A stretch of DNA of 64,000 nucleotides from Sphaerolaimus hirsutus. Lineage: Eukaryota; Nematoda; Chromadorea; Monhysterida; Sphaerolaimidae. Both the position numbers and the translations under genes were made by a program. The stretch covers positions 7,444,529-7,508,528 of the forward strand of contig OZ038451.1 of assembly GCA_964036195.1 (NCBI GenBank), given 5' to 3'. This document shows, in pieces, positions 1 to 64,000 of this stretch. How positions within the stretch are numbered: position 1 is the first letter of the stretch; every line of letters begins with the position of its first letter. Below the pieces are notes generated by a model. It worked only from the letters and a program-made list of their open reading frames with translations, made no database searches and had not been told where the DNA came from.

Positions 1-1
1 G

Positions 2-937
2 CACTTTGCTGGAGAATATGAAGGGACTTGTTACAAATACACCCCAGTGCAAATTGAGCAAGGGGGACAGTTGTACTTCATTAGTCCAGGCAGCTCAGAT
101 CTTCTGCAGCATTCACCAACAGAGGATTGCAGACATGCCACACCCCATTATTTCCAACTGAACAATGGTGAATGGACAACAGCAAATGGACCAGGACATG
201 TCCATGTATCAACTTTGCCAATTGAATTGACATGGAAAGGCAAATGGACAGCCTTCACACTGAATGCATCAAGCATCTTCCACATCAGCTTGGCCAACAT
301 CAACTTCAATTTATGGGAAGCAAACTACCACTTTCAAAAGCTTCAGCAGCTGGAGCAGATGACAAGGAAACTGACAGACTACACAGCCAGCTGGGCACTG
401 GATCCAGCTGTCATCAAGAATTCTATAGCTGGAGTTGGCACAGGCATTGGAGGATTTTATGAAGGTATTGGCAAAGAAATTGGTCATATTGTCAAAGGGA
501 CATTGAGTGGGAGTACTTCAATGTGCAATGGAATCCTGAAAGGACCAGTGCAGTTCATCCTGAACTTGCTACTCATTGGAGGGGCAATATTTCTCATTGG
601 ATATGGACTGTACATGTATGGGACATACAGAGCGAGCAAGGGACTTCCACTGCTTCCAGTCAGAGCATTGGGAACATGTTTCAGAGCAGTCATCAACATG
701 TTTGGAACTTGTTTCACACTGACAACCAATTTGGCAAAGGCAAAACCAAAGCAGGAGCAACCCAAGAAGGCAATTAACCATGACTCCAAGAAGGAACTCA
801 AGACACTGGGACAAACTATACAATACAATGTTGGTAAAGGTGAAGTTACACTGGCTCAGGATGGTCACAATGAACTTGGGCAACCATTGGTGAAATATCA
901 GCAACACTGTGTGATCCAAGGGGAAGACATTCTGTGA
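2..937 (+). CDS. Envelope-like ORF of an LTR retroelement, C-terminal part (5' end outside window)
   Basis: The frame is open from the window edge to a TGA at 935-937, about 311 residues, so the N-terminus is missing. Visible features are several cysteines and an NAS glycosylation sequon in the first third, then a helical stretch with leucine/glutamine heptads (around FQKLQQLEQMTRKL). A glycine-rich, alternately hydrophobic segment (AGVGTGIGGFYEGIGKEIG) follows, then a strongly hydrophobic helix (FILNLLLIGGAIFLIGYGLY) and a basic, lysine-rich tail. Ectodomain, single membrane anchor and short internal tail, directly followed by an LTR, is the layout of env genes in retrovirus-like elements. 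I cannot assign a family (errantivirus, Bel/Pao or other). The visible part has no stops or frameshifts. Envelope-like is an inference from architecture and position; it could be another accessory membrane ORF. Confidence 0.6.
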   Translation, partial: HFAGEYEGTCYKYTPVQIEQGGQLYFISPGSSDLLQHSPTEDCRHATPHYFQLNNGEWTTANGPGHVHVSTLPIELTWKGKWTAFTLNASSIFHISLANINFNLWEANYHFQKLQQLEQMTRKLTDYTASWALDPAVIKNSIAGVGTGIGGFYEGIGKEIGHIVKGTLSGSTSMCNGILKGPVQFILNLLLIGGAIFLIGYGLYMYGTYRASKGLPLLPVRALGTCFRAVINMFGTCFTLTTNLAKAKPKQEQPKKAINHDSKKELKTLGQTIQYNVGKGEVTLAQDGHNELGQPLVKYQQHCVIQGEDIL

Positions 938-998
938 TCAATGGGCAGTCAAGCATTGGGTGAATTACTGGTGGCTTCACACATTGTCCTCTGGGGAG

Positions 999-1519
999 TG
1001 TTGCCATCTTGGCAAGAAAAGTGATAAATATACTTTAGGATAGCAGAGTAAAAAATACTACTGTTTACACAAGTAGAGTAAGAATTACTACAGTTTGTAT
1101 AAGTACCATGCATGGTCTATTTACATAAGAAAGTTTTATTTACATAAGAAGGGTCCGCCGACTTGTCGCTGAGCTATGTTTGCATTTTATAGATCAAACA
1201 TCTGACTTGTCGCTGAGCAGTGTTTGCATGTTTTTAGATGTTTGGCAAACAGTTTTTGTGCTAACTGAGGAGTATAAAAGCAAGCCTCATGTTTAGTAAG
1301 ATTCATATTTATAGTCAAAAATACATTCAACAGCATTGCATAGCATTATTGCATCTTCAAACCTTCCCTTCCATTACTGTTGGACAAAGCAAAAATAAAG
1401 TACCCAAACCAAACCACTGGACTTCCTGAACTAAAAGCCAACACAACAACCATCAAGCCAACCTGACAAGCCACAACACAGGGGAGAAAACACCCACCAC
1501 TGACCACAACCTCACAACA
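999..1519 (+). mobile_element. 3' LTR of the retroelement
   Basis: A G-rich polypurine-like stretch (CTGGGGAG, 991-998) is followed immediately by TGTTGCCATC, a typical TG start. The region then has a TATAAAA box (1273-1279) and an AATAAA signal (1394-1399), and ends near 1519 in ACAACA, giving the usual TG...CA ends. No ORF lies inside. The 5' LTR is outside the window, so identity between LTRs and the target duplication cannot be checked. The 3' boundary is uncertain: a second ACAACA occurs near 1479. Confidence 0.6.
1160..1399 (+). promoter_or_regulatory. LTR promoter region: duplicated motif, TATA box and poly(A) signal
   Basis: The 15-base motif GACTTGTCGCTGAGC occurs at 1160-1174 and again at 1204-1218, like a duplicated enhancer in U3. 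TATAAAA at 1273-1279 and AATAAA at 1394-1399 are spaced as expected for the U3/R portion of an LTR. Orientation is toward the downstream UNC-93-like exons. Confidence 0.5.
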
Positions 1520-1520
1520 C

Positions 1521-1745
1521 ACTGTAAATGTCTAATGAAATGCAAATTTCCCTGTAAATTTCAAATCCCATGAAATGTGTCATAAGTTATGTAAAATGCC
1601 CTGGAAAATGGCAAACCTTCTTTGGCCGTTTTACACTAGGTATATTTTACATGACTTTTGACACTTTGCATGACATTTGACACTTTACAGGGCATTTTAC
1701 AGGGCATTTTACATGACATTTTACAGGCTCTGTGAGTGCCCCTGG
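1521..1745. repeat. TGACACTTTACA-family inverted-repeat element (copy D), abutting an exon
   Basis: The left half repeats motifs such as ATGTAAAATGCCCTG and the right half carries their complements (TTGACACTTTGCATGACA, TTTTACAGGGCATTTTAC). The 3' end is TTTACAGGCTCTGTGAGTGCCCCTGG, comparable with the ends of other copies in this window. The first confidently coding base of the UNC-93-like exon lies inside the last ten bases, so the element probably supplies that exon's splice acceptor. Confidence 0.6.
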
Positions 1746-2930
1746 TTGTGAACATGCTCATGGTGGTCACGCTCATGTGCTGGCCGCCCGTAGGACAGGA
1801 TGCGGCTATTTTGTACGCGGTCGCCATTAGTTGGGGCATGGCAGATGCTGCGTGGAGCACGCAAATTGCCGGTTTGTTTTTTGGTGATTTTTTTGTGTTT
1901 TTGATTGTCCTTCATTTTTGCTTCTGTTTTCAGATTTCTGGGTCGTTTGCAGTCGGTACCAGTATAGGGAAGCGTTCACGGTGTTCTGCTTTTGGCAGTG
2001 GCTTGGCTTTGCTATACAGGTGTGCTCAAGTAAAAAATGCCGACACATTGATTCTGCAGTTGCGGCTACATAAAACTACAGGACATTTATGCTAAATGGA
2101 CATTTTTGTGAGCGCAGTGGACATAAATATCATGTGACATTACATGTAGCCCACAACACAATGTGGCCTGTAAATATGTGCTTAGCACTTTTATGCCCAC
2201 TGCATGCATGAAAATGTCCACTGAGTGCAGACAACATGCCCAATGATATTTGACGCCCTGGTGCCAGTTCCAAGCCCTGTAAAGTGTAAAGTAAAGTGTC
2301 AAATGTAAAGTCAAATGCAAAGTAAACTGTCAAATGTCATGCAAAGTTCAGTAATACGATCTTTTCTTTTTTGTTTTGATTGACACTTTACTTTGCATTT
2401 GACTTTACATTTGACACTTTACTTTACACTTTACAGGGCTTGGGACTGGCCCCAGGAATCATTCCCCCACTGATCATTACCATCAATCAAATAAATACTA
2501 CAATTATAAACCAGAGTTGCGAAAGTGTATTTACGCTTACCCGAAATACCAGGGTAAATGGGTATATATGTATATATACTTACTCTTACGCTTTTTACGC
2601 TTTCCTAGGTATTTTAAAAATACCTCACGCTTTGGTATCCATACTCAAAATTTGGAAAGTGTATTTACGATTTCCAAAAATACCGGTATTTTTACAACTC
2701 TGCAGTACATCATGATCACCTTCCTGGGCGGCTTACCTCTCCTGTACACGATGGGCGGAGTTTTGGCCACCTCCATGCTCGCCTACGCCTTCTTCGAGTA
2801 CAAATTCGAACAATTCTCGAGGATTTATCAAAGGGGTACGGCGGGACGCAGTCCGATGGAGACTACGGTAGATTACTCAACCGCGCAGATGCAGACACAG
2901 GGTGAATGTGTGAATGATAGGGGGCAGTGA
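1737..2930 (+). CDS. UNC-93-like (major facilitator type) membrane protein, C-terminal exons
   Basis: Three exons join in phase: ~1737-1871, 1934-2019 and 2706-2930 (TGA). The first contains ILYAVAISWGMADAAWSTQI, matching the family signature W-G-x-x-D-A-x-W-x-T-Q of UNC-93 proteins. The second carries YREAFTVFCFWQWLGFAIQ, matching the family segment where an EA-F-x-x-x-x-LW-x-x-LG helix follows. The third gives a final hydrophobic helix ending LAYAFFEYKFE, then a cytoplasmic tail with possible phosphorylation sites. UNC-93 relatives are multi-span proteins that regulate K+ channels (nematode) or Toll-like receptor trafficking (UNC93B); which role applies here cannot be told. Upstream exons lie left of the window, beyond the retroelement. 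The exact start of the first exon is uncertain because it overlaps repeat D. Intron 2020-2705 holds two repeat copies; an apparent exon inside it is rejected because direct splicing restores the family pattern. Confidence 0.72.
2097..2220. repeat. Small imperfect inverted repeat
   Basis: A 31-base arm starting TGGACATTTTTGTGAGCGCA (2097-2127) is matched in reverse complement by 2190-2220 (ends GAAAATGTCCA). It lies in the last UNC-93-like intron. No target duplication was seen. Confidence 0.45.
2261..2455. repeat. TGACACTTTACA-family inverted-repeat element (copy A)
   Basis: It starts GTGCCAGTTCCAAGCCCTG and ends with the near complement, GGGCTTGGGACTGGCCCCAG. Arms of roughly 85 bases are built of AAGTGTAAAGTAAAGTGTCA and its complement, around a short TTTTCTTTTTTGTTTTGATT spacer. 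It has GT at the left end and AG at the right end, like copy C, which forms a whole globin intron. Confidence 0.75.
2512..2702. repeat. CAGAGTTG...CAACTCTG inverted-repeat element
   Basis: The left end CAGAGTTGCGAAAGTG and right end TTTTTACAACTCTG match the longer elements at 16632 and 50677. The interior is rich in GTATTTACG motifs. The right end is followed at once by CAG and the last UNC-93-like exon, so the intron's acceptor is one codon from the element. No exact target duplication is visible. Confidence 0.55.
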
Positions 2931-2956
2931 TGGAGTTTGATTGTGGTGGACGGTGG

Positions 2957-3159
2957 TATACTCGGCAGACCGCAAAGTATGCACCCAAAATTTATTATGT
3001 CTAGGTCGATAATGCGCGATCACGATACTTATGTATTCACTTTCACAAAAAAAGAAAATTATTCTTGAAAGAAAAAGGCGGAGTCCCGTGCAAGCGACGA
3101 ATGTTTTCTGAGATGTTTTTTTCTTGAGAAAAAAACATAGCAGCGGTCCGTCGAGTATA
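2957..3159. repeat. TATACTCGGCGGACC-type terminal inverted-repeat element
   Basis: The left end TATACTCGGCAGACCGC is complemented by GCGGTCCGTCGAGTATA at the right end. Related ends occur near 21333, 36731 and 38899. No ORF of note. From 3160 to 3905 I see only AT-rich sequence without recognisable features. Confidence 0.5.
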
Positions 3160-3905
3160 CATATTTACTTGGATTGGATGGTGCTTTGTGCCTTGTATCG
3201 ATTGTGGATATATTTCATGTGACTGATGTAGATGACCCGACAAGATGTACAATCAAAGTATAATTCCATTTATGTACACGTATTCATACGACTACTATCA
3301 TGCGTTTCTGCAGTAAATTAAAAATTTTAAATGTTATTTTTCATTTTTGAGTTATTATGACCTTTCAATAGAAAATGACGTCATGATCATGGTGTTCTGA
3401 AGAATGTAGAACATGCGGTCAGCGAGATACAATAAAAAATTGAAAAATGTTGCCAGTATATGTGACGATTACTTGCGAGATTATATATCTTTACATGGAA
3501 AGTATAGATGCGTGTTGATGTGCCAGAATTGTCGTTGAAAGTGCACAAATTAGTCGTTTATTGAATTAGCACCGAGTGCTCTGCACAGCTGAACACGCAG
3601 TGATGAGCACACAAGTTTACAGTGGTTCGCGTCTAGAATTTTCCGGTCACTAAAAGCTATTGCGATTTAACATCGACTGTAGAAATCATGATTTTCTGCT
3701 CATTCCTCCATGATTGTGGTCTCACTACACTTACCTTCTAATCTCAAGTGTAGCGGTGTGAATTACTTATGATCCGATATTAGCTTACCGTATTTGCTAG
3801 ATTAAATATTCACTAGCTCCATTCGTAATTGCTTAATTATCCCCTTGAAAATTATTTCTTCATTAGTTTTTTTTTGAGGGGAACATTTCAAGGGATCCGG
3901 AAAAG

Positions 3906-4740
3906 TACTGTATTACCTCGAAATACCCCCACGGGGGTTTATTATTTCGCCAGAAAAATTTGAGGGGGGGGGTTAATTCGAGGGGGGGAAGGTATTATTT
4001 CGTCAGGAATTTTCGTAAGGATCGTAGTAAATAGTAGGTATTTGCGTACCCAAAACAGGTAATAAGTGTGCCCAAACAGGATATATTTGGACATGAAAAC
4101 GTACCGTATTTCCTCGAAATACACCCCGGGGGGTGATTGATTCAGAGTGAGAATTTTGAGGGGGGTATTTCGAGGGGGGGCTTATTATTTCGCCAGAAAT
4201 TTTTTGAAATTCCAGTACTAAATTGTCGTCTGTAGATGTAGAAAAATGCAAAATAACCGCTATATATAAGAGTCTATTGACTTATTTAAGTGTGTAACAA
4301 TGTTCTAACGTAACAATTCATTTTTTAAACGTGTTTTTTGCATTGCCCGAATCACAAACCGTTCTTTTGTTATGTACGTTCTCTGTACACTCAATTTTTT
4401 TTGGGGGAGTGGATATTTCGAGGGGGTAGGTAATTATTTCATAGTGTCCATTTTGAGGGGGTATTTCGAGACGGGGTGTATTCCGAGGGGGGGTATTTCG
4501 AGGAAATACGGTAGATAGCTTCACAAACTAGTATATGTGTAGCTGCAATGTAATTTAGCAGTAATATACATTATGTACATTGCATACATGACGTACATAT
4601 TTATTATGTACATGACGTACATCATTCCGAAGGGGGGGGGGGGTATTTCGAGGGGGGATTATTATTTCCCCAGCCTATTTTGAGGGGGGTTTATTCGAGG
4701 GGGGTAATTCGAGGGTAGAGTAATTCGAGGTAATACGGTA
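3906..4740. repeat. TACCGTATTTCCTCGAA-type element, outer copy of a nest
   Basis: It starts TACTGTATTACCTCGAAATA and ends CGAGGTAATACGGTA. Sub-terminal sequence is many copies of GGGGGGTATTTCGAGG or its complement. A second element of the same family (4102-4513) is inserted inside. No coding capacity. From 4741 to 5062 there is low-complexity sequence and no gene. Confidence 0.65.
4102..4513. repeat. TACCGTATTTCCTCGAA-type element, nested copy
   Basis: The ends TACCGTATTTCCTCGAAATA and TATTTCGAGGAAATACGGTA are almost exact inverted repeats, with TA at both outer ends as expected for a TA target duplication. It sits inside the copy at 3906-4740. Confidence 0.7.
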
Positions 4741-5062
4741 TTCGCTTTTACACATTCTTAGACAAAAAGTACTCGCTTTTACATTCTCTAGGAAAAAGTA
4801 GTTTTACTCACGTTTACTTATGAGTATAAATATAATAAAATTGACAGTAATTTTAACAACAACAACAAGTCTAGCCTGCCTTTAACGGTTTGTTTAAGAC
4901 CTGCAGTATCAGTGAGGGAGGGGGGCTATTCAAGGGGGGGGGATTACTTTTTCGTCCGCCGCCTCACTTTCACATCACCACCCAGCCAGATGTAAACCTG
5001 CGAACACAGTGTAAAGTGCGACCGAAATTCGCAGTGCACCCCATTCGTCCTAGGCGCATATG

Positions 5063-5265
5063 GTGCCAATCCCAGACCCTGTAAAGTGTAAAGTAAAGTG
5101 TCAAATGCCATGTAAAATGTCAATTGTCAACTGCCATGACAAATATAAAGTGAAGTGTAAATTGTCATGCAAAGTTCAGAAATAAAAATTTTTTTTTTTG
5201 TTTTGATTGACATTTTACATGACACTTGACACTTTACACTTTACAGGGTCTGGGACCGGCACCTG
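5063..5265. repeat. TGACACTTTACA-family element (copy B), 8 bases before the globin start codon
   Basis: It starts GTGCCAATCCCAGACCCTG and ends GGGTCTGGGACCGGCACCTG, a near-perfect inverted repeat, with the standard TTTTTGTTTTGATTGACA spacer in the middle. The globin ATG is at 5274, so the element either replaces the 5' untranslated region or forms a 5' UTR intron. Confidence 0.7.
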
Positions 5266-5273
5266 GTTTCGAG

Positions 5274-8200
5274 ATGGGCTCAGTTGGCAGCTACCTGACT
5301 CGAATCTGGCAGAGCAGGTGCCAGTTCCGCAAGTGGACAAGTTAAGAGTTAAACGTTAAAAGTTGAGTGAAATGACAAATGGCGAGTGAGGAGTAAAGTT
5401 AAAGTTGAAGAGAAAAGTTAAAGTTTAAGAGAAAAGTTTAAATTTAAGAGTTGAGTTAAATGTTGAGAGTTGAGTTAAAGGTTAAAAGTTGAGTTAAGAG
5501 TTAAGAGTTGAGTTAAGAGTTGAGAGACAAGTGGAAAATGGTGGTAAAATAAAAAAAACTAAATAAAAATGTGAAAGTGGTATCGATACCCCTGTTCGCT
5601 GGCATGGTACCAATGTTGAATGCACAACATTCGAAAATAACGTATCCAAAAAAAATATCGCTAAAAAATAAAAAAAATCGCGGGACAGTGTTGCAAAATG
5701 GTGTTCACTGTTCACTTATGTTGGATTTAGAAGGAAGCGTTTTTTGAATAGGCCCTCATTTTCGGTTCCGAAATTGCGACGCAGCTGGTAAATCGGTGCC
5801 TGCCGCTGAAATTCCTCCGCGTTGGAATCACCGTTGGAAACAACGCCCTCAAGATCCGAATTCATTTTTTGAATTTTTTTTTTATTACATTTTTCCCCCA
5901 TTTGTCTTTTAAATCAACTTTTAACTCACCTTTTAACCTTTAACTCAACTCTTAACATTTAACTCAACTTTTAACATTTAACTCAACCCTTAACTCAACT
6001 CTTAACATTCGACTCAACTTTTAACTCAACTCTTAAACTTTAACTTTTCTCTTAAACTTTAACTTTACTCTTAACTCGCCATTTGTCATTTTACTCAACT
6101 CTTAACTTTTAACTCTTAACTTGTCCACTTGCGGAACTGGCCCCTGGGCGTCCGGCGCGCACGATTGCGATTTGGACGTGCCCAGAATAAAACGCGTTTG
6201 GAGAGAGGTTGGATTGGTCTGGTTTAACGTATTTACGTATTTCCACGAAATACCCCCCCCCCTTGAATTAACCCCCTCGAAAAAGCCAAGGTCTGAACAA
6301 GCTGAGGAAACAATACCCCCCCCCCCTCGAAATACCCCCGTCTGGAGTGATGTTAATAATGTATAAAATGTATTGAGATGATGTATTTATTGGTGCCAGT
6401 TTGCATCGCAGCAACCCATATACTGGTGTATGTGTAGCGATGTACGTTTGTAAATACCGTATTACCTCAAAATACCCCAAGGGGGTTTATTATTTCGCCA
6501 GCAAATTTTCAGGGGGGTAATTCGAGAGGGGTGAAATTCCACATACTCAGACGTAGAAAAGTCAGACAATTACGTAGATGTATAGAGCGTATCCTTTACT
6601 ATGAAGTTTACGAAAATTTCTGACGGAAGAATAATCGCCTTCAATTAAGCCCCCCACCCCTATTCATCCCCCTACTTCGAAATACCCGTCCCCCTTCAAA
6701 ATTTACACTCTGAAAAAATGATACCCTGGGGGTAATTTAGAAAAATACTGTAATCGTTCGATTATCGCATCGCAGCGCATCAAACAAAACGACATGTTCT
6801 TCGAGCACGTGTACGAAGTGATGGTGGGGAAGGACTCAAACATGGCCAAGGTGTTCCTGCCGTCCGACCGCTGCAACAGCGACGAGGAGAAGAAGTTCGT
6901 GATGAGTCAACTAGCTGAGAATATTTTGGTTGGTGATGGCTTTTTTAGTTTATGTCGTTTTTCTTCTAGTTGAAAGCACTCCCTAATCGATAACTACCTA
7001 TATTGTTTCTAAAAATTAAGCATTTTTATTTGTAATTGTCCAAAAATAGGTAGCAAAATTTTGATTAATCGTTTTTATCTTGAGAACCGCTGGAGCTTTT
7101 TGAATAATATTTGGACACGATAGATATCGGTTACTGCTTTCGACCTGTCAATTGATATCTGTAAAATTCTTGAATATTTCTAATTTGTCGAAGCTGTATT
7201 TGTCGTTTCACATTTTATATGTCGTTATTCTGTAAATCCACCGTTAATACAATCTAACCCCAACATGTCAATACAGTAAACTTGCAGGAGTTCCTGGGCG
7301 GGATCGTGGAGGGCGATGAGAACATGCTGGAGGACCCGCACAAGCTGGCCGACCACTGCTTCCTGTGCGGCATGCGGCACGCCGCCTACTCCAACGAGCA
7401 CTTCAAGGTGGTCGATAAGTTCGCGATAAATCAAAAACTATTGTTGTAGTAAATGAAAATGGAGGTGTTTCGAGAAAATATTGCTTGTCTGGTAACAATT
7501 TATAATCGAGGTGATGCCAATTAATCTCTTTTTTTTGGAAATTTCGCTGTCCAAGTAAGGTTCGGCACTAGACAGCGATAAATTGGCTGTAATTTTGATA
7601 TCTGGCCACTTATTAATAATCACAAGTTGAATTATGGTGACTTTTAGGTGATAATTGAAGTTATTCGTGATTCCCATGAAGAATTTTCAACTAAAGAACA
7701 CCCCAGTGGACATTCATTGGAGGTAGTGATGGAAATGCGCCATGGCGCTTTGGCGCTTGGCGCTATTTTGTTGTGGCGCTTGGCGCAGCACCCATAAAAA
7801 GCGCCATAGCGGTTTTGGCGCTCAGAACTATTTTTCTGTGGCGCCATGAACAAAGTGCCTGGCGCTTGGCGCTAGCGCCAAAGCAAAAAGCGCCATGGCA
7901 TTTCTCGAGCTTGGCGCTATTTTGCTCTGACGCCATTCACAGCAAAAAATCGGCGTGTGATGCGCGGTGAAGTGTCCTGAAGTGACTTTACGCAGACGCG
8001 CAATGTCGGCGTGAAGCCACTTCACTGCATTCCAGATGCTTCACGGCACTTCACGAACCATGCAAAGTATGCTGCAAAGGTTCGTGAAGTGCACTTCACG
8101 ACTTTCGATCTTCGTGAAGCTAGGTGAAGTGAGTGGAAGACACTTCACCGAAAACTTCGTGAAGTGAGTGGAAGTGTCTTCACAGAGCGCACTTCCACAC

Positions 8201-9811
8201 ACTTCACGAACCCATTTTTTGCTGTGATTGGCGCTTGGCGCTGGGGTTTGGAAAAGCGCCATGGCGCTTTTGGCGCTTGGCGCCGAAGTTCTCGCACTTT
8301 TTCCATCATTAATTGTGTGTCAAAGCAAAAGTTGTTCAGCAGGCTGATTTTTGGTTCTGCGATTATGTCATCGCATTGACCCCCATTGAAAGTCATCGGG
8401 GGTGCATTTTTAGGCAAAATCCTTTACATTTTCAACTTAAATCATTCAATAAACGTAACTGTAAATCAAATTGCAAAGTGTGTGTTCAAAAGTGCCTGGA
8501 TATGGATATTTGAACTGGCACTTATTTTGCCTCATCAGTTTAACATCAAAGTCCAATCCCCTGCCATGTACAATACCTCCCACTCCCCTCCCCACAACAG
8601 CTGGAATTACAGCCAATTTTTTCATTGCCGGATCCGAACCTGGCTTGGACTACAAAATTTAAACAGAAAAGTTTTATGAGTGGTTGGTTTTAGTGATTTA
8701 TCGAGTACCAGTCCTGATCCCAATAGGAAAAATCTGGTCCCGGTACCGGCCCAGCTAAAACCTGGTCCCATTTGAACCCTACACGAAATTCCCCGCGGCC
8801 CCCACGCAGGTGGTCTACTGGGACGTGTTTGTCCTGACAGTGACGCAAGCGCTCGAGGAGCAGGCCAAACACGAGCTGCAGCACGGACAGGTGCCAATCC
8901 CACACCTTGTCAAGTGTAAAGTAAAGTGTCAAGTATCATGTGAAATGTCAATTGTCATGACAAATGTAAAAAAAAGTGTCAAATGGCATGCAGAGTTCAG
9001 TAACAAAACCTTTTCTTTTTGTTTTGATTGACATTTCACATGACACTTTACTTGACACTTTACAGGGTCTGGGACTGTCCCCAGGCGAAGACTCCACCTG
9101 GAAACGGCGGCAATGGACACAGGCAGCACCCGCTCACTTGCAGGGACATACTCGCCTGGCAACAGTTTATGCGCTTTGTGGCGGATCAGATGCGTATTGG
9201 TGAGGGGTTGCTTTTTTGTATTGTGTGTATTGACTTTGGGTCAGGGTATTGTGGTCGGGTTCGGGTAGTTGAGTCGGGTTCGGGATCGGGTATCTTGTCT
9301 AGGTTCCAAAAAATGTGCGGGTATCGGGCTCGAGTCGGGTCAGCTCGGGTTCCCACCCTAGTGTGCGTAGCGCCATCGTCATCACATCACGTGTATGTCA
9401 CGTGACTAGTGATGGAAAAGGCACCGGGAAATATAGCACCGCACCGCACCGCACCAGCACCGGTGCCAGTCCTCAGAAAGGGCACCTGGCACCATGGGCA
9501 CCGGTTAAAAAATGGCACCGCCACCATGGGGGACACAGGCTGGCTGCCCCTGCTAGCACCTTTTGCACCGGCAAAAAAAATGACACCGCTCCGCACCGGC
9601 ACCGGTGGTATTCTGAAAAAATTGCACCGGCAACGGTAGGGCACCCTCGAAAAAGGGCCCTTCGGTGCCCCGGTGCCTTTCCATCCCATCACTACACAAA
9701 CACGTGACCACGCCAGGTTACGAGCGCGGCCGCAGCGTGGAGGAGGACATGCACGCGAACGCGCTGCTCCAGCTCAAGCAGCAACAGAAGCATAACGATG
9801 ATGAGGATTGA
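5274..9811 (+). CDS. Globin (haem-binding, possibly N-myristoylated)
   Basis: Seven exons join in phase: 5274-5317, 6186-6207, 6776-6928, 7288-7407, 8810-8890, 9085-9199 and 9717-9811 (TGA), about 209 residues. Globin features in order are an A-helix (IKRVW), then MFFEHVYEVM leading to a proline region, and an E helix in FVMSQLAENILEFLGGIV with Gln or Ser where distal His is usual. The proximal-His F helix is CGMRHAAYSNEHF; the G helix is VVYWDVFVLTVTQAL; the H helix is ILAWQQFMRFVADQMRIGYE. The last two match the family patterns H-x-x-Y-x-x-x-x-H-F and AW-x-x-F-x-x-x-x-x-x-M-x-x-GY. The start MGSVGSYL has Gly2 and Ser6, the N-myristoylation pattern seen in membrane-bound globins such as globin X. 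A ~20-residue Gly/His-rich insertion sits at the G-H corner, and a charged, Gln-rich tail ends the chain. The 22-base second exon is the least certain part, but it is the first AG after the repeat and keeps phase. Confidence 0.82.
5318..6146. repeat. AACTTTAACTC-family inverted-repeat element forming most of globin intron 1
   Basis: It starts GTGCCAGTTCCGCAAGTGGA and ends with the complement, TCCACTTGCGGAACTGGCCCCTG. Arms are runs of GAGTTAAGAGTTAAAG and complement, around a ~350-base unique core. The first base is the G of the globin exon 1 donor (AGCAG|GTGCCA). It shares its outermost ends with the TGACACTTTACA family but has a different interior. A related copy starts near 56461 in which the core is in opposite orientation. 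Confidence 0.75.
6232..6752. repeat. CGAAATACCCCC-type repeats in globin intron 2
   Basis: 6232-6365 is a truncated copy (ACGTATTTCCACGAAATACC then C-runs). 6456-6752 has both ends (TACCGTATTACCTCAAAATA and TTAGAAAAATACTGTA). No coding signal. Confidence 0.5.
7724..8311. mobile_element. TAGTGATGGAAA / GCGCCATGG hAT-like element, interrupted by another element
   Basis: It starts TAGTGATGGAAATGCGCCATGG and ends GCACTTTTTCCATCATTA. The arms repeat GGCGCTTGGCGC. Flanks ATTGGAGG and ATTGTGTG match at 6 of 8 positions, a decayed 8-bp duplication. It lies in globin intron 4, with a different element (7938-8226) in its middle. Confidence 0.6.
7938..8226. mobile_element. CACAGCAAAAAATGGGTG-type element (GTGAAGTGTCTTCAC arrays)
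   Basis: It starts CACAGCAAAAAATCGGCGTG and ends ACCCATTTTTTGCTGTG. The interior is alternating GTGAAGTG and CACTTCAC motifs. Other copies occur near 22317, 35140-35378, 47651-48034 and 62384-63192. No ORF. Confidence 0.65.
8891..9084 (+). repeat. TGACACTTTACA-family element (copy C) that is exactly globin intron 5
   Basis: The 194-base intron starts GTGCCAATCCCACACCTTGT and ends GGGTCTGGGACTGTCCCCAG. The two ends are inverted repeats of each other and match copies A and B end to end. Exon 5 ends ...CACGGACAG and exon 6 starts GCGAAGACT; both sides are in phase 0 and the reading frame into the H helix holds only if exactly this sequence is removed. Confidence 0.75.
9225..9361. repeat. CGGGTATCGGGTTCGGGT-type repeat, truncated
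   Basis: GGGTCAGGGTATTGTGGTCG through CGGGTTCCCACCCTAGTG repeats the sub-terminal motif of the full element at 24690-25842. It ends in CCCTAG as that element does. In globin intron 6. Confidence 0.5.
9407..9694. mobile_element. TAGTGATGGAAAAGGCACCGG element (GCACCG arrays)
   Basis: It starts TAGTGATGGAAAAGGCACCG and ends CGGTGCCTTTCCATCCCATCACTA, with repeated GCACCG and CACCGGTGCC inside. The same TAGTGATGG ends carry GCGCC arrays elsewhere, so this is a sibling with a different amplified motif. No exact target duplication. Confidence 0.6.
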
Positions 9812-9823
9812 ATCGATCGTGTG

Positions 9824-9861
9824 TAGTGATGTAAAAGCGCCATGGCGCTTTTACATCACTA
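9824..9861. mobile_element. 38-bp perfect palindrome with TAGTGATG ends (minimal element)
   Basis: Two 19-base arms, TAGTGATGTAAAAGCGCCA and its exact complement, with no spacer. Flanks ATCGTGTG and ATCGTGAG match at 7 of 8 bases, as for an 8-bp target duplication. It lies 12 bases after the globin stop codon. Confidence 0.65.
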
Positions 9862-10186
9862 ATCGTGAGGAATTAATTGTGTGGTTGATATTTTTGATCT
9901 CGTTCTGTTTTATGCAACTTAAAGCGGCGTTCATATGGTTTTGATTTGACACTGATGACAATGTGGAAGTTGAGAAAATTGATTAAATTTGAAAACCTGT
10001 TTTAGTCAAAATTAGGATTTCCGGTTTACATTTTTTACACTTTTTAGTCCGAATTCACTCGTTATATAGACAGTGCATATACCAAAATTGTCATTTGTCG
10101 ATATTCTGCGTCAATTATGACCGGTGGTGCATATAACACAAACCGTACATAAACTTTTTTATCCAAATGGAATTTACCTTTTGATA

Positions 10187-10604
10187 TACCGTATATCCTC
10201 GAATAAGTCCCCCGGGGAGTTATTTTTTCGTCAGAGTTTTTGAGGGGGGAGTTATTCAAGGGTGGGGAGTTATTCAAGGGGGGGAGTTATTTTTTCCACG
10301 TAACTTTCAGGAAAACTTGCAGGTAGGTAGGTGTGTATACACCGCTTAAAATACACACTGTGCATCTGCTTTCGCTGCCATATGCTAACATCCTTTGTAT
10401 TTTTTGTCTCACACACTGCACTGCATTTGCATTTCGTTTTTCACTTGTTCCAGTATCCTCTCCACTCATCACAGAGGGGGGTGTTATTCAAGGGTGGGGA
10501 GTTATTCAAGGGGGGAGTTATTTTTTCGTCAGTGTTTTTGAGGGGGGAGTTATTCAAGGGTGGGGAGTTATTCAAGGGGGGGTCTTATTCGAGGATATAC
10601 GGTA
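10187..10604. repeat. TACCGTATATCCTCGAATAA-type element
   Basis: It starts TACCGTATATCCTCGAATAA and ends TTATTCGAGGATATACGGTA, an exact inverted repeat. Sub-terminal GGGGGGAGTTATTCAAGG units occur on both sides. From 10605 to 11470 I see AT-rich sequence with no gene, probably the intermediate-filament 3' flank. Confidence 0.7.
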
Positions 10605-11470
10605 TTTCTAATTTAACGAATTTTCTCAACTTAAACAATGTCATCATTTAAAAATCGAGTCAATGTCTGTAAACTGTGTATGATTCCTATTAGTTATGAG
10701 TAAGTTCTTGTTTTCTTTAAGTTTTTTTGTGTGATCGTAATTTTATAATATCGATATCCATTTACAGCTACATTAATGTTCATTTTTGCAGTCTACCCAG
10801 CACAACTGCTATATGTAAAATGTTGTAGTTGTGTGATGCATATCAAGCATCATTTCTAAGTAGAGGGGCACTTGTATTTCGCCCTGAAAATCTCAAAGGT
10901 TGCACTTGACGCATAAACATCCATGCATAAGCCTAGATAAATAAATATACCATGATAAATTTACACCCATATAGAAGTGTAAAAATCATGATCCACAAAC
11001 TCGTTGATCACATAGGTCAAACTATATAGGTACAAATGTTTTCATATATTCTCGTGAATTAACTGAAAATTTTCACCTATAGTCAGTTTGTGTAAGCTTT
11101 GAGATGCCGACTACATATTTATTTATGTATATAAGGCTATTACCCAAAAGCGATTGGTACTCTACGCATTAAAATTTAATTGTTCACCGCATTACATTAT
11201 TTACATCCCGAAAGAACTCCTTGTGGTAACTTTTTCACAAAAACGTGTTATTCAAATGCGGATTTATATTTTAAACAGTGGAGACGGAGTTATCAAACAG
11301 GTCTTTTAATGAAATGCGGTATCCTAAACAATATTCAGTGTCCATTAATTTTTACGCATAATTTACTATGTTAATCCATTAAAAATCCTAAAAAAGCAAA
11401 AAAAATAATTAGTGGCAGCTCATGTCGCAGCGGCACATGGTTGTTGTACAGCGGAATCGTGGCTGGGCGC

Positions 11471-14400
11471 TCAGGCCTGGCCCTGCATCACCGTGCGTTG
11501 GGTGAACGTGGCCCGCTCCTGTGGGGGTTCATATTGGTGGTGTGATTTTTGGGGGTTTTTTAGCCGCTCATGTGTACCTAAAAATTCTAAAATTTGAACA
11601 TGTTTACGACTTTTCACAACAATTGAAAATCTATAATTTTCTACAACAAAAAATGAAAAGAGGTTTCGATTTTTTTATATCAAAAGTACCAAAATTGAAC
11701 ATAAAAATGTAATAATCCAGTGGAAAGAAACCCAAACCTTAAGCAGTATCCTCAAAGTTAGAAAATTTAAAGACTATTTTAGCTATTTACACATGGACCC
11801 GGCCGGGGACCGGGACCCGGCAAAAAATAATTTTTTTCAAAAGTGAATAATTGGCGTGTTTGCGTTGTTTGCATGTTAATAAGGTGAATTATCACCAAAT
11901 TAGCATGCACAAAATTGTTTTGAGATGGTTACACGCGCTGATGCATTTTCTATGGGGAAGGGTATAATTTTCTTTTGGATTTGTATGAATTTTGGCATGT
12001 GAGTACTCCTTCGTTTAGTGAGTACGCATGCCAAATTTCAGCTCAGCGCTGTTACCAGTTGTCATTTTATTTATACTTCAATTTTTTTGATCACTGTATT
12101 TTTGTATAGTGATCAAAATCTTGCCGGGGTCCGGTCCCCGGCAATGTCAAAATGGCCCCGACCGAGGTCAAACGTCCCTGGTGAGAAAATGTGGCCGGGG
12201 CCTGTGTAAATAGCCGACTATTTTAGGAAAAATTAGAAATTCCGAAAATCATCTAGACAAAAAAGCGCTCAAAGACACAAACACATTTTCCATCACCCCC
12301 CAATCAAATCCAAACCCCAAATACACCCCCCCCCCCCCAAACCCACCTCCCCATCCCTATTGCTCAGCGCAGTAACCACATTCGCCCCCTGCCCCCAGCT
12401 GGGCTCCCCCTCAAACACGAGTTCGTGCGGGGGGTTGGCGTGACCCCCCTGGTCCCTGGCCCACACTTTGCACGCGCGGCCCGCTTTGATGACCGTGTTT
12501 GCGGGGAAGGTGAAGACTATTTCCTTGCGGCCGTCGATTTTGCGTCGGAGTTTCCATTCGCCCACGTTCTCTTCCTGGGGGGGGGGGGGGGTTGGGTGAT
12601 TACTGTAGATGCGAAAATGCTTACCATATTTTCTCGAAGTATAACCAGTTGGTTTATTACTTCAAATAGAAAATTTTGAGGGGGTAATTCAAGGGGGGGG
12701 GGGTATATCAAGGGTTGATTAATACAACACTTCACAGCGCATCTCACTCACACCAATTTTTTTGCTGTGATTCCCATACACACATTGCACCGTTCTCAAA
12801 CATCTCCTGTCATCCCCTTGGAGACCCCGGATTTACTTTGGAAGACAGGCGTGCCCGACACGCCCGGCACGTCCGACAAATGCGAATTGATTCATATAAT
12901 GATCGACTTGTACACAAATTTTGTGAACTCGATTCATAAAATTGAAAAGACGATTCATCGAAATGTTTTCCATATCATCCGAACATCGTTTTATCCAAAA
13001 AGCGTTCAAAATACATGGCATGGCAATTACATGGCAATTGGCCAAATTTAGCCATTTTGAACGCTTTTTACAAAAATAACAATGCTGCAACGATATGGGA
13101 AACATTACAATGGATTTTTTTCTCAATTTTATCGATCGAGTCCATCGTGTACGAAAATGGATCATTGTATGAATTTATTCGCATTCATCATGCCTGCCGG
13201 GCGTGTCGGGCACGCCCCCTCCCTAATGAGGTACATAAACCCACCCCCCTTGCCCACCTTGGACCGATGGGTGTTCTCGAGCACAATGAACTTGGCGTCG
13301 GGGTCGCACTCTGCGATGGCCACGTTGCCCTTGGCCGACCGCTGGAACGTCGTCCGGGTCGACGACTCGCCGCGCACTTGGCGCGCTGACTCGGAGTGCT
13401 CCACCTGGGGGGTTGGGGGGGGGGGTTACTAGCTGGGGTTGAGGGGGGGGGGTGTTGGGGTTGAAGACAATGACAATGAAAGATCATGGTTTTTGAGATT
13501 GTGGATGTGGAAACTGAACACAAGAAAAGACTGCGGTTAACGATGACAAAGCCAGGAAGAGTGTTTTTATTTCTAAAATTAGGTACTTTTTCGAAAATAG
13601 TTCTCGAATTTAATTGTCGACATTTTTTAGAATACTGTTCCAATTTTCAATTTCCATGTGAAATTGTTTTTTTTATGTTTCTGCATTTTATGTGCATTTA
13701 TGTACCGGGTGGCCCACGTCAGGTGCACGGTTTTGATTGGCCCCCAACACATCAATTTTGAATGAAAACTGCTCAAATTTGGTATGGGAGTAGATAAATG
13801 TACCCCATTTGTTGTGTTAAGTGCACGGTTTCATATCGCAAGCTTCCGTATCAGAACGTTTATTGATATCATATTTACGTTTTTGAATTTGTCCCATTGT
13901 AGATGGTCCTGTGGAGTGACGTTGTGTTGCATACGATGTGATAAATGTGTAAAATTTAGTGATATTTATGTGTGTGCTTAACATACTAAAAAGGGTAGTT
14001 TTATCTATTGTCGTGCCAAATTTGGACTATTTTTATGAATAATTGGTGCTTTGGTAGACGATTGCCTGACATGCGTCATGCTCAAACGCCATGCGCAAAT
14101 GCTGCTATTAAACTTTGCTTCACGTTCCGACATGAATTTTTGTGATGTGGAACTGTGCACTTAACACAACAAATGGTGTACATTTATCTACCTCCATACC
14201 AAATTTGAGCAGTTTTCATTCAAAATTGACGTGTTGGGAGCCAATTGAAACCGTGCACCTGACGTGGGCCACCCTATACAACAAAAATTCCATACAAATT
14301 GAAAATTCGAAAAAAAGTTTTCAAACTTTGGAAGTTGTGTAATAAAATGTCTGTGTGTTTTTCTAGTTGTGTAATAAAATTTCAAAAACTTTAAAAATTA

Positions 14401-17400
14401 AAATATCGAATTTTCCTTCGCCATATTCAACTCCTTGTTGCGATCCCTCCACACGTTCAATTCATCAACACACCTGCTGCAACGAGTGACTCTTCACCGC
14501 AGCTTCAACCATCTGCCTCAAGCCCTGCCTGGTCTCCTCGCCCTCCAACATCTTCCTGTAGATGGCGATCTCCGTGTCCAGCATCTGCTTGGTGTCGAGC
14601 AACGACTGCAGCTCGGCCACCAGCATTTGACACTCGTCGCGCATTTTCCTGGGGGGGGGGGGTTAAGGTATGTGTCGTTTTGAGGAGTGGGGGCGATCTT
14701 GCACCCCTATACAATGTGACGCGAGTTTGTAAAATGTCATAAAGGCGAACCACACATTTAATTGTTGAATAGTGTGTCAACTCAGATTTCGGTTTCACGT
14801 GTCGCACAGCGATCTACAATTTTTCAACATTGCTTAAATTTGAGTTGACACAGACCAGTTGACAGACATGTGTCAACTTGTGTGCGGGCTTCATAAATGA
14901 AAAATTGCCAAGCATTCGACATTTTCCATTGAAATTTTACAAATCCGAGTGACATTCATTTATTTTTTTTGTCACGCAGCCCGCCGCCGCTCTGACCTGA
15001 GCTGAGCGTCTCTGTCATTGAGAGCGGCCTCGTACTGGCGCTGGTCATCCTCCAGTTGGTACGTGAGCTCTTGCACTTGCTTCTCCAGCATTGCATTCTG
15101 CGCGAAAAGTCCAGATAAGTGTGAATTTGCAATCATGAGGTACTCCTAGAGACTGTAAAATGTCCTGTAAAATGTCAAATGTCATGCAGAAGACCGTGGA
15201 ATATGTAAAAAGTCATGCAAAAGACCGTGTAAAATGTCAAAAGTCATGTAAAATGCCATGTAAAATGTCTAATGTCATGTAAAATGCCCTGCAAAATGTT
15301 AAATGTCATGTATATGTCCTAGTATGTGGCAAACTCGTTTACCATTTTACACTACTTTTGACACATTGCATGACATCTTACACTTTACAGTGCATTTATT
15401 TTGCAGGCTCTTGAAGCTGCAATCAAGCGTTCATTTCCCAACCGCCCCAGCACCCACCTTGGCCTCCATGTCGGCGAGCTTGGAGCGCACGTCGTTGATG
15501 TTGTTGCGCATGCGCGTGATCTCCTCCCGGGTGAAGTTGCCCTCCACGTTGCCGCGCGACGCGCCCGCCTGCACCTCGCTCACCTGCGGGGGAAATGGGG
15601 TAGAGTAGATTGGGTTGGCTTTCTTGGTGATGTGTCAAATTACCGGTGGGATTTTTGATAGTGTTTGAAATATTTTTGGGAGGTTTTTAGTTAAAAAAAG
15701 AAAATAGTTAAAAAAGTATTTTATTTGTTTGTATTTTCTCCAAGCTTTTCATCATAAGTTTCATTATACTCTCTGTATGAGTAGAAAATATAAGATATCT
15801 CATTTATGTTTTGTCCCTTCTTTCTCAGAGAGATTGAGTTATTTTATGTTTGATGATTTTCTGGGATTTCTGATTTCATTATATTGTATTTAACAATTTG
15901 TTCCTGAAAATCACCCATTCTTGTAAGGCTGATCTTCCACACAATAGACAAAAAAACAATTACAAAAAAACACAAACTCCGCCCACCTTCAATTTGTACC
16001 AGCTTTCCATATCAGCCTTGGCTTGGTGCGCGATGGCCTCATACTCATCCTTGATATCTCTGATGGCCAGGGCGAGCTCGTTCTTGAAGAAGTCCTTCGT
16101 GTCGGCCGGCTGGCTGCTGAGCAGTGCCTGTGCAGGTTTACTGGATTTTAAATTGAGTTGCAAATTTGGGTGCGATGCGATGAGATGAATATTTATGATC
16201 CAGTGACTTGACCCCTTGCACGCGTTGTCCACTCTGGAAGCGTGCCAACTGCCAATGATTTGTAGCACATGTGATTTTCAGAAATGTTAAAAAATTGATC
16301 GCCGTTTCAACACTTTATGCTAATGCATTCACAACAAAAAAAATTTCATCACTTGACAAAAAATTCACCCTTCAATCATCATTGGCACGGTTCCAACATG
16401 AGACACAACACAAGTACCTTCGAGTGCACAGTATCAAACCAGCCCACTAAACACACCTGCAACTCCTTGACTTCCTGATCGTGCACGCGGCGCAGAAACT
16501 CCAACTCCTCCATGAGCGTCTGCACTTGGTTCTGGAAGTCGATACGGCCCATGGTCTCTTGGTCGAGGTCCTGCGCAGTGACAAATATGTAGGTGGTGAA
16601 AATGTTGAGAACCATTTGAAGACAAAATCTCCAGAGTTGTTAGAATTACTGAACTTTTTTAAAAGTATATGAAAACGTAAAGTTTTTTTCACTCACCACA
16701 AAGTATAGAAAACGTAAAATACTTTTTTTTACTCGTACGTACGCGTAAATGTGGGTACTTTTTTGTGAGTGTAGAAACGACTACTTTTCTTCATAGAATG
16801 TGTAAAAGTGGCCACTTTTTCATACGTGTACAGCACAACGTATGTTTTTCTATAAGCAAATGACAGATTGTATAGTTTTCAAGGTCTCTTTTTTCTAGGA
16901 GATAAAAATCATCGTTCTCCCGACTCATTTACCAGATCCATTGTCTCCACAACCATTTCGATTTGGTTGCGAATTTTGAAATTTTTAAAAGCACTACACC
17001 CGCATATCTAAAATATTCAATGGAACCACTTCTGTAAATACATAGCAGTGTAGTTACTTTACAAATATGTCCCACATTGAATTTTCATAAATACATTTTC
17101 CATACGCGTACGCTTTAAAAGTGTACGCGTACAAGTGTGTACGGTATTGTTTTGAAAGGTATATGTAAATGTATTTTTCGAGTAAATGTACGTACCTTTC
17201 AACAACTCTGAAAATCTCTTCTAATTTTGTTTTGATTGACATTTTACGTTACATTTGACACTTTACTTAACACTCACAGGGCTTGCGACAACTTTCACTT
17301 ACTAAAACAGAACTTGCTTGGGACATGCTGGTATCGCCGCTCGGCTCCATTTTCCTATCTTTCCGCCAATCCAAACTACCTATCTTTTTTCATCAAGTTA

Positions 17401-20400
17401 CACCCAAAAAAAAACCATCCAACCTTCCTAGCCTTCTGCAGCTCCTCCCAGATCTTCTTGTTGTCCTTGTAGTACCTGTTGTACTCGTCGGTCAGGTGCT
17501 TGTACCTGGAGCGGAGCATCTCCGCCTCCGACTGGCACTCGGCTATCATCGTCGTGAAACGGGAGATCTTCTCCGTGTCCGACTCGCGAGCCGCGTTGGT
17601 CAGTTCGAACCTGCGGGGGGGGGGGGGGGGGTGGGGGTTTAAAGGGGGTAAAGGGGGGTTTTGACGGTTTGTGTGGCATTTGATATTTTACAGGGTTTTT
17701 CTACAAGACTTTTGACACTTTGCGTGACATTTTTCATGGCATTTTACATGATTTTTGACAGTTTGCATTACATTTGAAGACATTGCGTGACATTTCGCAT
17801 GTCATTTGACATGACTTTTGACATTTTACATGACATTTTACAATGCGTTTACTTGACTTTGGACGATTTGCAGTGCATTTGACATTTTACAGTGCATTTC
17901 AGATAAGTTCTTCTGGTTTTCTTCCTCAGATTGGATATATTTAGACCTTTTGGATATATCCCATCGAAAAATGAGAAAAATCTAAAAACCTTCACGCACA
18001 GTCGCACACCACAAACAAACAAAAAAACAAACAACCCAACCCCCCCCCCCAACGCACAATCTCCTATACTCGCCCAAATCGTCATTCAACCTAGCCAACT
18101 TGACCTCATAATCCGCCCTTTGTCTAGCCGCTTCGTCCATAGTCTTGCGCGCGTCCGCTAACTGGCCTGCGTATTTTGTTTTTATTTCGCTCGTGTCCTT
18201 GCCCCAGTGACCGCGGAGATCTTCTAACTCGGCTACCATGCGCCTGCGGGGGGGGGGGGGGGTTGGCGGTGTGCCAAGTGTGTTGAGTTGACGAATCAAA
18301 TGGGCGATCGATACGGATTTTGGAAGTGCATTTTCCTCACGCAATTACGGACTATGCCAACAAGAATGCTTTTAACCGAAAACATGCTAATACCGTATTT
18401 ACCTACTTAAATACCCCCATGTCTGAGCGGCTCCGCACCTGTACGCACAAACGCCCGGCGCGCACAAACGCCTGGCACGCACAAAATGGAAGTCCGGTAC
18501 GCACAAACGCCCGGTATGCACAAAAATTGTAGCTGTATGCGTGCCAGTCGTTATGTATTTGTATACTCCAGTCACTTTACACCCTGCACGCGTGGTTCCC
18601 GCTGGAAGCGTGCCAACGATGTTTTACCCATGCGATTTTCAAGGTTGAAAAGTTGAAAAAAGTCATCTCTCTAACGATACTCATTTACTCTAACGATACT
18701 TATTCACACAATGATTTCTCTCATGTTTTATACAAAAATCGCATGCTTTATCATCGTTGGCACGCTTCCAACGTGAGACATAAATGAGTGCGAGGGCAGA
18801 GTATCATATCCGCCGAGTATAACGTTGCCACCAATCTCACCGAGTTTTTGAGTGCATGTTGGGTGCATTCACGTGTATTCACGGTACGCACAGAGCAGCA
18901 GATTTGTGCGTACCGGACATTTGTGCGTGGCGAGCTCAATTTTGTGCGTGCCGGGCGTTTGTGCGCGCCGGGCGTTTGTGCGTAGGAGGCCTGGCCCGTC
19001 TGAGCGAGCTTATTAAAAATACCCCCACCTGAAATGAGTGTAAAGAGAATGTAATGGCCGAAAAATACAGGAAATTCGAGGAAATACAGTAACCCCTCCC
19101 AAACCCAACCTATTCTGTTCCTCCAACCCCTTGACCCTGTCAATATAGGCGCCCAAACGGTCATTCAGCGACTGCATTTCCCTCTTCTCCGACTCGGCCG
19201 ACGTGAGGAACGTCGCCACGGCGTTCTTGGACATCTCGGGGCTGATGCCGGTCATGCTGTGCGTGCCCATCTCGGTGACCAGTTTGAGTACGCGGCCTGA
19301 GGGGGGGGGGGGTTGTGAGGGGGTTATGGTAGGGGTGAGGGAGTGAGGGGTGGGAATGAGGGTTTTTTAGATCTTCAAAGATTCAAGTTCAAAAGTCAGG
19401 TTCCTAAAATGACCGGTAAAATGACAAATGACATGCAAAGTGTCAAAACTCATGTGAAAAGAACTGTAAAATGACAAACTTACGTTTGCCATTTTCCATG
19501 GCATTTTCAATGACTTTTCACACTTTGCATGACATTTGATATATTCCAGGGCATTTTACATGACATTTCACATTTTACATGACATTTCACATTTTCCAGA
19601 GTCTTTTACATGACACTTCACACTTCACATGACATTTTACAGGCTCTGGAACTGCCCCCAGGCGTGTGGGTAGATCGGCTAACTTCCAGGGCCTAGGTCA
19701 TCGAAGCCCCTGCCCCTGGAGCGGCTGCGCGACCGCTGGTACGACATGGCCGTCTCGGCGTTGTAACGGGACCGGGACATTTTGGGGGGTTGATTTGAGT
19801 GGCTTTGTATTTAGGTTGAATGGGGGTAGTGGTTTGGGGGGGGGGGTTAAATAGAGTGCGCTGCGACGATGAGAAACGCCGATGAAGCGTTTACCGTATT
19901 TCTTCTAATAGAACGGTATAACTCTTATAGAAGGACACCTCCAATAGAACAGCAGGTTTTGGCGTGTTTTTGCAGGCACGGAAACAATAGAACGCCACCT
20001 CCAATAGAACGGCAGGTAAAAATGTTGACGAAAAAATAGAACGGTCCTCTTCTTTTAGAAGAAATACAGTAAAACCAATGTTAGAAGGTTGAAAAGTCGG
20101 TGATATGATTTTTTTGTCCTGGAAATATTTGATATTCTGCAATTGAATGAAATTTTTGTGAGGAGCCAATTGACTTCAACTTCGTCATGTGACTGCACGT
20201 ACTGTTGCATAAAATTTTACAATTTCAAAGCATGAGAATTGCGCATTATACTAAAATAACAGTGGGATGGGCAACATGCATTTTGGAACATGCCATATTT
20301 TATATGCTATATTTTATGCCAAATATATTTACCTATACTTCACATGTGTGTTTCTGGTTCTAGCAGCATTACCATATTTCTCCGTGTAAACCGCCCGGGT

Positions 20401-23365
20401 GTTATACAAAACCGAGGCACTTTTCAGCAACCTTTTTGAAAAACTTGTATAACGCCCGGGCGTTAAATCATTGGGGTGGGGGACCGTGGGGGGACTTATG
20501 CACCGCAAATTGCAAAGCATATTTTTATTTGTTCGCAGCGTGGAGCTAATTCAGTCAACAACGTGCATGCGGCGGAATTACAATGGGTGCCGCTAGGCAC
20601 AACATTAAAACAGTTCAAACTGAGTGTACATTTCCATAAGTATGCAGCTTCAAATTTTCGATTTTTGAAAATGGTTTTTCAAACTAAGCATAGCATATAA
20701 AGCTGTGTAACGCCCCGGGCGTTGTGCACGGGGGGGGGGGCGGTTTACACGGAGAAATACGGTATGTGATCGATGTTGATGATTAACATGAAAATTCTAA
20801 ATACTAAGCCGAAATTTCACGTCGCATTACTATATGACGGTACGTTGGCATTTTGTACCGTTTCAGGATAAATGCCTATGCGTGATTCGTCTATAACGCA
20901 ACTATTTCTATAAAAAAAATTATTGTTGTGCAAATTTTTCCACTGATTAAATATATCGGCGGTGAAAATAACAAAGGCGTCTATTTTTTCAGGTATTTTA
21001 AGGAAAACCGCACAATTTGTTCTAGCGTGGCGAAAAACTATAGATTGAACCCGTGCTTCTAGTCAACTTTACAAATGAATCACAGTGACATAAATAGACA
21101 TTGGGAACAGTTAAATATTTATTTATTTAGTCAAGTAGCCATGAAAACCAATCTCGACCACTTTATATTCTGAGCAATTTTTTGGCTATAAATGCGAAAA
21201 ATATATTGAAAAATTGCGTCGCTGCTGTGTAATGTACCAGTTGATCGAGACCCAATGTCCATTTTCTCCGATCCGGGCAATGTCAATAAAAAACACATGT
21301 AGTGTACCGCTCGTAAAATGGTGAAATACGTGTATTCTCGGCGGACCGCAAAGTATACGCAGAACCCTGTTATAACTGAATGAATAAAACCTTGTGATAA
21401 ATTTCGTAAATTAATTTTCTATAGTAAAAACGAAATGTTATGACGAAAATAGTGTATTATTGTTGGTTCATCATTCAGTTAGGTTATGGTAGGTTTCCAT
21501 ACTGAGTGTGATGTCCGCGGAGTATATGCCTTGCCTGCCCACTCATTTACTATATATATCTGCCACTAAATTTCGTCGAAAAGTGTAGGTAAAAAATTGA
21601 GACTAATCCGTGAAAATCCTTGAAGATATGATGCATGAACATTGAGTATTCCCTTGCGATTGACAACTGCACTTTGCGTTGGTGTGTGAAACGTGAAATT
21701 TAAGACCCCATCCTAGATACCTAAATACCGTAATTCCTCGAAATAACCCCTTCGAAAAAACCCCATCTGGAATGATGTACAATGTACACCTTGTATGCAA
21801 TTTCTGCCAGTTTGCATGACCGCTACACACACTAGTTTATCGATGTTGATATGTCCAAAAATATCATATTCGGACAAGATTATTATCGGTTTTGGGTACT
21901 TTAGGGCATATTATTTACTATGAACTTCATGAAAATTTCTGACGACATAATACCCCCCTCGTTTACCCCCCACTCAAAATTTCAACTATGGAAAAATAAA
22001 CCCCCAGGGGGTATTTCTAGGATATACGGTATAGGTATATAAATTTTGGCCCACAGATTTTTTGTACGTGCATGTTATTTGGACAAAAATTTAGGGACTT
22101 TTGGCTCCATTCACGCGCGACGATTTTTCGGTAATCATTGAGACGGTTCAAGGAAAGACAGATCCATGTTCAATGTATTTACAATCCATCCATATTTTTC
22201 TATGCATGAAAAAAGCGGATGTATTGTCGTGTCAAACAATCGATTGCAGAAGGGAACCTTGTGACTTGTGTAGGGTGTAAATTGCCTTCTCGAAGTGTTC
22301 AATTCCCATTTCTATACACAGCAAAAATGGGTGTATGATGCGCGGCGAAGTGCCATGAAGTGTCTTCATGCGGACATGCAGTGTCAGTGTGAAGACACTT
22401 CACTGTTTCTACAGAGGCTTCACAGCGTTTCATGAACCATGCAAAGTATGCAGCGATGCTTTGTGAAATGTGCTTCATAAATTTTGTCTGTCGTAATTAT
22501 AGGTGAAGTGTGTGGAAGACACTTCACCTCAAAGTCGTCCGATCTTAGAAAATTAAGCAAGTGGACAAGTGACAATAAGTGGTAAGTTAAATAGAAAAAC
22601 AAGTGACCCTATAACTGACAAGTGATTTCTGTGCCAAATTCATTTGTCACTTACAAGTTACAAGTGCGCAACCGGCCGGGGCACTCCCAGAGTCTGTAAA
22701 TGGCCCTGTAAAATGTAAAATGTCACGCAAAGTGTCAATAGTAACGTAAAATACCCTGCAAAATATCAAACAACTTTGCAACCAACTTTGACACTTTACA
22801 CGCCACTTCCCACTTTGCCAGGGCACTTTCCAACCTCCGCAACTGTCCCCTTCACAACACTTCACAACAAACCTCCCGAACTGGACGAGCTGTGATGGTA
22901 CCCGCCCGAAGATTGCCTCGTGCTGCTCGCGGTCGCCGTCCGCGGCCCGATCGAGGACCGGTACTGCACCTGCGTGAAGTGGATGGGATTTGTGGGTGAA
23001 GGGTTGTGAAGATGAAGAAGAGAAGTGAAGAGTGGTTCTATTGGTGAAGTGCGCTTCACGCGGATTGAGGCTGCTTCACTGTGGCCTGTGTTTTTTTAAT
23101 ATCCTAGCCTCACAAACCTTTTTTAATGTGCATCTTAGATGGACAATATCTGGTATATTTATATTGAAAAATTCATCAGGGAACATAATATTGTATTGTT
23201 TGTTATTACTTTCCTAGCATTTTCCAGGAAATTTGAATTTTCTTTCTGAGAAATTTTCGACGTTCTCAAAATCACCAATTTCCAACGCTCATTGCCATTG
23301 TTTCCATTGCCAGTGCATCGCAATAAACTCACATTGTATTCATGCTCGGCGGACTGGTGCGACAT
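11471..23365 (-). CDS. Cytoplasmic intermediate filament protein (lamin-like rod, lamin tail domain)
   Basis: Thirteen exons on the minus strand join in phase into 589 codons: 23333-23365, 22873-22969, 19110-19296, 18058-18243, 17424-17610, 16457-16570, 15987-16127, 15458-15583, 14997-15097, 14474-14648, 13258-13404, 12347-12574 and 11471-11518. The head is Ser-rich ([11 protein letters not shown], then YHHSSSSSG). Coil 1A has the helix-initiation motif [20 protein letters not shown]. Coil 1B is long, of the protostome/lamin type. Coil 2 includes [19 protein letters not shown] and ends in the diagnostic rod terminus [20 protein letters not shown]. The tail has the lamin tail domain ([20 protein letters not shown], then [10 protein letters not shown]). 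The chain ends QRTVMQGQA with no CaaX box, and I see no basic nuclear signal after the rod. It is therefore expected to form cytoplasmic filaments. Most introns have C-runs before the acceptor and hold mobile elements. Confidence 0.93.
11781..12215. mobile_element. Mutator-like non-autonomous element (CCGGGGACCGG arrays)
   Basis: It starts AGCTATTTACACATGGACCC and ends GGCCTGTGTAAATAGCC. GACTATTTT is present on both sides (11772-11780 and 12216-12224), a 9-bp target duplication typical of Mutator-like elements. A second copy lies at about 37795-38322. It sits in the last intron of the intermediate filament gene. Confidence 0.7.
12848..13216. repeat. Terminal inverted-repeat element, GGCGTGCCCGACACGCC ends
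   Basis: Left GGCGTGCCCGACACGCCCGG is complemented by CCGGGCGTGTCGGGCACGCC at the right. The interior contains a second long complementary pair around GAACGCTTTTT. It is intronic in the intermediate filament gene. Confidence 0.6.
13707..14275. repeat. Terminal inverted-repeat element, GGGTGGCCCACGTCAGGTGC ends
   Basis: Arms of about 120 bases: GGGTGGCCCACGTCAGGTGC on the left and GCACCTGACGTGGGCCACCC on the right. The complementarity continues through the AACTGCTCAAATTTGGTA region. No ORF. It lies in intron 10 of the intermediate filament gene. Confidence 0.7.
15140..15419. repeat. TGACACTTTACA-family element (copy E), intronic
   Basis: Left half: GTAAAATGTCCTGTAAAATG repeats. Right half: TTTGACACATTGCATGACAT, TTTACAGTGCATTTATTTTGCAGGCTC. 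The ends are less conserved than in copies A-C. It fills most of the intron between exons 14997-15097 and 15458-15583. Confidence 0.55.
16203..16440. repeat. GGAAGCGTGCCAAC-type inverted-repeat element
   Basis: Left CTTGCACGCGTTGTCCACTC and TGGAAGCGTGCCAACTG; right CATTGGCACGGTTCCAACAT. Related copies lie at 18562-18831, 51311-51560 and about 57275-57410. Confidence 0.5.
16632..17210. mobile_element. hAT-like element with CAGAGTTGTT ends (GTACGCGTAAA arrays)
   Basis: It starts CAGAGTTGTTAGAATTACTG and ends CCTTTCAACAACTCTG. AAAATCTC flanks both ends exactly (16624-16631 and 17211-17218), an 8-bp target duplication. It is nearly identical to the copy at 50677-51285. It is intronic in the intermediate filament gene. 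Confidence 0.85.
17664..17905. repeat. TGACACTTTACA-family element (copy F)
   Basis: A run of TTTGACACTTTGCGTGACAT, TTTTACATGACATTTTACA and TTTACAGTGCATTTCAG motifs. Only one orientation is obvious, so this may be half an element. It is intronic, between exons 17424-17610 and 18058-18243. Confidence 0.45.
18391..19091. repeat. TACCGTATTTACCTACTTAA element with GCGCACAAACGCCCGGC arrays
   Basis: It starts TACCGTATTTACCTACTTAA and ends ATTCGAGGAAATACAGTA. Inside, CGCACAAACGCCCGG units on the left face GCCGGGCGTTTGTGCGC units on the right. A GGAAGCGTGCCAAC element (18562-18831) is inserted in the middle. Confidence 0.6.
18562..18831. repeat. GGAAGCGTGCCAAC-type element, nested
   Basis: It starts TATACTCCAGTCACTTTACA and ends CCGCCGAGTATA. 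CTGGAAGCGTGCCAACGATG on the left is complemented by CATCGTTGGCACGCTTCCAA on the right. Confidence 0.6.
19398..19664. repeat. TGACACTTTACA-family element (copy G)
   Basis: The left half has GGTAAAATGACAAATGACATG; the right half has TGACTTTTCACACTTTGCAT, ending GGCTCTGGAACTGCCCCCAG. It stops 19 bases from the donor of the alternative first exon of the intermediate filament gene. Confidence 0.6.
19684..19780 (-). CDS. Alternative first exon of the intermediate filament gene (RS-rich head)
   Basis: On the minus strand, ATG at 19780 opens a frame starting [19 protein letters not shown], then a basic Arg/Ser stretch and GFDDLGPG, ending at a GTTAGC donor in phase 1. The exon is 97 bases and phase 1, the same length and phase as exon 2 (22873-22969), and both can join the coil 1A exon at 19296. 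There is no AG just upstream of the ATG, so it is best read as an alternative promoter and head rather than an internal exon. Transcript data are needed to confirm use. Confidence 0.6.
19892..20071. repeat. TACCGTATTTCTTCTAATAGAACGG element
   Basis: It starts TACCGTATTTCTTCTAATAG and ends CTTTTAGAAGAAATACAGTA. AATAGAACGGCAGGT is repeated inside. Same TACCGTATTT terminus as several families with unrelated interiors. Confidence 0.6.
20370..20764. repeat. TACCGTATTTCTCCGTGTAAA element (CGCCCGGGCGTT motifs)
   Basis: It starts TACCATATTTCTCCGTGTAA and ends TTACACGGAGAAATACGGTA; CGCCCGGGCGTTA lies near each end. A second copy is at 35588-35978. From 20765 to 21332 there is AT-rich sequence with no recognised feature. 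Confidence 0.7.
21333..21530. repeat. TATACTCGGCGGACC-type element
   Basis: GTATTCTCGGCGGACCGCAA on the left and GATGTCCGCGGAGTATA on the right are degenerate inverted ends like those at 2957-3159. It is intronic in the intermediate filament gene. Confidence 0.45.
21726..22031. repeat. TACCGTATTTCCTCGAA-type element
   Basis: It starts TACCGTAATTCCTCGAAATA and ends GGGTATTTCTAGGATATACGGTA. C-rich sub-terminal units. No ORF. Confidence 0.55.
22317..22535. repeat. CACAGCAAAAATGGGTG-type element, 3' end lost
   Basis: It starts CACAGCAAAAATGGGTGTAT and continues with GTGAAGTGTCTTC-type motifs. The mirrored right end is absent, so the copy is truncated. Confidence 0.5.
22678..22850. repeat. TGACACTTTACA-family element (copy H)
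   Basis: It starts GGGGCACTCCCAGAGTCTGT and ends ACCTCCGCAACTGTCCCC, with TGTAAAATGTCACGCAAAGT and its complement inside. It lies 22 bases from the donor of intermediate filament exon 2. Confidence 0.5.
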
Positions 23366-23483
23366 GATTAAATTAGACCGATTTCAGAATGTGCGCCACT
23401 AATTAGCCGAGAAGCCCCTTCGATTAGCGCTGACACCTGCGTGTGATTTGTAGGTAGCTGTGTGCGTGAATTTGAACTTTTTG

Positions 23484-23658
23484 CTGGTGTCAGTCGCAAA
23501 CCCTGTAATATGTCAAAAGTCATGCCAAGTGTCAAAATTCATGTAAATTGCCCTGCAAAATGGCAGGCAACCCAGTTGCCATTTTGCAGGGAACTTACAA
23601 ATTTACATGACTTTTTACACTTACATTTGACATTTTACGGGGTCTGCGACTGTCCCCA
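23484..23658. repeat. TGACACTTTACA-family element (copy I)
   Basis: It starts CTGGTGTCAGTCGCAAACCC and ends GGGGTCTGCGACTGTCCCCA. It lies about 120 bases upstream (minus-strand sense) of the intermediate filament ATG at 23365, so it occupies the promoter or 5' UTR. From 23659 to 23951 nothing recognised. Confidence 0.6.
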
Positions 23659-23951
23659 CGAAAATTCAAAATGACAACTTTTTCTTGCTGAAATCGGTGA
23701 AACGACGCTGCAAAACTCTAGGATTCGCTGGGGCAATCGCAAAGAAATCTAAAATATTATGTTCTCAATAACGTTTTGAAATCAACAGATAAATTATTCG
23801 GGACCCTATAATACAGCACCATTCGGATAGGGACCTAGACATGAAAACATGACGATTTTGCAGTTTACACTTCCTTACTTTACAATTTCCACTACAGTGC
23901 GTGTAAGACTTGTTCTGAAATAGGTAGATTAGGATAGGCAACGATATACAT

Positions 23952-24412
23952 TACCGTATTTCCTCGAAATACCCCCCGGGGGGTGATTGTTTCATAGTGG
24001 TCCCGAGAGGGGGGGGGGTTAAACGAGGGGGGGGGGGGTATTTCGAGGGGGGGGGTTATTGTTTCACAAGACAATTTTTGAAAACCAAGTACGAAATTGT
24101 CGTCTGAAACGAACGCAGACGTCGAAAAATGCAACAAAAACCGCCATTTATAAGGTTCTGTAGACTAATATTAGTATGTAGATGGTATGTACACTGTTCT
24201 AACGTGACACCGACATTGTTTTAACGTGTGTTCTGCAGTACACAGAACACAAACTACAGTTATTGTAATGTACGTTCCCTTTACACTCAATTTGGGGGGG
24301 GGGTATTTCGAGGGGGGGGGGGTGATTGTTTCATAGTGGTCTCGAGAGGGGGGGGTCAAACGAGGGGGGGGGTATTTCAAGGGGGGGGGGGGTATTTCGA
24401 GGAAATACGGTA
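23952..24412. repeat. TACCGTATTTCCTCGAA-type element
   Basis: It starts TACCGTATTTCCTCGAAATA and ends TATTTCGAGGAAATACGGTA. G-runs separate TATTTCGAGG units. The sub-terminal sequence GGTGATTGTTTCATAGTGGT occurs twice. Confidence 0.7.
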
Positions 24413-24689
24413 CATACATGTGCACACATAAAAGTTTTGGTAAAATACTCGCACTGGGTGTAGTGTAGATCATGCACAAGTGTAGATCACATCGTAAAAC
24501 TACAAATACAATTTTGTAGTCATGTCAATGGTTACGGTTTGAATCCATCCCGTACTCTACTTGCGTACTTCCATACAACAATTAAATATGTATAAAACAG
24601 GTGGGCCAATTTTTTCCAGTTTACGGACCTTATATTTTCACCACACTTCTAAAGATTTTTCTTGGCTGCAGCATTTTAAAAGTAGTGGA

Positions 24690-25842
24690 TAGGGATGGGA
24701 ATTTTAAAGTTTTCGGGTTCGGGTACCGGGTATTGGGTCCTAAAAATTTTGGGTCGGCTATCGGGTATCGGTTCCAAAAAACGGGTATCGGGTTCGGGTT
24801 CGGGTTTTGAGGTCGGGTATCGGGTCGGGTTTTCGGGTTAAAATGTTGCGTATCGGGTAATAAAATTGTCGGGTATCGGGTAATAGAATTGTTGCATATC
24901 AGGAAATAAAATCATCTGGTATTGGATTGAACAACAAAAATACAGCATTGGTGTAGTGTATCTATCACAAGGTGTATAACTAAGGGCAAATACACATGGA
25001 GATGCAGCAGTTTTTCCAAACAAATTATCTTGCTCAAAAAAAGCATGACCAGTGAACTGTGATATAAAACATAGCTCCATTTGTTGTGGAACACCATCAC
25101 ACCATGGTGGCTGAGTTACCCAAAAATAGTGAAACATATTTTTGGTAGATTCAGATTGGGAGACAGTGTTATCTCAACATGCGTGGAAAATAACTGCCAA
25201 AGGCATTGTGCACTGTGAACCTAGTAGAAATATGTTTCAATGATTCTCAGTAATAATTTCCAGGTGTATCAATTGAGCTTAATTTCTGTTCTGGTTATGT
25301 TCTGGGTTCTATGATCTGTTATCATCATTCCATGGCTGCTGAGGCTCGAAGAACAATGTAACATATTTTTTTGCAGGTAGATTTTGGCCCACAGTTCTTA
25401 CCTGTGAGGAGAAAACTGTGAGGAGAGGAGAAAACTGAAATCAAGTGCACCCAAATATTTGGCAGCCATTATGGCCAAGGGAAATGCAGTTATCTGAATT
25501 GTCTTCTATTGAATCAAATTTTTTCAAATGTGAATGAAGACATGTAGTACATAATAAAATCAGATCTGAACTTATTGAAAGAAACCAATTAGAAGTGTCT
25601 AAATTACAACTGCACCAAACAAATGAAAGCTATATTCACGATGCTCCCAAACTACTTGAAAGATTGACCTGTGGGAAATTTTTGCGGGTATTTCGGGTAT
25701 TTAGTGCCGGTTCGTGTATTGAGGTCGGTTATCGGGTTCGGGTTTGGGTAGTAGAGTCGGCTTCGGGTAACGGGTTTCGGTTTCAAAAGTGTGCGGCTAT
25801 CGTGTTCGGGTCGGGTCGGGTCGGGTCGGGTTCCCAACCCTA
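24690..25842. mobile_element. hAT-like element with CGGGTATCGGGTTCGGGT arrays, 8-bp target duplication
   Basis: It starts TAGGGATGGGA and ends TTCCCAACCCTA. GTAGTGGA flanks both ends exactly (24682-24689 and 25843-25850). The outer ~180 bases at each end are built of CGGGT repeats; the 800-base centre is non-repetitive and has no convincing ORF. Confidence 0.8.
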
Positions 25843-25917
25843 GTAGTGGAAAAACATCTCAATAAAGACATTTATTGTTGTCAACAAGAATCGTAGTTTA
25901 CTGGCGGATGGTTTTTT

Positions 25918-26117
25918 NNNNNNNNNNNNNNNNNNNNNNNNNNNNNNNNNNNNNNNNNNNNNNNNNNNNNNNNNNNNNNNNNNNNNNNNNNNNNNNNNNN
26001 NNNNNNNNNNNNNNNNNNNNNNNNNNNNNNNNNNNNNNNNNNNNNNNNNNNNNNNNNNNNNNNNNNNNNNNNNNNNNNNNNNNNNNNNNNNNNNNNNNNN
26101 NNNNNNNNNNNNNNNNN
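25918..26117. other. Assembly gap (200 N)
   Basis: Run of N. From 26118 to 26762 the sequence after the gap shows no gene or recognised repeat. Confidence 0.99.
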
Positions 26118-26762
26118 GCCATCAACAGCCAGTGATCATGAAATTACGGCGAACAAACAACAACGCTGGCACATCTTCACGACTTTCTAAAAATACCCGA
26201 AACTAAAAAAATGAAGTAAAGTCTCGCAAACCCGAAGTCCTACTGGCGGCACATAAAAATATCCCGCTGCGTTTCAATGTACGAGCATGAAATAAATCTC
26301 TGGGAACAAAATCGCAGGTGAATTAAATCGCCGCAAAAGTGAAGAGGGTTAAAGTAAATCCAAATCGTAATCGTATCCAATGAAATCAATCAAAAACACT
26401 CTGGCCGGTGACAATTAATTTTTTAAAGAAAAACGATCTATTTATCATCCACCAAGGGCACTACTGGTTTCGATGAAACTTTCAGAGTGCAGAAAAGTAT
26501 GATTTTTCGACACACTGCCGCCCTCGCAGCTCACCCAGACGAAAAGTTTCTGCCACGATCCATTGAAAATCCGCAGCGCACACAATTCAATCCACCGTGG
26601 ACAATAGATGATGCACATTTGCATATTGCACAATTGATATGGATAGATGCGTCGCGTAACATCACCATATATTTTAAATTAAACACCCGTGCACCGGTAG
26701 AAATGTAACACATTATTGTGTATAATTTTACGCGGTAGGCGGGTAGGCAGCAGGTACATATT

Positions 26763-27062
26763 TAGTGATGGAAAAGCGCCATGGCGCTGATAACTGGCGC
26801 TAGCGCCAATGGAAAAAGAGACATGGCGCTTTTGGCGCTTCGCGTTATCTCGCTGTGGCGCCACTGGCACTTGGCGCCGCAAACATTAAAAGCGCCATTG
26901 CGCTGTTTTTGTCTGGCGCCAGGAACAAAAAGCCTGGCACTGGCGCTTGGTGCTGACGCCAGAGCAACTCTTCTGGCGCAATTGGCTTCTAACTCTTCTG
27001 GCGCTTGGCGCCATTTCGCTCTGGCGCTTGGCGCCAAAGTCCTAGCGCTTTTTCGATCACTA
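26763..27062. mobile_element. TAGTGATGGAAAAGCGCC element (GGCGCTTGGCGC arrays)
   Basis: It starts TAGTGATGGAAAAGCGCCAT and ends AGCGCTTTTTCGATCACTA. No exact target duplication. From 27063 to 28259 there is AT-rich sequence without a gene that I can support. Confidence 0.6.
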
Positions 27063-28259
27063 CAGTTGCCGTCCGAAAACTAAAAAGTTTCAGCCATGCG
27101 CGACCCCCGCGCCGTAACTATCCGCCGCCCGCATGCGGATCGCAGACGATTTTTGAATATTTTACCGCCGATTTCGATCCGTTTCAAAGCAGCCATAGTC
27201 GGTCGTGTTGACCGTGCAAACAGAAAATCCGCAGAAAAGCGACGCATTTTTGAATGGTGTGTTTTAGTCTCCCATCTTTTTGGACTTTGTGGACATTTTG
27301 ACTTGTGATTTGTGAGTTTGGTGTACTTTAATGTAAATATTTTAGGTTATACGACTATTATATTCTCGATGCTAAATTAACGAAGCATCATTTTTATACG
27401 TACAATACACCCAACTAATGAGAACCACAGTCCACACTAAACAACCACATCGTTTGAACTATCATGTGAATTCATTTCAGAAACATAGTAAAATGTATAC
27501 CCAACTACTTTTGATTAAAAAAACACAAAAAGAAAAACTTTTAAACAATTCTTAAGACTGTATAATGTTAATAAATCTGGTTAAAGATGTCAACAACACA
27601 ACGAATAAGTAGAAACTACCATACACCCTAACAGGGAGAATTGTCAAAAAGATATCCATTCAAGAAAATAAAGCAATGCACAACATATAGGGTACAAATA
27701 TCCACAAATTAAAATTCAAGCAAAACATAAATACATTCAGTAAAAAAGCGCTGAAAGAAAGATGTCATCAAATGAGAAATTTTATATTCTTTCCTATTTC
27801 CCAGAAGACTTAATTACCTATATTTTTGGAGAGCTTTTCTGAGACTTTTCAAATATCAGAAAGAATAAACAAATATGACATTTATATTTTCTCATATTTT
27901 TCCAGAGAGGTAAATTTTTTATATAGGTATTTTCCATTTGAGATAGTTTCTGAGATTAAATAAAAATATGATTTCACCTAAATCTACCAAATTTCAATGC
28001 TTAAAATATTACACTTACCCCAAATAAGTGTACCTATATTGAAGGGGTTGCCACAGCTTACTGAGGCCCAGGGGTACTTCAAGTGTAGGGTTATTTCAAG
28101 GGCATGTCAATAAAAGAAAAAATGGTAGATAGGTACTAATTAGTCCTAATGTTCCTTCAATCAAATGTTTCAAATGTTACAAATTCCATGTCTAGATACA
28201 CAAAAAATAAAAGAAATACAATATTTTTTCATCAGAAAAGCCAAAACTCCTTTGAATTC

Positions 28260-31200
28260 CTATTCATAATCATCATACCTATCATACACATCACTTTTCT
28301 TATCACTAGGCTTGGGCAATGGCGTGTCATCTCTGTGCAACTTCCTCCCAAAGCTATTTTTGCTCCTTGGTCTACCATTTCCACTACTGTCTGGAATTTG
28401 ATAGGGGGGGAATTTCTGATAATAAAAAGGATCCAAGTTTGGGATTGAGTGTGAGAGTACAGCCCTTTATTTTCAGCTTTGTGGTTGTGTAGTTCCATTC
28501 CACAATTGACAAATTTTTTCTCTCTCAAAAACTCAAGGTGTTCCAAAAATGTTCAAAAAGTGTATTCAATGAAGTTCATTGAATTTTTCATGTTTCCATT
28601 CAATCATAGTAGCCATAGATATCAGAAACTAAACATATTAGAAACTCCACACATAAATGCACCCCTCCCCCCAACACAATCCCCAACCTAAAAAATAAAT
28701 ATAATTCTAAATATCTTAATAAAATTCCCATTTACCATTTCTCTTGTCCCTGTTGTGCTTTGGTTCCACCTCTGGTTGTGGTATAACTGCCTCAGTATCA
28801 TTGTGTTTCCTTCTTCTAGAATTTGCTTTTGCTGATTGTGGCCTGTTTGGAATGGATGAAAGTTTGTGATGTTTGTTCAAACTTCAAATCATGCTGTCAG
28901 GTCATTCAAGTGTGAAATTTCATTTGAATATCATGCAAACCTTAAATCATATGTGGCTGCTCAATTCCGGATCCTTTAAATTGAAATGATCTTGAAAAAT
29001 CACTAGCAACTAGGTATATGAAAAGATTTTCACACCAAAAATACTGCCTACTCAATGTTAACTTTATACTGAAAATTTTCCACAATCCATCTGAAATGTA
29101 AACAATATTACCCATATTTATAACCAAAATTTGGTACTGGCACTTCTGAAAATTGCAGGGGCGCTGCAAAAGCCCTTTTTTACAGCACCCCTTCCCCCAC
29201 ACAGTTAATCTGACATAGTGATGGAATGGCGCCATGGCGCTGGCGCCATTTGAGGGCCCCAAAGGGCGCCGCGCCATGGCGCCATTGGCGCTTGGCGCCC
29301 TTTTTCTGTGGCGCCCTTGGCGCCTGGCGCCCACTTTCTGAAAGGCGCCATGGCGCCCTTGGCGCTTGGCGCCCTTTCTCCGTGGCGCCCTTGGCGCCTG
29401 GCGCCCTGCCCTAAAAGGGCGCCAAAATGGCGCCAGCATGGTTTCAAGGTGAGTGCTGCGTGAATGAATAAAAAAGAAAAAAACGGGTCTGTGAATGATC
29501 AAAATTCACTGGAAAATAGACAAAGTGGTGTGAGTGGATGTATATGTTTCATCCAATTTTTATAAGATGCGCGTAACGGATCAGAAGCTGAGCATGAGAG
29601 ACCGGTGAACTTGCAAACTTGTAAATCAACGGATTGAAATTATCGGAATTCCGTTGTCGTCCGCTTCATGTAAACATATTGGAAAATCTATTTGATGTGC
29701 ATTCATTGTTTTGTCGAATGAGAATTTTCAAAGTGTTTGAATTGAATATCACGTGTGAGTACGGTTTTTGCACAAAAGTTTTTCGCTAGTCTCATTTTTG
29801 CTGATTACATCCTGGAGAACATGAATAAAGAAGTGAATGTGTGCACTACAGTGCTGGAGAAGCATTTTTTGGCACACGCAGGGTATTCTACTCGCTTTTT
29901 TATTCTGGCGCCATTGGCGCCTGGCGCCCTTCTTTTCAATTGGCGCCATGGCGCCCTTGGCGCTTGGCGCCCTCTTTCCGTGGCGCCCTTGGCGCCTGGC
30001 GCCCACTTTCCGAATGGCGCCATGGCGCCCTTGGCGCTTGGCGCCCTTTTTCTGTGGCGCCCTTGGCGCTTGGCGCCCAGTTTCCGAATGGCGCCATGGC
30101 GCCATTGGCGCCTGGCGCCATTTTTTCTGGCGCTTTTCCATCACTAATCTGACATCAGAGCAAAGTTTGCGAAGTGCACCTCCAAAACGATGTTGGCATA
30201 TTTTGCATGCTTCAGGAAGTGTGTGAAGCAGCCGTAGTGATAGTGAACTGTCTGTAGTTACACTGAATTGCCATGAAGCCACTACCAAACACTTCATGGC
30301 ACATCACACACTCATATTTAGCTGTGCATTGCTACACATTAATTTTTAAAGTAATTTTATTGGAATGTTTCTGTGCACACTAAATCAGCACAGATCAATT
30401 TTACACTGCAAAGTGATATCATAAATGACACACCTGTCGGCTTGATATGTGTCTTTATAATCAGGACTGGCATTGTATCTGTCTCTGTCATAGTCCCTGT
30501 TCTTTTGATAGCTGTGGCTGTCACTTTTGTTTAGCTTCTCTCTGTTGTATTTGTCATCATTTTGTTCATCATCATAGCTTTCATATTCATAATCATTCCT
30601 GCTGCTGCCTTTGTGCTTTCTGTTTTTGGAGGATTTGTCTGAAAAATGGGCGCATGTGAATGTGAATTGTGAAGGATAGAAACTGTTGTTAGTAACTGTA
30701 GAAATGTCAGTAACTTTTGAAAATATTTGATTGTCTTACTCTTTAATCACTGACTGAAGTGACCTGACAAAATGGTTTAGCATGTGTAACAATCTAGGTT
30801 CTCTGGGAATATCAAAACATGAATATAAATATATATATATATATATATATATTTCAATTAAATATATATTGTGCGTTGTGATTAGTGATGGAATGGCGCC
30901 ATGGCGCTGGCGCCCTTTACCTAATGGCGCCAAAGGGCGCCAGCGCCATGGCGCCATTGGCGCCCTTTTCTTTGGCGCCATCTGGCGCCTGGCGCCATTA
31001 TTTCGAATGGCGCCATGGCGCCCTTGGCGCTTGGCGCCATTTTAGCTGGCGCCCGGCGCCATTATTTTGGATGGCGCCAGAAATGGCACCACAGTGTCGA
31101 GCTGAGGGGTTAAATTTTTCAATATTCTAGTGGAAAAATCTGTGAATTATATCATTTAAATGGTATTTTACACATTTACTATGCTAATTTTTGATTATAA

Positions 31201-34200
31201 CACAAACTGCAAATCGTCAGATATGCCCACCATTTGAAAATAACGTCAATTAGCTCAACTAAAGACACAGTTGGAGTAGATGTGGGTCAACGCGGGGGCC
31301 CACAACCCCAAGACACAGTTGAAAGAGCAAGTTTTTTGCACAGAGCTGAACTGAACATGCATCACAAAAGGTCCCAGGTGGTGTGCACTTGAAACCTAAC
31401 AATCACGGGTTTGGTGACAACCCCAACTACACTACTACTCAACTGTACATATTTGGGTGGCCTTCAGAAGTCATTTTGGAAGAGTTAGATTGTTTGAAAA
31501 TGCATTTTCATAGTTGGTTATTGATAATGTATCAGGCTGGCAAAACCCTGATCATGCACTACATTATATAATTAAATGGTAGAAGGTCTGGCGGAATAGT
31601 AATTCTCCCTTCAGATACTTACCAATGAAAAAGTGCACTTGAAGAAAAGTAAACAAAAACCAATAGAATTGTGAGTGGTACAAATATGATTTTTTTATAA
31701 GTATACCACATTTCCTTGAAATACCCCCCTCGAGTTAGGTACTTCCAGGTCTGCGTGAGCTGGAGAAAAACAGGCCCCCTTGAAATACCCGACCTAAATT
31801 GAGTGTAAAGAGAGCATACAATTGACAAAAACTACAGTTTGTGATCCGTATAATGCACTATGCATGCCAAACACAAATGACACATACCACATTTCCTTGA
31901 AATACCCCAGAGGTTTATTAATTCACCAGCAAATTTTGAGGGGGTGTCAATTCAAAATGGGGCTTAGTCGAGAGGCGGGGTTATTATTTCACCAGCTGGT
32001 TCTGACCTGGCTAAATTGCTGGCGAAATAATCAATTTACATATCAAATAAGACACCCCCACTTGGAAAAGACCTATGAATTAACCCCCCTTAAAATGTTT
32101 GGTGAAAAAATAAAGCCCTTGGGGGTATTCGCAGGAAATATGATTGATTATATTCATTATAAAATGAGTTTTTGTGACTATTCACCATCAGAAAAACGGT
32201 ATAACACTTTGCTGTTCTATAAATGCTTCTGTGACGATATACACGCTGAAATACAGAATTTTATTGTTGGCGCCATTTTGGCGCCTGGCGCCATTGTTTC
32301 TGGCGCCCTTTGGCGCCCAGCGCCATTTTGTCAGATGGCGCCATGGCGCCATTTTCTCTGGCGCCCTTTGGCGCCCGGCGCCAATTTTTTGAATGGCGCC
32401 ATGGCGCCATTGGCGCCCGGCGCCTGGCGCCATTTTTCCTGTCGCTTTTCCATCACTAGTTGTGATATTAACTGTAATTAAGTCTATATTGAAAAACATT
32501 CCTACTGCTTCAGTGATAAGACTCACAATGATTATCTGGCATGGGATCTGGAGGTGCTGGAGAGTCATTCTGCTCATCAAAATCATTGTCAGAGTCATTT
32601 CCTGTCTTCTCATTTGTTAGCCCATCCTCATTTTCTGGCGATTTTTTCCTGTTGCTACGTCGCTCCTTCCTTTGCGTGTGTAAAAATAAAATGTGAAATG
32701 TATCTAATGATCTTTTTGATTATGCATGATATACAATTCATCATTTACCTCTGCACTTCCATAGTTTCGCCCATCTTTTTGCCTGTGAAATGTTCAAATT
32801 ATATAAAATATGAGTGCACAAATAAAATGAGGCAATAGCATGCCAAAAAAAATCAGTTTTTAAGAAACATACCAAGCATACACAATTCACACTCTGAATC
32901 ACTGCACTCTGTTGGCTGCAGATCGAAAGTTGCCATATCAGATTTTGCATTTGCATTTTCTGACCTCTTGTCGCGCTTCTCTTTTCGCTTTCTTGGCTTT
33001 GCAGATTCATAAATCAACCTTAAAGGTACAGAATATTTGACTGAAAGTTACATTGAATCCAAAAAATGCTGCTGACAGTCCAATATTTACCACTTTTACT
33101 GAAGAATGACTACTCCTAGGATTTTACGCCAATACAAATGATGCTGCAAACAAAACATGAAACAATGATGAGGTGAACAAGCATCCAGAGATCCTTCAAG
33201 AAATCATTACGACCCTTCTTTTTCAGTTTACATAGTAAATATCATTGTTTTGTATAGGTACCGTATTTCCTTGAAATACCCCCCGGGGGGTGATTGGTTC
33301 ATAGTGGTCCCGAGAGGGGGGGGGGGGTGTTAAACGAGGGGGGTATTTCGAGGGGGGGTTATTATTTCGCCAGAAATTTTTTCAAATCCTAGTACAAAAT
33401 CGTCGTTTGTGATGTACACTGAGGTAGAAAAATGCATCAATAACTGACATGTATAGACTCCTGTAGACTAATAGTATTACGTAGATGGTATAAACATTGT
33501 TCTAACGTGATTACGACATTGTTTTAACGTGTGTTCTGCACTACGCAGAACACAAACTGCAGTATTTGTCATGTCTCTTTACACTCAATCTGGGGGGGGG
33601 GTATTTCGAGGGGGGGGGTGATTGTTTCATAGTGGTCTCGAGAGGGGGGGGGTCAAACGAGGGGGGGGGTATTTCGAGGAAATACGGTAGATGGATTTGT
33701 AAAAAATCCAGAAGCCAGACAGAGGGAACCAGAGACTGTAAAAAACCTGTAAAATATCATGTATCATGTAAACCCTGCAAAGTGTCATGTAAACCCTGCA
33801 AAGTGTCATGTACATCCAAATCTTTTTCTATTGTATCAAAATCTTTTGTTTTTGACTTAACATTTGAATACTATAAAGTTTTGGATACTATAGAGGTTTC
33901 TATACTATACAGGTTTCGATACTATACAGGTTTAGATACTATAGAAAAAGATTTGGATACACATGACAATTTGCAGGGGGGTTTTCATGGAACATGACAT
34001 TTTTCTAGGGTCTTTTACATGGCACATGCCATTTTACAGGGTCTTTTACATGGTCTGAGACTGGCACCTGCAGAGGCACTTGGCGCCGTGGCATAAATAT
34101 TGCATTATCGAGTAAATGGATGGTATCATCCATCTAAACACAGTGACTACTCACGGTTGGCAGTTGTGACAGGAAGAAGGTGTCCTGAAGTCGCCATCTG

Positions 34201-36535
34201 GCGGAGGGGTCCAGTGCTCATCATTCAGATGCCTCCTACTTTTGTGCTCGCACAGCATGCAGCGATTCTCCAGCAATGCTTGGTGGTGGCTGAAAGAGGC
34301 TTGTCAGGCTACAGTAGTGTCAACTGTCACGTTATTAATGCAGCAAAGCATGGGGAACTACAGTTTGGTGACAACTTGGTGACAAGTATTTAGTCATCTG
34401 CGATCACAGAGGGTACTGTTGGCACTGAGCAATGGATTACACTGTACTCATTACAGTGCGAAAATGCATTTACTTTCACATGAAAATACATATTGCCTAG
34501 TGAATGCCTAGTAGATACTACATACATTTACTATTCAACTTAGAACATCTGTCAGCAATATGTCATAACGTTGTTACAGTGAAAACTGCATGAAGGTGAC
34601 ATGCCTTTTGTCATTTCAAACCTTCAAAATTTGTCAAATATTCAACTGCATATTTTCTTTGCTGGCATTCAAAATCATGCAGTCGTCTGACCTGCTGTGC
34701 CTTCCATGACTGCGCCAAAGCAAATCATCTGATTGGCGATCCCTTCCATTGTGACAGTCACATTGTGACTGGCTGCGTTTGTGTGTCACTTCAGCTGCGT
34801 CACCATTTGACGGTTCCCTGATGGTGGCTTGGAATTTTTGACCCCTTTTCTGTATAATTATGTCGCAATCTTGATCATCATAAACATCGATTTTCGAATG
34901 CATTGGACGCTTTTTCTGGGTGATTATGAGCGAGTGGGCGTCCACATTTTTCTGATCAGTTCCGCTTCTAGAGGATTCATTTTTCGACCTGCTCCTGGGC
35001 AAAATGATAGAAAATTTAATTTTGCAAACATGAGAAAAAATTACTGAAGTGGCAATTTCAACTAAGTTTCAATTCACTGATAAGATGGTTCTGACAAATC
35101 AGAAACTACACTCTAACAATGCAAAAAATAGACACGTCCACGTGCTTCCACACACTTCACGAAATTTGAGGTGAAGTGTCTTCCACACCCTTCACCTATC
35201 ATCATGATGGCCGAAATTCGTGAAGCGCTTCACCTTCACGAACCATCGCAGCACGGTTGTGTGAAGTGTTGTAAAGCACCTGGAGTCACAGTGAAGTGTC
35301 TTCGCGCTGACACTGAACGTCTGCGTGAAGACACTTCACGACACTTCACTGCGCATCACAGACCCATTTTTTGCTGTGCAACGCGACCACAATAATCACA
35401 GGCACCCTACACACCGCAGTTTTTAATGTGTATTTACTTTTTAAAAAATTACGCTTTCTTTCTTCGGGGTGAGTAACGAAAAAATACTTATGCATACGCA
35501 TACCTTGAAAAAAGTTCAGTACTATTAACAACTCTGCTACACACACACTAGTTTTTTACCGAAATTTCACAAAAAAAGGAAAACACCTACCGTATTTCTC
35601 CGTGTAAAGCACCCGGGTGCTATACAAAATCGAGACCCTTTCCAGCAACCTTTTTTTAAAACTTGTATAACACCCGGGTGTTAGGTTGGGGGGTGTTATA
35701 CACGTAAACTGGACTAAATTAAAAAAGTGTGCTTTCGTTCTCAATTTATGATACACGTCACAACATATTTAGGCTTTTTCGGTTCCCAGCGTGCAGCAAT
35801 CCAATGGAAAAATGCGCGCCGCGGAACTACAATGAGTGGCGCGCGCCATTTAAGCGATATTTAAGCAATTCAAATCAGTAATTTTTTGAAACCTAGCATA
35901 GCACCCCGGGGTGCTATGCAGCTGTATAACACCCCGGGTGTTGTGCACGGGGGGTCCTTTACACGGAGAAATACGGTAAATCGGCTTTGAAGTCTGAAGT
36001 CTGAATCTCACCTAGCATTCCTACTCCCACTTTTTTCTTGACTCATACTTTCACTCTGTTTTTCCTCCACTTTTTCAACTTTTTCAACTTTTTCAATTTT
36101 TTGTGCGTCCGTTTCCGGCGGCGCAGCCTGTTCAGTTTCACTACTTTTGTCCTTTTTGGTAGAATTATTCGGCACGACTATTCTGGCAATCGGTTTGTCA
36201 TTTCTGTCAATTCTAAATGCGCTGGAAGTTTGGGAATTGAATAGTGTTTTTCGAATTAAAACACCAAAAATCGTCGAATAAAGTACCCGGGAATTGTGTT
36301 TTCATCAGATTTCGTTCAATGGTGGATTGTTTTATTGGAGGGTTCAGGTTTTAAAAGTGAAACGAAGAGTTTTTATGAATTTGTGGATTGATAGAAAATG
36401 CTCAAATGATGAAAATGGCACCAATCCAACCACTGAATGTGTATTTACTTATCTACATGTTTTTGCCGTTAAGAACTGTCAACTGAAACTGTAAAAAATG
36501 TCGTTCGTAACTGACCGATGGCTATCCTCTGACAT
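28260..36535 (-). CDS. Highly charged, probably disordered protein of unknown family
   Basis: Nine minus-strand exons join in phase: 36516-36535 (MSEDSH), 36012-36221, 34692-34994, 32882-33018, 32749-32782, 32527-32669, 30434-30638, 28736-28842 and 28260-28390 (TAG). Together they encode 429 residues. Donors are good matches (GTCAGT, GTGAGA, GTATGC, GTAAAT, GTGAGT). The protein is rich in Lys, Arg, Asp, Glu, Ser and Asn and poor in hydrophobics. It has KVEKVEKVEEK repeats near residue 55, basic patches that could be nuclear signals (KPRKRKEKRDKR) and Asp/Tyr-rich stretches (DYEYESYDDEQ, VYDRYDDYE). A CDC/CELC pattern offers a few cysteines. I recognise no domain. The composition resembles splicing or chromatin-associated low-complexity proteins, but that is only compositional. 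Introns hold several mobile elements. An alternative reading splices at 28279 to an exon I could not find. Confidence 0.72.
29216..30146. mobile_element. hAT-like TAGTGATGG/GCGCC element, 8-bp target duplication
   Basis: It starts TAGTGATGGAATGGCGCCAT and ends GGCGCTTTTCCATCACTA. ATCTGACA flanks both ends exactly (29208-29215 and 30147-30154). GCGCC arrays occupy 29216-29440 and 29906-30146, with about 460 bases of unique sequence between. It is intronic in the charged-protein gene. Confidence 0.85.
30883..32458. mobile_element. hAT-like TAGTGATGG/GCGCC element, 1.6 kb, 8-bp target duplication
   Basis: It starts TAGTGATGGAATGGCGCCAT and ends GTCGCTTTTCCATCACTA. GTTGTGAT flanks both ends exactly (30875-30882 and 32459-32466). 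GCGCC arrays at both ends enclose about 1.2 kb that includes a TACCGTATTT-type insertion (31703-32142). No transposase ORF. Confidence 0.85.
31703..32142. repeat. TACCGTATTTCCTTGAA-type element, nested
   Basis: It starts TACCACATTTCCTTGAAATA and ends near GGTATTCGCAGGAAATATGA. Degenerate, C-rich units. It lies inside the element 30883-32458. Confidence 0.5.
33259..33689. repeat. TACCGTATTTCCTCGAA-type element
   Basis: It starts TACCGTATTTCCTTGAAATA and ends TATTTCGAGGAAATACGGTA, flanked by TA. Closely related to the copies at 23952 and 39374 (shared GGTGATTGTTTCATAGTGGT). It is intronic. Confidence 0.7.
33727..34072. repeat. TGACACTTTACA-family element (copy J)
   Basis: It starts near GGAACCAGAGACTGTAAAAA and ends GGTCTGAGACTGGCACCTG. 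The centre has several copies of GATACTATACAGGTTT. It is intronic in the charged-protein gene. Confidence 0.5.
35140..35378. repeat. CACAGCAAAAAATGGGTG-type element
   Basis: GTGAAGTGTCTTC and GAAGACACTTCAC motifs with a right end CCCATTTTTTGCTGTG. The left terminus is not recognisable. Confidence 0.5.
35588..35978. repeat. TACCGTATTTCTCCGTGTAAA element, second copy
   Basis: It starts TACCGTATTTCTCCGTGTAA and ends TTACACGGAGAAATACGGTA, with CACCCGGGTG motifs. Sister of 20370-20764. It lies in intron 2 of the charged-protein gene. Confidence 0.75.
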
Positions 36536-36817
36536 TGCAGATCAATAGCAACGCGCGGAAAATATTATCTGTAAAGAGGAAAGATTAGACATCACCTTTT
36601 CGATATAATTACATGTATTTTTTTTATGAGGGGAAATTCAATACGAACAAAAACTTTTTGGCAGGTTTTTATCCATCTATAAACATGAAGCGAGCAAGCG
36701 CTTAATTAGCAAAGATCTATTGTAATTTCAGTGTACTCTCGGTGGTCTGCAAAGTATGCGTCCAAAATTACTTATGTCTTAGTCGATAATAAACGAGCAG
36801 GATACTTTACTTACCAT

Positions 36818-37794
36818 CAGGGTTGGCATGATCTCAGAAAAATATAAGAATAAAATCAAAATAAAATGGAATATTCAAGAATAAAATAAAATAAAATAAA
36901 ATGGAAAATTTAAGAATATAAAAAAAATTGTATAAAAATTCAAATTTTTGTAAAAGTTTCGTAAAATTGTATAAAAATTTATATTTTTGTAAAATTGTAT
37001 AAAAATTCATATATTTTTGTAAAATTTTAACTCGTTGCTTGAGTTTCTACCTGTTTTTTCATGGATCTGGGAGCAGTCCCAAGTGTCAAGTGTCAAATGT
37101 CATGTAAAATGTCATGCAAAGTGTCAATTGTCATGACAAATGAAAAGTAAAGTGTAAATTGTCATGACATGTAAAAAATAAAGTATCAATTGTCAAGCAA
37201 ATTGTGTCCAAATCTTATGTTTTCTATCTAAATCTTATGTTTTGTATCCAAATTATGTTGTTGAATCCAAATCATATGCGAACATTTGGATACAAAAACA
37301 TAAGATTTGGATACAAAACATACTGTGGATACAAAAACACAATGTTTGGATACACAATTTACACTTTGCATGCCATTTGTCATGACAGTTGCCACTTTGC
37401 TTGAAATTTGACATGACACTTGACATTTAGCATGACAATTGACACTTTACTTTACATTTGTCATGACAATTGACAATTTGCATTACATTTTACAAATGTG
37501 CCCAGCACACTCCACTAGTCGTTCTACTGAAAATGCAAACCATTCTTATCAATAATTGTAACTTTACACTTGCAGCTAGCTAGCAATACATACTGCATGC
37601 AACTTTTGAAAAGTAAGGGAAAATTTGGCACAGGTTTTTCATGTATAGGTCTAATTATAACATTTTTCTGGCCTTGCATGCATGATTCTGATTTTTTGTA
37701 AAAAATTTGTACAATTTTTGTAAAATGTGTCATTTTATTTTATTAATGACTTTTGGGAATAAAATAACATAAAATGAAACAAGAATAAAATAAA
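36818..37794. mobile_element. CAGGGTTGGCA / AATAAAATAAAATGG element, truncated copy
   Basis: It starts CAGGGTTGGCATGATCTCAG and follows the intact element 55305-56352 through its AAAATTGTATAAAAATTC repeats, a TTGTCATGACAAATG palindromic core and the TGCAACTTTTGAAAAGTAAG region. The right end is lost at the next element. Confidence 0.6.
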
Positions 37795-38322
37795 CCCGAC
37801 TGGGGTTAAATGTCCCCAGTGAGAAAAATTTTTTTTCAGTAAACAAAGAATTTTGGTCCCCGACCAGGGACGTTCGTCCCCGTCAGGGGACAAATTTTTA
37901 GTCCCCTGCCGGGGACGAACGTCCCCGGTCGGGGACAAAAATTCTTTGTTTACTGAAAAAAAAATTTCCACACCGGGGACGTTTGACCCAGTCGAGGCCA
38001 TTTCGACATTGCCGGGGACCATGCCCCGGCAGAATTTCGAGTACATGCCCCGGTAACCGCCCGGAGCTAAAATTTGGCATGCATACTCACTAAATGAAGG
38101 AGTACACGCCAAATTTGAGACTAATTGGAATGATTTTACACACCCGCCCAAAGAATATGCATCGGCAGGTATAACCGTCTTGCAAAAATTTTGTGCATGC
38201 TAATTTGGTGATAATTCACCTTATTAACATGCAAATCACCCATACACGCCAATTATTCACTTTTGAAAAAAATTATTTTTTGCCGGGTCCCGGTCCCCGG
38301 CCGAGACCTGTGTAAATAGCCT
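37795..38322. mobile_element. Mutator-like element, second copy
   Basis: The right end CCTGTGTAAATAGCC and internal CCGGGGACGTTTGACC and AAATTAGCATGCA-type sequences match the copy at 11781-12215 in reverse orientation. The left end is not intact. Confidence 0.55.
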
Positions 38323-38899
38323 TACAGCTCGACGTAAAATTTGCCCTGGTGTAAAATTGGTTTTTTTAGCGTAAAATTTATTACAGGTGAATGGATAAAG
38401 ATATGGCATTGTAATTTCAGTCAAAGAAGGTGCATATGCAGATGTTTCTTGTGTCCAAAGATCAACAGTTAATTTTAATTGTACTAGAAGTTACGAATTT
38501 TGGCACAGATTTTTTTAATTTTATGCTGCAATGTTACGCTAGTGACGGCGCATAATTGAGAAAAATTGTGCTAAAATTCATAACCCTTGGCCCTAGTACA
38601 ATTACAATAAACTTAAGAGCCTTGGACACAAGAAACGCCTGCATCTACTCTTTCTTTAGCTGAAATTCTTTAGCATTCACCTTTAATTAATTTTGTGACC
38701 AAAATCAACTTTACAACGGGTTGTATTTTCCGTCCAGCTGTAATCGCCACATAAAAGAAAAAGGTTGAGGTGCCTACAAGTGACGAATATTGTTTTTCAG
38801 AAACGGTTTTTTTATTGGAAGAGTTTCATTTATAAACTATGACGTCATGATGGAGTGTTTCCTTCACGAAAATGAATAGCGGTCCGCCGAGTATACTAC

Positions 38900-39327
38900 T
38901 ACCGTATTACCTCGAATTAACCCCCACCCATTGAATTAACCCCCCTCGAGATACACCCCCTAAAATTCGGCTGAGGAAAAAATAAACCCCCCCTCCCTCG
39001 AAATACCCCCCCCCCTAAAATCGAGTGTAAAGAGGACGTACATGACAAATACCGCAGTTTGTCATCTGTACAATGCAGAACACACGTTAAAACTGATAAT
39101 TGAGTGACGTGAGGGGCAGGGTTTATGTGCATGTACAGTTTTGTATGCCTATAAACACACATACATCTATGTAATTGTTTGATTTTTCAACGTCTGAGTA
39201 TGGGTAATCTCCGAAAATTTCTGGCAAAATAATAGACCCCCTCGAATAAACCCCCCTCGAATCACCCCCCTTTCATTTTGCTGGCGAAATAATAAAACCC
39301 CTGGGGGTATTTCGAGGTAATACGGTA
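38900..39327. repeat. TACCGTATTACCTCGAA-type element
   Basis: It starts TACCGTATTACCTCGAATTA and ends TATTTCGAGGTAATACGGTA. C-runs alternate with CTCGAAATA. Confidence 0.65.
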
Positions 39328-39373
39328 TAATAAAACCGGTGAACAAGTCGATTTACAGGAGTAAGTAAGGGCA

Positions 39374-39713
39374 TACCGTATTTCCTCGAAATACCCCCCC
39401 CCCCTCGAAATACCCCCCCCCCCCTCGTTTGACCCCCCCCCCCCCCCTCTCGAGACCACTATGAAACAATCACCCCCCCCCTCGAAATACCCCCCCCAAA
39501 TTGAGTGTAAAGGGAACGTACATGACAATAACTGTAGTTTGTGTTCTGTGTACTGCAGAACACAAACTGCAGCATTTGTCATGTACGTTCCCTTTACACT
39601 CAATCTGGGGGGGGGGTATTTCGAGGGGGGGGGGGTGATTGTTTCATAGTGGTCTCGAGAGGGGGGGGGGGTCAAACGAGGGGGGGGGGGGGGTATTTCG
39701 AGGAAATACGGTA
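39374..39713. repeat. Near-perfect palindromic TACCGTATTTCCTCGAA element
   Basis: It starts TACCGTATTTCCTCGAAATA and ends with its exact complement. The arms meet near 39540 around TTTGTGTTCTGTGTACTGCA, and both contain GAGTGTAAAGGGAACGTACA or its complement. From 39714 to 40906 I see no gene or clear repeat. Confidence 0.75.
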
Positions 39714-40906
39714 TGTATTTACATACGAACCGTATATACCGTATTATATGCAACAATTTTTTGCCAGGTTTTCAGTGTCCCAAACAAGTACACCACCCAC
39801 TTGATTAGCTACACTAAAGGGGCTGTATCTCCAGTTGTGGGGGAGGTAGAAAGCTAAAATTTTAGGGGTATCTTGGCAACACCCACCCCTACTATACGCC
39901 AGTGGGGCAGCTCCCGGGGACCCACTACAGTTTGTGCCGCACTGTATAAAGTTGTTGTTTTTTTTAAAAAGCGACCCAAGCTCCCAAGTAAGTTCACCAC
40001 CTAAAGGAATAAAAAAATTTTTTTGAGAACATACCTTATATAAAAACTGAATCAGGTTTTCACCCTAGTTCTGCTAATTAAATTTTTTCCTTTGTTTAGC
40101 CACCCCCATCATAAATGGCAGACCAAAAATTTCACTTAAAACCAATTTTTTGTTCCACACTTTAAAAGTTGGTTTACAAAGTTCAGTAGAGGAGGGTCTA
40201 AGGTTCAAAGTTCCGTAAACAACACGACCTCCAAAATGGCAACATATTTAAAGGAAATTTATTTGGGTTTATATAGGGCAACCCACCCTGTAGTTGGTCG
40301 CCATGCCTCCCCCCATTGATGCAGAGTAGAGCGATTTTACAAGTATATATTCACAAAGTTTCAGCTCTATAACCCCACCATAGCCCGAGATATAGCTTCT
40401 GAAATGAAATTAAAAAATGGGTGGCTTACTTGACCGGGATGGTGTTTAGTTTTGAATGTGGAAATTCGGGTTGTAGTTATTTAAGTAGGAGTTTTAGTAT
40501 CCTAAGCCCCTCACAGGTGATTTTTTTCGAGGTGGGAAAATTATTCAAGAATATACTGTACTCCAAAAATATCACAGTCACAATCGCAGATCCAATTCAA
40601 ACTGTCGCAGTAAAATGTGACTTCACTTCCAATCCACACCAGAAACCAAATCTAGTAACCAGCGCTGGCGGCCCCCTCTGCCGCTGGTGAAAGCCTGTCT
40701 GACCACCCGCCCGGCTGGGACGCCCTTCAATCCTGGGAAATTACAATCACTGGCTCTACGCAAACTAGTTGACAATGACACCAAATGTCAACTGGTTTCG
40801 ATTCCATTTCAAAGCTAAATACATGATGAGCGGACGTTCAAGTGAAAAAGTGTTGAATCGTGTTGCAAAGGAAGCTGTGGTGTTTCTTCTGAATTGGGAT
40901 CGGGAC

Positions 40907-41470
40907 TAGGGTGTCAACAAAAACTTTTTGGCGGAAAACGGAAACGGAAACGGAAAAAATTCTGCACTTGCCGGAAAACGGAAGCGGAAACGGAAAAAAT
41001 CTTGCACCTGCCGGAAAACGGAAAACGGAAAAATGAAAGGCCGGAAAACGGAAACGGAAACGGAAAAATTTGCTGAAATATGCCGGAAACGGAAAAAAAT
41101 TGCTGAAATTTTGCCAGAAACTGGAAAAAATTAGCAGAAATTTATCCAGAAATCACAAATTTTGCAGAAATCTTGCTAGAAATAGAAACAATTCACATAA
41201 TTGAGAACCTGCATGCATGTTTACCATTTTGGCTGAAACAGAAAACAGAGAATTGAGCCAGAAAATGAAAACAAGTTGGAAAAACAGGCAATTGAGCCGG
41301 AAAACGGAAAAAAGGCGGAAAAACTGAACTTTTAGCCGGAAAACGGAAAATGAGCCGGAAAAACGGAAACGGAAACAGAAAAAAAATTCAGCAGCCGGAA
41401 AACGGAAACGGAAATGGAAAAAAATTTGCCTGCGGAAAGCGGAAACGGAAAACGGAAAGTTGACACCCTA
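40907..41470. mobile_element. hAT-like element with GGAAACGGAAAA arrays, 8-bp target duplication
   Basis: It starts TAGGGTGTCAAC and ends GTTGACACCCTA. ATCGGGAC flanks both ends exactly (40899-40906 and 41471-41478). Almost the whole interior is GGAAAACGGAAACGG variants on one strand, so the element is not palindromic except at its ends. Confidence 0.85.
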
Positions 41471-41592
41471 ATCGGGACACAGTGAGCATTGAAAAAATAT
41501 CTGCGAGATTTATATTGAAAAAATCTCAAAAAATCCCAGAAAATATGAGATTTGCTGAGATTTATATTTTTCCACAATTTTCCAGAGAGATG

Positions 41593-42027
41593 TACCGTAT
41601 TACCTCGAAATACCCCCAGGGGGTTTATTATTTCGCCAGCAAAATTTTAGGGGGTGGGATAATTCGAGGGGGGGGGTTTATTCGAGGGGGGGGGGGTCTA
41701 TTATTTCGCCAGAAATTTTCGGAGATTTCCCATACGCAGACGTAGAAAAATCGAACAATCACATAGATTGATATGTGTTTATAGGCATATATTACTGTAT
41801 ATGCACAACAACCCTTCCCTAACGTCACTTAATCATCAGTTTTAACGTGTTTTGCATAGTACAGATCACAAACTGCGGTATTTGTCATGTACGTTCACGT
41901 TACACTCAATTTTTAGGGGGGTATTTCGAGGGGGGGGGTTTATTATTTCCTCAACCGAAATTTAGGGGGGGTATTTCGAGGGGGGGGGTTAATTCAAGGG
42001 GGGGGGATAATTCGAGGTAATACGGTA
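41593..42027. repeat. TACCGTATTACCTCGAA-type element
   Basis: It starts TACCGTATTACCTCGAAATA and ends ATTCGAGGTAATACGGTA. G-run and TTATTTCGCCAG units. From 42028 to 43176 nothing else recognised; the right part is the 3' flank of the glycine-rich gene. Confidence 0.65.
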
Positions 42028-43176
42028 ATTACATTTTCTTTTTGAGAGATTTTTTTAATAGATTTTTTTTAAATATCAGAAAATCTCTCAAATTCTGATA
42101 TTTATATTTATTTCTAGTTTTTCTAGTTTTTTTAGAGAGATTTAATTATATTTTTTTATTGAGAGATTTTCTGAGATCATATTTTATTATATTTTCCAAA
42201 ACTTGATGATTTTTTCAATGGTAGACACAGTTGACATTTGATGTCGTTGTCAACTACTTTTTACGTAGGGACATTTTAGTGAAATGACACGCACCCACTG
42301 GTGGTGCCAATTTCAATTTGAAAGCTGGGAAAAAGTTGATTCGAATAGGCTTTTTTGCTTGGATTGCAGTGTAATTGTTTTTAAATGAATTTTTTTACGT
42401 AGCTGAGTGAACTTTTCGTTTTACGTGACGTTACGAAAGAGATTTCAGAATGTTTTCAAACTTTCTATGGATAACGAAAAATATGGAGTTTTACAGCTTT
42501 GTGCAGTCTGTGCAATCAAATGCAGAGAAAAACGTATTTGCCTAGCTGACAATGCGACTCAACATCTGCCATAATTTCAAGGCAATTTGCTATTTTCAAT
42601 AAAGCTATCATTACCTATGATATTAGTCTGTGTTCACACCTCTGATTAGGTATCATGTTACTGAATTATGTTGAGCATAATTTCACATTTCAGCCATTTT
42701 TTTGTTGCGGTGGTGATATTTTCTTTGCTTTTGTGTATGTTTCATGGAGGAATTTTAAGAACACATAAATTTCAGGACACAGCGATAGATTGGAGTTGAC
42801 CTGCATTGACCGCAAACATCATGTTTTAAATTCATTAGCTTGATTCGCGAAAAAGTGTTTGAATGGCACTTTTTGAGATAATGTGCAAAAACTTGACTAC
42901 GATGCAACCCAAGCAAATAACTTCTATGACAATTATTATCATGCAACACAAGCTGTGGTGAGAATGTAATAGCATGAAGAGTCAAGGACTTTTCCCTTGA
43001 TAAATACCAATACTGAGCACTGGCTGGCAACCAGCACAGTTTTCCTTATAACCATGGCAAAAATAATGATGGATACCTATGTATTTACAAAATGTGATAC
43101 TGTCCTCATTGACAGAATTAGTAACAGTATTTACATTTCGCAGTCCAGTTTTGATAGGTATGTAATAACATCATTT

Positions 43177-46100
43177 TTAGAATCCCCACCTACTTTCACT
43201 AATTGTCTGTTGTTGCTTGCCAAGTGCAGTCCATTGGCCATTGTTTCCTCTTGCAACTCTCTGTAGTGCAGCTGAAAAAATACAGCAAAAATTTCACGTA
43301 CAATCTAATGATATCTCTTACAATATTACACTATCAATCAAACCTTATTTGATTTGGTTAGTATAAAAAGATATTTACTGCAAGTTTGCAAAACAAACAA
43401 ACCAGCATTGTAACTGCCTTTGGTGCCACCAGTCTGAGCGCCATAACTACTGCCACCAGTCTGACCAGTATAGCTACCACCTCCTGTGGATCCAACAGCT
43501 TGCCTACTATAGCTGCCTCCCACTGTGGCAGCACCAGTCTGACCACCATAGCTGCCACCTCCTGTGGTGCCAGTTTGACCACCATAACTGCCACCCCCTG
43601 TGTCACCTCCAGTCTGACCACCATAGCTGCCACCCCCTGTGTCACCTCCAGTCTGACCGCCATAGCTGCCACCTGTGTTTGCTCCCGTTTGACCACTGTA
43701 GCTGCCACCTCCTGTGGCTGCACCAGTCTGACCACCATAGCTGCCACCTGTGTTTGCTCCTGTTTGACCACTGTAGCTGCCAGCTCCTGTGGCTGCACCA
43801 GTCTGACCACCATAGCTGCCACCTGTGTTTGCTCCTGTCTGACCACCATAGCTGCTACCCCCTGTGTCACCTCCAGTCTGACCACCATAGCTGCCACCAC
43901 CTGTAGCACCACCAGTCTGACCAGCATAGCTGCCACCTCCTGTGGTTCCTCCTGTCTGACCACCATAGCTGCCACTGCCTGTAGCACCACCAGTCTGACC
44001 AGCATAGCTGCCACCTCCTGTAGTTCCTCCAGTTTGACCACCATAACTGGCACCTCCTGTAGCACCACCAGTCTGACCACCTGTTGAACCAGTCTGACCA
44101 CCATAGCTGCCACCCCCTGTAGCACCACCAGTCTGACCAGCATAGCTGCCACCTCCTGTAGTTCCTCCAGTTTGACCACCATAACTGGCACCTCCTGTAG
44201 CACCACCAGTCTGACCACCTGTTGAACCAGTCTGACCACCATAGCTGTCACCACCTGTAGCACCACCAGTCTGACCAGCATAGCTGCCACCTCCTGTGGT
44301 TCCTCCTGTCTGACCACCATAGCTGCCACCCCCTGTAGCACCACCAGTCTGACCAGCATAGCTGCCACCTCCTGTGGTTCCTCCTGTCTGACCACCATAG
44401 CTGCCACCCCCTGTAGCACCACCAGTCTGACCAGCATAGCTGCCACCTCCTGTTGTTCCTCCAGTCTGACCACCATAACTGGCACCTCCTGTAGCACCAC
44501 CAGTCTGACCACCTGTTGAACCAGTCTGACCACCATAGCTGCCACCACCTGTAGCACCACCAGTCTGACCAGCATAGCTGCCACCACCTGTGGTTGCTCC
44601 AGTCTGACCACCATAGCTGCCACCTCCTGTAGCACCACCAGTCTGACCACCATAACTGCCACCTCCTGTAGCACCACCAGTCTGACCAGAATAGCTGCCA
44701 CCTCCTGTAGTTCCTCCAGTCTGACCACCATAGCTGCCACCCCCTGTAGAACCACCAGTCTGTCCAGCATAGCTGCCACCTCCTGTGGTTCCTCCAGTCT
44801 GACCACCATAATTGGTACCTCCTGTAGCACCACCAGTTGACCCAGTCTGACCACCATAGCTGCCACTCCCTGTAGCACCACCAGTCTGACCACCATAGCT
44901 GCCACCACCTGTAGCACCACCAGTCTGACCAGCATAGCTGCCACCTCCTGTGGTTCCTCCCGTCTGACCACCATAGCTGCCACCACCTGTAGCACCACCA
45001 GTCTGACCAGCATAGCTGCCACCTCCTGTGGTTCCTCCAGTCTGACCACCATAATTGGTACCTCCTGTAGCACCACCAGTTGACCCAGTCTGACCACCAT
45101 AGGTGCCACTCCCTGTAGCACCACCAGTCTGACCACCATAGCTGCCACCACCTGTAGCACCACCAGTCTGACCAGCATAGCTGCCACCTCCTGTGGTTCC
45201 TCCCGTCTGACCACCATAGCTGCCACCCCCTGTAGCACCACCAGTCTGACCAGCATAGCTTCCACCTCCTGTTGTTCCTCCAGTTTGACCACCATAACTG
45301 GCACCTCCTGTAGCACCACCAGTCTGACCACCTGTTGAACCAGTCTGACCACCATAGCTGCCACCCCCTGTAGCACCACCAGTTTGACCAGCATAGCTGC
45401 CACCTCCTGTGGTTCCTCCTGTCTGACCACCATAGCTGCCACTGCCTGTAGCACCACCAGTCTGACCAGCATAGCTGCCACCCCCTGTAGTTCCTCCAGT
45501 TTGACCACCATAACTGGCACCTCCTGTAGCACCACCAGTCTGACCACCTGTTGACCCAGTCTGACCACCATAGCTGCCACCACCTGTAGCACCACCAGTC
45601 TGACCAGCATAGCTGCCACTTCCTGTGGTTCCTCCAGTCTGACCACCATAACTGGCACCTCCTGTAGCACCACCAGTTGACCCAGTCTGACCACCATAAC
45701 TGCCACCACCTGTAGCACCACCAGTCTGACCAGCATAGCTGCCACCTCCTGTGGTTGCTCCAGTCTGACCACCATAGCTGCCACCTCCTGTAGCACCACC
45801 AGTCTGACCACCATAGCTGCCACCACCTGTAGCACCACCAGTCTGACCAGCATAGCTGCCACCTCCTGTGGTTGCTCCTGTCTGACCACCATAGCTGCCA
45901 CCCCCTGTAGCACCACCAGTCTGACCACCATAGCTGCCACCTCCTGTAGTTCCTCCAGTTTGACCACCATAACTGGCACCTCCTGTAGCACCACCAGTCT
46001 GACCACCATAGCTGCCACTCCCTGTAGCACCATCAGTCTGACCAGCATAGCTGTCACCTCCTGTAGTTCCTCCAGTCTGACCAGCATAGCTGCCACCTCC

Positions 46101-49100
46101 TGTGGTTGACCCAGTCTGACCACCATAGCTGCCACCCCCTGTATCACCGCCATCACTGCCTCCTGTATATCAGGTAACATTGGGAAAAAGTGAAAAATAA
46201 TTTTGAGTGAAAGTGTTGGTAAAATTACAAAAAAATTCTGCCTATGTAGCTAGCTGAGAAATTGGGATGGTTTGTGTGCTAGTATCCATCCAAATTACCA
46301 GCATAAAATTTGTTGCCACTGATAGAAACTTTTCTCACGTCAGATGGAAACAAACTCTGCAGAAGAAAATATACATTTTTTATGTGTAGTTGTTTCTGTT
46401 TCTGTGTAGTTGTTTCTGCAAGGACCTATCCAGGAAGCATTGAGGATGGGGAGGCTGCAGCCCTCCCTTTCCCATGATGTGAAAAGGAAAATTCAGGAAA
46501 ATGCAACTTTTTCTTGCATACATCGATTGCATAGGCGGCGTAAGTGCTTGTGCGCTTCTGAATGTCACAAGCGGAATTTTCGGTGTCACAAGCAGAAATA
46601 CCTAGTTTACCTAGTAAAAAGTGTCACAAGGTCAAATTTTGGCCAATGTGATTGTGAATGTCACAAGCACAAATTGGGACCTTGCGCCGCCTATGATCGA
46701 TTGCATACAAATGTTGCATGCAACCAGACAATTTCCTATTGCACATACGGTATGTACACAATGTATACAATGTACAAGATGTATTAAATGCTGCCAAATT
46801 ACATAGCAGCCAAACATAAATATACTAGTCTGGGCAGATATATCCATATATATTTACATAATCCACATCACCATTTATTTATATATTATACCATTTGTAT
46901 TCATTTGTTACCAATTTCGCATTACTTTTGGCTTATTTGTTACTACTATCCTTCATAAAATTTTCTGACAATTTAAAAAAGCCCCCCTGGAATTAACCCC
47001 CCTCCCCCCCCCCCGCCGTAAAGTTTGCTGGCAAAATAACAGACTCCTTAGGGGGGGGGGGGTTCGAACTGATATGGTATATGGAGCCATTTGCACCTGT
47101 CTTTGTAGTATTTTTCTGGGCCAGGTATAAGGTACAAACAGGATCCCAATCCCAAATCCTGAGAAATTTCAGGATTTTGTGGTCCCGATCCCAATCCCGA
47201 AACCTCAATCCTGATCCCAAAATTTGAAAAAGCCAATCCCGATTCAATCACAAGATTTTGAAAATCCCAATCACTATCCCAAAAAATGCCTGAATCCCGA
47301 TCCCCAAAAAATTCACAGACACAAAAGGTGCCAGAAATGGTACTTACAGGGCCATTTTGTATGCAGTTTGCAAAAATATTGCACGCAAATGCGCATTTCC
47401 CCACCTCCCTCTCTATCTGTTGGCATGGACACCACTACAAATGGACTCGATACAGTGCCCATTACCATAGTTTAAGGTGAATACACATGCATATATGGTA
47501 GACAGTGGTGTGAATGACAATGCCAGGCAGCCCATTGCACAGTGCCTAAATGAATCCTTAGCATTGTTTTGTATGCCAATTAAAACCAACATTTCTGGCA
47601 GCTATTGTTTTGGTGTTTTGGGTCATTTTGTGAAATAAAAGGAAAAAAACCACAGCAAAAAATGGGTGTGTGGATGCGCGGTGAAGCGTCGGGAAGTGTC
47701 TTCACGCCAACACTTCCCGAACGCTTCACCAAGCATGTCAGCGCTTCCACACACATCACGAAAAAATGCGTGAAGGCACTTCATGCTTCTTAATATCGAG
47801 CTCCCACGCCAATTTATATGCGGGGGAAGCGTGTGGAAGCGCCAGCGGCGTGAAGTGTGTTCCACATGTTTGGATGCCCGTGAAGCGTACGGTGAAGATA
47901 GGTGAAGCGTGTGGAAGACACTTCACCCAGAATCTCATGATGTTGGTGGAAGCGTGTGGAAGCGTGTGGAAGCGTGCCGCTTCACGCGCATCCAGCCCGC
48001 TTCCACACGCTTCACGGATCTATTTTTTGCTGTGAACCCTGAAAACCATATTTTAGGCTTAAATCCTGATCTCGAAAAAATGCCAATCTCGATCCTGATC
48101 CCGAATGGTCAATCCCAATCCTGATCCCGTAAGCTCAAAAAGGGCAATCCCAATCCCGATCCCGAAAGGCCAATCCCGATCCTGATCCCAAAATCTCAAA
48201 AAAAACAATCTGGATCCCAATCCCGACCCCGAAAAGTCAATCCCGTTTCAACCCTAGCCAGGTCTACACAATAGTGTGGCAATTTAGACCAACACTTTAG
48301 ATTTTGAGTAACTTGACACTGGGTGGTCGGATGAAAGTCAGAATTGAGGTGAACAACTAAATAGGTCGTTTCCACAAAATATGGCTGCAATAGCTCAACA
48401 GTGTCACAAGTTATTTACGCAAACATCAATAATTGTCGCTTTACTGCCACCTCTACCACCAACCTCTGCCTCTACCACTCGGTAGCATTTGTGTACTGAT
48501 AAGAGTGGTGGTTACATTGAGTGATCATTTGTTGTATTGTGTGTGTGGTGCACATCACTTGTTCATAATAAAAATTTTCCAGTGGTTATTGTGCATTGAC
48601 ATTGATCAATGCCTATTGTCACGAGGTGTCCGTACTTCGGTAGTGACGATTACGCGTTTGCGTGAATAACTTGTGACTGAGTGGAGCTATCACAGCCATA
48701 TTTCGAGGGAACCTATCCTATTTAGTTATTAATGTTAACCTAAATTTTGACATTCATCCGACAACCCAATGTCAAGTTATTCAAAATCGTTGGTCTAAAT
48801 CGCCGCACCCTGTATATTTTGCAAGCAAAAAACAACCCCTCCCAAACCTGGACATTGACACTGACAAGTTCCAGCATCTCTGCCATAAGAGGTGGCCACG
48901 GGCTGGGCAGCTTTTTGGTCATATTGCTGCTGTGTCTGCTGCACATTGTATGGAAAGTCTCTGTACCTGGAGCTGAGCACCCAGTGCGTCAGGCTGCCCA
49001 CTTCTGAGTGGTGGGTGGGGGGGGGGGGATTTTGAAACTCATTGTTTGTATATTGAGGGATACTCAACCGACATCACACCATAGTTGTTAAAACATATTT

Positions 49101-52100
49101 ACGTTAATCAAAAAGTACGTATACTTGAGTACTGAGTAAATACGTTTACGTATACCGTATTTCCTCGAAGTACCCCCCGGGGGTGATTGTTTTATAGTGG
49201 TCCCGAGAGGGGGGGGGTTAAACAAGGGGGGGGGTATTTCGAGGGGGGGTGATTGTTTCATAGTGGTCTCGAGAGGGGGGGGGGGGTATTTCGAGGGGGG
49301 GGGGTATTTCGAGGGGGGGGTGATTGTTTCATAGTGGTCTCGAGAGGGGGGGGGGTCAAACGAGGGGGGGGGGGTATTTCGAGGAAATACGGTAGTTTGA
49401 AAAAAGTAGCTGTACTCGCTTATACGAAAATATACTTTTGGAAAGCACTCGAGTACAGAAAACGTATGTTGTGAGTGGAGCCGGAAAATTTGACAATTTG
49501 TATTCACATTTGTAACTTTACAGCAGTCAGACACGCATCACGAGGTGAGAATTGGAAATGAAAATTAAATGCCATTTTTCGAAATCGTTTTTTTTTGGAG
49601 TTTTCGACTTCTAAAGATAGATGCTTCATTTGCACGGGCAAAAGTTGATTTTGTCAAATCAATCGTTGATGCTGTTTCATTGGTCATTGAGAGATTGTTT
49701 TTCAATCTCTCAATGACCAATTCGTCAATAAATGACGCAAATACTGAAATAGTTCCGTGTAAAAAAATGCGCCAATGGCGCCATGGACCATTCATAAAAA
49801 CGACAACGCAGAAGGCGCCATGGTGACATCATTCAGAAAGATTGCGTCATAGTGGCGCGGCGCCTCTTGTCGCCCTCAAAATTGACTCTGCCTGCACACA
49901 CAAGTTCATAGTTGTTAAAACGTAATTACGTTTACTCAATAAATACGGATACTTGAGTACTGCGTAAATATGTTTACGTTTCCTCACAAAAAAATACTGT
50001 TACACACTTACTCTTACACACTTTCAAAAAGTACGCGAGTACAGAAAACGTATTTCAAATGGCCTTCTTTACAGTATTTTTCCAAGTCATAAGGAGTTTT
50101 TTAAGGCAAAAATGAAAGAAAAGCTAAAAATAGGGACAAAATATTCAAAATAGCATAAAAATAGGCAAAACACATTGACGAGTTAATTTGATGATGAGAA
50201 ACAGGGGTCTCGAATGGGGGGGTTACCCCCCCCCCCAAACCGCCCAGCTATCTATCTATCCCAGAGGCTGCTCAGCTATCCTTTCTATCCTGGAGGCAAA
50301 ATTTTGGGCTACTACCCCCTAAACCCCCCCAAATCGCTCAGCGATTTACCTACCTGGAGCGATTTTTGAGAAACTATACCCCAATATTTGCTGAAAATCA
50401 CTATTTTTCATACCTTTTTATAGATTTTCACCTCCTCCTATTCTCCAAAATACTAGTTTTTGATCCTATTGACCTATTTTCAGCTATTTTTAGTACTATA
50501 TGCTCTTGTTTACCCATTTTGAGCTATTTTACACCTACTTTTGCGATTTTTCTCTTTTTTCTTCCTTCTACACCCTGAAATAGCCTATACATTGAACCAT
50601 CACAACCCCGCCCCCAAAGTTTTTCCAGTTATCTATTTATCCCGAATGCCGCTCAGCTATCTATCCAACCACTCAGCAGAGTTGTTAGAATTACTGAACT
50701 TTTTTAAAAGTATATGTAAACGTAAAGTATTTTTTTTTTACTCACCAAAAAGTATAGAAAACGTAAAATACTTTTTTTTTACTCGTACGTACGCGTAAAT
50801 GTGGGTACTTTTTTGTTAGTGTAGAAACGACTACTTTTCTTCATAGAATGTGTAAAAGTGGGCACTTTTCCATACGTGTACAGCACAACGTATGTTTTTC
50901 TATAAGCAAATGACAGATTATATAGTTTTCAAGGTCTCTTTTTTCTAGGAGATAAAAATCATCGTTCTTCCGACTCGTTTACCACATCCATTGTCTCCAC
51001 AAAAATTTCGATTTGGTTGCGAATTTTGAAATTTTTAAAGGCACTACCCCCGCATATCTAAAATATTCAATGGAACCACTTCTGTCAATACATAGCAGGG
51101 TAGTTACTTTATAAATATGTCCCAAATTGAATTTTCATAAATACATTTTGCGTACGCGTACGCTTTGAAAGTGTACGCGTACAAGTGCGTACGGTATTTT
51201 TTTGAAAAGTATATGTAAATGTATTTACCGCGTACTCGCGTACGCGTATTTTTCGAGTAAACGTACGTACCTTTTAACAACTCTGCCACTCAGAGGGTTG
51301 AAATTCAAGATATACTCGGCGTACATGATACTCTGCCGTCGCACTGATTTATGCCTTATGTTGGAAGCGTGCCAATGATTGTTAAGTCATGCGATTTCCG
51401 TAAAAAGATGAAAAAAATTCATCGATGTGAAAATGTTAATAAATAACATTATAACAACAATCACTTTTGTCATCTTTTTATGAAACTCGCACGCGCTAGC
51501 CATCGTTGGCACACTTCCAGCGGGAACCACGCGTGCAGGGTGTAAAGTAACCGGAGTATACCCCTGGTGAGAAAGTTTGAAAATTAGTGATTTTGGGCGA
51601 AAATTGGGGCAAAATTTCTCAAAAATACCCAATGGTACGTTTTCCAGGAACAAAAGTAATTCACTCACGTTTACTCATGACTAAAAGTTAAAAATAAATG
51701 CTTTACGTTTTCTGTACTCACCAGTGAGTGAAAAATCAATTATTTACGTTTACGTTTACTTTTGAAAAACTTCAGTACTTTTAACAACTCTGCACTAGTT
51801 TTCAACATAAACTTTTTGAATAGATGAATGGAATGTGGATGGATTCCATCAACTCCTGTTATCAAGGTATAAAACAGTTCAAAAACAACAAAAACGAGGT
51901 TTTCATGCTAAAATTAGTGTTCATCAGCACCTGAATCATTCAAATACACGTTGTGGATACACATCAAATGCCCAGAGGGGGGAGTTATTCAAGGGGAGGA
52001 GTTATCTTTCCTGACCTGGCCAATAGGGGGAGTTATTCAAGGTGGGCTGTTATTCAAAGGGGAGGACATATTCAAGGATATACGGTACTCACAAGTCAGC

Positions 52101-52427
52101 TTTAAACGCATTGAGTTTACCACTGGAGTGAGGTGGCCGTCAACTGCAGTTGATACGCATTAAAAATAGTTCATTTCGATAAACTCAAATGCGTTCAAAG
52201 CTGATTTATGAGTTTTCGAAATTTATACTGAAAACTAATGTGCGTGTAGATTTCGCAAATCAATTTGCACAGACACCACAGATAGAACACGCATATTTAT
52301 AGTGCACTTCTATAGCATGATGGAAAAATTACCCAATTTTGAAAATAGCGGAAAATTTACCTGCAGCAGAGTGGACCCCATCGCAGACAAATAGCAGCAA
52401 AATGCTGAATATTGGAAATAGAACCAT
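43177..52427 (-). CDS. Secreted glycine-rich tandem-repeat protein
   Basis: Four minus-strand exons join in phase: 52361-52427, 48848-49003, 43403-46162 and 43177-43271 (TAA), about 1025 residues. Exon 1 encodes a clear signal peptide (MVLFPIFSILLLFVCDGVHS). Exon 2 gives a short non-repetitive region (VGSLTHWVLSSRYRDFPYN, Gln-rich) ending in CQCQCPG. Exon 3 is 2760 bases with no disruption of phase: about 70 tandem copies of the 13-residue unit GGGSYGGQTGGAT and variants (SYAGQTGGTT, GSTGGQTG). Exon 4 is a short basic C-terminus (ALQRVARGNNGQWTALG). The composition, Gly/Ser/Tyr/Gln/Thr without charge, is like structural or adhesive secreted proteins (silk-, cuticle-, shell-matrix- or glue-like). 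The function is inferred only from that. Exon 3's frame was chosen because it alone links to the signal peptide and the final exon in phase; other frames are open too, but as by-products of the repeat. Confidence 0.75.
43409..46150 (-). repeat. 39-bp coding tandem repeat (about 70 copies)
   Basis: The unit on the plus strand is close to CTGACCACCATAGCTGCCAC plus CTCCTGTAGCACCACCAGT, 39 bases, encoding GGGSYGGQTGGAT on the minus strand. Units alternate mainly between ...ACCATAGCT... (Gly-Gly) and ...AGCATAGCT... (Ala-Gly), forming a 78-base higher-order period in places. Occasional 15-base TTGAACCAGTCTGACCACC inserts keep the frame. Confidence 0.9.
46530..46695. mobile_element. Short hAT-like element with GTCACAAGC repeats, 8-bp target duplication
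   Basis: It starts CATAGGCGGCG and ends CGCCGCCTATG. ATCGATTG flanks both ends exactly (46522-46529 and 46696-46703). AATGTCACAAGC repeats inside. It lies in intron 2 of the glycine-rich gene. Confidence 0.75.
47138..48256. repeat. CCCAATCCCGATCC array element interrupted by another element
   Basis: CAGGATCCCAATCCC-type units occupy about 47138-47315 and 48049-48256, ending GTTTCAACCCTAG. The middle holds the CACAGCAAAAAATGG element (47651-48034). The CCCTA end resembles the CGGGT and GGAAACGG elements. Confidence 0.5.
47651..48034. mobile_element. CACAGCAAAAAATGGGTG-type element, full length
   Basis: It starts CACAGCAAAAAATGGGTGTG and ends GATCTATTTTTTGCTGTG; the interior is GTGAAGTG / GGAAGCGTG motifs in both orientations. 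Confidence 0.65.
49153..49394. repeat. TACCGTATTTCCTCGAA-type element
   Basis: It starts TACCGTATTTCCTCGAAGTA and ends TATTTCGAGGAAATACGGTA. It contains three GGTGATTGTTTCATAGTGGT-type units. It is inserted in a CATAGTTGTTAAAACA...-type repeat with GTATTTACG motifs (about 49084-49460). A second such fragment lies at 49910-50060. Confidence 0.65.
50677..51285. mobile_element. hAT-like element with CAGAGTTGTT ends, second copy
   Basis: It starts CAGAGTTGTTAGAATTACTG and ends CCTTTTAACAACTCTG. CCACTCAG flanks both ends exactly (50669-50676 and 51286-51293). It differs from 16632-17210 by few substitutions, so both are recent. It lies in intron 1 of the glycine-rich gene. Confidence 0.88.
51311..51560. 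repeat. GGAAGCGTGCCAAC-type element
   Basis: It starts TATACTCGGCGTACATGATA and ends AAAGTAACCGGAGTATA, with GGAAGCGTGCCAATGATTG facing CATCGTTGGCACACTTCC. It lies 25 bases from the hAT-like element. Confidence 0.6.
51969..52086. repeat. GGGGGGAGTTATTCAAGG fragment of a TACCGTATATCC-type element
   Basis: GGGGGGAGTTATTCAAGGGG units end in CAAGGATATACGGTA. Only one end is present. From 52428 to 53287 I see the upstream flank of the glycine-rich gene and nothing recognised. Confidence 0.5.
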
Positions 52428-53287
52428 CTTTTGCAATATAATTGTTTAGAATTTTACAGAAGTCGTGATCCTGTGCGACGCAGGTGCGGGCATTTATTTA
52501 TTCAACTTGAGTAAAAGTAAAAATGTAAAACTTATGTATTCGTTGATAAAGTTTTCCATCGAAAAGTGACGCGATAAAAGAGACTGAATTTCAGTTTCTG
52601 GAAACGCGCAGCTATTTAAACGAAATGAGTGAATGACGATAGTGTTAAGAGTGCAACAATCAATTTATTTTACAAATTAAATTTCCGACGTGTGAGGCCA
52701 CTTCAAATGTAAATTGTGCCAAACAATTACATTTGTAAATCGTGTAAAAGGTGTGATATGGTCAAATGCACCGCAAAAGGTTAAGTGGTCTAGATTCGGG
52801 GGAGTTTTCCGAAGAAATTTCCTTTATGATATCTTTTCCATTGTGCTGACCTCCTCGACAATCCATTTGCCTGATTGAAAAATGAATAAAAACCTTTTCT
52901 TCCGAATTCACGATTTTCCAAATCAGTTATCCAAATTCCAAACATCACGACACCTTGAATGAAAAAAAAGTTGTGTGAAAATTTGACGCATCAACAATTT
53001 CCACACTTTTTCGCACTTCCTTTGAGTTCGGAAACAGGAAAAGTGATGTGTTTTATGTGTGTCACTGAGGTCATGATTCCATGATTATGCTCATTGTGAT
53101 TATAACAAACAATGTGGAACACTTTTTTCATTTGATTTTGCGCGCCGCGTGTAGAAGAGTCACATGAATTCGTGTGAAAGCTGCAGCGGTGAAACGGTGG
53201 TGATGGCAAAAATGTGAGCACTTTTTTACATATTTATCTATATCATGTGTTGATTTATAAAAATATAGTTTTTGTTATGCTCAGCAG

Positions 53288-53615
53288 TAGTGATGGAAAG
53301 GCGCCATGGCGCTGGCGCTGGCACTAGCACCAAAGCAAAAAGCGCCATGGCGCTTGGCGTTATATTGTTCTGGCGCCATTGGCGCTTGGCGCTGGGGTTC
53401 GGAAAAGCGACATGGCGCTTTTGGCACTTGGCGCTATTTTTATGTGGCGCCAGGAACAAAATGCCTGGCGCTGGCGCTTGGCGCTAGCGCCAAAGCAAAA
53501 AGCGCCATGGCGCTTCTGGTGCCTGGCGCCATTGGCGCTTGGCGTCAGGGTTCAAAAAAGCGCGATGGCGCTTTTGGCGCTTGGTGCCAAAGTCATGGCG
53601 CTTTTTCCATCACTA
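53288..53615. mobile_element. TAGTGATGGAAAGGCGCC element
   Basis: It starts TAGTGATGGAAAGGCGCCAT and ends GGCGCTTTTTCCATCACTA. Flanks CTCAGCAG and CTTGGCAG match at 6 of 8 bases. GGCGCTTGGCGC arrays fill it. From 53616 to 54954 AT-rich sequence, no gene seen. Confidence 0.7.
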
Positions 53616-54954
53616 CTTGGCAGACAGCACACCTAGTATGGACACCTACCATAATTTAATGAAAAAAATCGTGTGATCGATTTTGTAATTCATTATTCCA
53701 TAGGAAAAACGAAATATTATGGTTAAAAACTGTATAATTTTTGGTCCATTATTCAGATGGGTTATGGTAGCTTGTTATACTAAGTGTGATTTCCACCAAG
53801 TATTACAATTTTTAACGTTCTCTGGATGTCATACCAACTTAAACTTTACTTACCTTACTATTTCCTGCCTCCTGGTGCCCCCCTTTTGGTATCATTTTTA
53901 CACATGTAGTGCACAAATTACTTTTTATTTATTTATCCTGCTATCAGTAGAAATAAATGCAAATTTTTTTTAGTAAAATGTAATTGATTTGTATAAATGA
54001 ACACCACACAAAACATTCATGATCCATTCCAGTTTTGATGAAAAGTAGTCTTTATGTAAATTCAAAAAGTTTTGTTGTTCTTTTGATGAGAAAAAAACTA
54101 TTCCTAATATCTGTCCATATAGTATTATAGTCAATCTAATAGTGTGAAACAATTTTAATACAATCTGTCCATATCGCTTATGCATGAAAAACTGTCTTCC
54201 TATAGAAACACATGTAAACTAATAATTTTAACTAAAAAACGCCAGAATTTGGAAATGTGTCAGCTTCAAATTTTATTTAAAAAATATATAATAGTATACA
54301 CAAATGAAGATAGGGAATGAAAAAATTCCAGTCACGCAAAATCTGCATTTAGTATTCAACTAAACATAAATTTTATAAAAAATATGGTTATTTTCCACCA
54401 CCACGTGGGGTCACCACGTGTGAGCAATTTTGTCTTATGAAAACACATTCTCAGCGAATCCACGGGATGCACACAGGATATATTTTTCGCATGTGTATAT
54501 AAACATATAATAAGCGCTATCATTGTTATTTATGAATGATTGGTGTTGTTATATCCATGAATATTCTTGGACTCGCGCAAAAACATGTGCACAAATGTGT
54601 CCTTACGAAAGGATTTAAAGCGGGATTATTGAATTTCAAATATTTTTCAAGCTTGGAACGGAAAATGGGGGATTAAAACTGCAAGAAATTGCGGGTCAGG
54701 TATTTAAGTTATATTCTAGCCCAGGTGAAAAAACACGTCATGGCAAAAACGAACCAACACGTTAGATTTAACAAAAACGACCCAACACGCGGGATCTTCT
54801 GCAACAAGTTCGCGTGTTGGGTCCACACGCTAGTTGACAACGTGTAACTGGATAAAACCGTGTCAACTAAATCCGTGTCAATGTCAATTAAAGAGCACAA
54901 CAAAATTGAGCATCGCACTTAACAGAAACAGTAAAAATTGCGTGTCATGATGTA

Positions 54955-56460
54955 AAATTAACTATTTGCAAAGTAAAGTGTCAAATGTAAAGTCAAATGC
55001 AAAGTCAAATGCAAAGTCAAATGTCAATTGTCATGCAAAGTGTCAAATGTAAAGTCAAATGCAAAGTAAAGTGTCAAATGTAAAGTCAAATGCAAAGTCA
55101 AATGTCAATTGTCACGCTTAGTGTCAACTATAAAGTAAAGTGTCAATTGTATCCAAATCTTATTATTTTGTATTCAAATTTTATGTGTTTGTATCCAAAT
55201 CTTTTATCGGAAAGTAAGATTTGGTCAGAAAAACATAAGACTTTGATACACAGTTGACACTATACTGAGCCATTTGACACTTGGCATGACAATTGACTCT
55301 TGGCCAGGGTTGGCAAAATCTCAGAAAAAAATAATAATAAAATAAAAATAAAATGGAAAATTTAAGAATAGAATAAAATAAAATAAAATGGTAAATTTCA
55401 AAATAAAAATAAAAATTGTATAAAAATTTGATTTTTTGTAAAATTGTATAAAAATTCGTATTTTTGTAAAATTGTATAAAAATTCATATTTTTTTTGTAA
55501 ATTTTTTATCTTATTGCTTGAGTTTGTACCTGTTTATTAGCAGAACTAGGGGCATTCCCAAGCTCTGTGAAGTGTCAAATATCATGTTAAATGTCATGCA
55601 AAGTGTCAATTATCATGACAAATGTGAACTAAAGTGTCAATTGTCATGAGAAATATCATGTGAAATGTCATGAAAGTGTCAATTATCATGACAAATATAA
55701 ACTAAAGTGTCAATTGTCATGACAAATATAAATTGAAGTGTCAACTGTCAAGCAAATTGTATCCAAATCTTATGTTTTGTATCAAAATCTTGTTGTTGTT
55801 TTTGTATCCAGATCTTAGGTAAATATTTGAATATTAAAACAAGGTTTGGATACAAAAACATAAGATTTGGATACACAATTGACACTTTGCTTGACATTTG
55901 ACATGTCACTTGATATTTTGCATGACAATTGACAATTTACTCTACATTTGTTATGACAAGTGGCACTTTGCATGATATTTTAGCAATATTTCCAGCACAC
56001 TCCAGTAGTCCTTCTACTGAAAATGCAAACCAATGCTATCAATAATTGTAATTTTACACTTGCAGCTAGCTCACAATACCTACTGCATGCAAGTTTTTCA
56101 AAGTAATGGGAAAATTTTTCACATAAAGCTTTTCATGTTTAGTTCTAATACCATTTATCTAACGTTTTTAACATATATCTGGCCTTGCATGCAACATTCC
56201 GATTTTTTGTAAAATTATTGTAAAATGGTTTCATTTTATTTTATTAACGACTTTTAAGAATAAAATAAAATAAAATGAAACAAGAATAAAATAAGAATAA
56301 AATACAACTTTTATACAATTTGTATACAAATTTTTTTTTTAAACCAACCCTGCTCTTGGCTTTGCAATTGACTTTATATTTGACACTTTACTTTACATTT
56401 GACATTGCATTTGACTTTACATTTGACACTTTACTTTAAATTTTGCAGGGCTTGGGACCG
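54955..56460. repeat. TGACACTTTACA-family element (copy L) split by an insertion
   Basis: The left part 54955-55304 has GCAAAGTAAAGTGTCAAATG arrays and the right part 56361-56460 has TTTGACACTTTACTTTACAT, ending GGCTTGGGACCGCCCCCAG. Between them lies an intact hAT-like element (55305-56352). It directly abuts the next element at 56461. Confidence 0.6.
55305..56352. mobile_element. hAT-like CAGGGTTGG element with AATAAAATAAAATGG arrays, 8-bp target duplication
   Basis: It starts CAGGGTTGGCAAAATCTCAG and ends AAACCAACCCTG. CTCTTGGC flanks both ends exactly (55297-55304 and 56353-56360). The centre carries its own TGTCATGACAAAT hairpin like the TGACACTTTACA family. The truncated sister copy is 36818-37794. 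Confidence 0.85.
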
Positions 56461-57060
56461 CCCCCAGGGGCCAGTTCCGCAAGTAGACAAGTTAAGAGTT
56501 AAAAGTTAAGAGTTGAGTTAAAGGTTAAAAGTTGAGTCAAAAGTTGAGTTAAAAGTTAAGAGTTGAGTTAAAGGTTAAAAGTTGAGTCAAAAGTTGAGTT
56601 AAAAGTTAAGAGTTGAGTTAAAGGTTAAAAGTTGAGTCAAAAGTTGAGTTAAAAGTTAAGAGTTGAGTTAAAGGTTAAAAGTTGAGTCAAAAGTTGAGTT
56701 AAAAGTTAAGAGTTGAGTTAAAGGTTAAAAGTTAAGTCAAAAGTTGAGTTTAAAGTCAACAGTTGAGTTAAAGGTTAAAAGATGAGTTAAAAGTTGATTC
56801 AAAAGACAAATGGGTCATTCGTTGCAGAAGCGCGATACGCTGATCTTCAATCATATTTTGTCCCCGCACGGCCATTTCGAAACAACGTTCAGCGATTTTT
56901 TTTTAGCGATAATTTTTTTGGATACGTTATTTTCAAATGACGTGCATACGTCATTGGCACCATGCCAGCGAACAGCCGTATCGATACCAATTTCATATTT
57001 TTATTTTTTTTTATTTTTTTACCATCATTTTCCACTTGTCTCTTAACTCTCAACTCTTAA
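56461..57060. repeat. AACTTTAACTC-family element, second copy, cut by the gap
   Basis: It starts GGCCAGTTCCGCAAGTAGAC, then about five direct copies of a ~60-base unit (GTTGAGTCAAAAGTTGAGTT...), then the unique core also found in reverse at 5560-5760 (GGATACGTTATTTTCAAATG, ATCGATACCAATTTCA). The right arm runs into N. Confidence 0.65.
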
Positions 57061-57260
57061 NNNNNNNNNNNNNNNNNNNNNNNNNNNNNNNNNNNNNNNN
57101 NNNNNNNNNNNNNNNNNNNNNNNNNNNNNNNNNNNNNNNNNNNNNNNNNNNNNNNNNNNNNNNNNNNNNNNNNNNNNNNNNNNNNNNNNNNNNNNNNNNN
57201 NNNNNNNNNNNNNNNNNNNNNNNNNNNNNNNNNNNNNNNNNNNNNNNNNNNNNNNNNNNN
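57061..57260. other. Assembly gap (200 N)
   Basis: Run of N inside the AACTTTAACTC-family repeat, probably a collapsed or unassembled palindrome. From 57261 to 57807 only a fragment of a GGAAGCGTGCC-like repeat (about 57275-57410) is recognisable. Confidence 0.99.
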
Positions 57261-57807
57261 AAGTCACGTGCGCTAGGTATACTTGGCAAACGTGGTACTC
57301 TGCACTCGCGCTGGTTTATGTCTCATGTTGGGAGTGCGACAATGATGATAAAAGCATGTGATTTGTGTAAAAAAATAAAAAATTCAATGTTGTAAATACA
57401 TTTGTGTGGAATGTTGACGAAAAAATACGACGGAACTCTTCTATCAGAAGAAATATGGTATTCACGAATTGAGCTGTCTTAAAAAATTATCTGTCTCTGC
57501 ATGTGCTCAGCGCCATTGCGCGGGCTGCAGTAGTTGCGGCACAATGAAAGCGCAGCGCGGCGACTCGGCGGCACCTTTGTGTTTGCTGTCAGGTTGTCGC
57601 CCTTCAGATTTAATAATGTGCCACCCCTATCAATAACTTCTGCCACCGAAAATCAATTACTGTATTTCTTGTTATTAAGAGCGCCGTTCTTTAAACATAA
57701 ATTACCGGCAAACGATCGGCAAACAAACAGAAATTACCGGCACCCAGAAATTTACAGATGGGCGCCGCTGAAGTGAAAAAAACCAGCCGCTAATTGATTT
57801 TCAGCGG

Positions 57808-58095
57808 CAAAAAGTGTGCATGTTTCCAAAAATGGGCACATACAATTTTTAAAATGTTTGTATGTTCCCCAAACTGGGCACATACATGGTTTTCTCAAAT
57901 GTATGTGCCCGAAATCTTGGGGAACATACACGCATGTATGTTTCCAAGCGCGGGCACATGCATTTTTTTAAAACGGTGTATGTGCCCAAAGCTGGAAACA
58001 TACATTATTTTTATTGCGTGCATGTGCCCAAATACCGGAAACATACATACCAGGCACATGCAGGGCACATACTGTATGTGCCCCTCCCGGACAGC
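57808..58095. repeat. GGGCACATACATT array element
   Basis: Units of ATGGGCACATACA and TGTATGTGCCC alternate about every 35 bases in both orientations, forming a multi-hairpin block from GCATGTTTCC to GTATGTGCCCCTCCC. No target duplication identified. Confidence 0.5.
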
Positions 58096-58311
58096 CTGAT
58101 GTAAGTCCTTTATGTTGATAGTTTTCTGTTTTTCACTTCGAATTGAAAGTAATAAGTTCTGCACTATAATATTCCTGAGCAATTTTTATATAGTCAAACC
58201 CAATTTTTACGCCGTGATTTGATCTAAAAAATGGGTAAAAATCTATTTGTAAATACTTAAACAACGAACCTACACACTAATTTTCATTTATGATTTTTAA
58301 AATGTAAAATA

Positions 58312-58524
58312 AAATCTTCGGTTGTGTTTTACTCACGGAATGGCGCCATGTTGCTGGGGCGCTTGGCGCCATTTTCTCTGTCATTTTTCCTGGCGCTGGT
58401 GCGTTTCCAGGCGCCCCAGCGCCGGGAAACGCGTCAGCGCCAGGAAAAATGACAGAGAAAATGGCGCGTAGCACCCCAGCAACATGGCGCCATTCCACGA
58501 GTAAAACACAACCGAAGATTTTAA
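58312..58524. repeat. Long GCGCC-containing hairpin
   Basis: The left arm AAATCTTCGGTTGTGTTTTACTC through CATTTTTCCTGGCGC is complemented almost perfectly by GCGCCAGGAAAAATG through GAGTAAAACACAACCGAAGATTT. Arms are about 100 bases with little spacer. It does not have TAGTGATGG ends. Confidence 0.65.
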
Positions 58525-58711
58525 TTTACATTTTTAAAAATTTCAGTTTTCACACATATCACAGTGAAAACTAGTGTGTGTAGGGACAATACATTTATCT
58601 CTAATCATTTTAGTTCCATTTTTTTGGCAGAATATTCGAATAAATGTGGTATTTCCTTATGTTTTGTTGTTTCGAGTGCCGTGAAAAATCAACCAAGTAA
58701 TACAAATTTAG

Positions 58712-61700
58712 GGTGGGGCATTGTCTCACACTGCCGCCGAATCCGAACGTTTTACGGCGCAATCTTGTCTTCCTCAAAATTGCGGCTGAACAGTGCATCC
58801 CTAATGTCTTGGGTCAACGATTTGTGACAGAAATCCAGACACTGAATCCTCATTTGCGGAGCGATCAAATTGATCTACCGTTTTGCCCTCCGGACGAAGT
58901 CACAAGCATTGTGAGTTTTGAATGTTCTGGGGTTGCGTCAACAAGACATTTTACTTCGGTATTCTAAAGAGTTCGAATATCAAAATTTACACCAATTTTT
59001 AGTACATCGAACAAAATATTCATTAAATTTTATTTTTTCAAAATTACATTGAGCAACCACGGTACAGTAACTTTTTTCTAAAAAATAAAAACTATTTTTG
59101 ACTGGTGATTCTGTTGATTACTGTATATGTAAATCCCCCGGTCATGTGGAAAACAATTTGGAGGAAACTAGTTTTTCACTTTTTAGGCTACGGACCCCCC
59201 AACTTACCCCCCAAGTGATGAAGAAACTCATGTGGCTGCTAAAGCACTGACAACGGAAGCCCCAACTGTTCACCCCAGTGCAGAAGAAATGCGGGCGGCG
59301 ACTAAAGCACTGGTTAATGTTGCTCATCGAGTACGTGTTTGTATCTTAGTTGCTTTCAGCGACTACCGTATTTCCTCGAAATTCACCCAGGGGGTTGATT
59401 TTTCAGTGTAGAAATTTGGAGGGGGTATTTTGAAGGGGGTTAATGGCTATAAATGCACCTGCAGCGCAATAAATGCATGACATATGCAATAGACATGATT
59501 ACAATCAATTCAGAGGGGTATTTGATTTTTCCGGGGGTTGAGAATCACCAAACCGTGTAGTTCTTAGCGGGGGTTTATCAATTAATCGGTTGTAATTCAT
59601 GCAGGACGGGACCTCTCCTACAGCGCCACCCCCATTTGACCACACGGTGCGAGTGGTCGAATATTCTAGCGACAGTACAAAGCCACCACCAAAGGTTAAT
59701 GAAATAATTAAAATTTATACTGTGATTAGCGATTTGCCAAAAGAGCTTTGGGCAAATGGAAATGAAGAAGTGGTCAGTGCAGAAATATTTCTCATACTTA
59801 ATAGACGAAAATTTAAGTCATTTTTCAAATATTTCAGTTTATTCCAAGCATCCGGCATCTAGAAATCTGTGAGAAGATGCATTTTCAAGAAAGGAAATGT
59901 CAAGTGCTTTACCTACTAAATCCGCTTTACCAAAAGTGAAACATCTTAAAAATGAGTGTTTTTGGCTAGTCGTCTTACTGGATTGTATTTATGTACTTTG
60001 CAAGTGTTTTTACCCAACTGTACTGAGGTAACTACTTTGGAACCCTTAATGCTCATGTTTCAAAATATTCGGGGGTATTTTTCCTACGGTTTTTACCCAC
60101 ATGTACTGAGGTAAAAATCAACTCCGGCAATTCTAGCGGCTATGTTTGGATTTAGTCGAGTTGGTGTAGTTTTCTGCAGTTTTCCACATGTCTACTGAGG
60201 TAAATAACAATTTTATCAATTCTTATGTGAAGTTATGCGTTTATTTAGAATGGGTTCGAATCTATTTGAGGCTCGTAAATTCGAAAACTTAGAAACTTGG
60301 AAAATACCTTCATGCCAAAACATTAAGCTAGTACCTTCCCTACCCGGAGACAGTGACCTTTCTTCTTTCCAGTTTGTCTACCTGTTGGAGTTGATATTTA
60401 CCTCAGTACATATGGGTAAAAACCATAGGAAAAATACCCCCGAATATTTTGAAACATGAACATTAAGGGTTCGAAAGTAGTTACCTCAATACAGTTGGGT
60501 AAAAACACTTGGGAAGGTAAATACATAAAAGTACATATTGAATAATTCCTAAAAGACTATACCCGGCAATAACATCTAATGTACACTTATATAGTTTAGT
60601 AAAGAGTAACACTCGCTTTCAAGATGTTTTTGGTACGTTTTTGCAAAAGCTCAGTTCTATGACCAAATGTTGAAATTTATAGACATCCAACGTGGCCGGC
60701 AAAATTGATTTACCCAGTGATCATGAATTGCGTGACCCCTGCTGTGCTTCTAACACTATAATTTCAAATGAGATTGCGAATTGTCGCACTAAGTTGGCGG
60801 CTGTAAAAACTAATTTCAATACTCATAAAACTACACTAGAGCATGAAAAATCGAAAAATCTTTTTTTAAATGAAACTGTGTTTCGATATTGGCGAAATTG
60901 GAACAATTCACAAAAAGGTGGGGCTCTTACTAACCCAACTTTTACACTAACTATTTTTGTTTTGTTTCATCACACACACAATTAATTTTTGTTTTCAGAC
61001 GTGTCTGAATTGAAATTTTTGGTTGGGAATTGCACTGAAAACAACGCAAAGATTAAAAATCAGTTTAAAAATCATTCCCAATTATTGGCTGCGAATTTGT
61101 CCAATTGCGTTAGTGTGAAGGAGGAATTGTGGGCTAACTTGTCTCAATTCTACCCCCACTATAAATATATCATTGGCAATTCTCTACTTTTGCAATTTAA
61201 TCTAACTCAATGCGAAAAGAGAATTCAACAAATTGAAAAATTAATGAGTGATGAAGCGGAAAGGTTGGGCCAACTAGAGGATGCCCAAATGGAAAATGTA
61301 AAAAATTGTAAAATAGAAAAAAACGCGCTCAATAATTACCTATCAATTTGCATGGGTAATCTAACAACTGCTATGGAGTCTACCATTGCTAATTTTCAAT
61401 TGAATCATTCTATTTTTGTTCAAAATACAACTACAGCCGATCCTAATTTACTCGCCGATATTCAATCGTCCCTTGAAATTTGTCACAGTGGCCGCTTTTT
61501 GAGTGAAATTCGGATTCAAAATCTCACTTTCTTTGCATCTGTTTTGGAAATTGAAAAACGAAATTTGTTGGAACGCATTCAATGCTTAGAGGACAAAAAT
61601 TCGTTTTATTTCAAGTCAATGAATTTTTGGGAAAATTTGTTCCAACAAATAAATGGCACTGACTCTGCGGGGCACACTTATAATTTGGTGTGTTTTGCCG

Positions 61701-63584
61701 TCACTATAACATAGCACCACATATTTCTCATTTTTTACTCATGCCTACTCACAGACCGAAAATGACTCTCAATATTGGCTGGGTGTGGTGAAAATTGATT
61801 TGCAGTGGGAAAAAATACCAGGTAAATATTAATAGCAGCTGTTAATTTTGAATAAATTGAGATGTTGTGTAAGGCTGAATTTCTTAACAAATTTGCAGAA
61901 ATTTTTGCTCGCTTTATCGGCATTGGATGGGTTATTTGCACCGGCATTATTATCCCGCTGATGAAATTGATCGATTTGCAAATGCAAAAAACCAGAATGA
62001 ATCAGTCATACCTTCAAAAATCCGTGCATAATATCAGTGAATTCAGCATCAGTCAAATTATTTCAGATGGGATCGTGAGTTTACACATGAAGTTTTACTT
62101 TTTAAAGACTTTTGAGTTCGTTTCCCTCTAGAATTACTCCACTCGAACAAGTCTCCTATTTTAAGTACATTTTAGTCTTATCCACATGTCCGCCAAGGTA
62201 TATATTTTACGCACAACCATTCCCAGCTTGAAATTCTGATAAAAATACTTCACAGGGGTCTATTTAAGGAAAACGTTACTGCGGTATTTCTTCTAGAAGG
62301 GGGCCCCAATAGAAGTTACAGAATCTATTGTACTGCACTAAAAAATACATAAAAGGTAAAAAATATCGAACGAAACCTATGAACACAGCAAAAAAGGGTA
62401 TGTGATGCGCCGTGAAGTGTCTTCATGACAACATTTCCAACCCTGTGAAGCGCTGGTTTACACTTCACCTAGCTTCATTGCAACCTAAGTACATGAATTT
62501 TTGGCTAAAAATTCAGACAATCCGGTCTCACAACATAATGTTGTCAGTGAAGCATCGTGAAGTCACTTCATGTCGACTCTTCCCGAAGGCACTTCACTGA
62601 CCATGTACGAAAAGAAACCCTAAAACTGTTTGAGTTGTTATTACCTCAGTACATATGGGTAAAAACCGTAGGAAAAAATACCCCCGAATATTTCGAAACG
62701 TGAACATTAAGGGTTCAAAAGTAGTTACCTCAGTACGGATGGGTAAAAACACTTACTACATTCACTTTTTACTTATTACACAAACCGTATCAAGTGCCTT
62801 CACGCTAGGGTTGCTTTTCGTACATGGTCAGTGAAGTGCCTTCGGGAAGAGTCGACATGAAGTGACTTCACAATGCTTCACTGACAACATTATGTTGTGA
62901 GACCAGATTGTCTGAATTATTAGCCAAAAATTCATGAACTTGGGTCGCAATGAAGCTAGGTGAAGTGTAAACCAGCGTTTCACAGCATCGGGAAGAGTCG
63001 ATATGAAGTGACTTCACGATGCTTCACTGACAACATTATGTTGCGAGTCAGGAATGGCTGAATTTTTAGCCAAAAAAATCATGAACTTGGGTCGCAATGA
63101 AGCTAGGTGAAGTGTAAACCAGCGCTTCACAGCGTCGGGAAGAGTCGACATGAAGACGCTTCACGGCGCATCACACACCCTTTTTTGCTGTGTTCGTAGG
63201 CTGTTAGCATTTCTATTATAAAACGGTATTTACTGCTTGCAGGTTTTTTGCATTGTCAAAATTCTAATGGTGTTTTTGTGCAAGTGCAAGCAGAGGAGAC
63301 TGGTAGATACCATTGATATGGATTCCACCAATCAAGAGTCGGTCAATATTTATATGGACGGCATGGAAGAAATTGATTTGTCGCCTATTCAGCCAATAAA
63401 CCACAATGGTGGCGGGCTTCATTCAACGCCAAGTACGTTTTATATCCAGTTAAAAGTTACAAAACATTTTCGATAAACTCGACCGAATTCAAACAAATTG
63501 AAACAAAATCATACCAAATCGAACAAAATTTCAGATCGGGCGCTGCTGCCAATGTTCAGGAGTGAAGGCAGGACCCCGATGTAG
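58712..63584 (+). CDS. N-glycosylated membrane protein of unknown family (5' exons missing)
   Basis: Nine exons join in phase: 58712-58910, 59187-59330, 59605-59772, 60683-60917, 60999-61687, 61755-61821, 61899-62074, 63243-63432 and 63535-63584 (TAG), about 640 residues. The first has weak similarity to the end of a LysM domain (EIQTLNPHLRSDQIDLPFC); next are Pro/Thr-rich linkers. The large fifth exon is helical and Asn-rich, with at least nine N-x-S/T sequons (NCT, NLS, NLT, NHS, NTT, NGT) and regularly spaced cysteines. Exon 7 has a hydrophobic helix (FIGIGWVICTGIIIPLMKLI). Exon 8 has a second, shorter one (FCIVKILMVFLC) followed by KCKQRR and an acidic tail. Topology is ambiguous: sequons suggest the large part is outside, and basic residues after the second helix suggest the tail is inside. 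There is no start codon or signal peptide in the window; upstream exons may lie in or near the gap. No homologue recognised. Confidence 0.7.
59364..59575. repeat. TACCGTATTTCCTCGAA-type fragment in intron 2 of the membrane-protein gene
   Basis: It starts TACCGTATTTCCTCGAAATT with GGGGTTAA and GGGGGTATTT units; no mirrored end is recognisable. Confidence 0.45.
60001..60512. repeat. CAAGTGTTTTTACCCAACTG inverted-repeat element, intronic
   Basis: CAAGTGTTTTTACCCAACTG on the left is complemented by CAGTTGGGTAAAAACACTTG on the right. The second unit TTCCTACGGTTTTTACCCAC is likewise mirrored. The two ~110-base arms are almost exact. It lies between membrane-protein exons 3 and 4; a fragment recurs at 62640-62755. 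Confidence 0.7.
62384..63192. mobile_element. CACAGCAAAAAAGGGTATGTG element, intronic
   Basis: It starts CACAGCAAAAAAGGGTATGT and ends ACACCCTTTTTTGCTGTG. Inside are three tandem or inverted copies of a ~160-base GTGAAGTG...TTCATGAACTTGGG unit and an inserted piece of the 60001-60512 repeat. It is in intron 7 of the membrane-protein gene. Confidence 0.65.
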
Positions 63585-63982
63585 AAGTACCTGAATGACA
63601 GCAAAAGAATTGTGCTTGGTCTTTTATATGAGATTTTTGAGTGATTGGCTATTTAAATCGAAAAATAATAAACACTATAGTGCTAGAATATTTTTTATTT
63701 TTTATTTATTTCGTCGGTTGTTTTTGAGGGGGTGGAGGACTATTCGAGTGGGGGAATATTCAAGGGGGGATTATTCGAGCAAATACAGTATACGTATAAT
63801 GAGTTTACTGCATTTTTCATTTTCTGGAAGAAAATTAGAGTATAAAAATTAAGGCCTCCCGAATTAATGGTGCTTACGCCACATTGAGTACACACATGAT
63901 GTTTTTGACAATTGTCTTTTGGACTTTGGAAAAAACCCTTCCCATCACTTAGAAATTTCACTCCCCCCCCCCGTAAACAGAA

Positions 63983-64000
63983 TACCGTATTCGCTTGAAT
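63983..64000. repeat. Start of another TACCGTATT element at the window edge
   Basis: TACCGTATTCGCTTGAAT, cut by the window end. A one-ended fragment of the same type (GGGGGGATTATTCGAGCAAA) lies at about 63727-63792. Confidence 0.4.

Follow-up and report, generated by a model that had tools for sequence, protein, structure and literature searches.

Positions 8891–9084 (plus strand) of the window, by which we mean the whole 64,000-nucleotide stretch of nematode DNA analyzed here, are very probably one copy of an intron-generating, short non-autonomous DNA transposon, and this copy is proposed to constitute one complete intron of a globin gene. The copy comprises 194 bases (GTGCCA...GTCCCCAG), namely the transposon plus the right CAG of a target duplication; in agreement with the preliminary description, it begins with GTGCCAATCC, preceded by ...GGACAG, and ends with TGTCCCCAG, followed by GCGAAG. 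It is identical (100%) to C2:7453419–7453612 of the assembly. CAG is found as both duplicated triplets: the left one (8888–8890, plus strand) closes exon 5, and the right one (9082–9084, plus strand) is the proposed 3' splice site. The left terminal inverted repeat (TIR; 8891–8914, plus strand) starts with GTGCC, which would contain the donor GT, and the right TIR occupies 9059–9081 (plus strand). The inverted repeat described earlier at the two ends is indeed present in imperfect form (78% over 55 nt), and the element with 20 bases on each side is predicted to fold into a long hairpin (z = -7.25), which none of 200 shuffles equalled.

From its sequence, the family that contains this copy is classed as a very abundant non-autonomous DNA transposon with many alike copies. 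In the 348 Mb nematode assembly, the exact left end follows CAG in 1001 copies (525 + 476) and CTG in 823 copies (413 + 410), giving 1824 perfect left ends together, while the reversed pattern gave 0 in both searches. With at most three mismatches, a genome-wide search for the left end gives 9666 + 9589 matches versus 0 for the reversed pattern, and chance is thereby excluded as an explanation for the family. We analyzed target duplication in 108 copies from the beginning of the assembly (C1, C2 and the start of C3), a non-random sample consisting of 72 CAG-left copies (90 fetched of 100 listed, 18 dropped when the right end was not found; the underlying list omits some minus-strand places) and 36 CTG-left copies (40 of 100 listed, four dropped for the same reason). 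Since three pairs among the sampled loci are duplicates, the copies are not all independent. Of the two flanking trinucleotides, the search pattern dictated the left CWG and left the right one free; they are identical in 81 of the 108 copies, as for a 3-bp CWG target duplication. Right CAG and CTG occur in 58 and 6 of the CAG-left copies, and right CTG and CAG in 23 and 9 of the CTG-left copies (Fisher p = 7e-10, CAG/CTG cells). An earlier reading that no target is duplicated, founded on the W base differing between the ends of most window copies, was overturned by these 108 genome copies.

The element looks like a MITE of the PHIS/NuwaI type with a left end starting in GT. The NuwaI group of the PHIS (PIF/Harbinger, ISL2EU, Spy) superfamily is described as having a CWG target duplication and a TIR start of GGG, with hosts among bony fish, beetle, crustacean, mollusc and anthozoan (Han et al. 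2015, PMC4482050). The CWG duplication and the animal hosts are shared, and GGG resembles the right end found here, GGGGCAG; in contrast, the left end here is GTG, and introns go unmentioned in the relevant sections of that paper (PMC4482050). The right TIR starts with G at its first four positions in 93, 85, 90 and 85% (80 of 90 copies, with right CAG or CTG), and the GTG of the left TIR is fixed by the search pattern. PF13359, the DDE transposase domain of the PIF/Harbinger kind that might mobilize such an element, has 163 matches in the genome. At two such loci, L139 and L140, no right end or inverted TIR pair lies within 1.5 kb, and each has one short left-like match (at L140 by end patterns only).

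In one case, a paralogous filament empty site documents that the element inserted in a once-uninterrupted exon. The empty site is an uninterrupted filament exon of the window (16457–16570, minus strand) that reads GTGCACGATCAGGAAG and contains a single CAG (GATCAG|GAAG), and the filled site, L040, reads GTGCACGACCAG[element]CAG|GAAG. Flank identity between the two is 49/60 on one side and 13/18 on the other.

As judged by frames, protein domains and gap-free PDB alignments, the edges of the element are predicted to coincide with exon edges, and the suggested check, whether other genomic copies also have their ends at splice sites, came out positive by sequence in the genome sample. The flanking frames agree (offset 0) in 34 of 44 coding-like copies where one third is expected (p = 3e-9), and the other eight settings gave p values of 5e-10 to 4e-5. 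With 60-nt windows, exact joins of CAG..CAG copies (n = 58) outnumber shifted ones (27 versus 15 and 16), and with 45-nt windows they do no better (23 versus 22 and 20). The strand cannot be read from the frame test by itself, because in the 72 CAG-left copies taken with no coding filter, sense agreement (31, 34 and 32) was no higher than antisense agreement (36, 32 and 36). Codon scores likewise separate the strands poorly: the codon strand test gave 21 sense and 5 antisense at CAG sites and, for the first 18 copies at CTG sites, 7 and 5, and misfiled L104, which is sense by Pfam.

We ran 39 of the 108 copies, chosen for their coding look, through Pfam, and 14 of the 39 sense joins have a domain at the cut-off at the junction, with nothing at the cut-off for the remaining 25. 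The first batch gave five of ten (L015 LRR_6, L025 cation ATPase, L028 calpain, L032 PID and L040 filament), the second two of nine (L104 Oscp1, 4.4e-17; L108 CHGN, 8.8e-13), the third one of ten (L071 matrixin, 4.6e-29) and the fourth six of ten (L126 cyclin, L125 E1_dh, L138 AMP-binding, L123 Srx, L127 permease and L137 calpain III). The matched stretch spans the junction in 13 of the 14 (reaching three residues across it in L015); the exception, L028, has a domain to either side of the junction, and a PDB match crosses it with small gaps. PDB matches run across the join in three of the 14 genes, gap-free for a Na/K-ATPase (3.3e-22) and a branched-chain dehydrogenase (4.6e-13). Reading through the element meets a stop codon in all 14. 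Taken together, the 14 domain joins and the frames support, by sequence, the claim of the preliminary description that this is an introner-like element.

Of the antisense joins, 0/10 had a domain at the Pfam cut-off, and one had a match at E = 0.038, under its cut-off. Among the first 90 copies, 12 scored higher in antisense than in sense, with a value above 0, and ten of these supplied the joins; L104 and L105 were read as sense and omitted (L105 has no Pfam match in sense), and none of the ten is from the second CTG batch. The uniform sense orientation of the domain-verified copies (14/14) and the negative antisense joins argue against excision from DNA rather than RNA, in which, as for ciliate internal eliminated sequences, the TIRs would direct the cut at the 3-bp duplication and one CWG, CAG or CTG alike, would be restored; such excision should ignore direction. 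The presence of the copies in the assembly and the non-coding flanks of many sampled copies (29/72 in the lowest class) also speak against it. We consider DNA-level removal very unlikely, even though a precise cut between CWG repeats would be expected of a transposase-derived nuclease, and even though the frame test places CTG copies in exons no less often than CAG copies (offset 0 in 16/18 versus 18/26; 45-nt windows, threshold 0), mostly without an AG at the right end.

That CTG-site copies pass the same tests as CAG copies was unexpected, and TG ends had not been foreseen in the preliminary description. CTG copies had been considered as a negative control for exon insertion, and this use was dropped because they sit in exons too. 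In copies with a right CTG, GT is the sole canonical splice dinucleotide, and GT..TG introns are predicted for six of the 14 domain-verified copies; copies at CTG sites would thus break the GT-AG rule. We give about even weight to the broader proposition that this nematode tolerates TG 3' splice sites genome-wide, with the AG rule loosened in a U2-type spliceosome. On that reading, hundreds of introns would derive from the family, and constitutive GT..TG introns would make up a considerable part of them, since it inserts about equally at CAG and CTG.

For the host gene of the copy at 8891–9084, globin is the best name, given on weak, sub-threshold matches. The modeled exons (all plus strand) are exon 3 (6776–6928), exon 4 (7288–7407; E–F helices), exon 5 (8810–8890; G helix, ending in phase 0), exon 6 (9085–9199; GH loop and H helix) and exon 7 (9717–9811, including the stop codon), and the intron after exon 4 occupies, by eye, the G7.0 place of vertebrate globins. 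Pfam Globin matched exons 3 to part of 7 at E = 0.045 (14.7 bits; cut-off 22) and reported neither the same splice form with the entire exon 7 nor the complete 209-residue model; the highest score of any form, 15.7 bits, is under the cut-off. Glycera globins align at helices F–G (E = 0.2 to 0.34), the fit of the F8 His and of the G and H helices was judged by eye, and a large protein database returned no relatives of the gene.

The junction 8890/9085, joining exon 5 to exon 6, is likely. Phase 0 in the flanking exons was read as before, and the claim that only exact excision keeps the frame proved wrong: of the 204 possible GT..AG introns with a length of 50 nt or more, 45 keep the frame free of stops, and in 33 of the 45 the donor lies at or after 8860. 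The family could accordingly be an introner while the globin junction lies elsewhere (8891–9126, or partly in the element, for example at 8914–9065 or 8921–9084), in which case element and intron would not coincide in this gene. We regard this as unlikely. Acceptor 9126 was the only one of seven splice variants reported by Pfam Globin (15.7 bits), and a long GH loop is no argument for it, because GH extensions of C. elegans globins reach 40 residues in the set described in PMC2228317. The acceptor TTTACAG at 9065, 19 bases upstream, looks stronger, and no other in-frame acceptor has a tract as rich in pyrimidines (0.71); it is out of frame with 8891. The donor GTGCCA at 8891 scores 0.41, lower than any of the window's 15 inferred donors (0.7 to 7.1), yet no other donor that lies before 9000 or belongs to an in-frame pair scores higher. 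It takes part in all three top-scoring in-frame pairs, of which the acceptor at 9084 has a tract of 0.53 versus 0.47 and 0.29 for the other two. For 9085–9143, the full codon score carries no frame signal (-0.12, -0.03 and -0.12), and synonymous codon use gives +0.36 in the exact-removal frame versus -0.35 and -0.47. The emergence of a domain on exact removal in 14 other genes further favors the junction at the element edges.

GH-loop introns are frequent among nematode globins: 9 of 76 intron positions in the C. elegans globins of PMC2228317 lie in the GH interhelix, and the orthologs treated in PMC2576238 have introns at GH2.0, GH2.1, GH4.2 and GH6.0. An old GH-loop intron that the element invaded later would fit these positions. 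It would, however, be expected to differ from what is seen, in that there is no remnant intron sequence beside the element at 8891–9084, both element ends equal the exon ends as in the 14 other genes, and the filament paralog has its empty site within an exon. Copies that do lie in older introns look different, sitting by eye inside longer ones: 2260–2453 (plus strand) is part of a longer intron of a gene named by eye as UNC93-like, and 19395–19661 (plus strand), with an eroded left end, lies antisense within the first intron of the filament gene; neither is an exact intron. We judge invasion of an old intron extremely improbable, and retain the reading that the element made the intron.

Four other copies had been described as having similar ends. 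This holds at both ends for 2260–2453 and 5062–5263, and clear likeness at 19398 and 33727 is confined to the right end. The copy at 5062–5263 (plus strand) lies shortly before the start codon of the globin gene (5274), and a diverged copy with both ends present is found at 23486–23657 (plus strand). Globin intron 1 contains a member (5318–6146, plus strand; left CAG, right CTG) of another element family, whose outer ends are the same and which has 1278 + 1287 matches in the genome. By eye, exact removal of this member is in frame, and so is use of a canonical AG about 36 bases on. Rfam gave no match within the window, and neither a TIR pattern search nor a protein-based search found anything in viral contigs.

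We propose that an intron of this type would arise as follows. The element inserts at CWG (CAG or CTG) and duplicates those three bases, as the genome copies display. Because the left end begins GTGCC, a sense insertion places GT directly after the left CWG, a configuration present in these copies. The C-rich right end, ...TGCCCCC, adjoins the duplicated CWG, and since it runs into this triplet, an insertion at CAG ends in CAG and thereby gains its AG; C-rich ends occur, by eye, in five of eight introns of the window's filament gene. The predicted splice sites are a GT from the left TIR and a CAG from the duplication. Excision from GT through the right CWG restores the exon exactly, as the frames and domains of the gene sample show. 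Removal would take place at the RNA level by the U2 spliceosome, perhaps aided by the terminal hairpin bringing the ends together; TG would be accepted as the 3' end of CTG-site copies, and the left GT may derive from the GG start still present at the right end.

How animals acquire new introns has long been an open question, and in this one genome the element that supplies them, the rule by which it inserts and the introns that result appear, from sequence, together. The CAG/CTG pair is a natural experiment in many genes: because the same element occurs with and without a 3' AG, the strictness of the AG rule is directly testable.

Non-canonical introns of larvaceans are linked to transposons; here, in contrast, the 5' GT is constant and the 3' AG or TG would be set by the insertion site. 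Larvacean tunicates such as Fritillaria borealis have abundant introns outside GT/AG and have lost the U12 spliceosome, as have nematodes, and weak-site introners are given as one possible source of splice-site divergence in the part of PMC13326754 that treats these introns. Human U2 introns share the use of TG 3' splice sites, described as alternative sites in 36 genes (Szafranski et al. 2007, PMC2374985), whereas here TG would end complete introns. The relevant sections of PMC9169325 report no source sequences for Caenorhabditis intron gains, and those of PMC2576238 no similarity of nematode globin introns to other genomic sequence. Introners, finally, are families of similar introns derived from non-autonomous DNA transposons, many of which have TIRs and duplicate their target; in most families the mRNA keeps its length, and among animals and plants they are described in no more than two groups, both of them animals (Gozashti et al. 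2022, PMC9860276). The present family differs in its 3-bp CWG duplication, in TG-ended copies that are also predicted to be exact introns, and in its nematode host, a word absent from the main text of PMC9860276. It resembles the case in Fig. 2C of that paper, in which the 5' splice site comes with the element and the insertion site provides the 3' splice site.

The element copy in the globin-like gene reads as the preliminary description gave it: exon 5 (starting at 8810) ends in GGACAG in phase 0 at 8890, the copy at 8891–9084 runs from GTGCCAATCC to TGTCCCCAG, and GCGAAG opens the H-helix exon, whose 3' end lies at 9199. The inverted repeat was found again, with a hairpin fold of z = -7.25 versus shuffled sequence. 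The further claim that exact excision alone keeps the frame does not hold, since 45 of 204 GT..AG pairs are in frame without a stop. With a profile from 15 donors inferred within the window, the top donor among the in-frame pairs is that of the exact pair, at a score of 0.41, under all 15 inferred donors (0.7 to 7.1). The 59 bases 3' of the element show no frame signal by full codon score and a frame signal by synonymous codon use.

The host gene (5.3 to 9.8 kb) is globin-like by the fit of its F8 region and G helix, both matched by Glycera globins (E = 0.2 to 0.34). Pfam Globin stayed sub-threshold on a partial model (14.7 bits versus a cut-off of 22), was seen in one of seven splice variants, that with acceptor 9126, and was reported neither for the 14.7-bit splice form extended by all of exon 7 nor for the full model. 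By eye, the intron preceding VVYW occupies the old G7.0 position. For C. elegans globins, the GH interhelix is described as holding 9 of 76 intron positions, and GH extensions as spanning 17 to 40 residues (PMC2228317). Because intron positions of nematode globins are described as highly variable (PMC2576238; PMC2228317), GH included, the location of 8891–9084 is compatible both with a new intron and with an old one. Another copy, 5062–5263, stops about 10 bases 5' of the globin start codon (5274), and its TTTACAG could be a 3' splice or trans-splice site for the globin leader.

Genome-wide, the left-end pattern gave 9666 + 9589 matches with up to three mismatches, a count that takes in right ends too (about 3 bases off the pattern), and its reversed-pattern control gave 0; perfect left ends number 1001 after CAG and 823 after CTG. 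An initial genome search had returned 1490 candidates, 40 of which were scored. The left TIR, fixed by the search pattern, is GTGCCAGTCCCAGA and the right one, read inward, GGGGCAGTCCCAGA; two bases differ, one of them creating the GT, and the right end with its duplication reads TGCCCCC-AG. We fetched 90 copies with CAG and 40 with CTG before the left end; 72 of the former and 36 of the latter allowed placement of both ends. The CWG triplet is the element's target duplication, because left and right trinucleotides are identical in 81/108 copies (CAG in 58/72 CAG-left, CTG in 23/36 CTG-left); six CAG-left copies have CTG on the right, and nine CTG-left copies have CAG. An empty site lies inside the window, where the filament exon 16570–16457 reads GTGCACGATCAGGAAG; its paralog L040 reads GTGCACGACCAG, element, CAG, GAAG, with 49/60 and 13/18 identical bases in the two flanks.

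If the copies serve as introns, exact removal must yield an in-frame coding join. Using a codon model trained on the window's genes, the best frames of the two flanks agreed after exact removal in 34 of 44 coding-like copies (p = 3e-9; 45-nt windows, threshold 0, both flanks coding-like). Over nine window and threshold settings p ranged from 5e-10 to 4e-5 (lowest share 30/46), values somewhat too small because three sampled locus pairs are duplicates. In these pairs (L054/L055, L058/L060 and L090/L091), near-identical flanks and the same element are shared, and the loci were therefore duplicated after insertion. Without the coding filter the test cannot give the strand, because agreement among the 72 CAG-left copies is alike in sense (31, 34 and 32 at 45, 60 and 90 nt) and antisense (36, 32 and 36). 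A joint score on 58 CAG..CAG copies gave exact removal 27 versus 15 and 16 for shifted removal at 60 nt and 24 versus 13 and 17 at 75 nt, and did not favour it at 45 nt (23 versus 22 and 20); for 18 CTG copies, exact removal was favoured at all three window sizes (12, 11 and 10 versus at most 7).

Pfam was run on 39 joins selected as coding-looking (batches of 10, 9, 10 and 10), and 14 reached the curated cut-off at the join, 6/20 CAG-left and 8/19 CTG-left. The former encode LRR_6 (L015, the match passing the junction by three residues), cation ATPase (L025), calpain (L028), PID (L032, right end shifted one base on by hand), filament (L040) and matrixin (L071); the latter encode Oscp1 (L104), CHGN (L108), Srx chemoreceptor (L123), E1 dehydrogenase (L125), cyclin (L126), permease (L127), calpain III (L137) and AMP-binding (L138) domains. 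The Pfam match spans the junction in 13 of these 14 verified joins, the exception being L028, with one domain on each side and a PDB match that spans the junction with small gaps. The Na/K-ATPase and dehydrogenase joins align gap-free to solved structures, and read-through of the element meets a stop codon in all 14 copies. Frame agreement and domain joins together suggest that other copies, too, end at exon borders, a check that the preliminary description had called for. None of 10 antisense joins tested reached the Pfam cut-off. The main rival explanation is that copies are eliminated as DNA and not spliced from RNA, against which stands the sense orientation of all 14 verified copies. Of the 130 fetched copies, 14 are verified, so the share is at least about 11 percent; extrapolated to the 1824 perfect-end copies, this would correspond to some 200 introns, provided that the sample represents the family as a whole.

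Under splicing from RNA, sense insertion at CAG would give CAG|GT...CAG| and thus an exact GT-AG intron, because the left TIR supplies GT and the duplication ends in AG. In 8/8 AG-ended verified copies, exact removal is that of an in-frame GT-AG intron with no added bases. Unexpectedly, CTG-site copies behave like CAG-site copies in the same frame and domain tests, and TG is the 3' end in 6/8 verified CTG-left copies. If donor and acceptor are both taken from within the element, the shortest GT..AG alternatives that keep the frame and avoid a stop would add 45, 51, 51, 51 and 9 bases in five of the TG-ended copies, and the dehydrogenase copy has no such pair inside the element. Judged from sequence, TG is used by this worm's spliceosome, or else removal is independent of AG. 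Switches from CTG on the left to CAG on the right outnumber the reverse (9/32 versus 6/64, p = 0.03), which hints that AG is better than TG at the 3' end, yet dispensable.

A second family shares the outer bases and has a different core, CWGGTGCCAGTTCCGCAAGTGG (1278 + 1287 matches with up to two mismatches; control 0). Its copy at 5318–6146, in globin intron 1, has CAG on the left and CTG on the right; by eye, exact removal preserves the frame, and a canonical AG about 36 bases beyond preserves it equally. PF13359, a PIF/Harbinger-type transposase family, has 163 matches in the genome, and at the two PF13359 loci L139 and L140 no transposase was linked to the element's TIR. Dozens of these matches have near-equal scores, four in-frame TGA codons and 633 bases versus 147 model positions, as if the DDE domain held an intron of about 190 bases.

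Elsewhere in the window, the open frame 2–934 weakly matches a viral fusion glycoprotein family (PF24664, E = 5e-5, 21.9 bits versus 27), has LTR-like sequence (by eye) downstream, and probably belongs to a retroelement as its env-like gene. On the minus strand, 43341–46169 is an open frame of 943 residues that consists of GGSYGGQTGGATG-like units recurring every 39 bases and has no Pfam match. GGCGCC-rich palindromic repeat arrays (TGGCGCCATGGCGCC) occupy 29271–32433 and several further places.

The filament gene (minus strand, 14460–19800, about 19.8 to 14.5 kb; nine exons) encodes an intermediate filament protein, with 414 hits. Among the best 120, the species is a nematode wherever legible, and the best named match is Meloidogyne (E = 8.7e-187); the top two are environmental proteins with no species name (2.4e-191 and 5.2e-191), with many more such. 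By eye, five of its eight introns end in a C-rich tract followed by CAG, the longest C runs reaching about 16 bases, whereas introns of nematodes usually end 3' in a U-rich tract.

Among the titles and abstract openings listed in searches of the open-licence literature, none reports nematode introners. Within the PHIS superfamily, a CWG duplication and a TIR starting with GGG are given as marks of NuwaI elements (PMC4482050). In 36 human genes, TG is described as an alternative 3' splice site (PMC2374985). Non-canonical splicing is reported to be massive in larvacean tunicates, and the U12 spliceosome to have been lost in nematodes and larvacean tunicates alike (PMC13326754).
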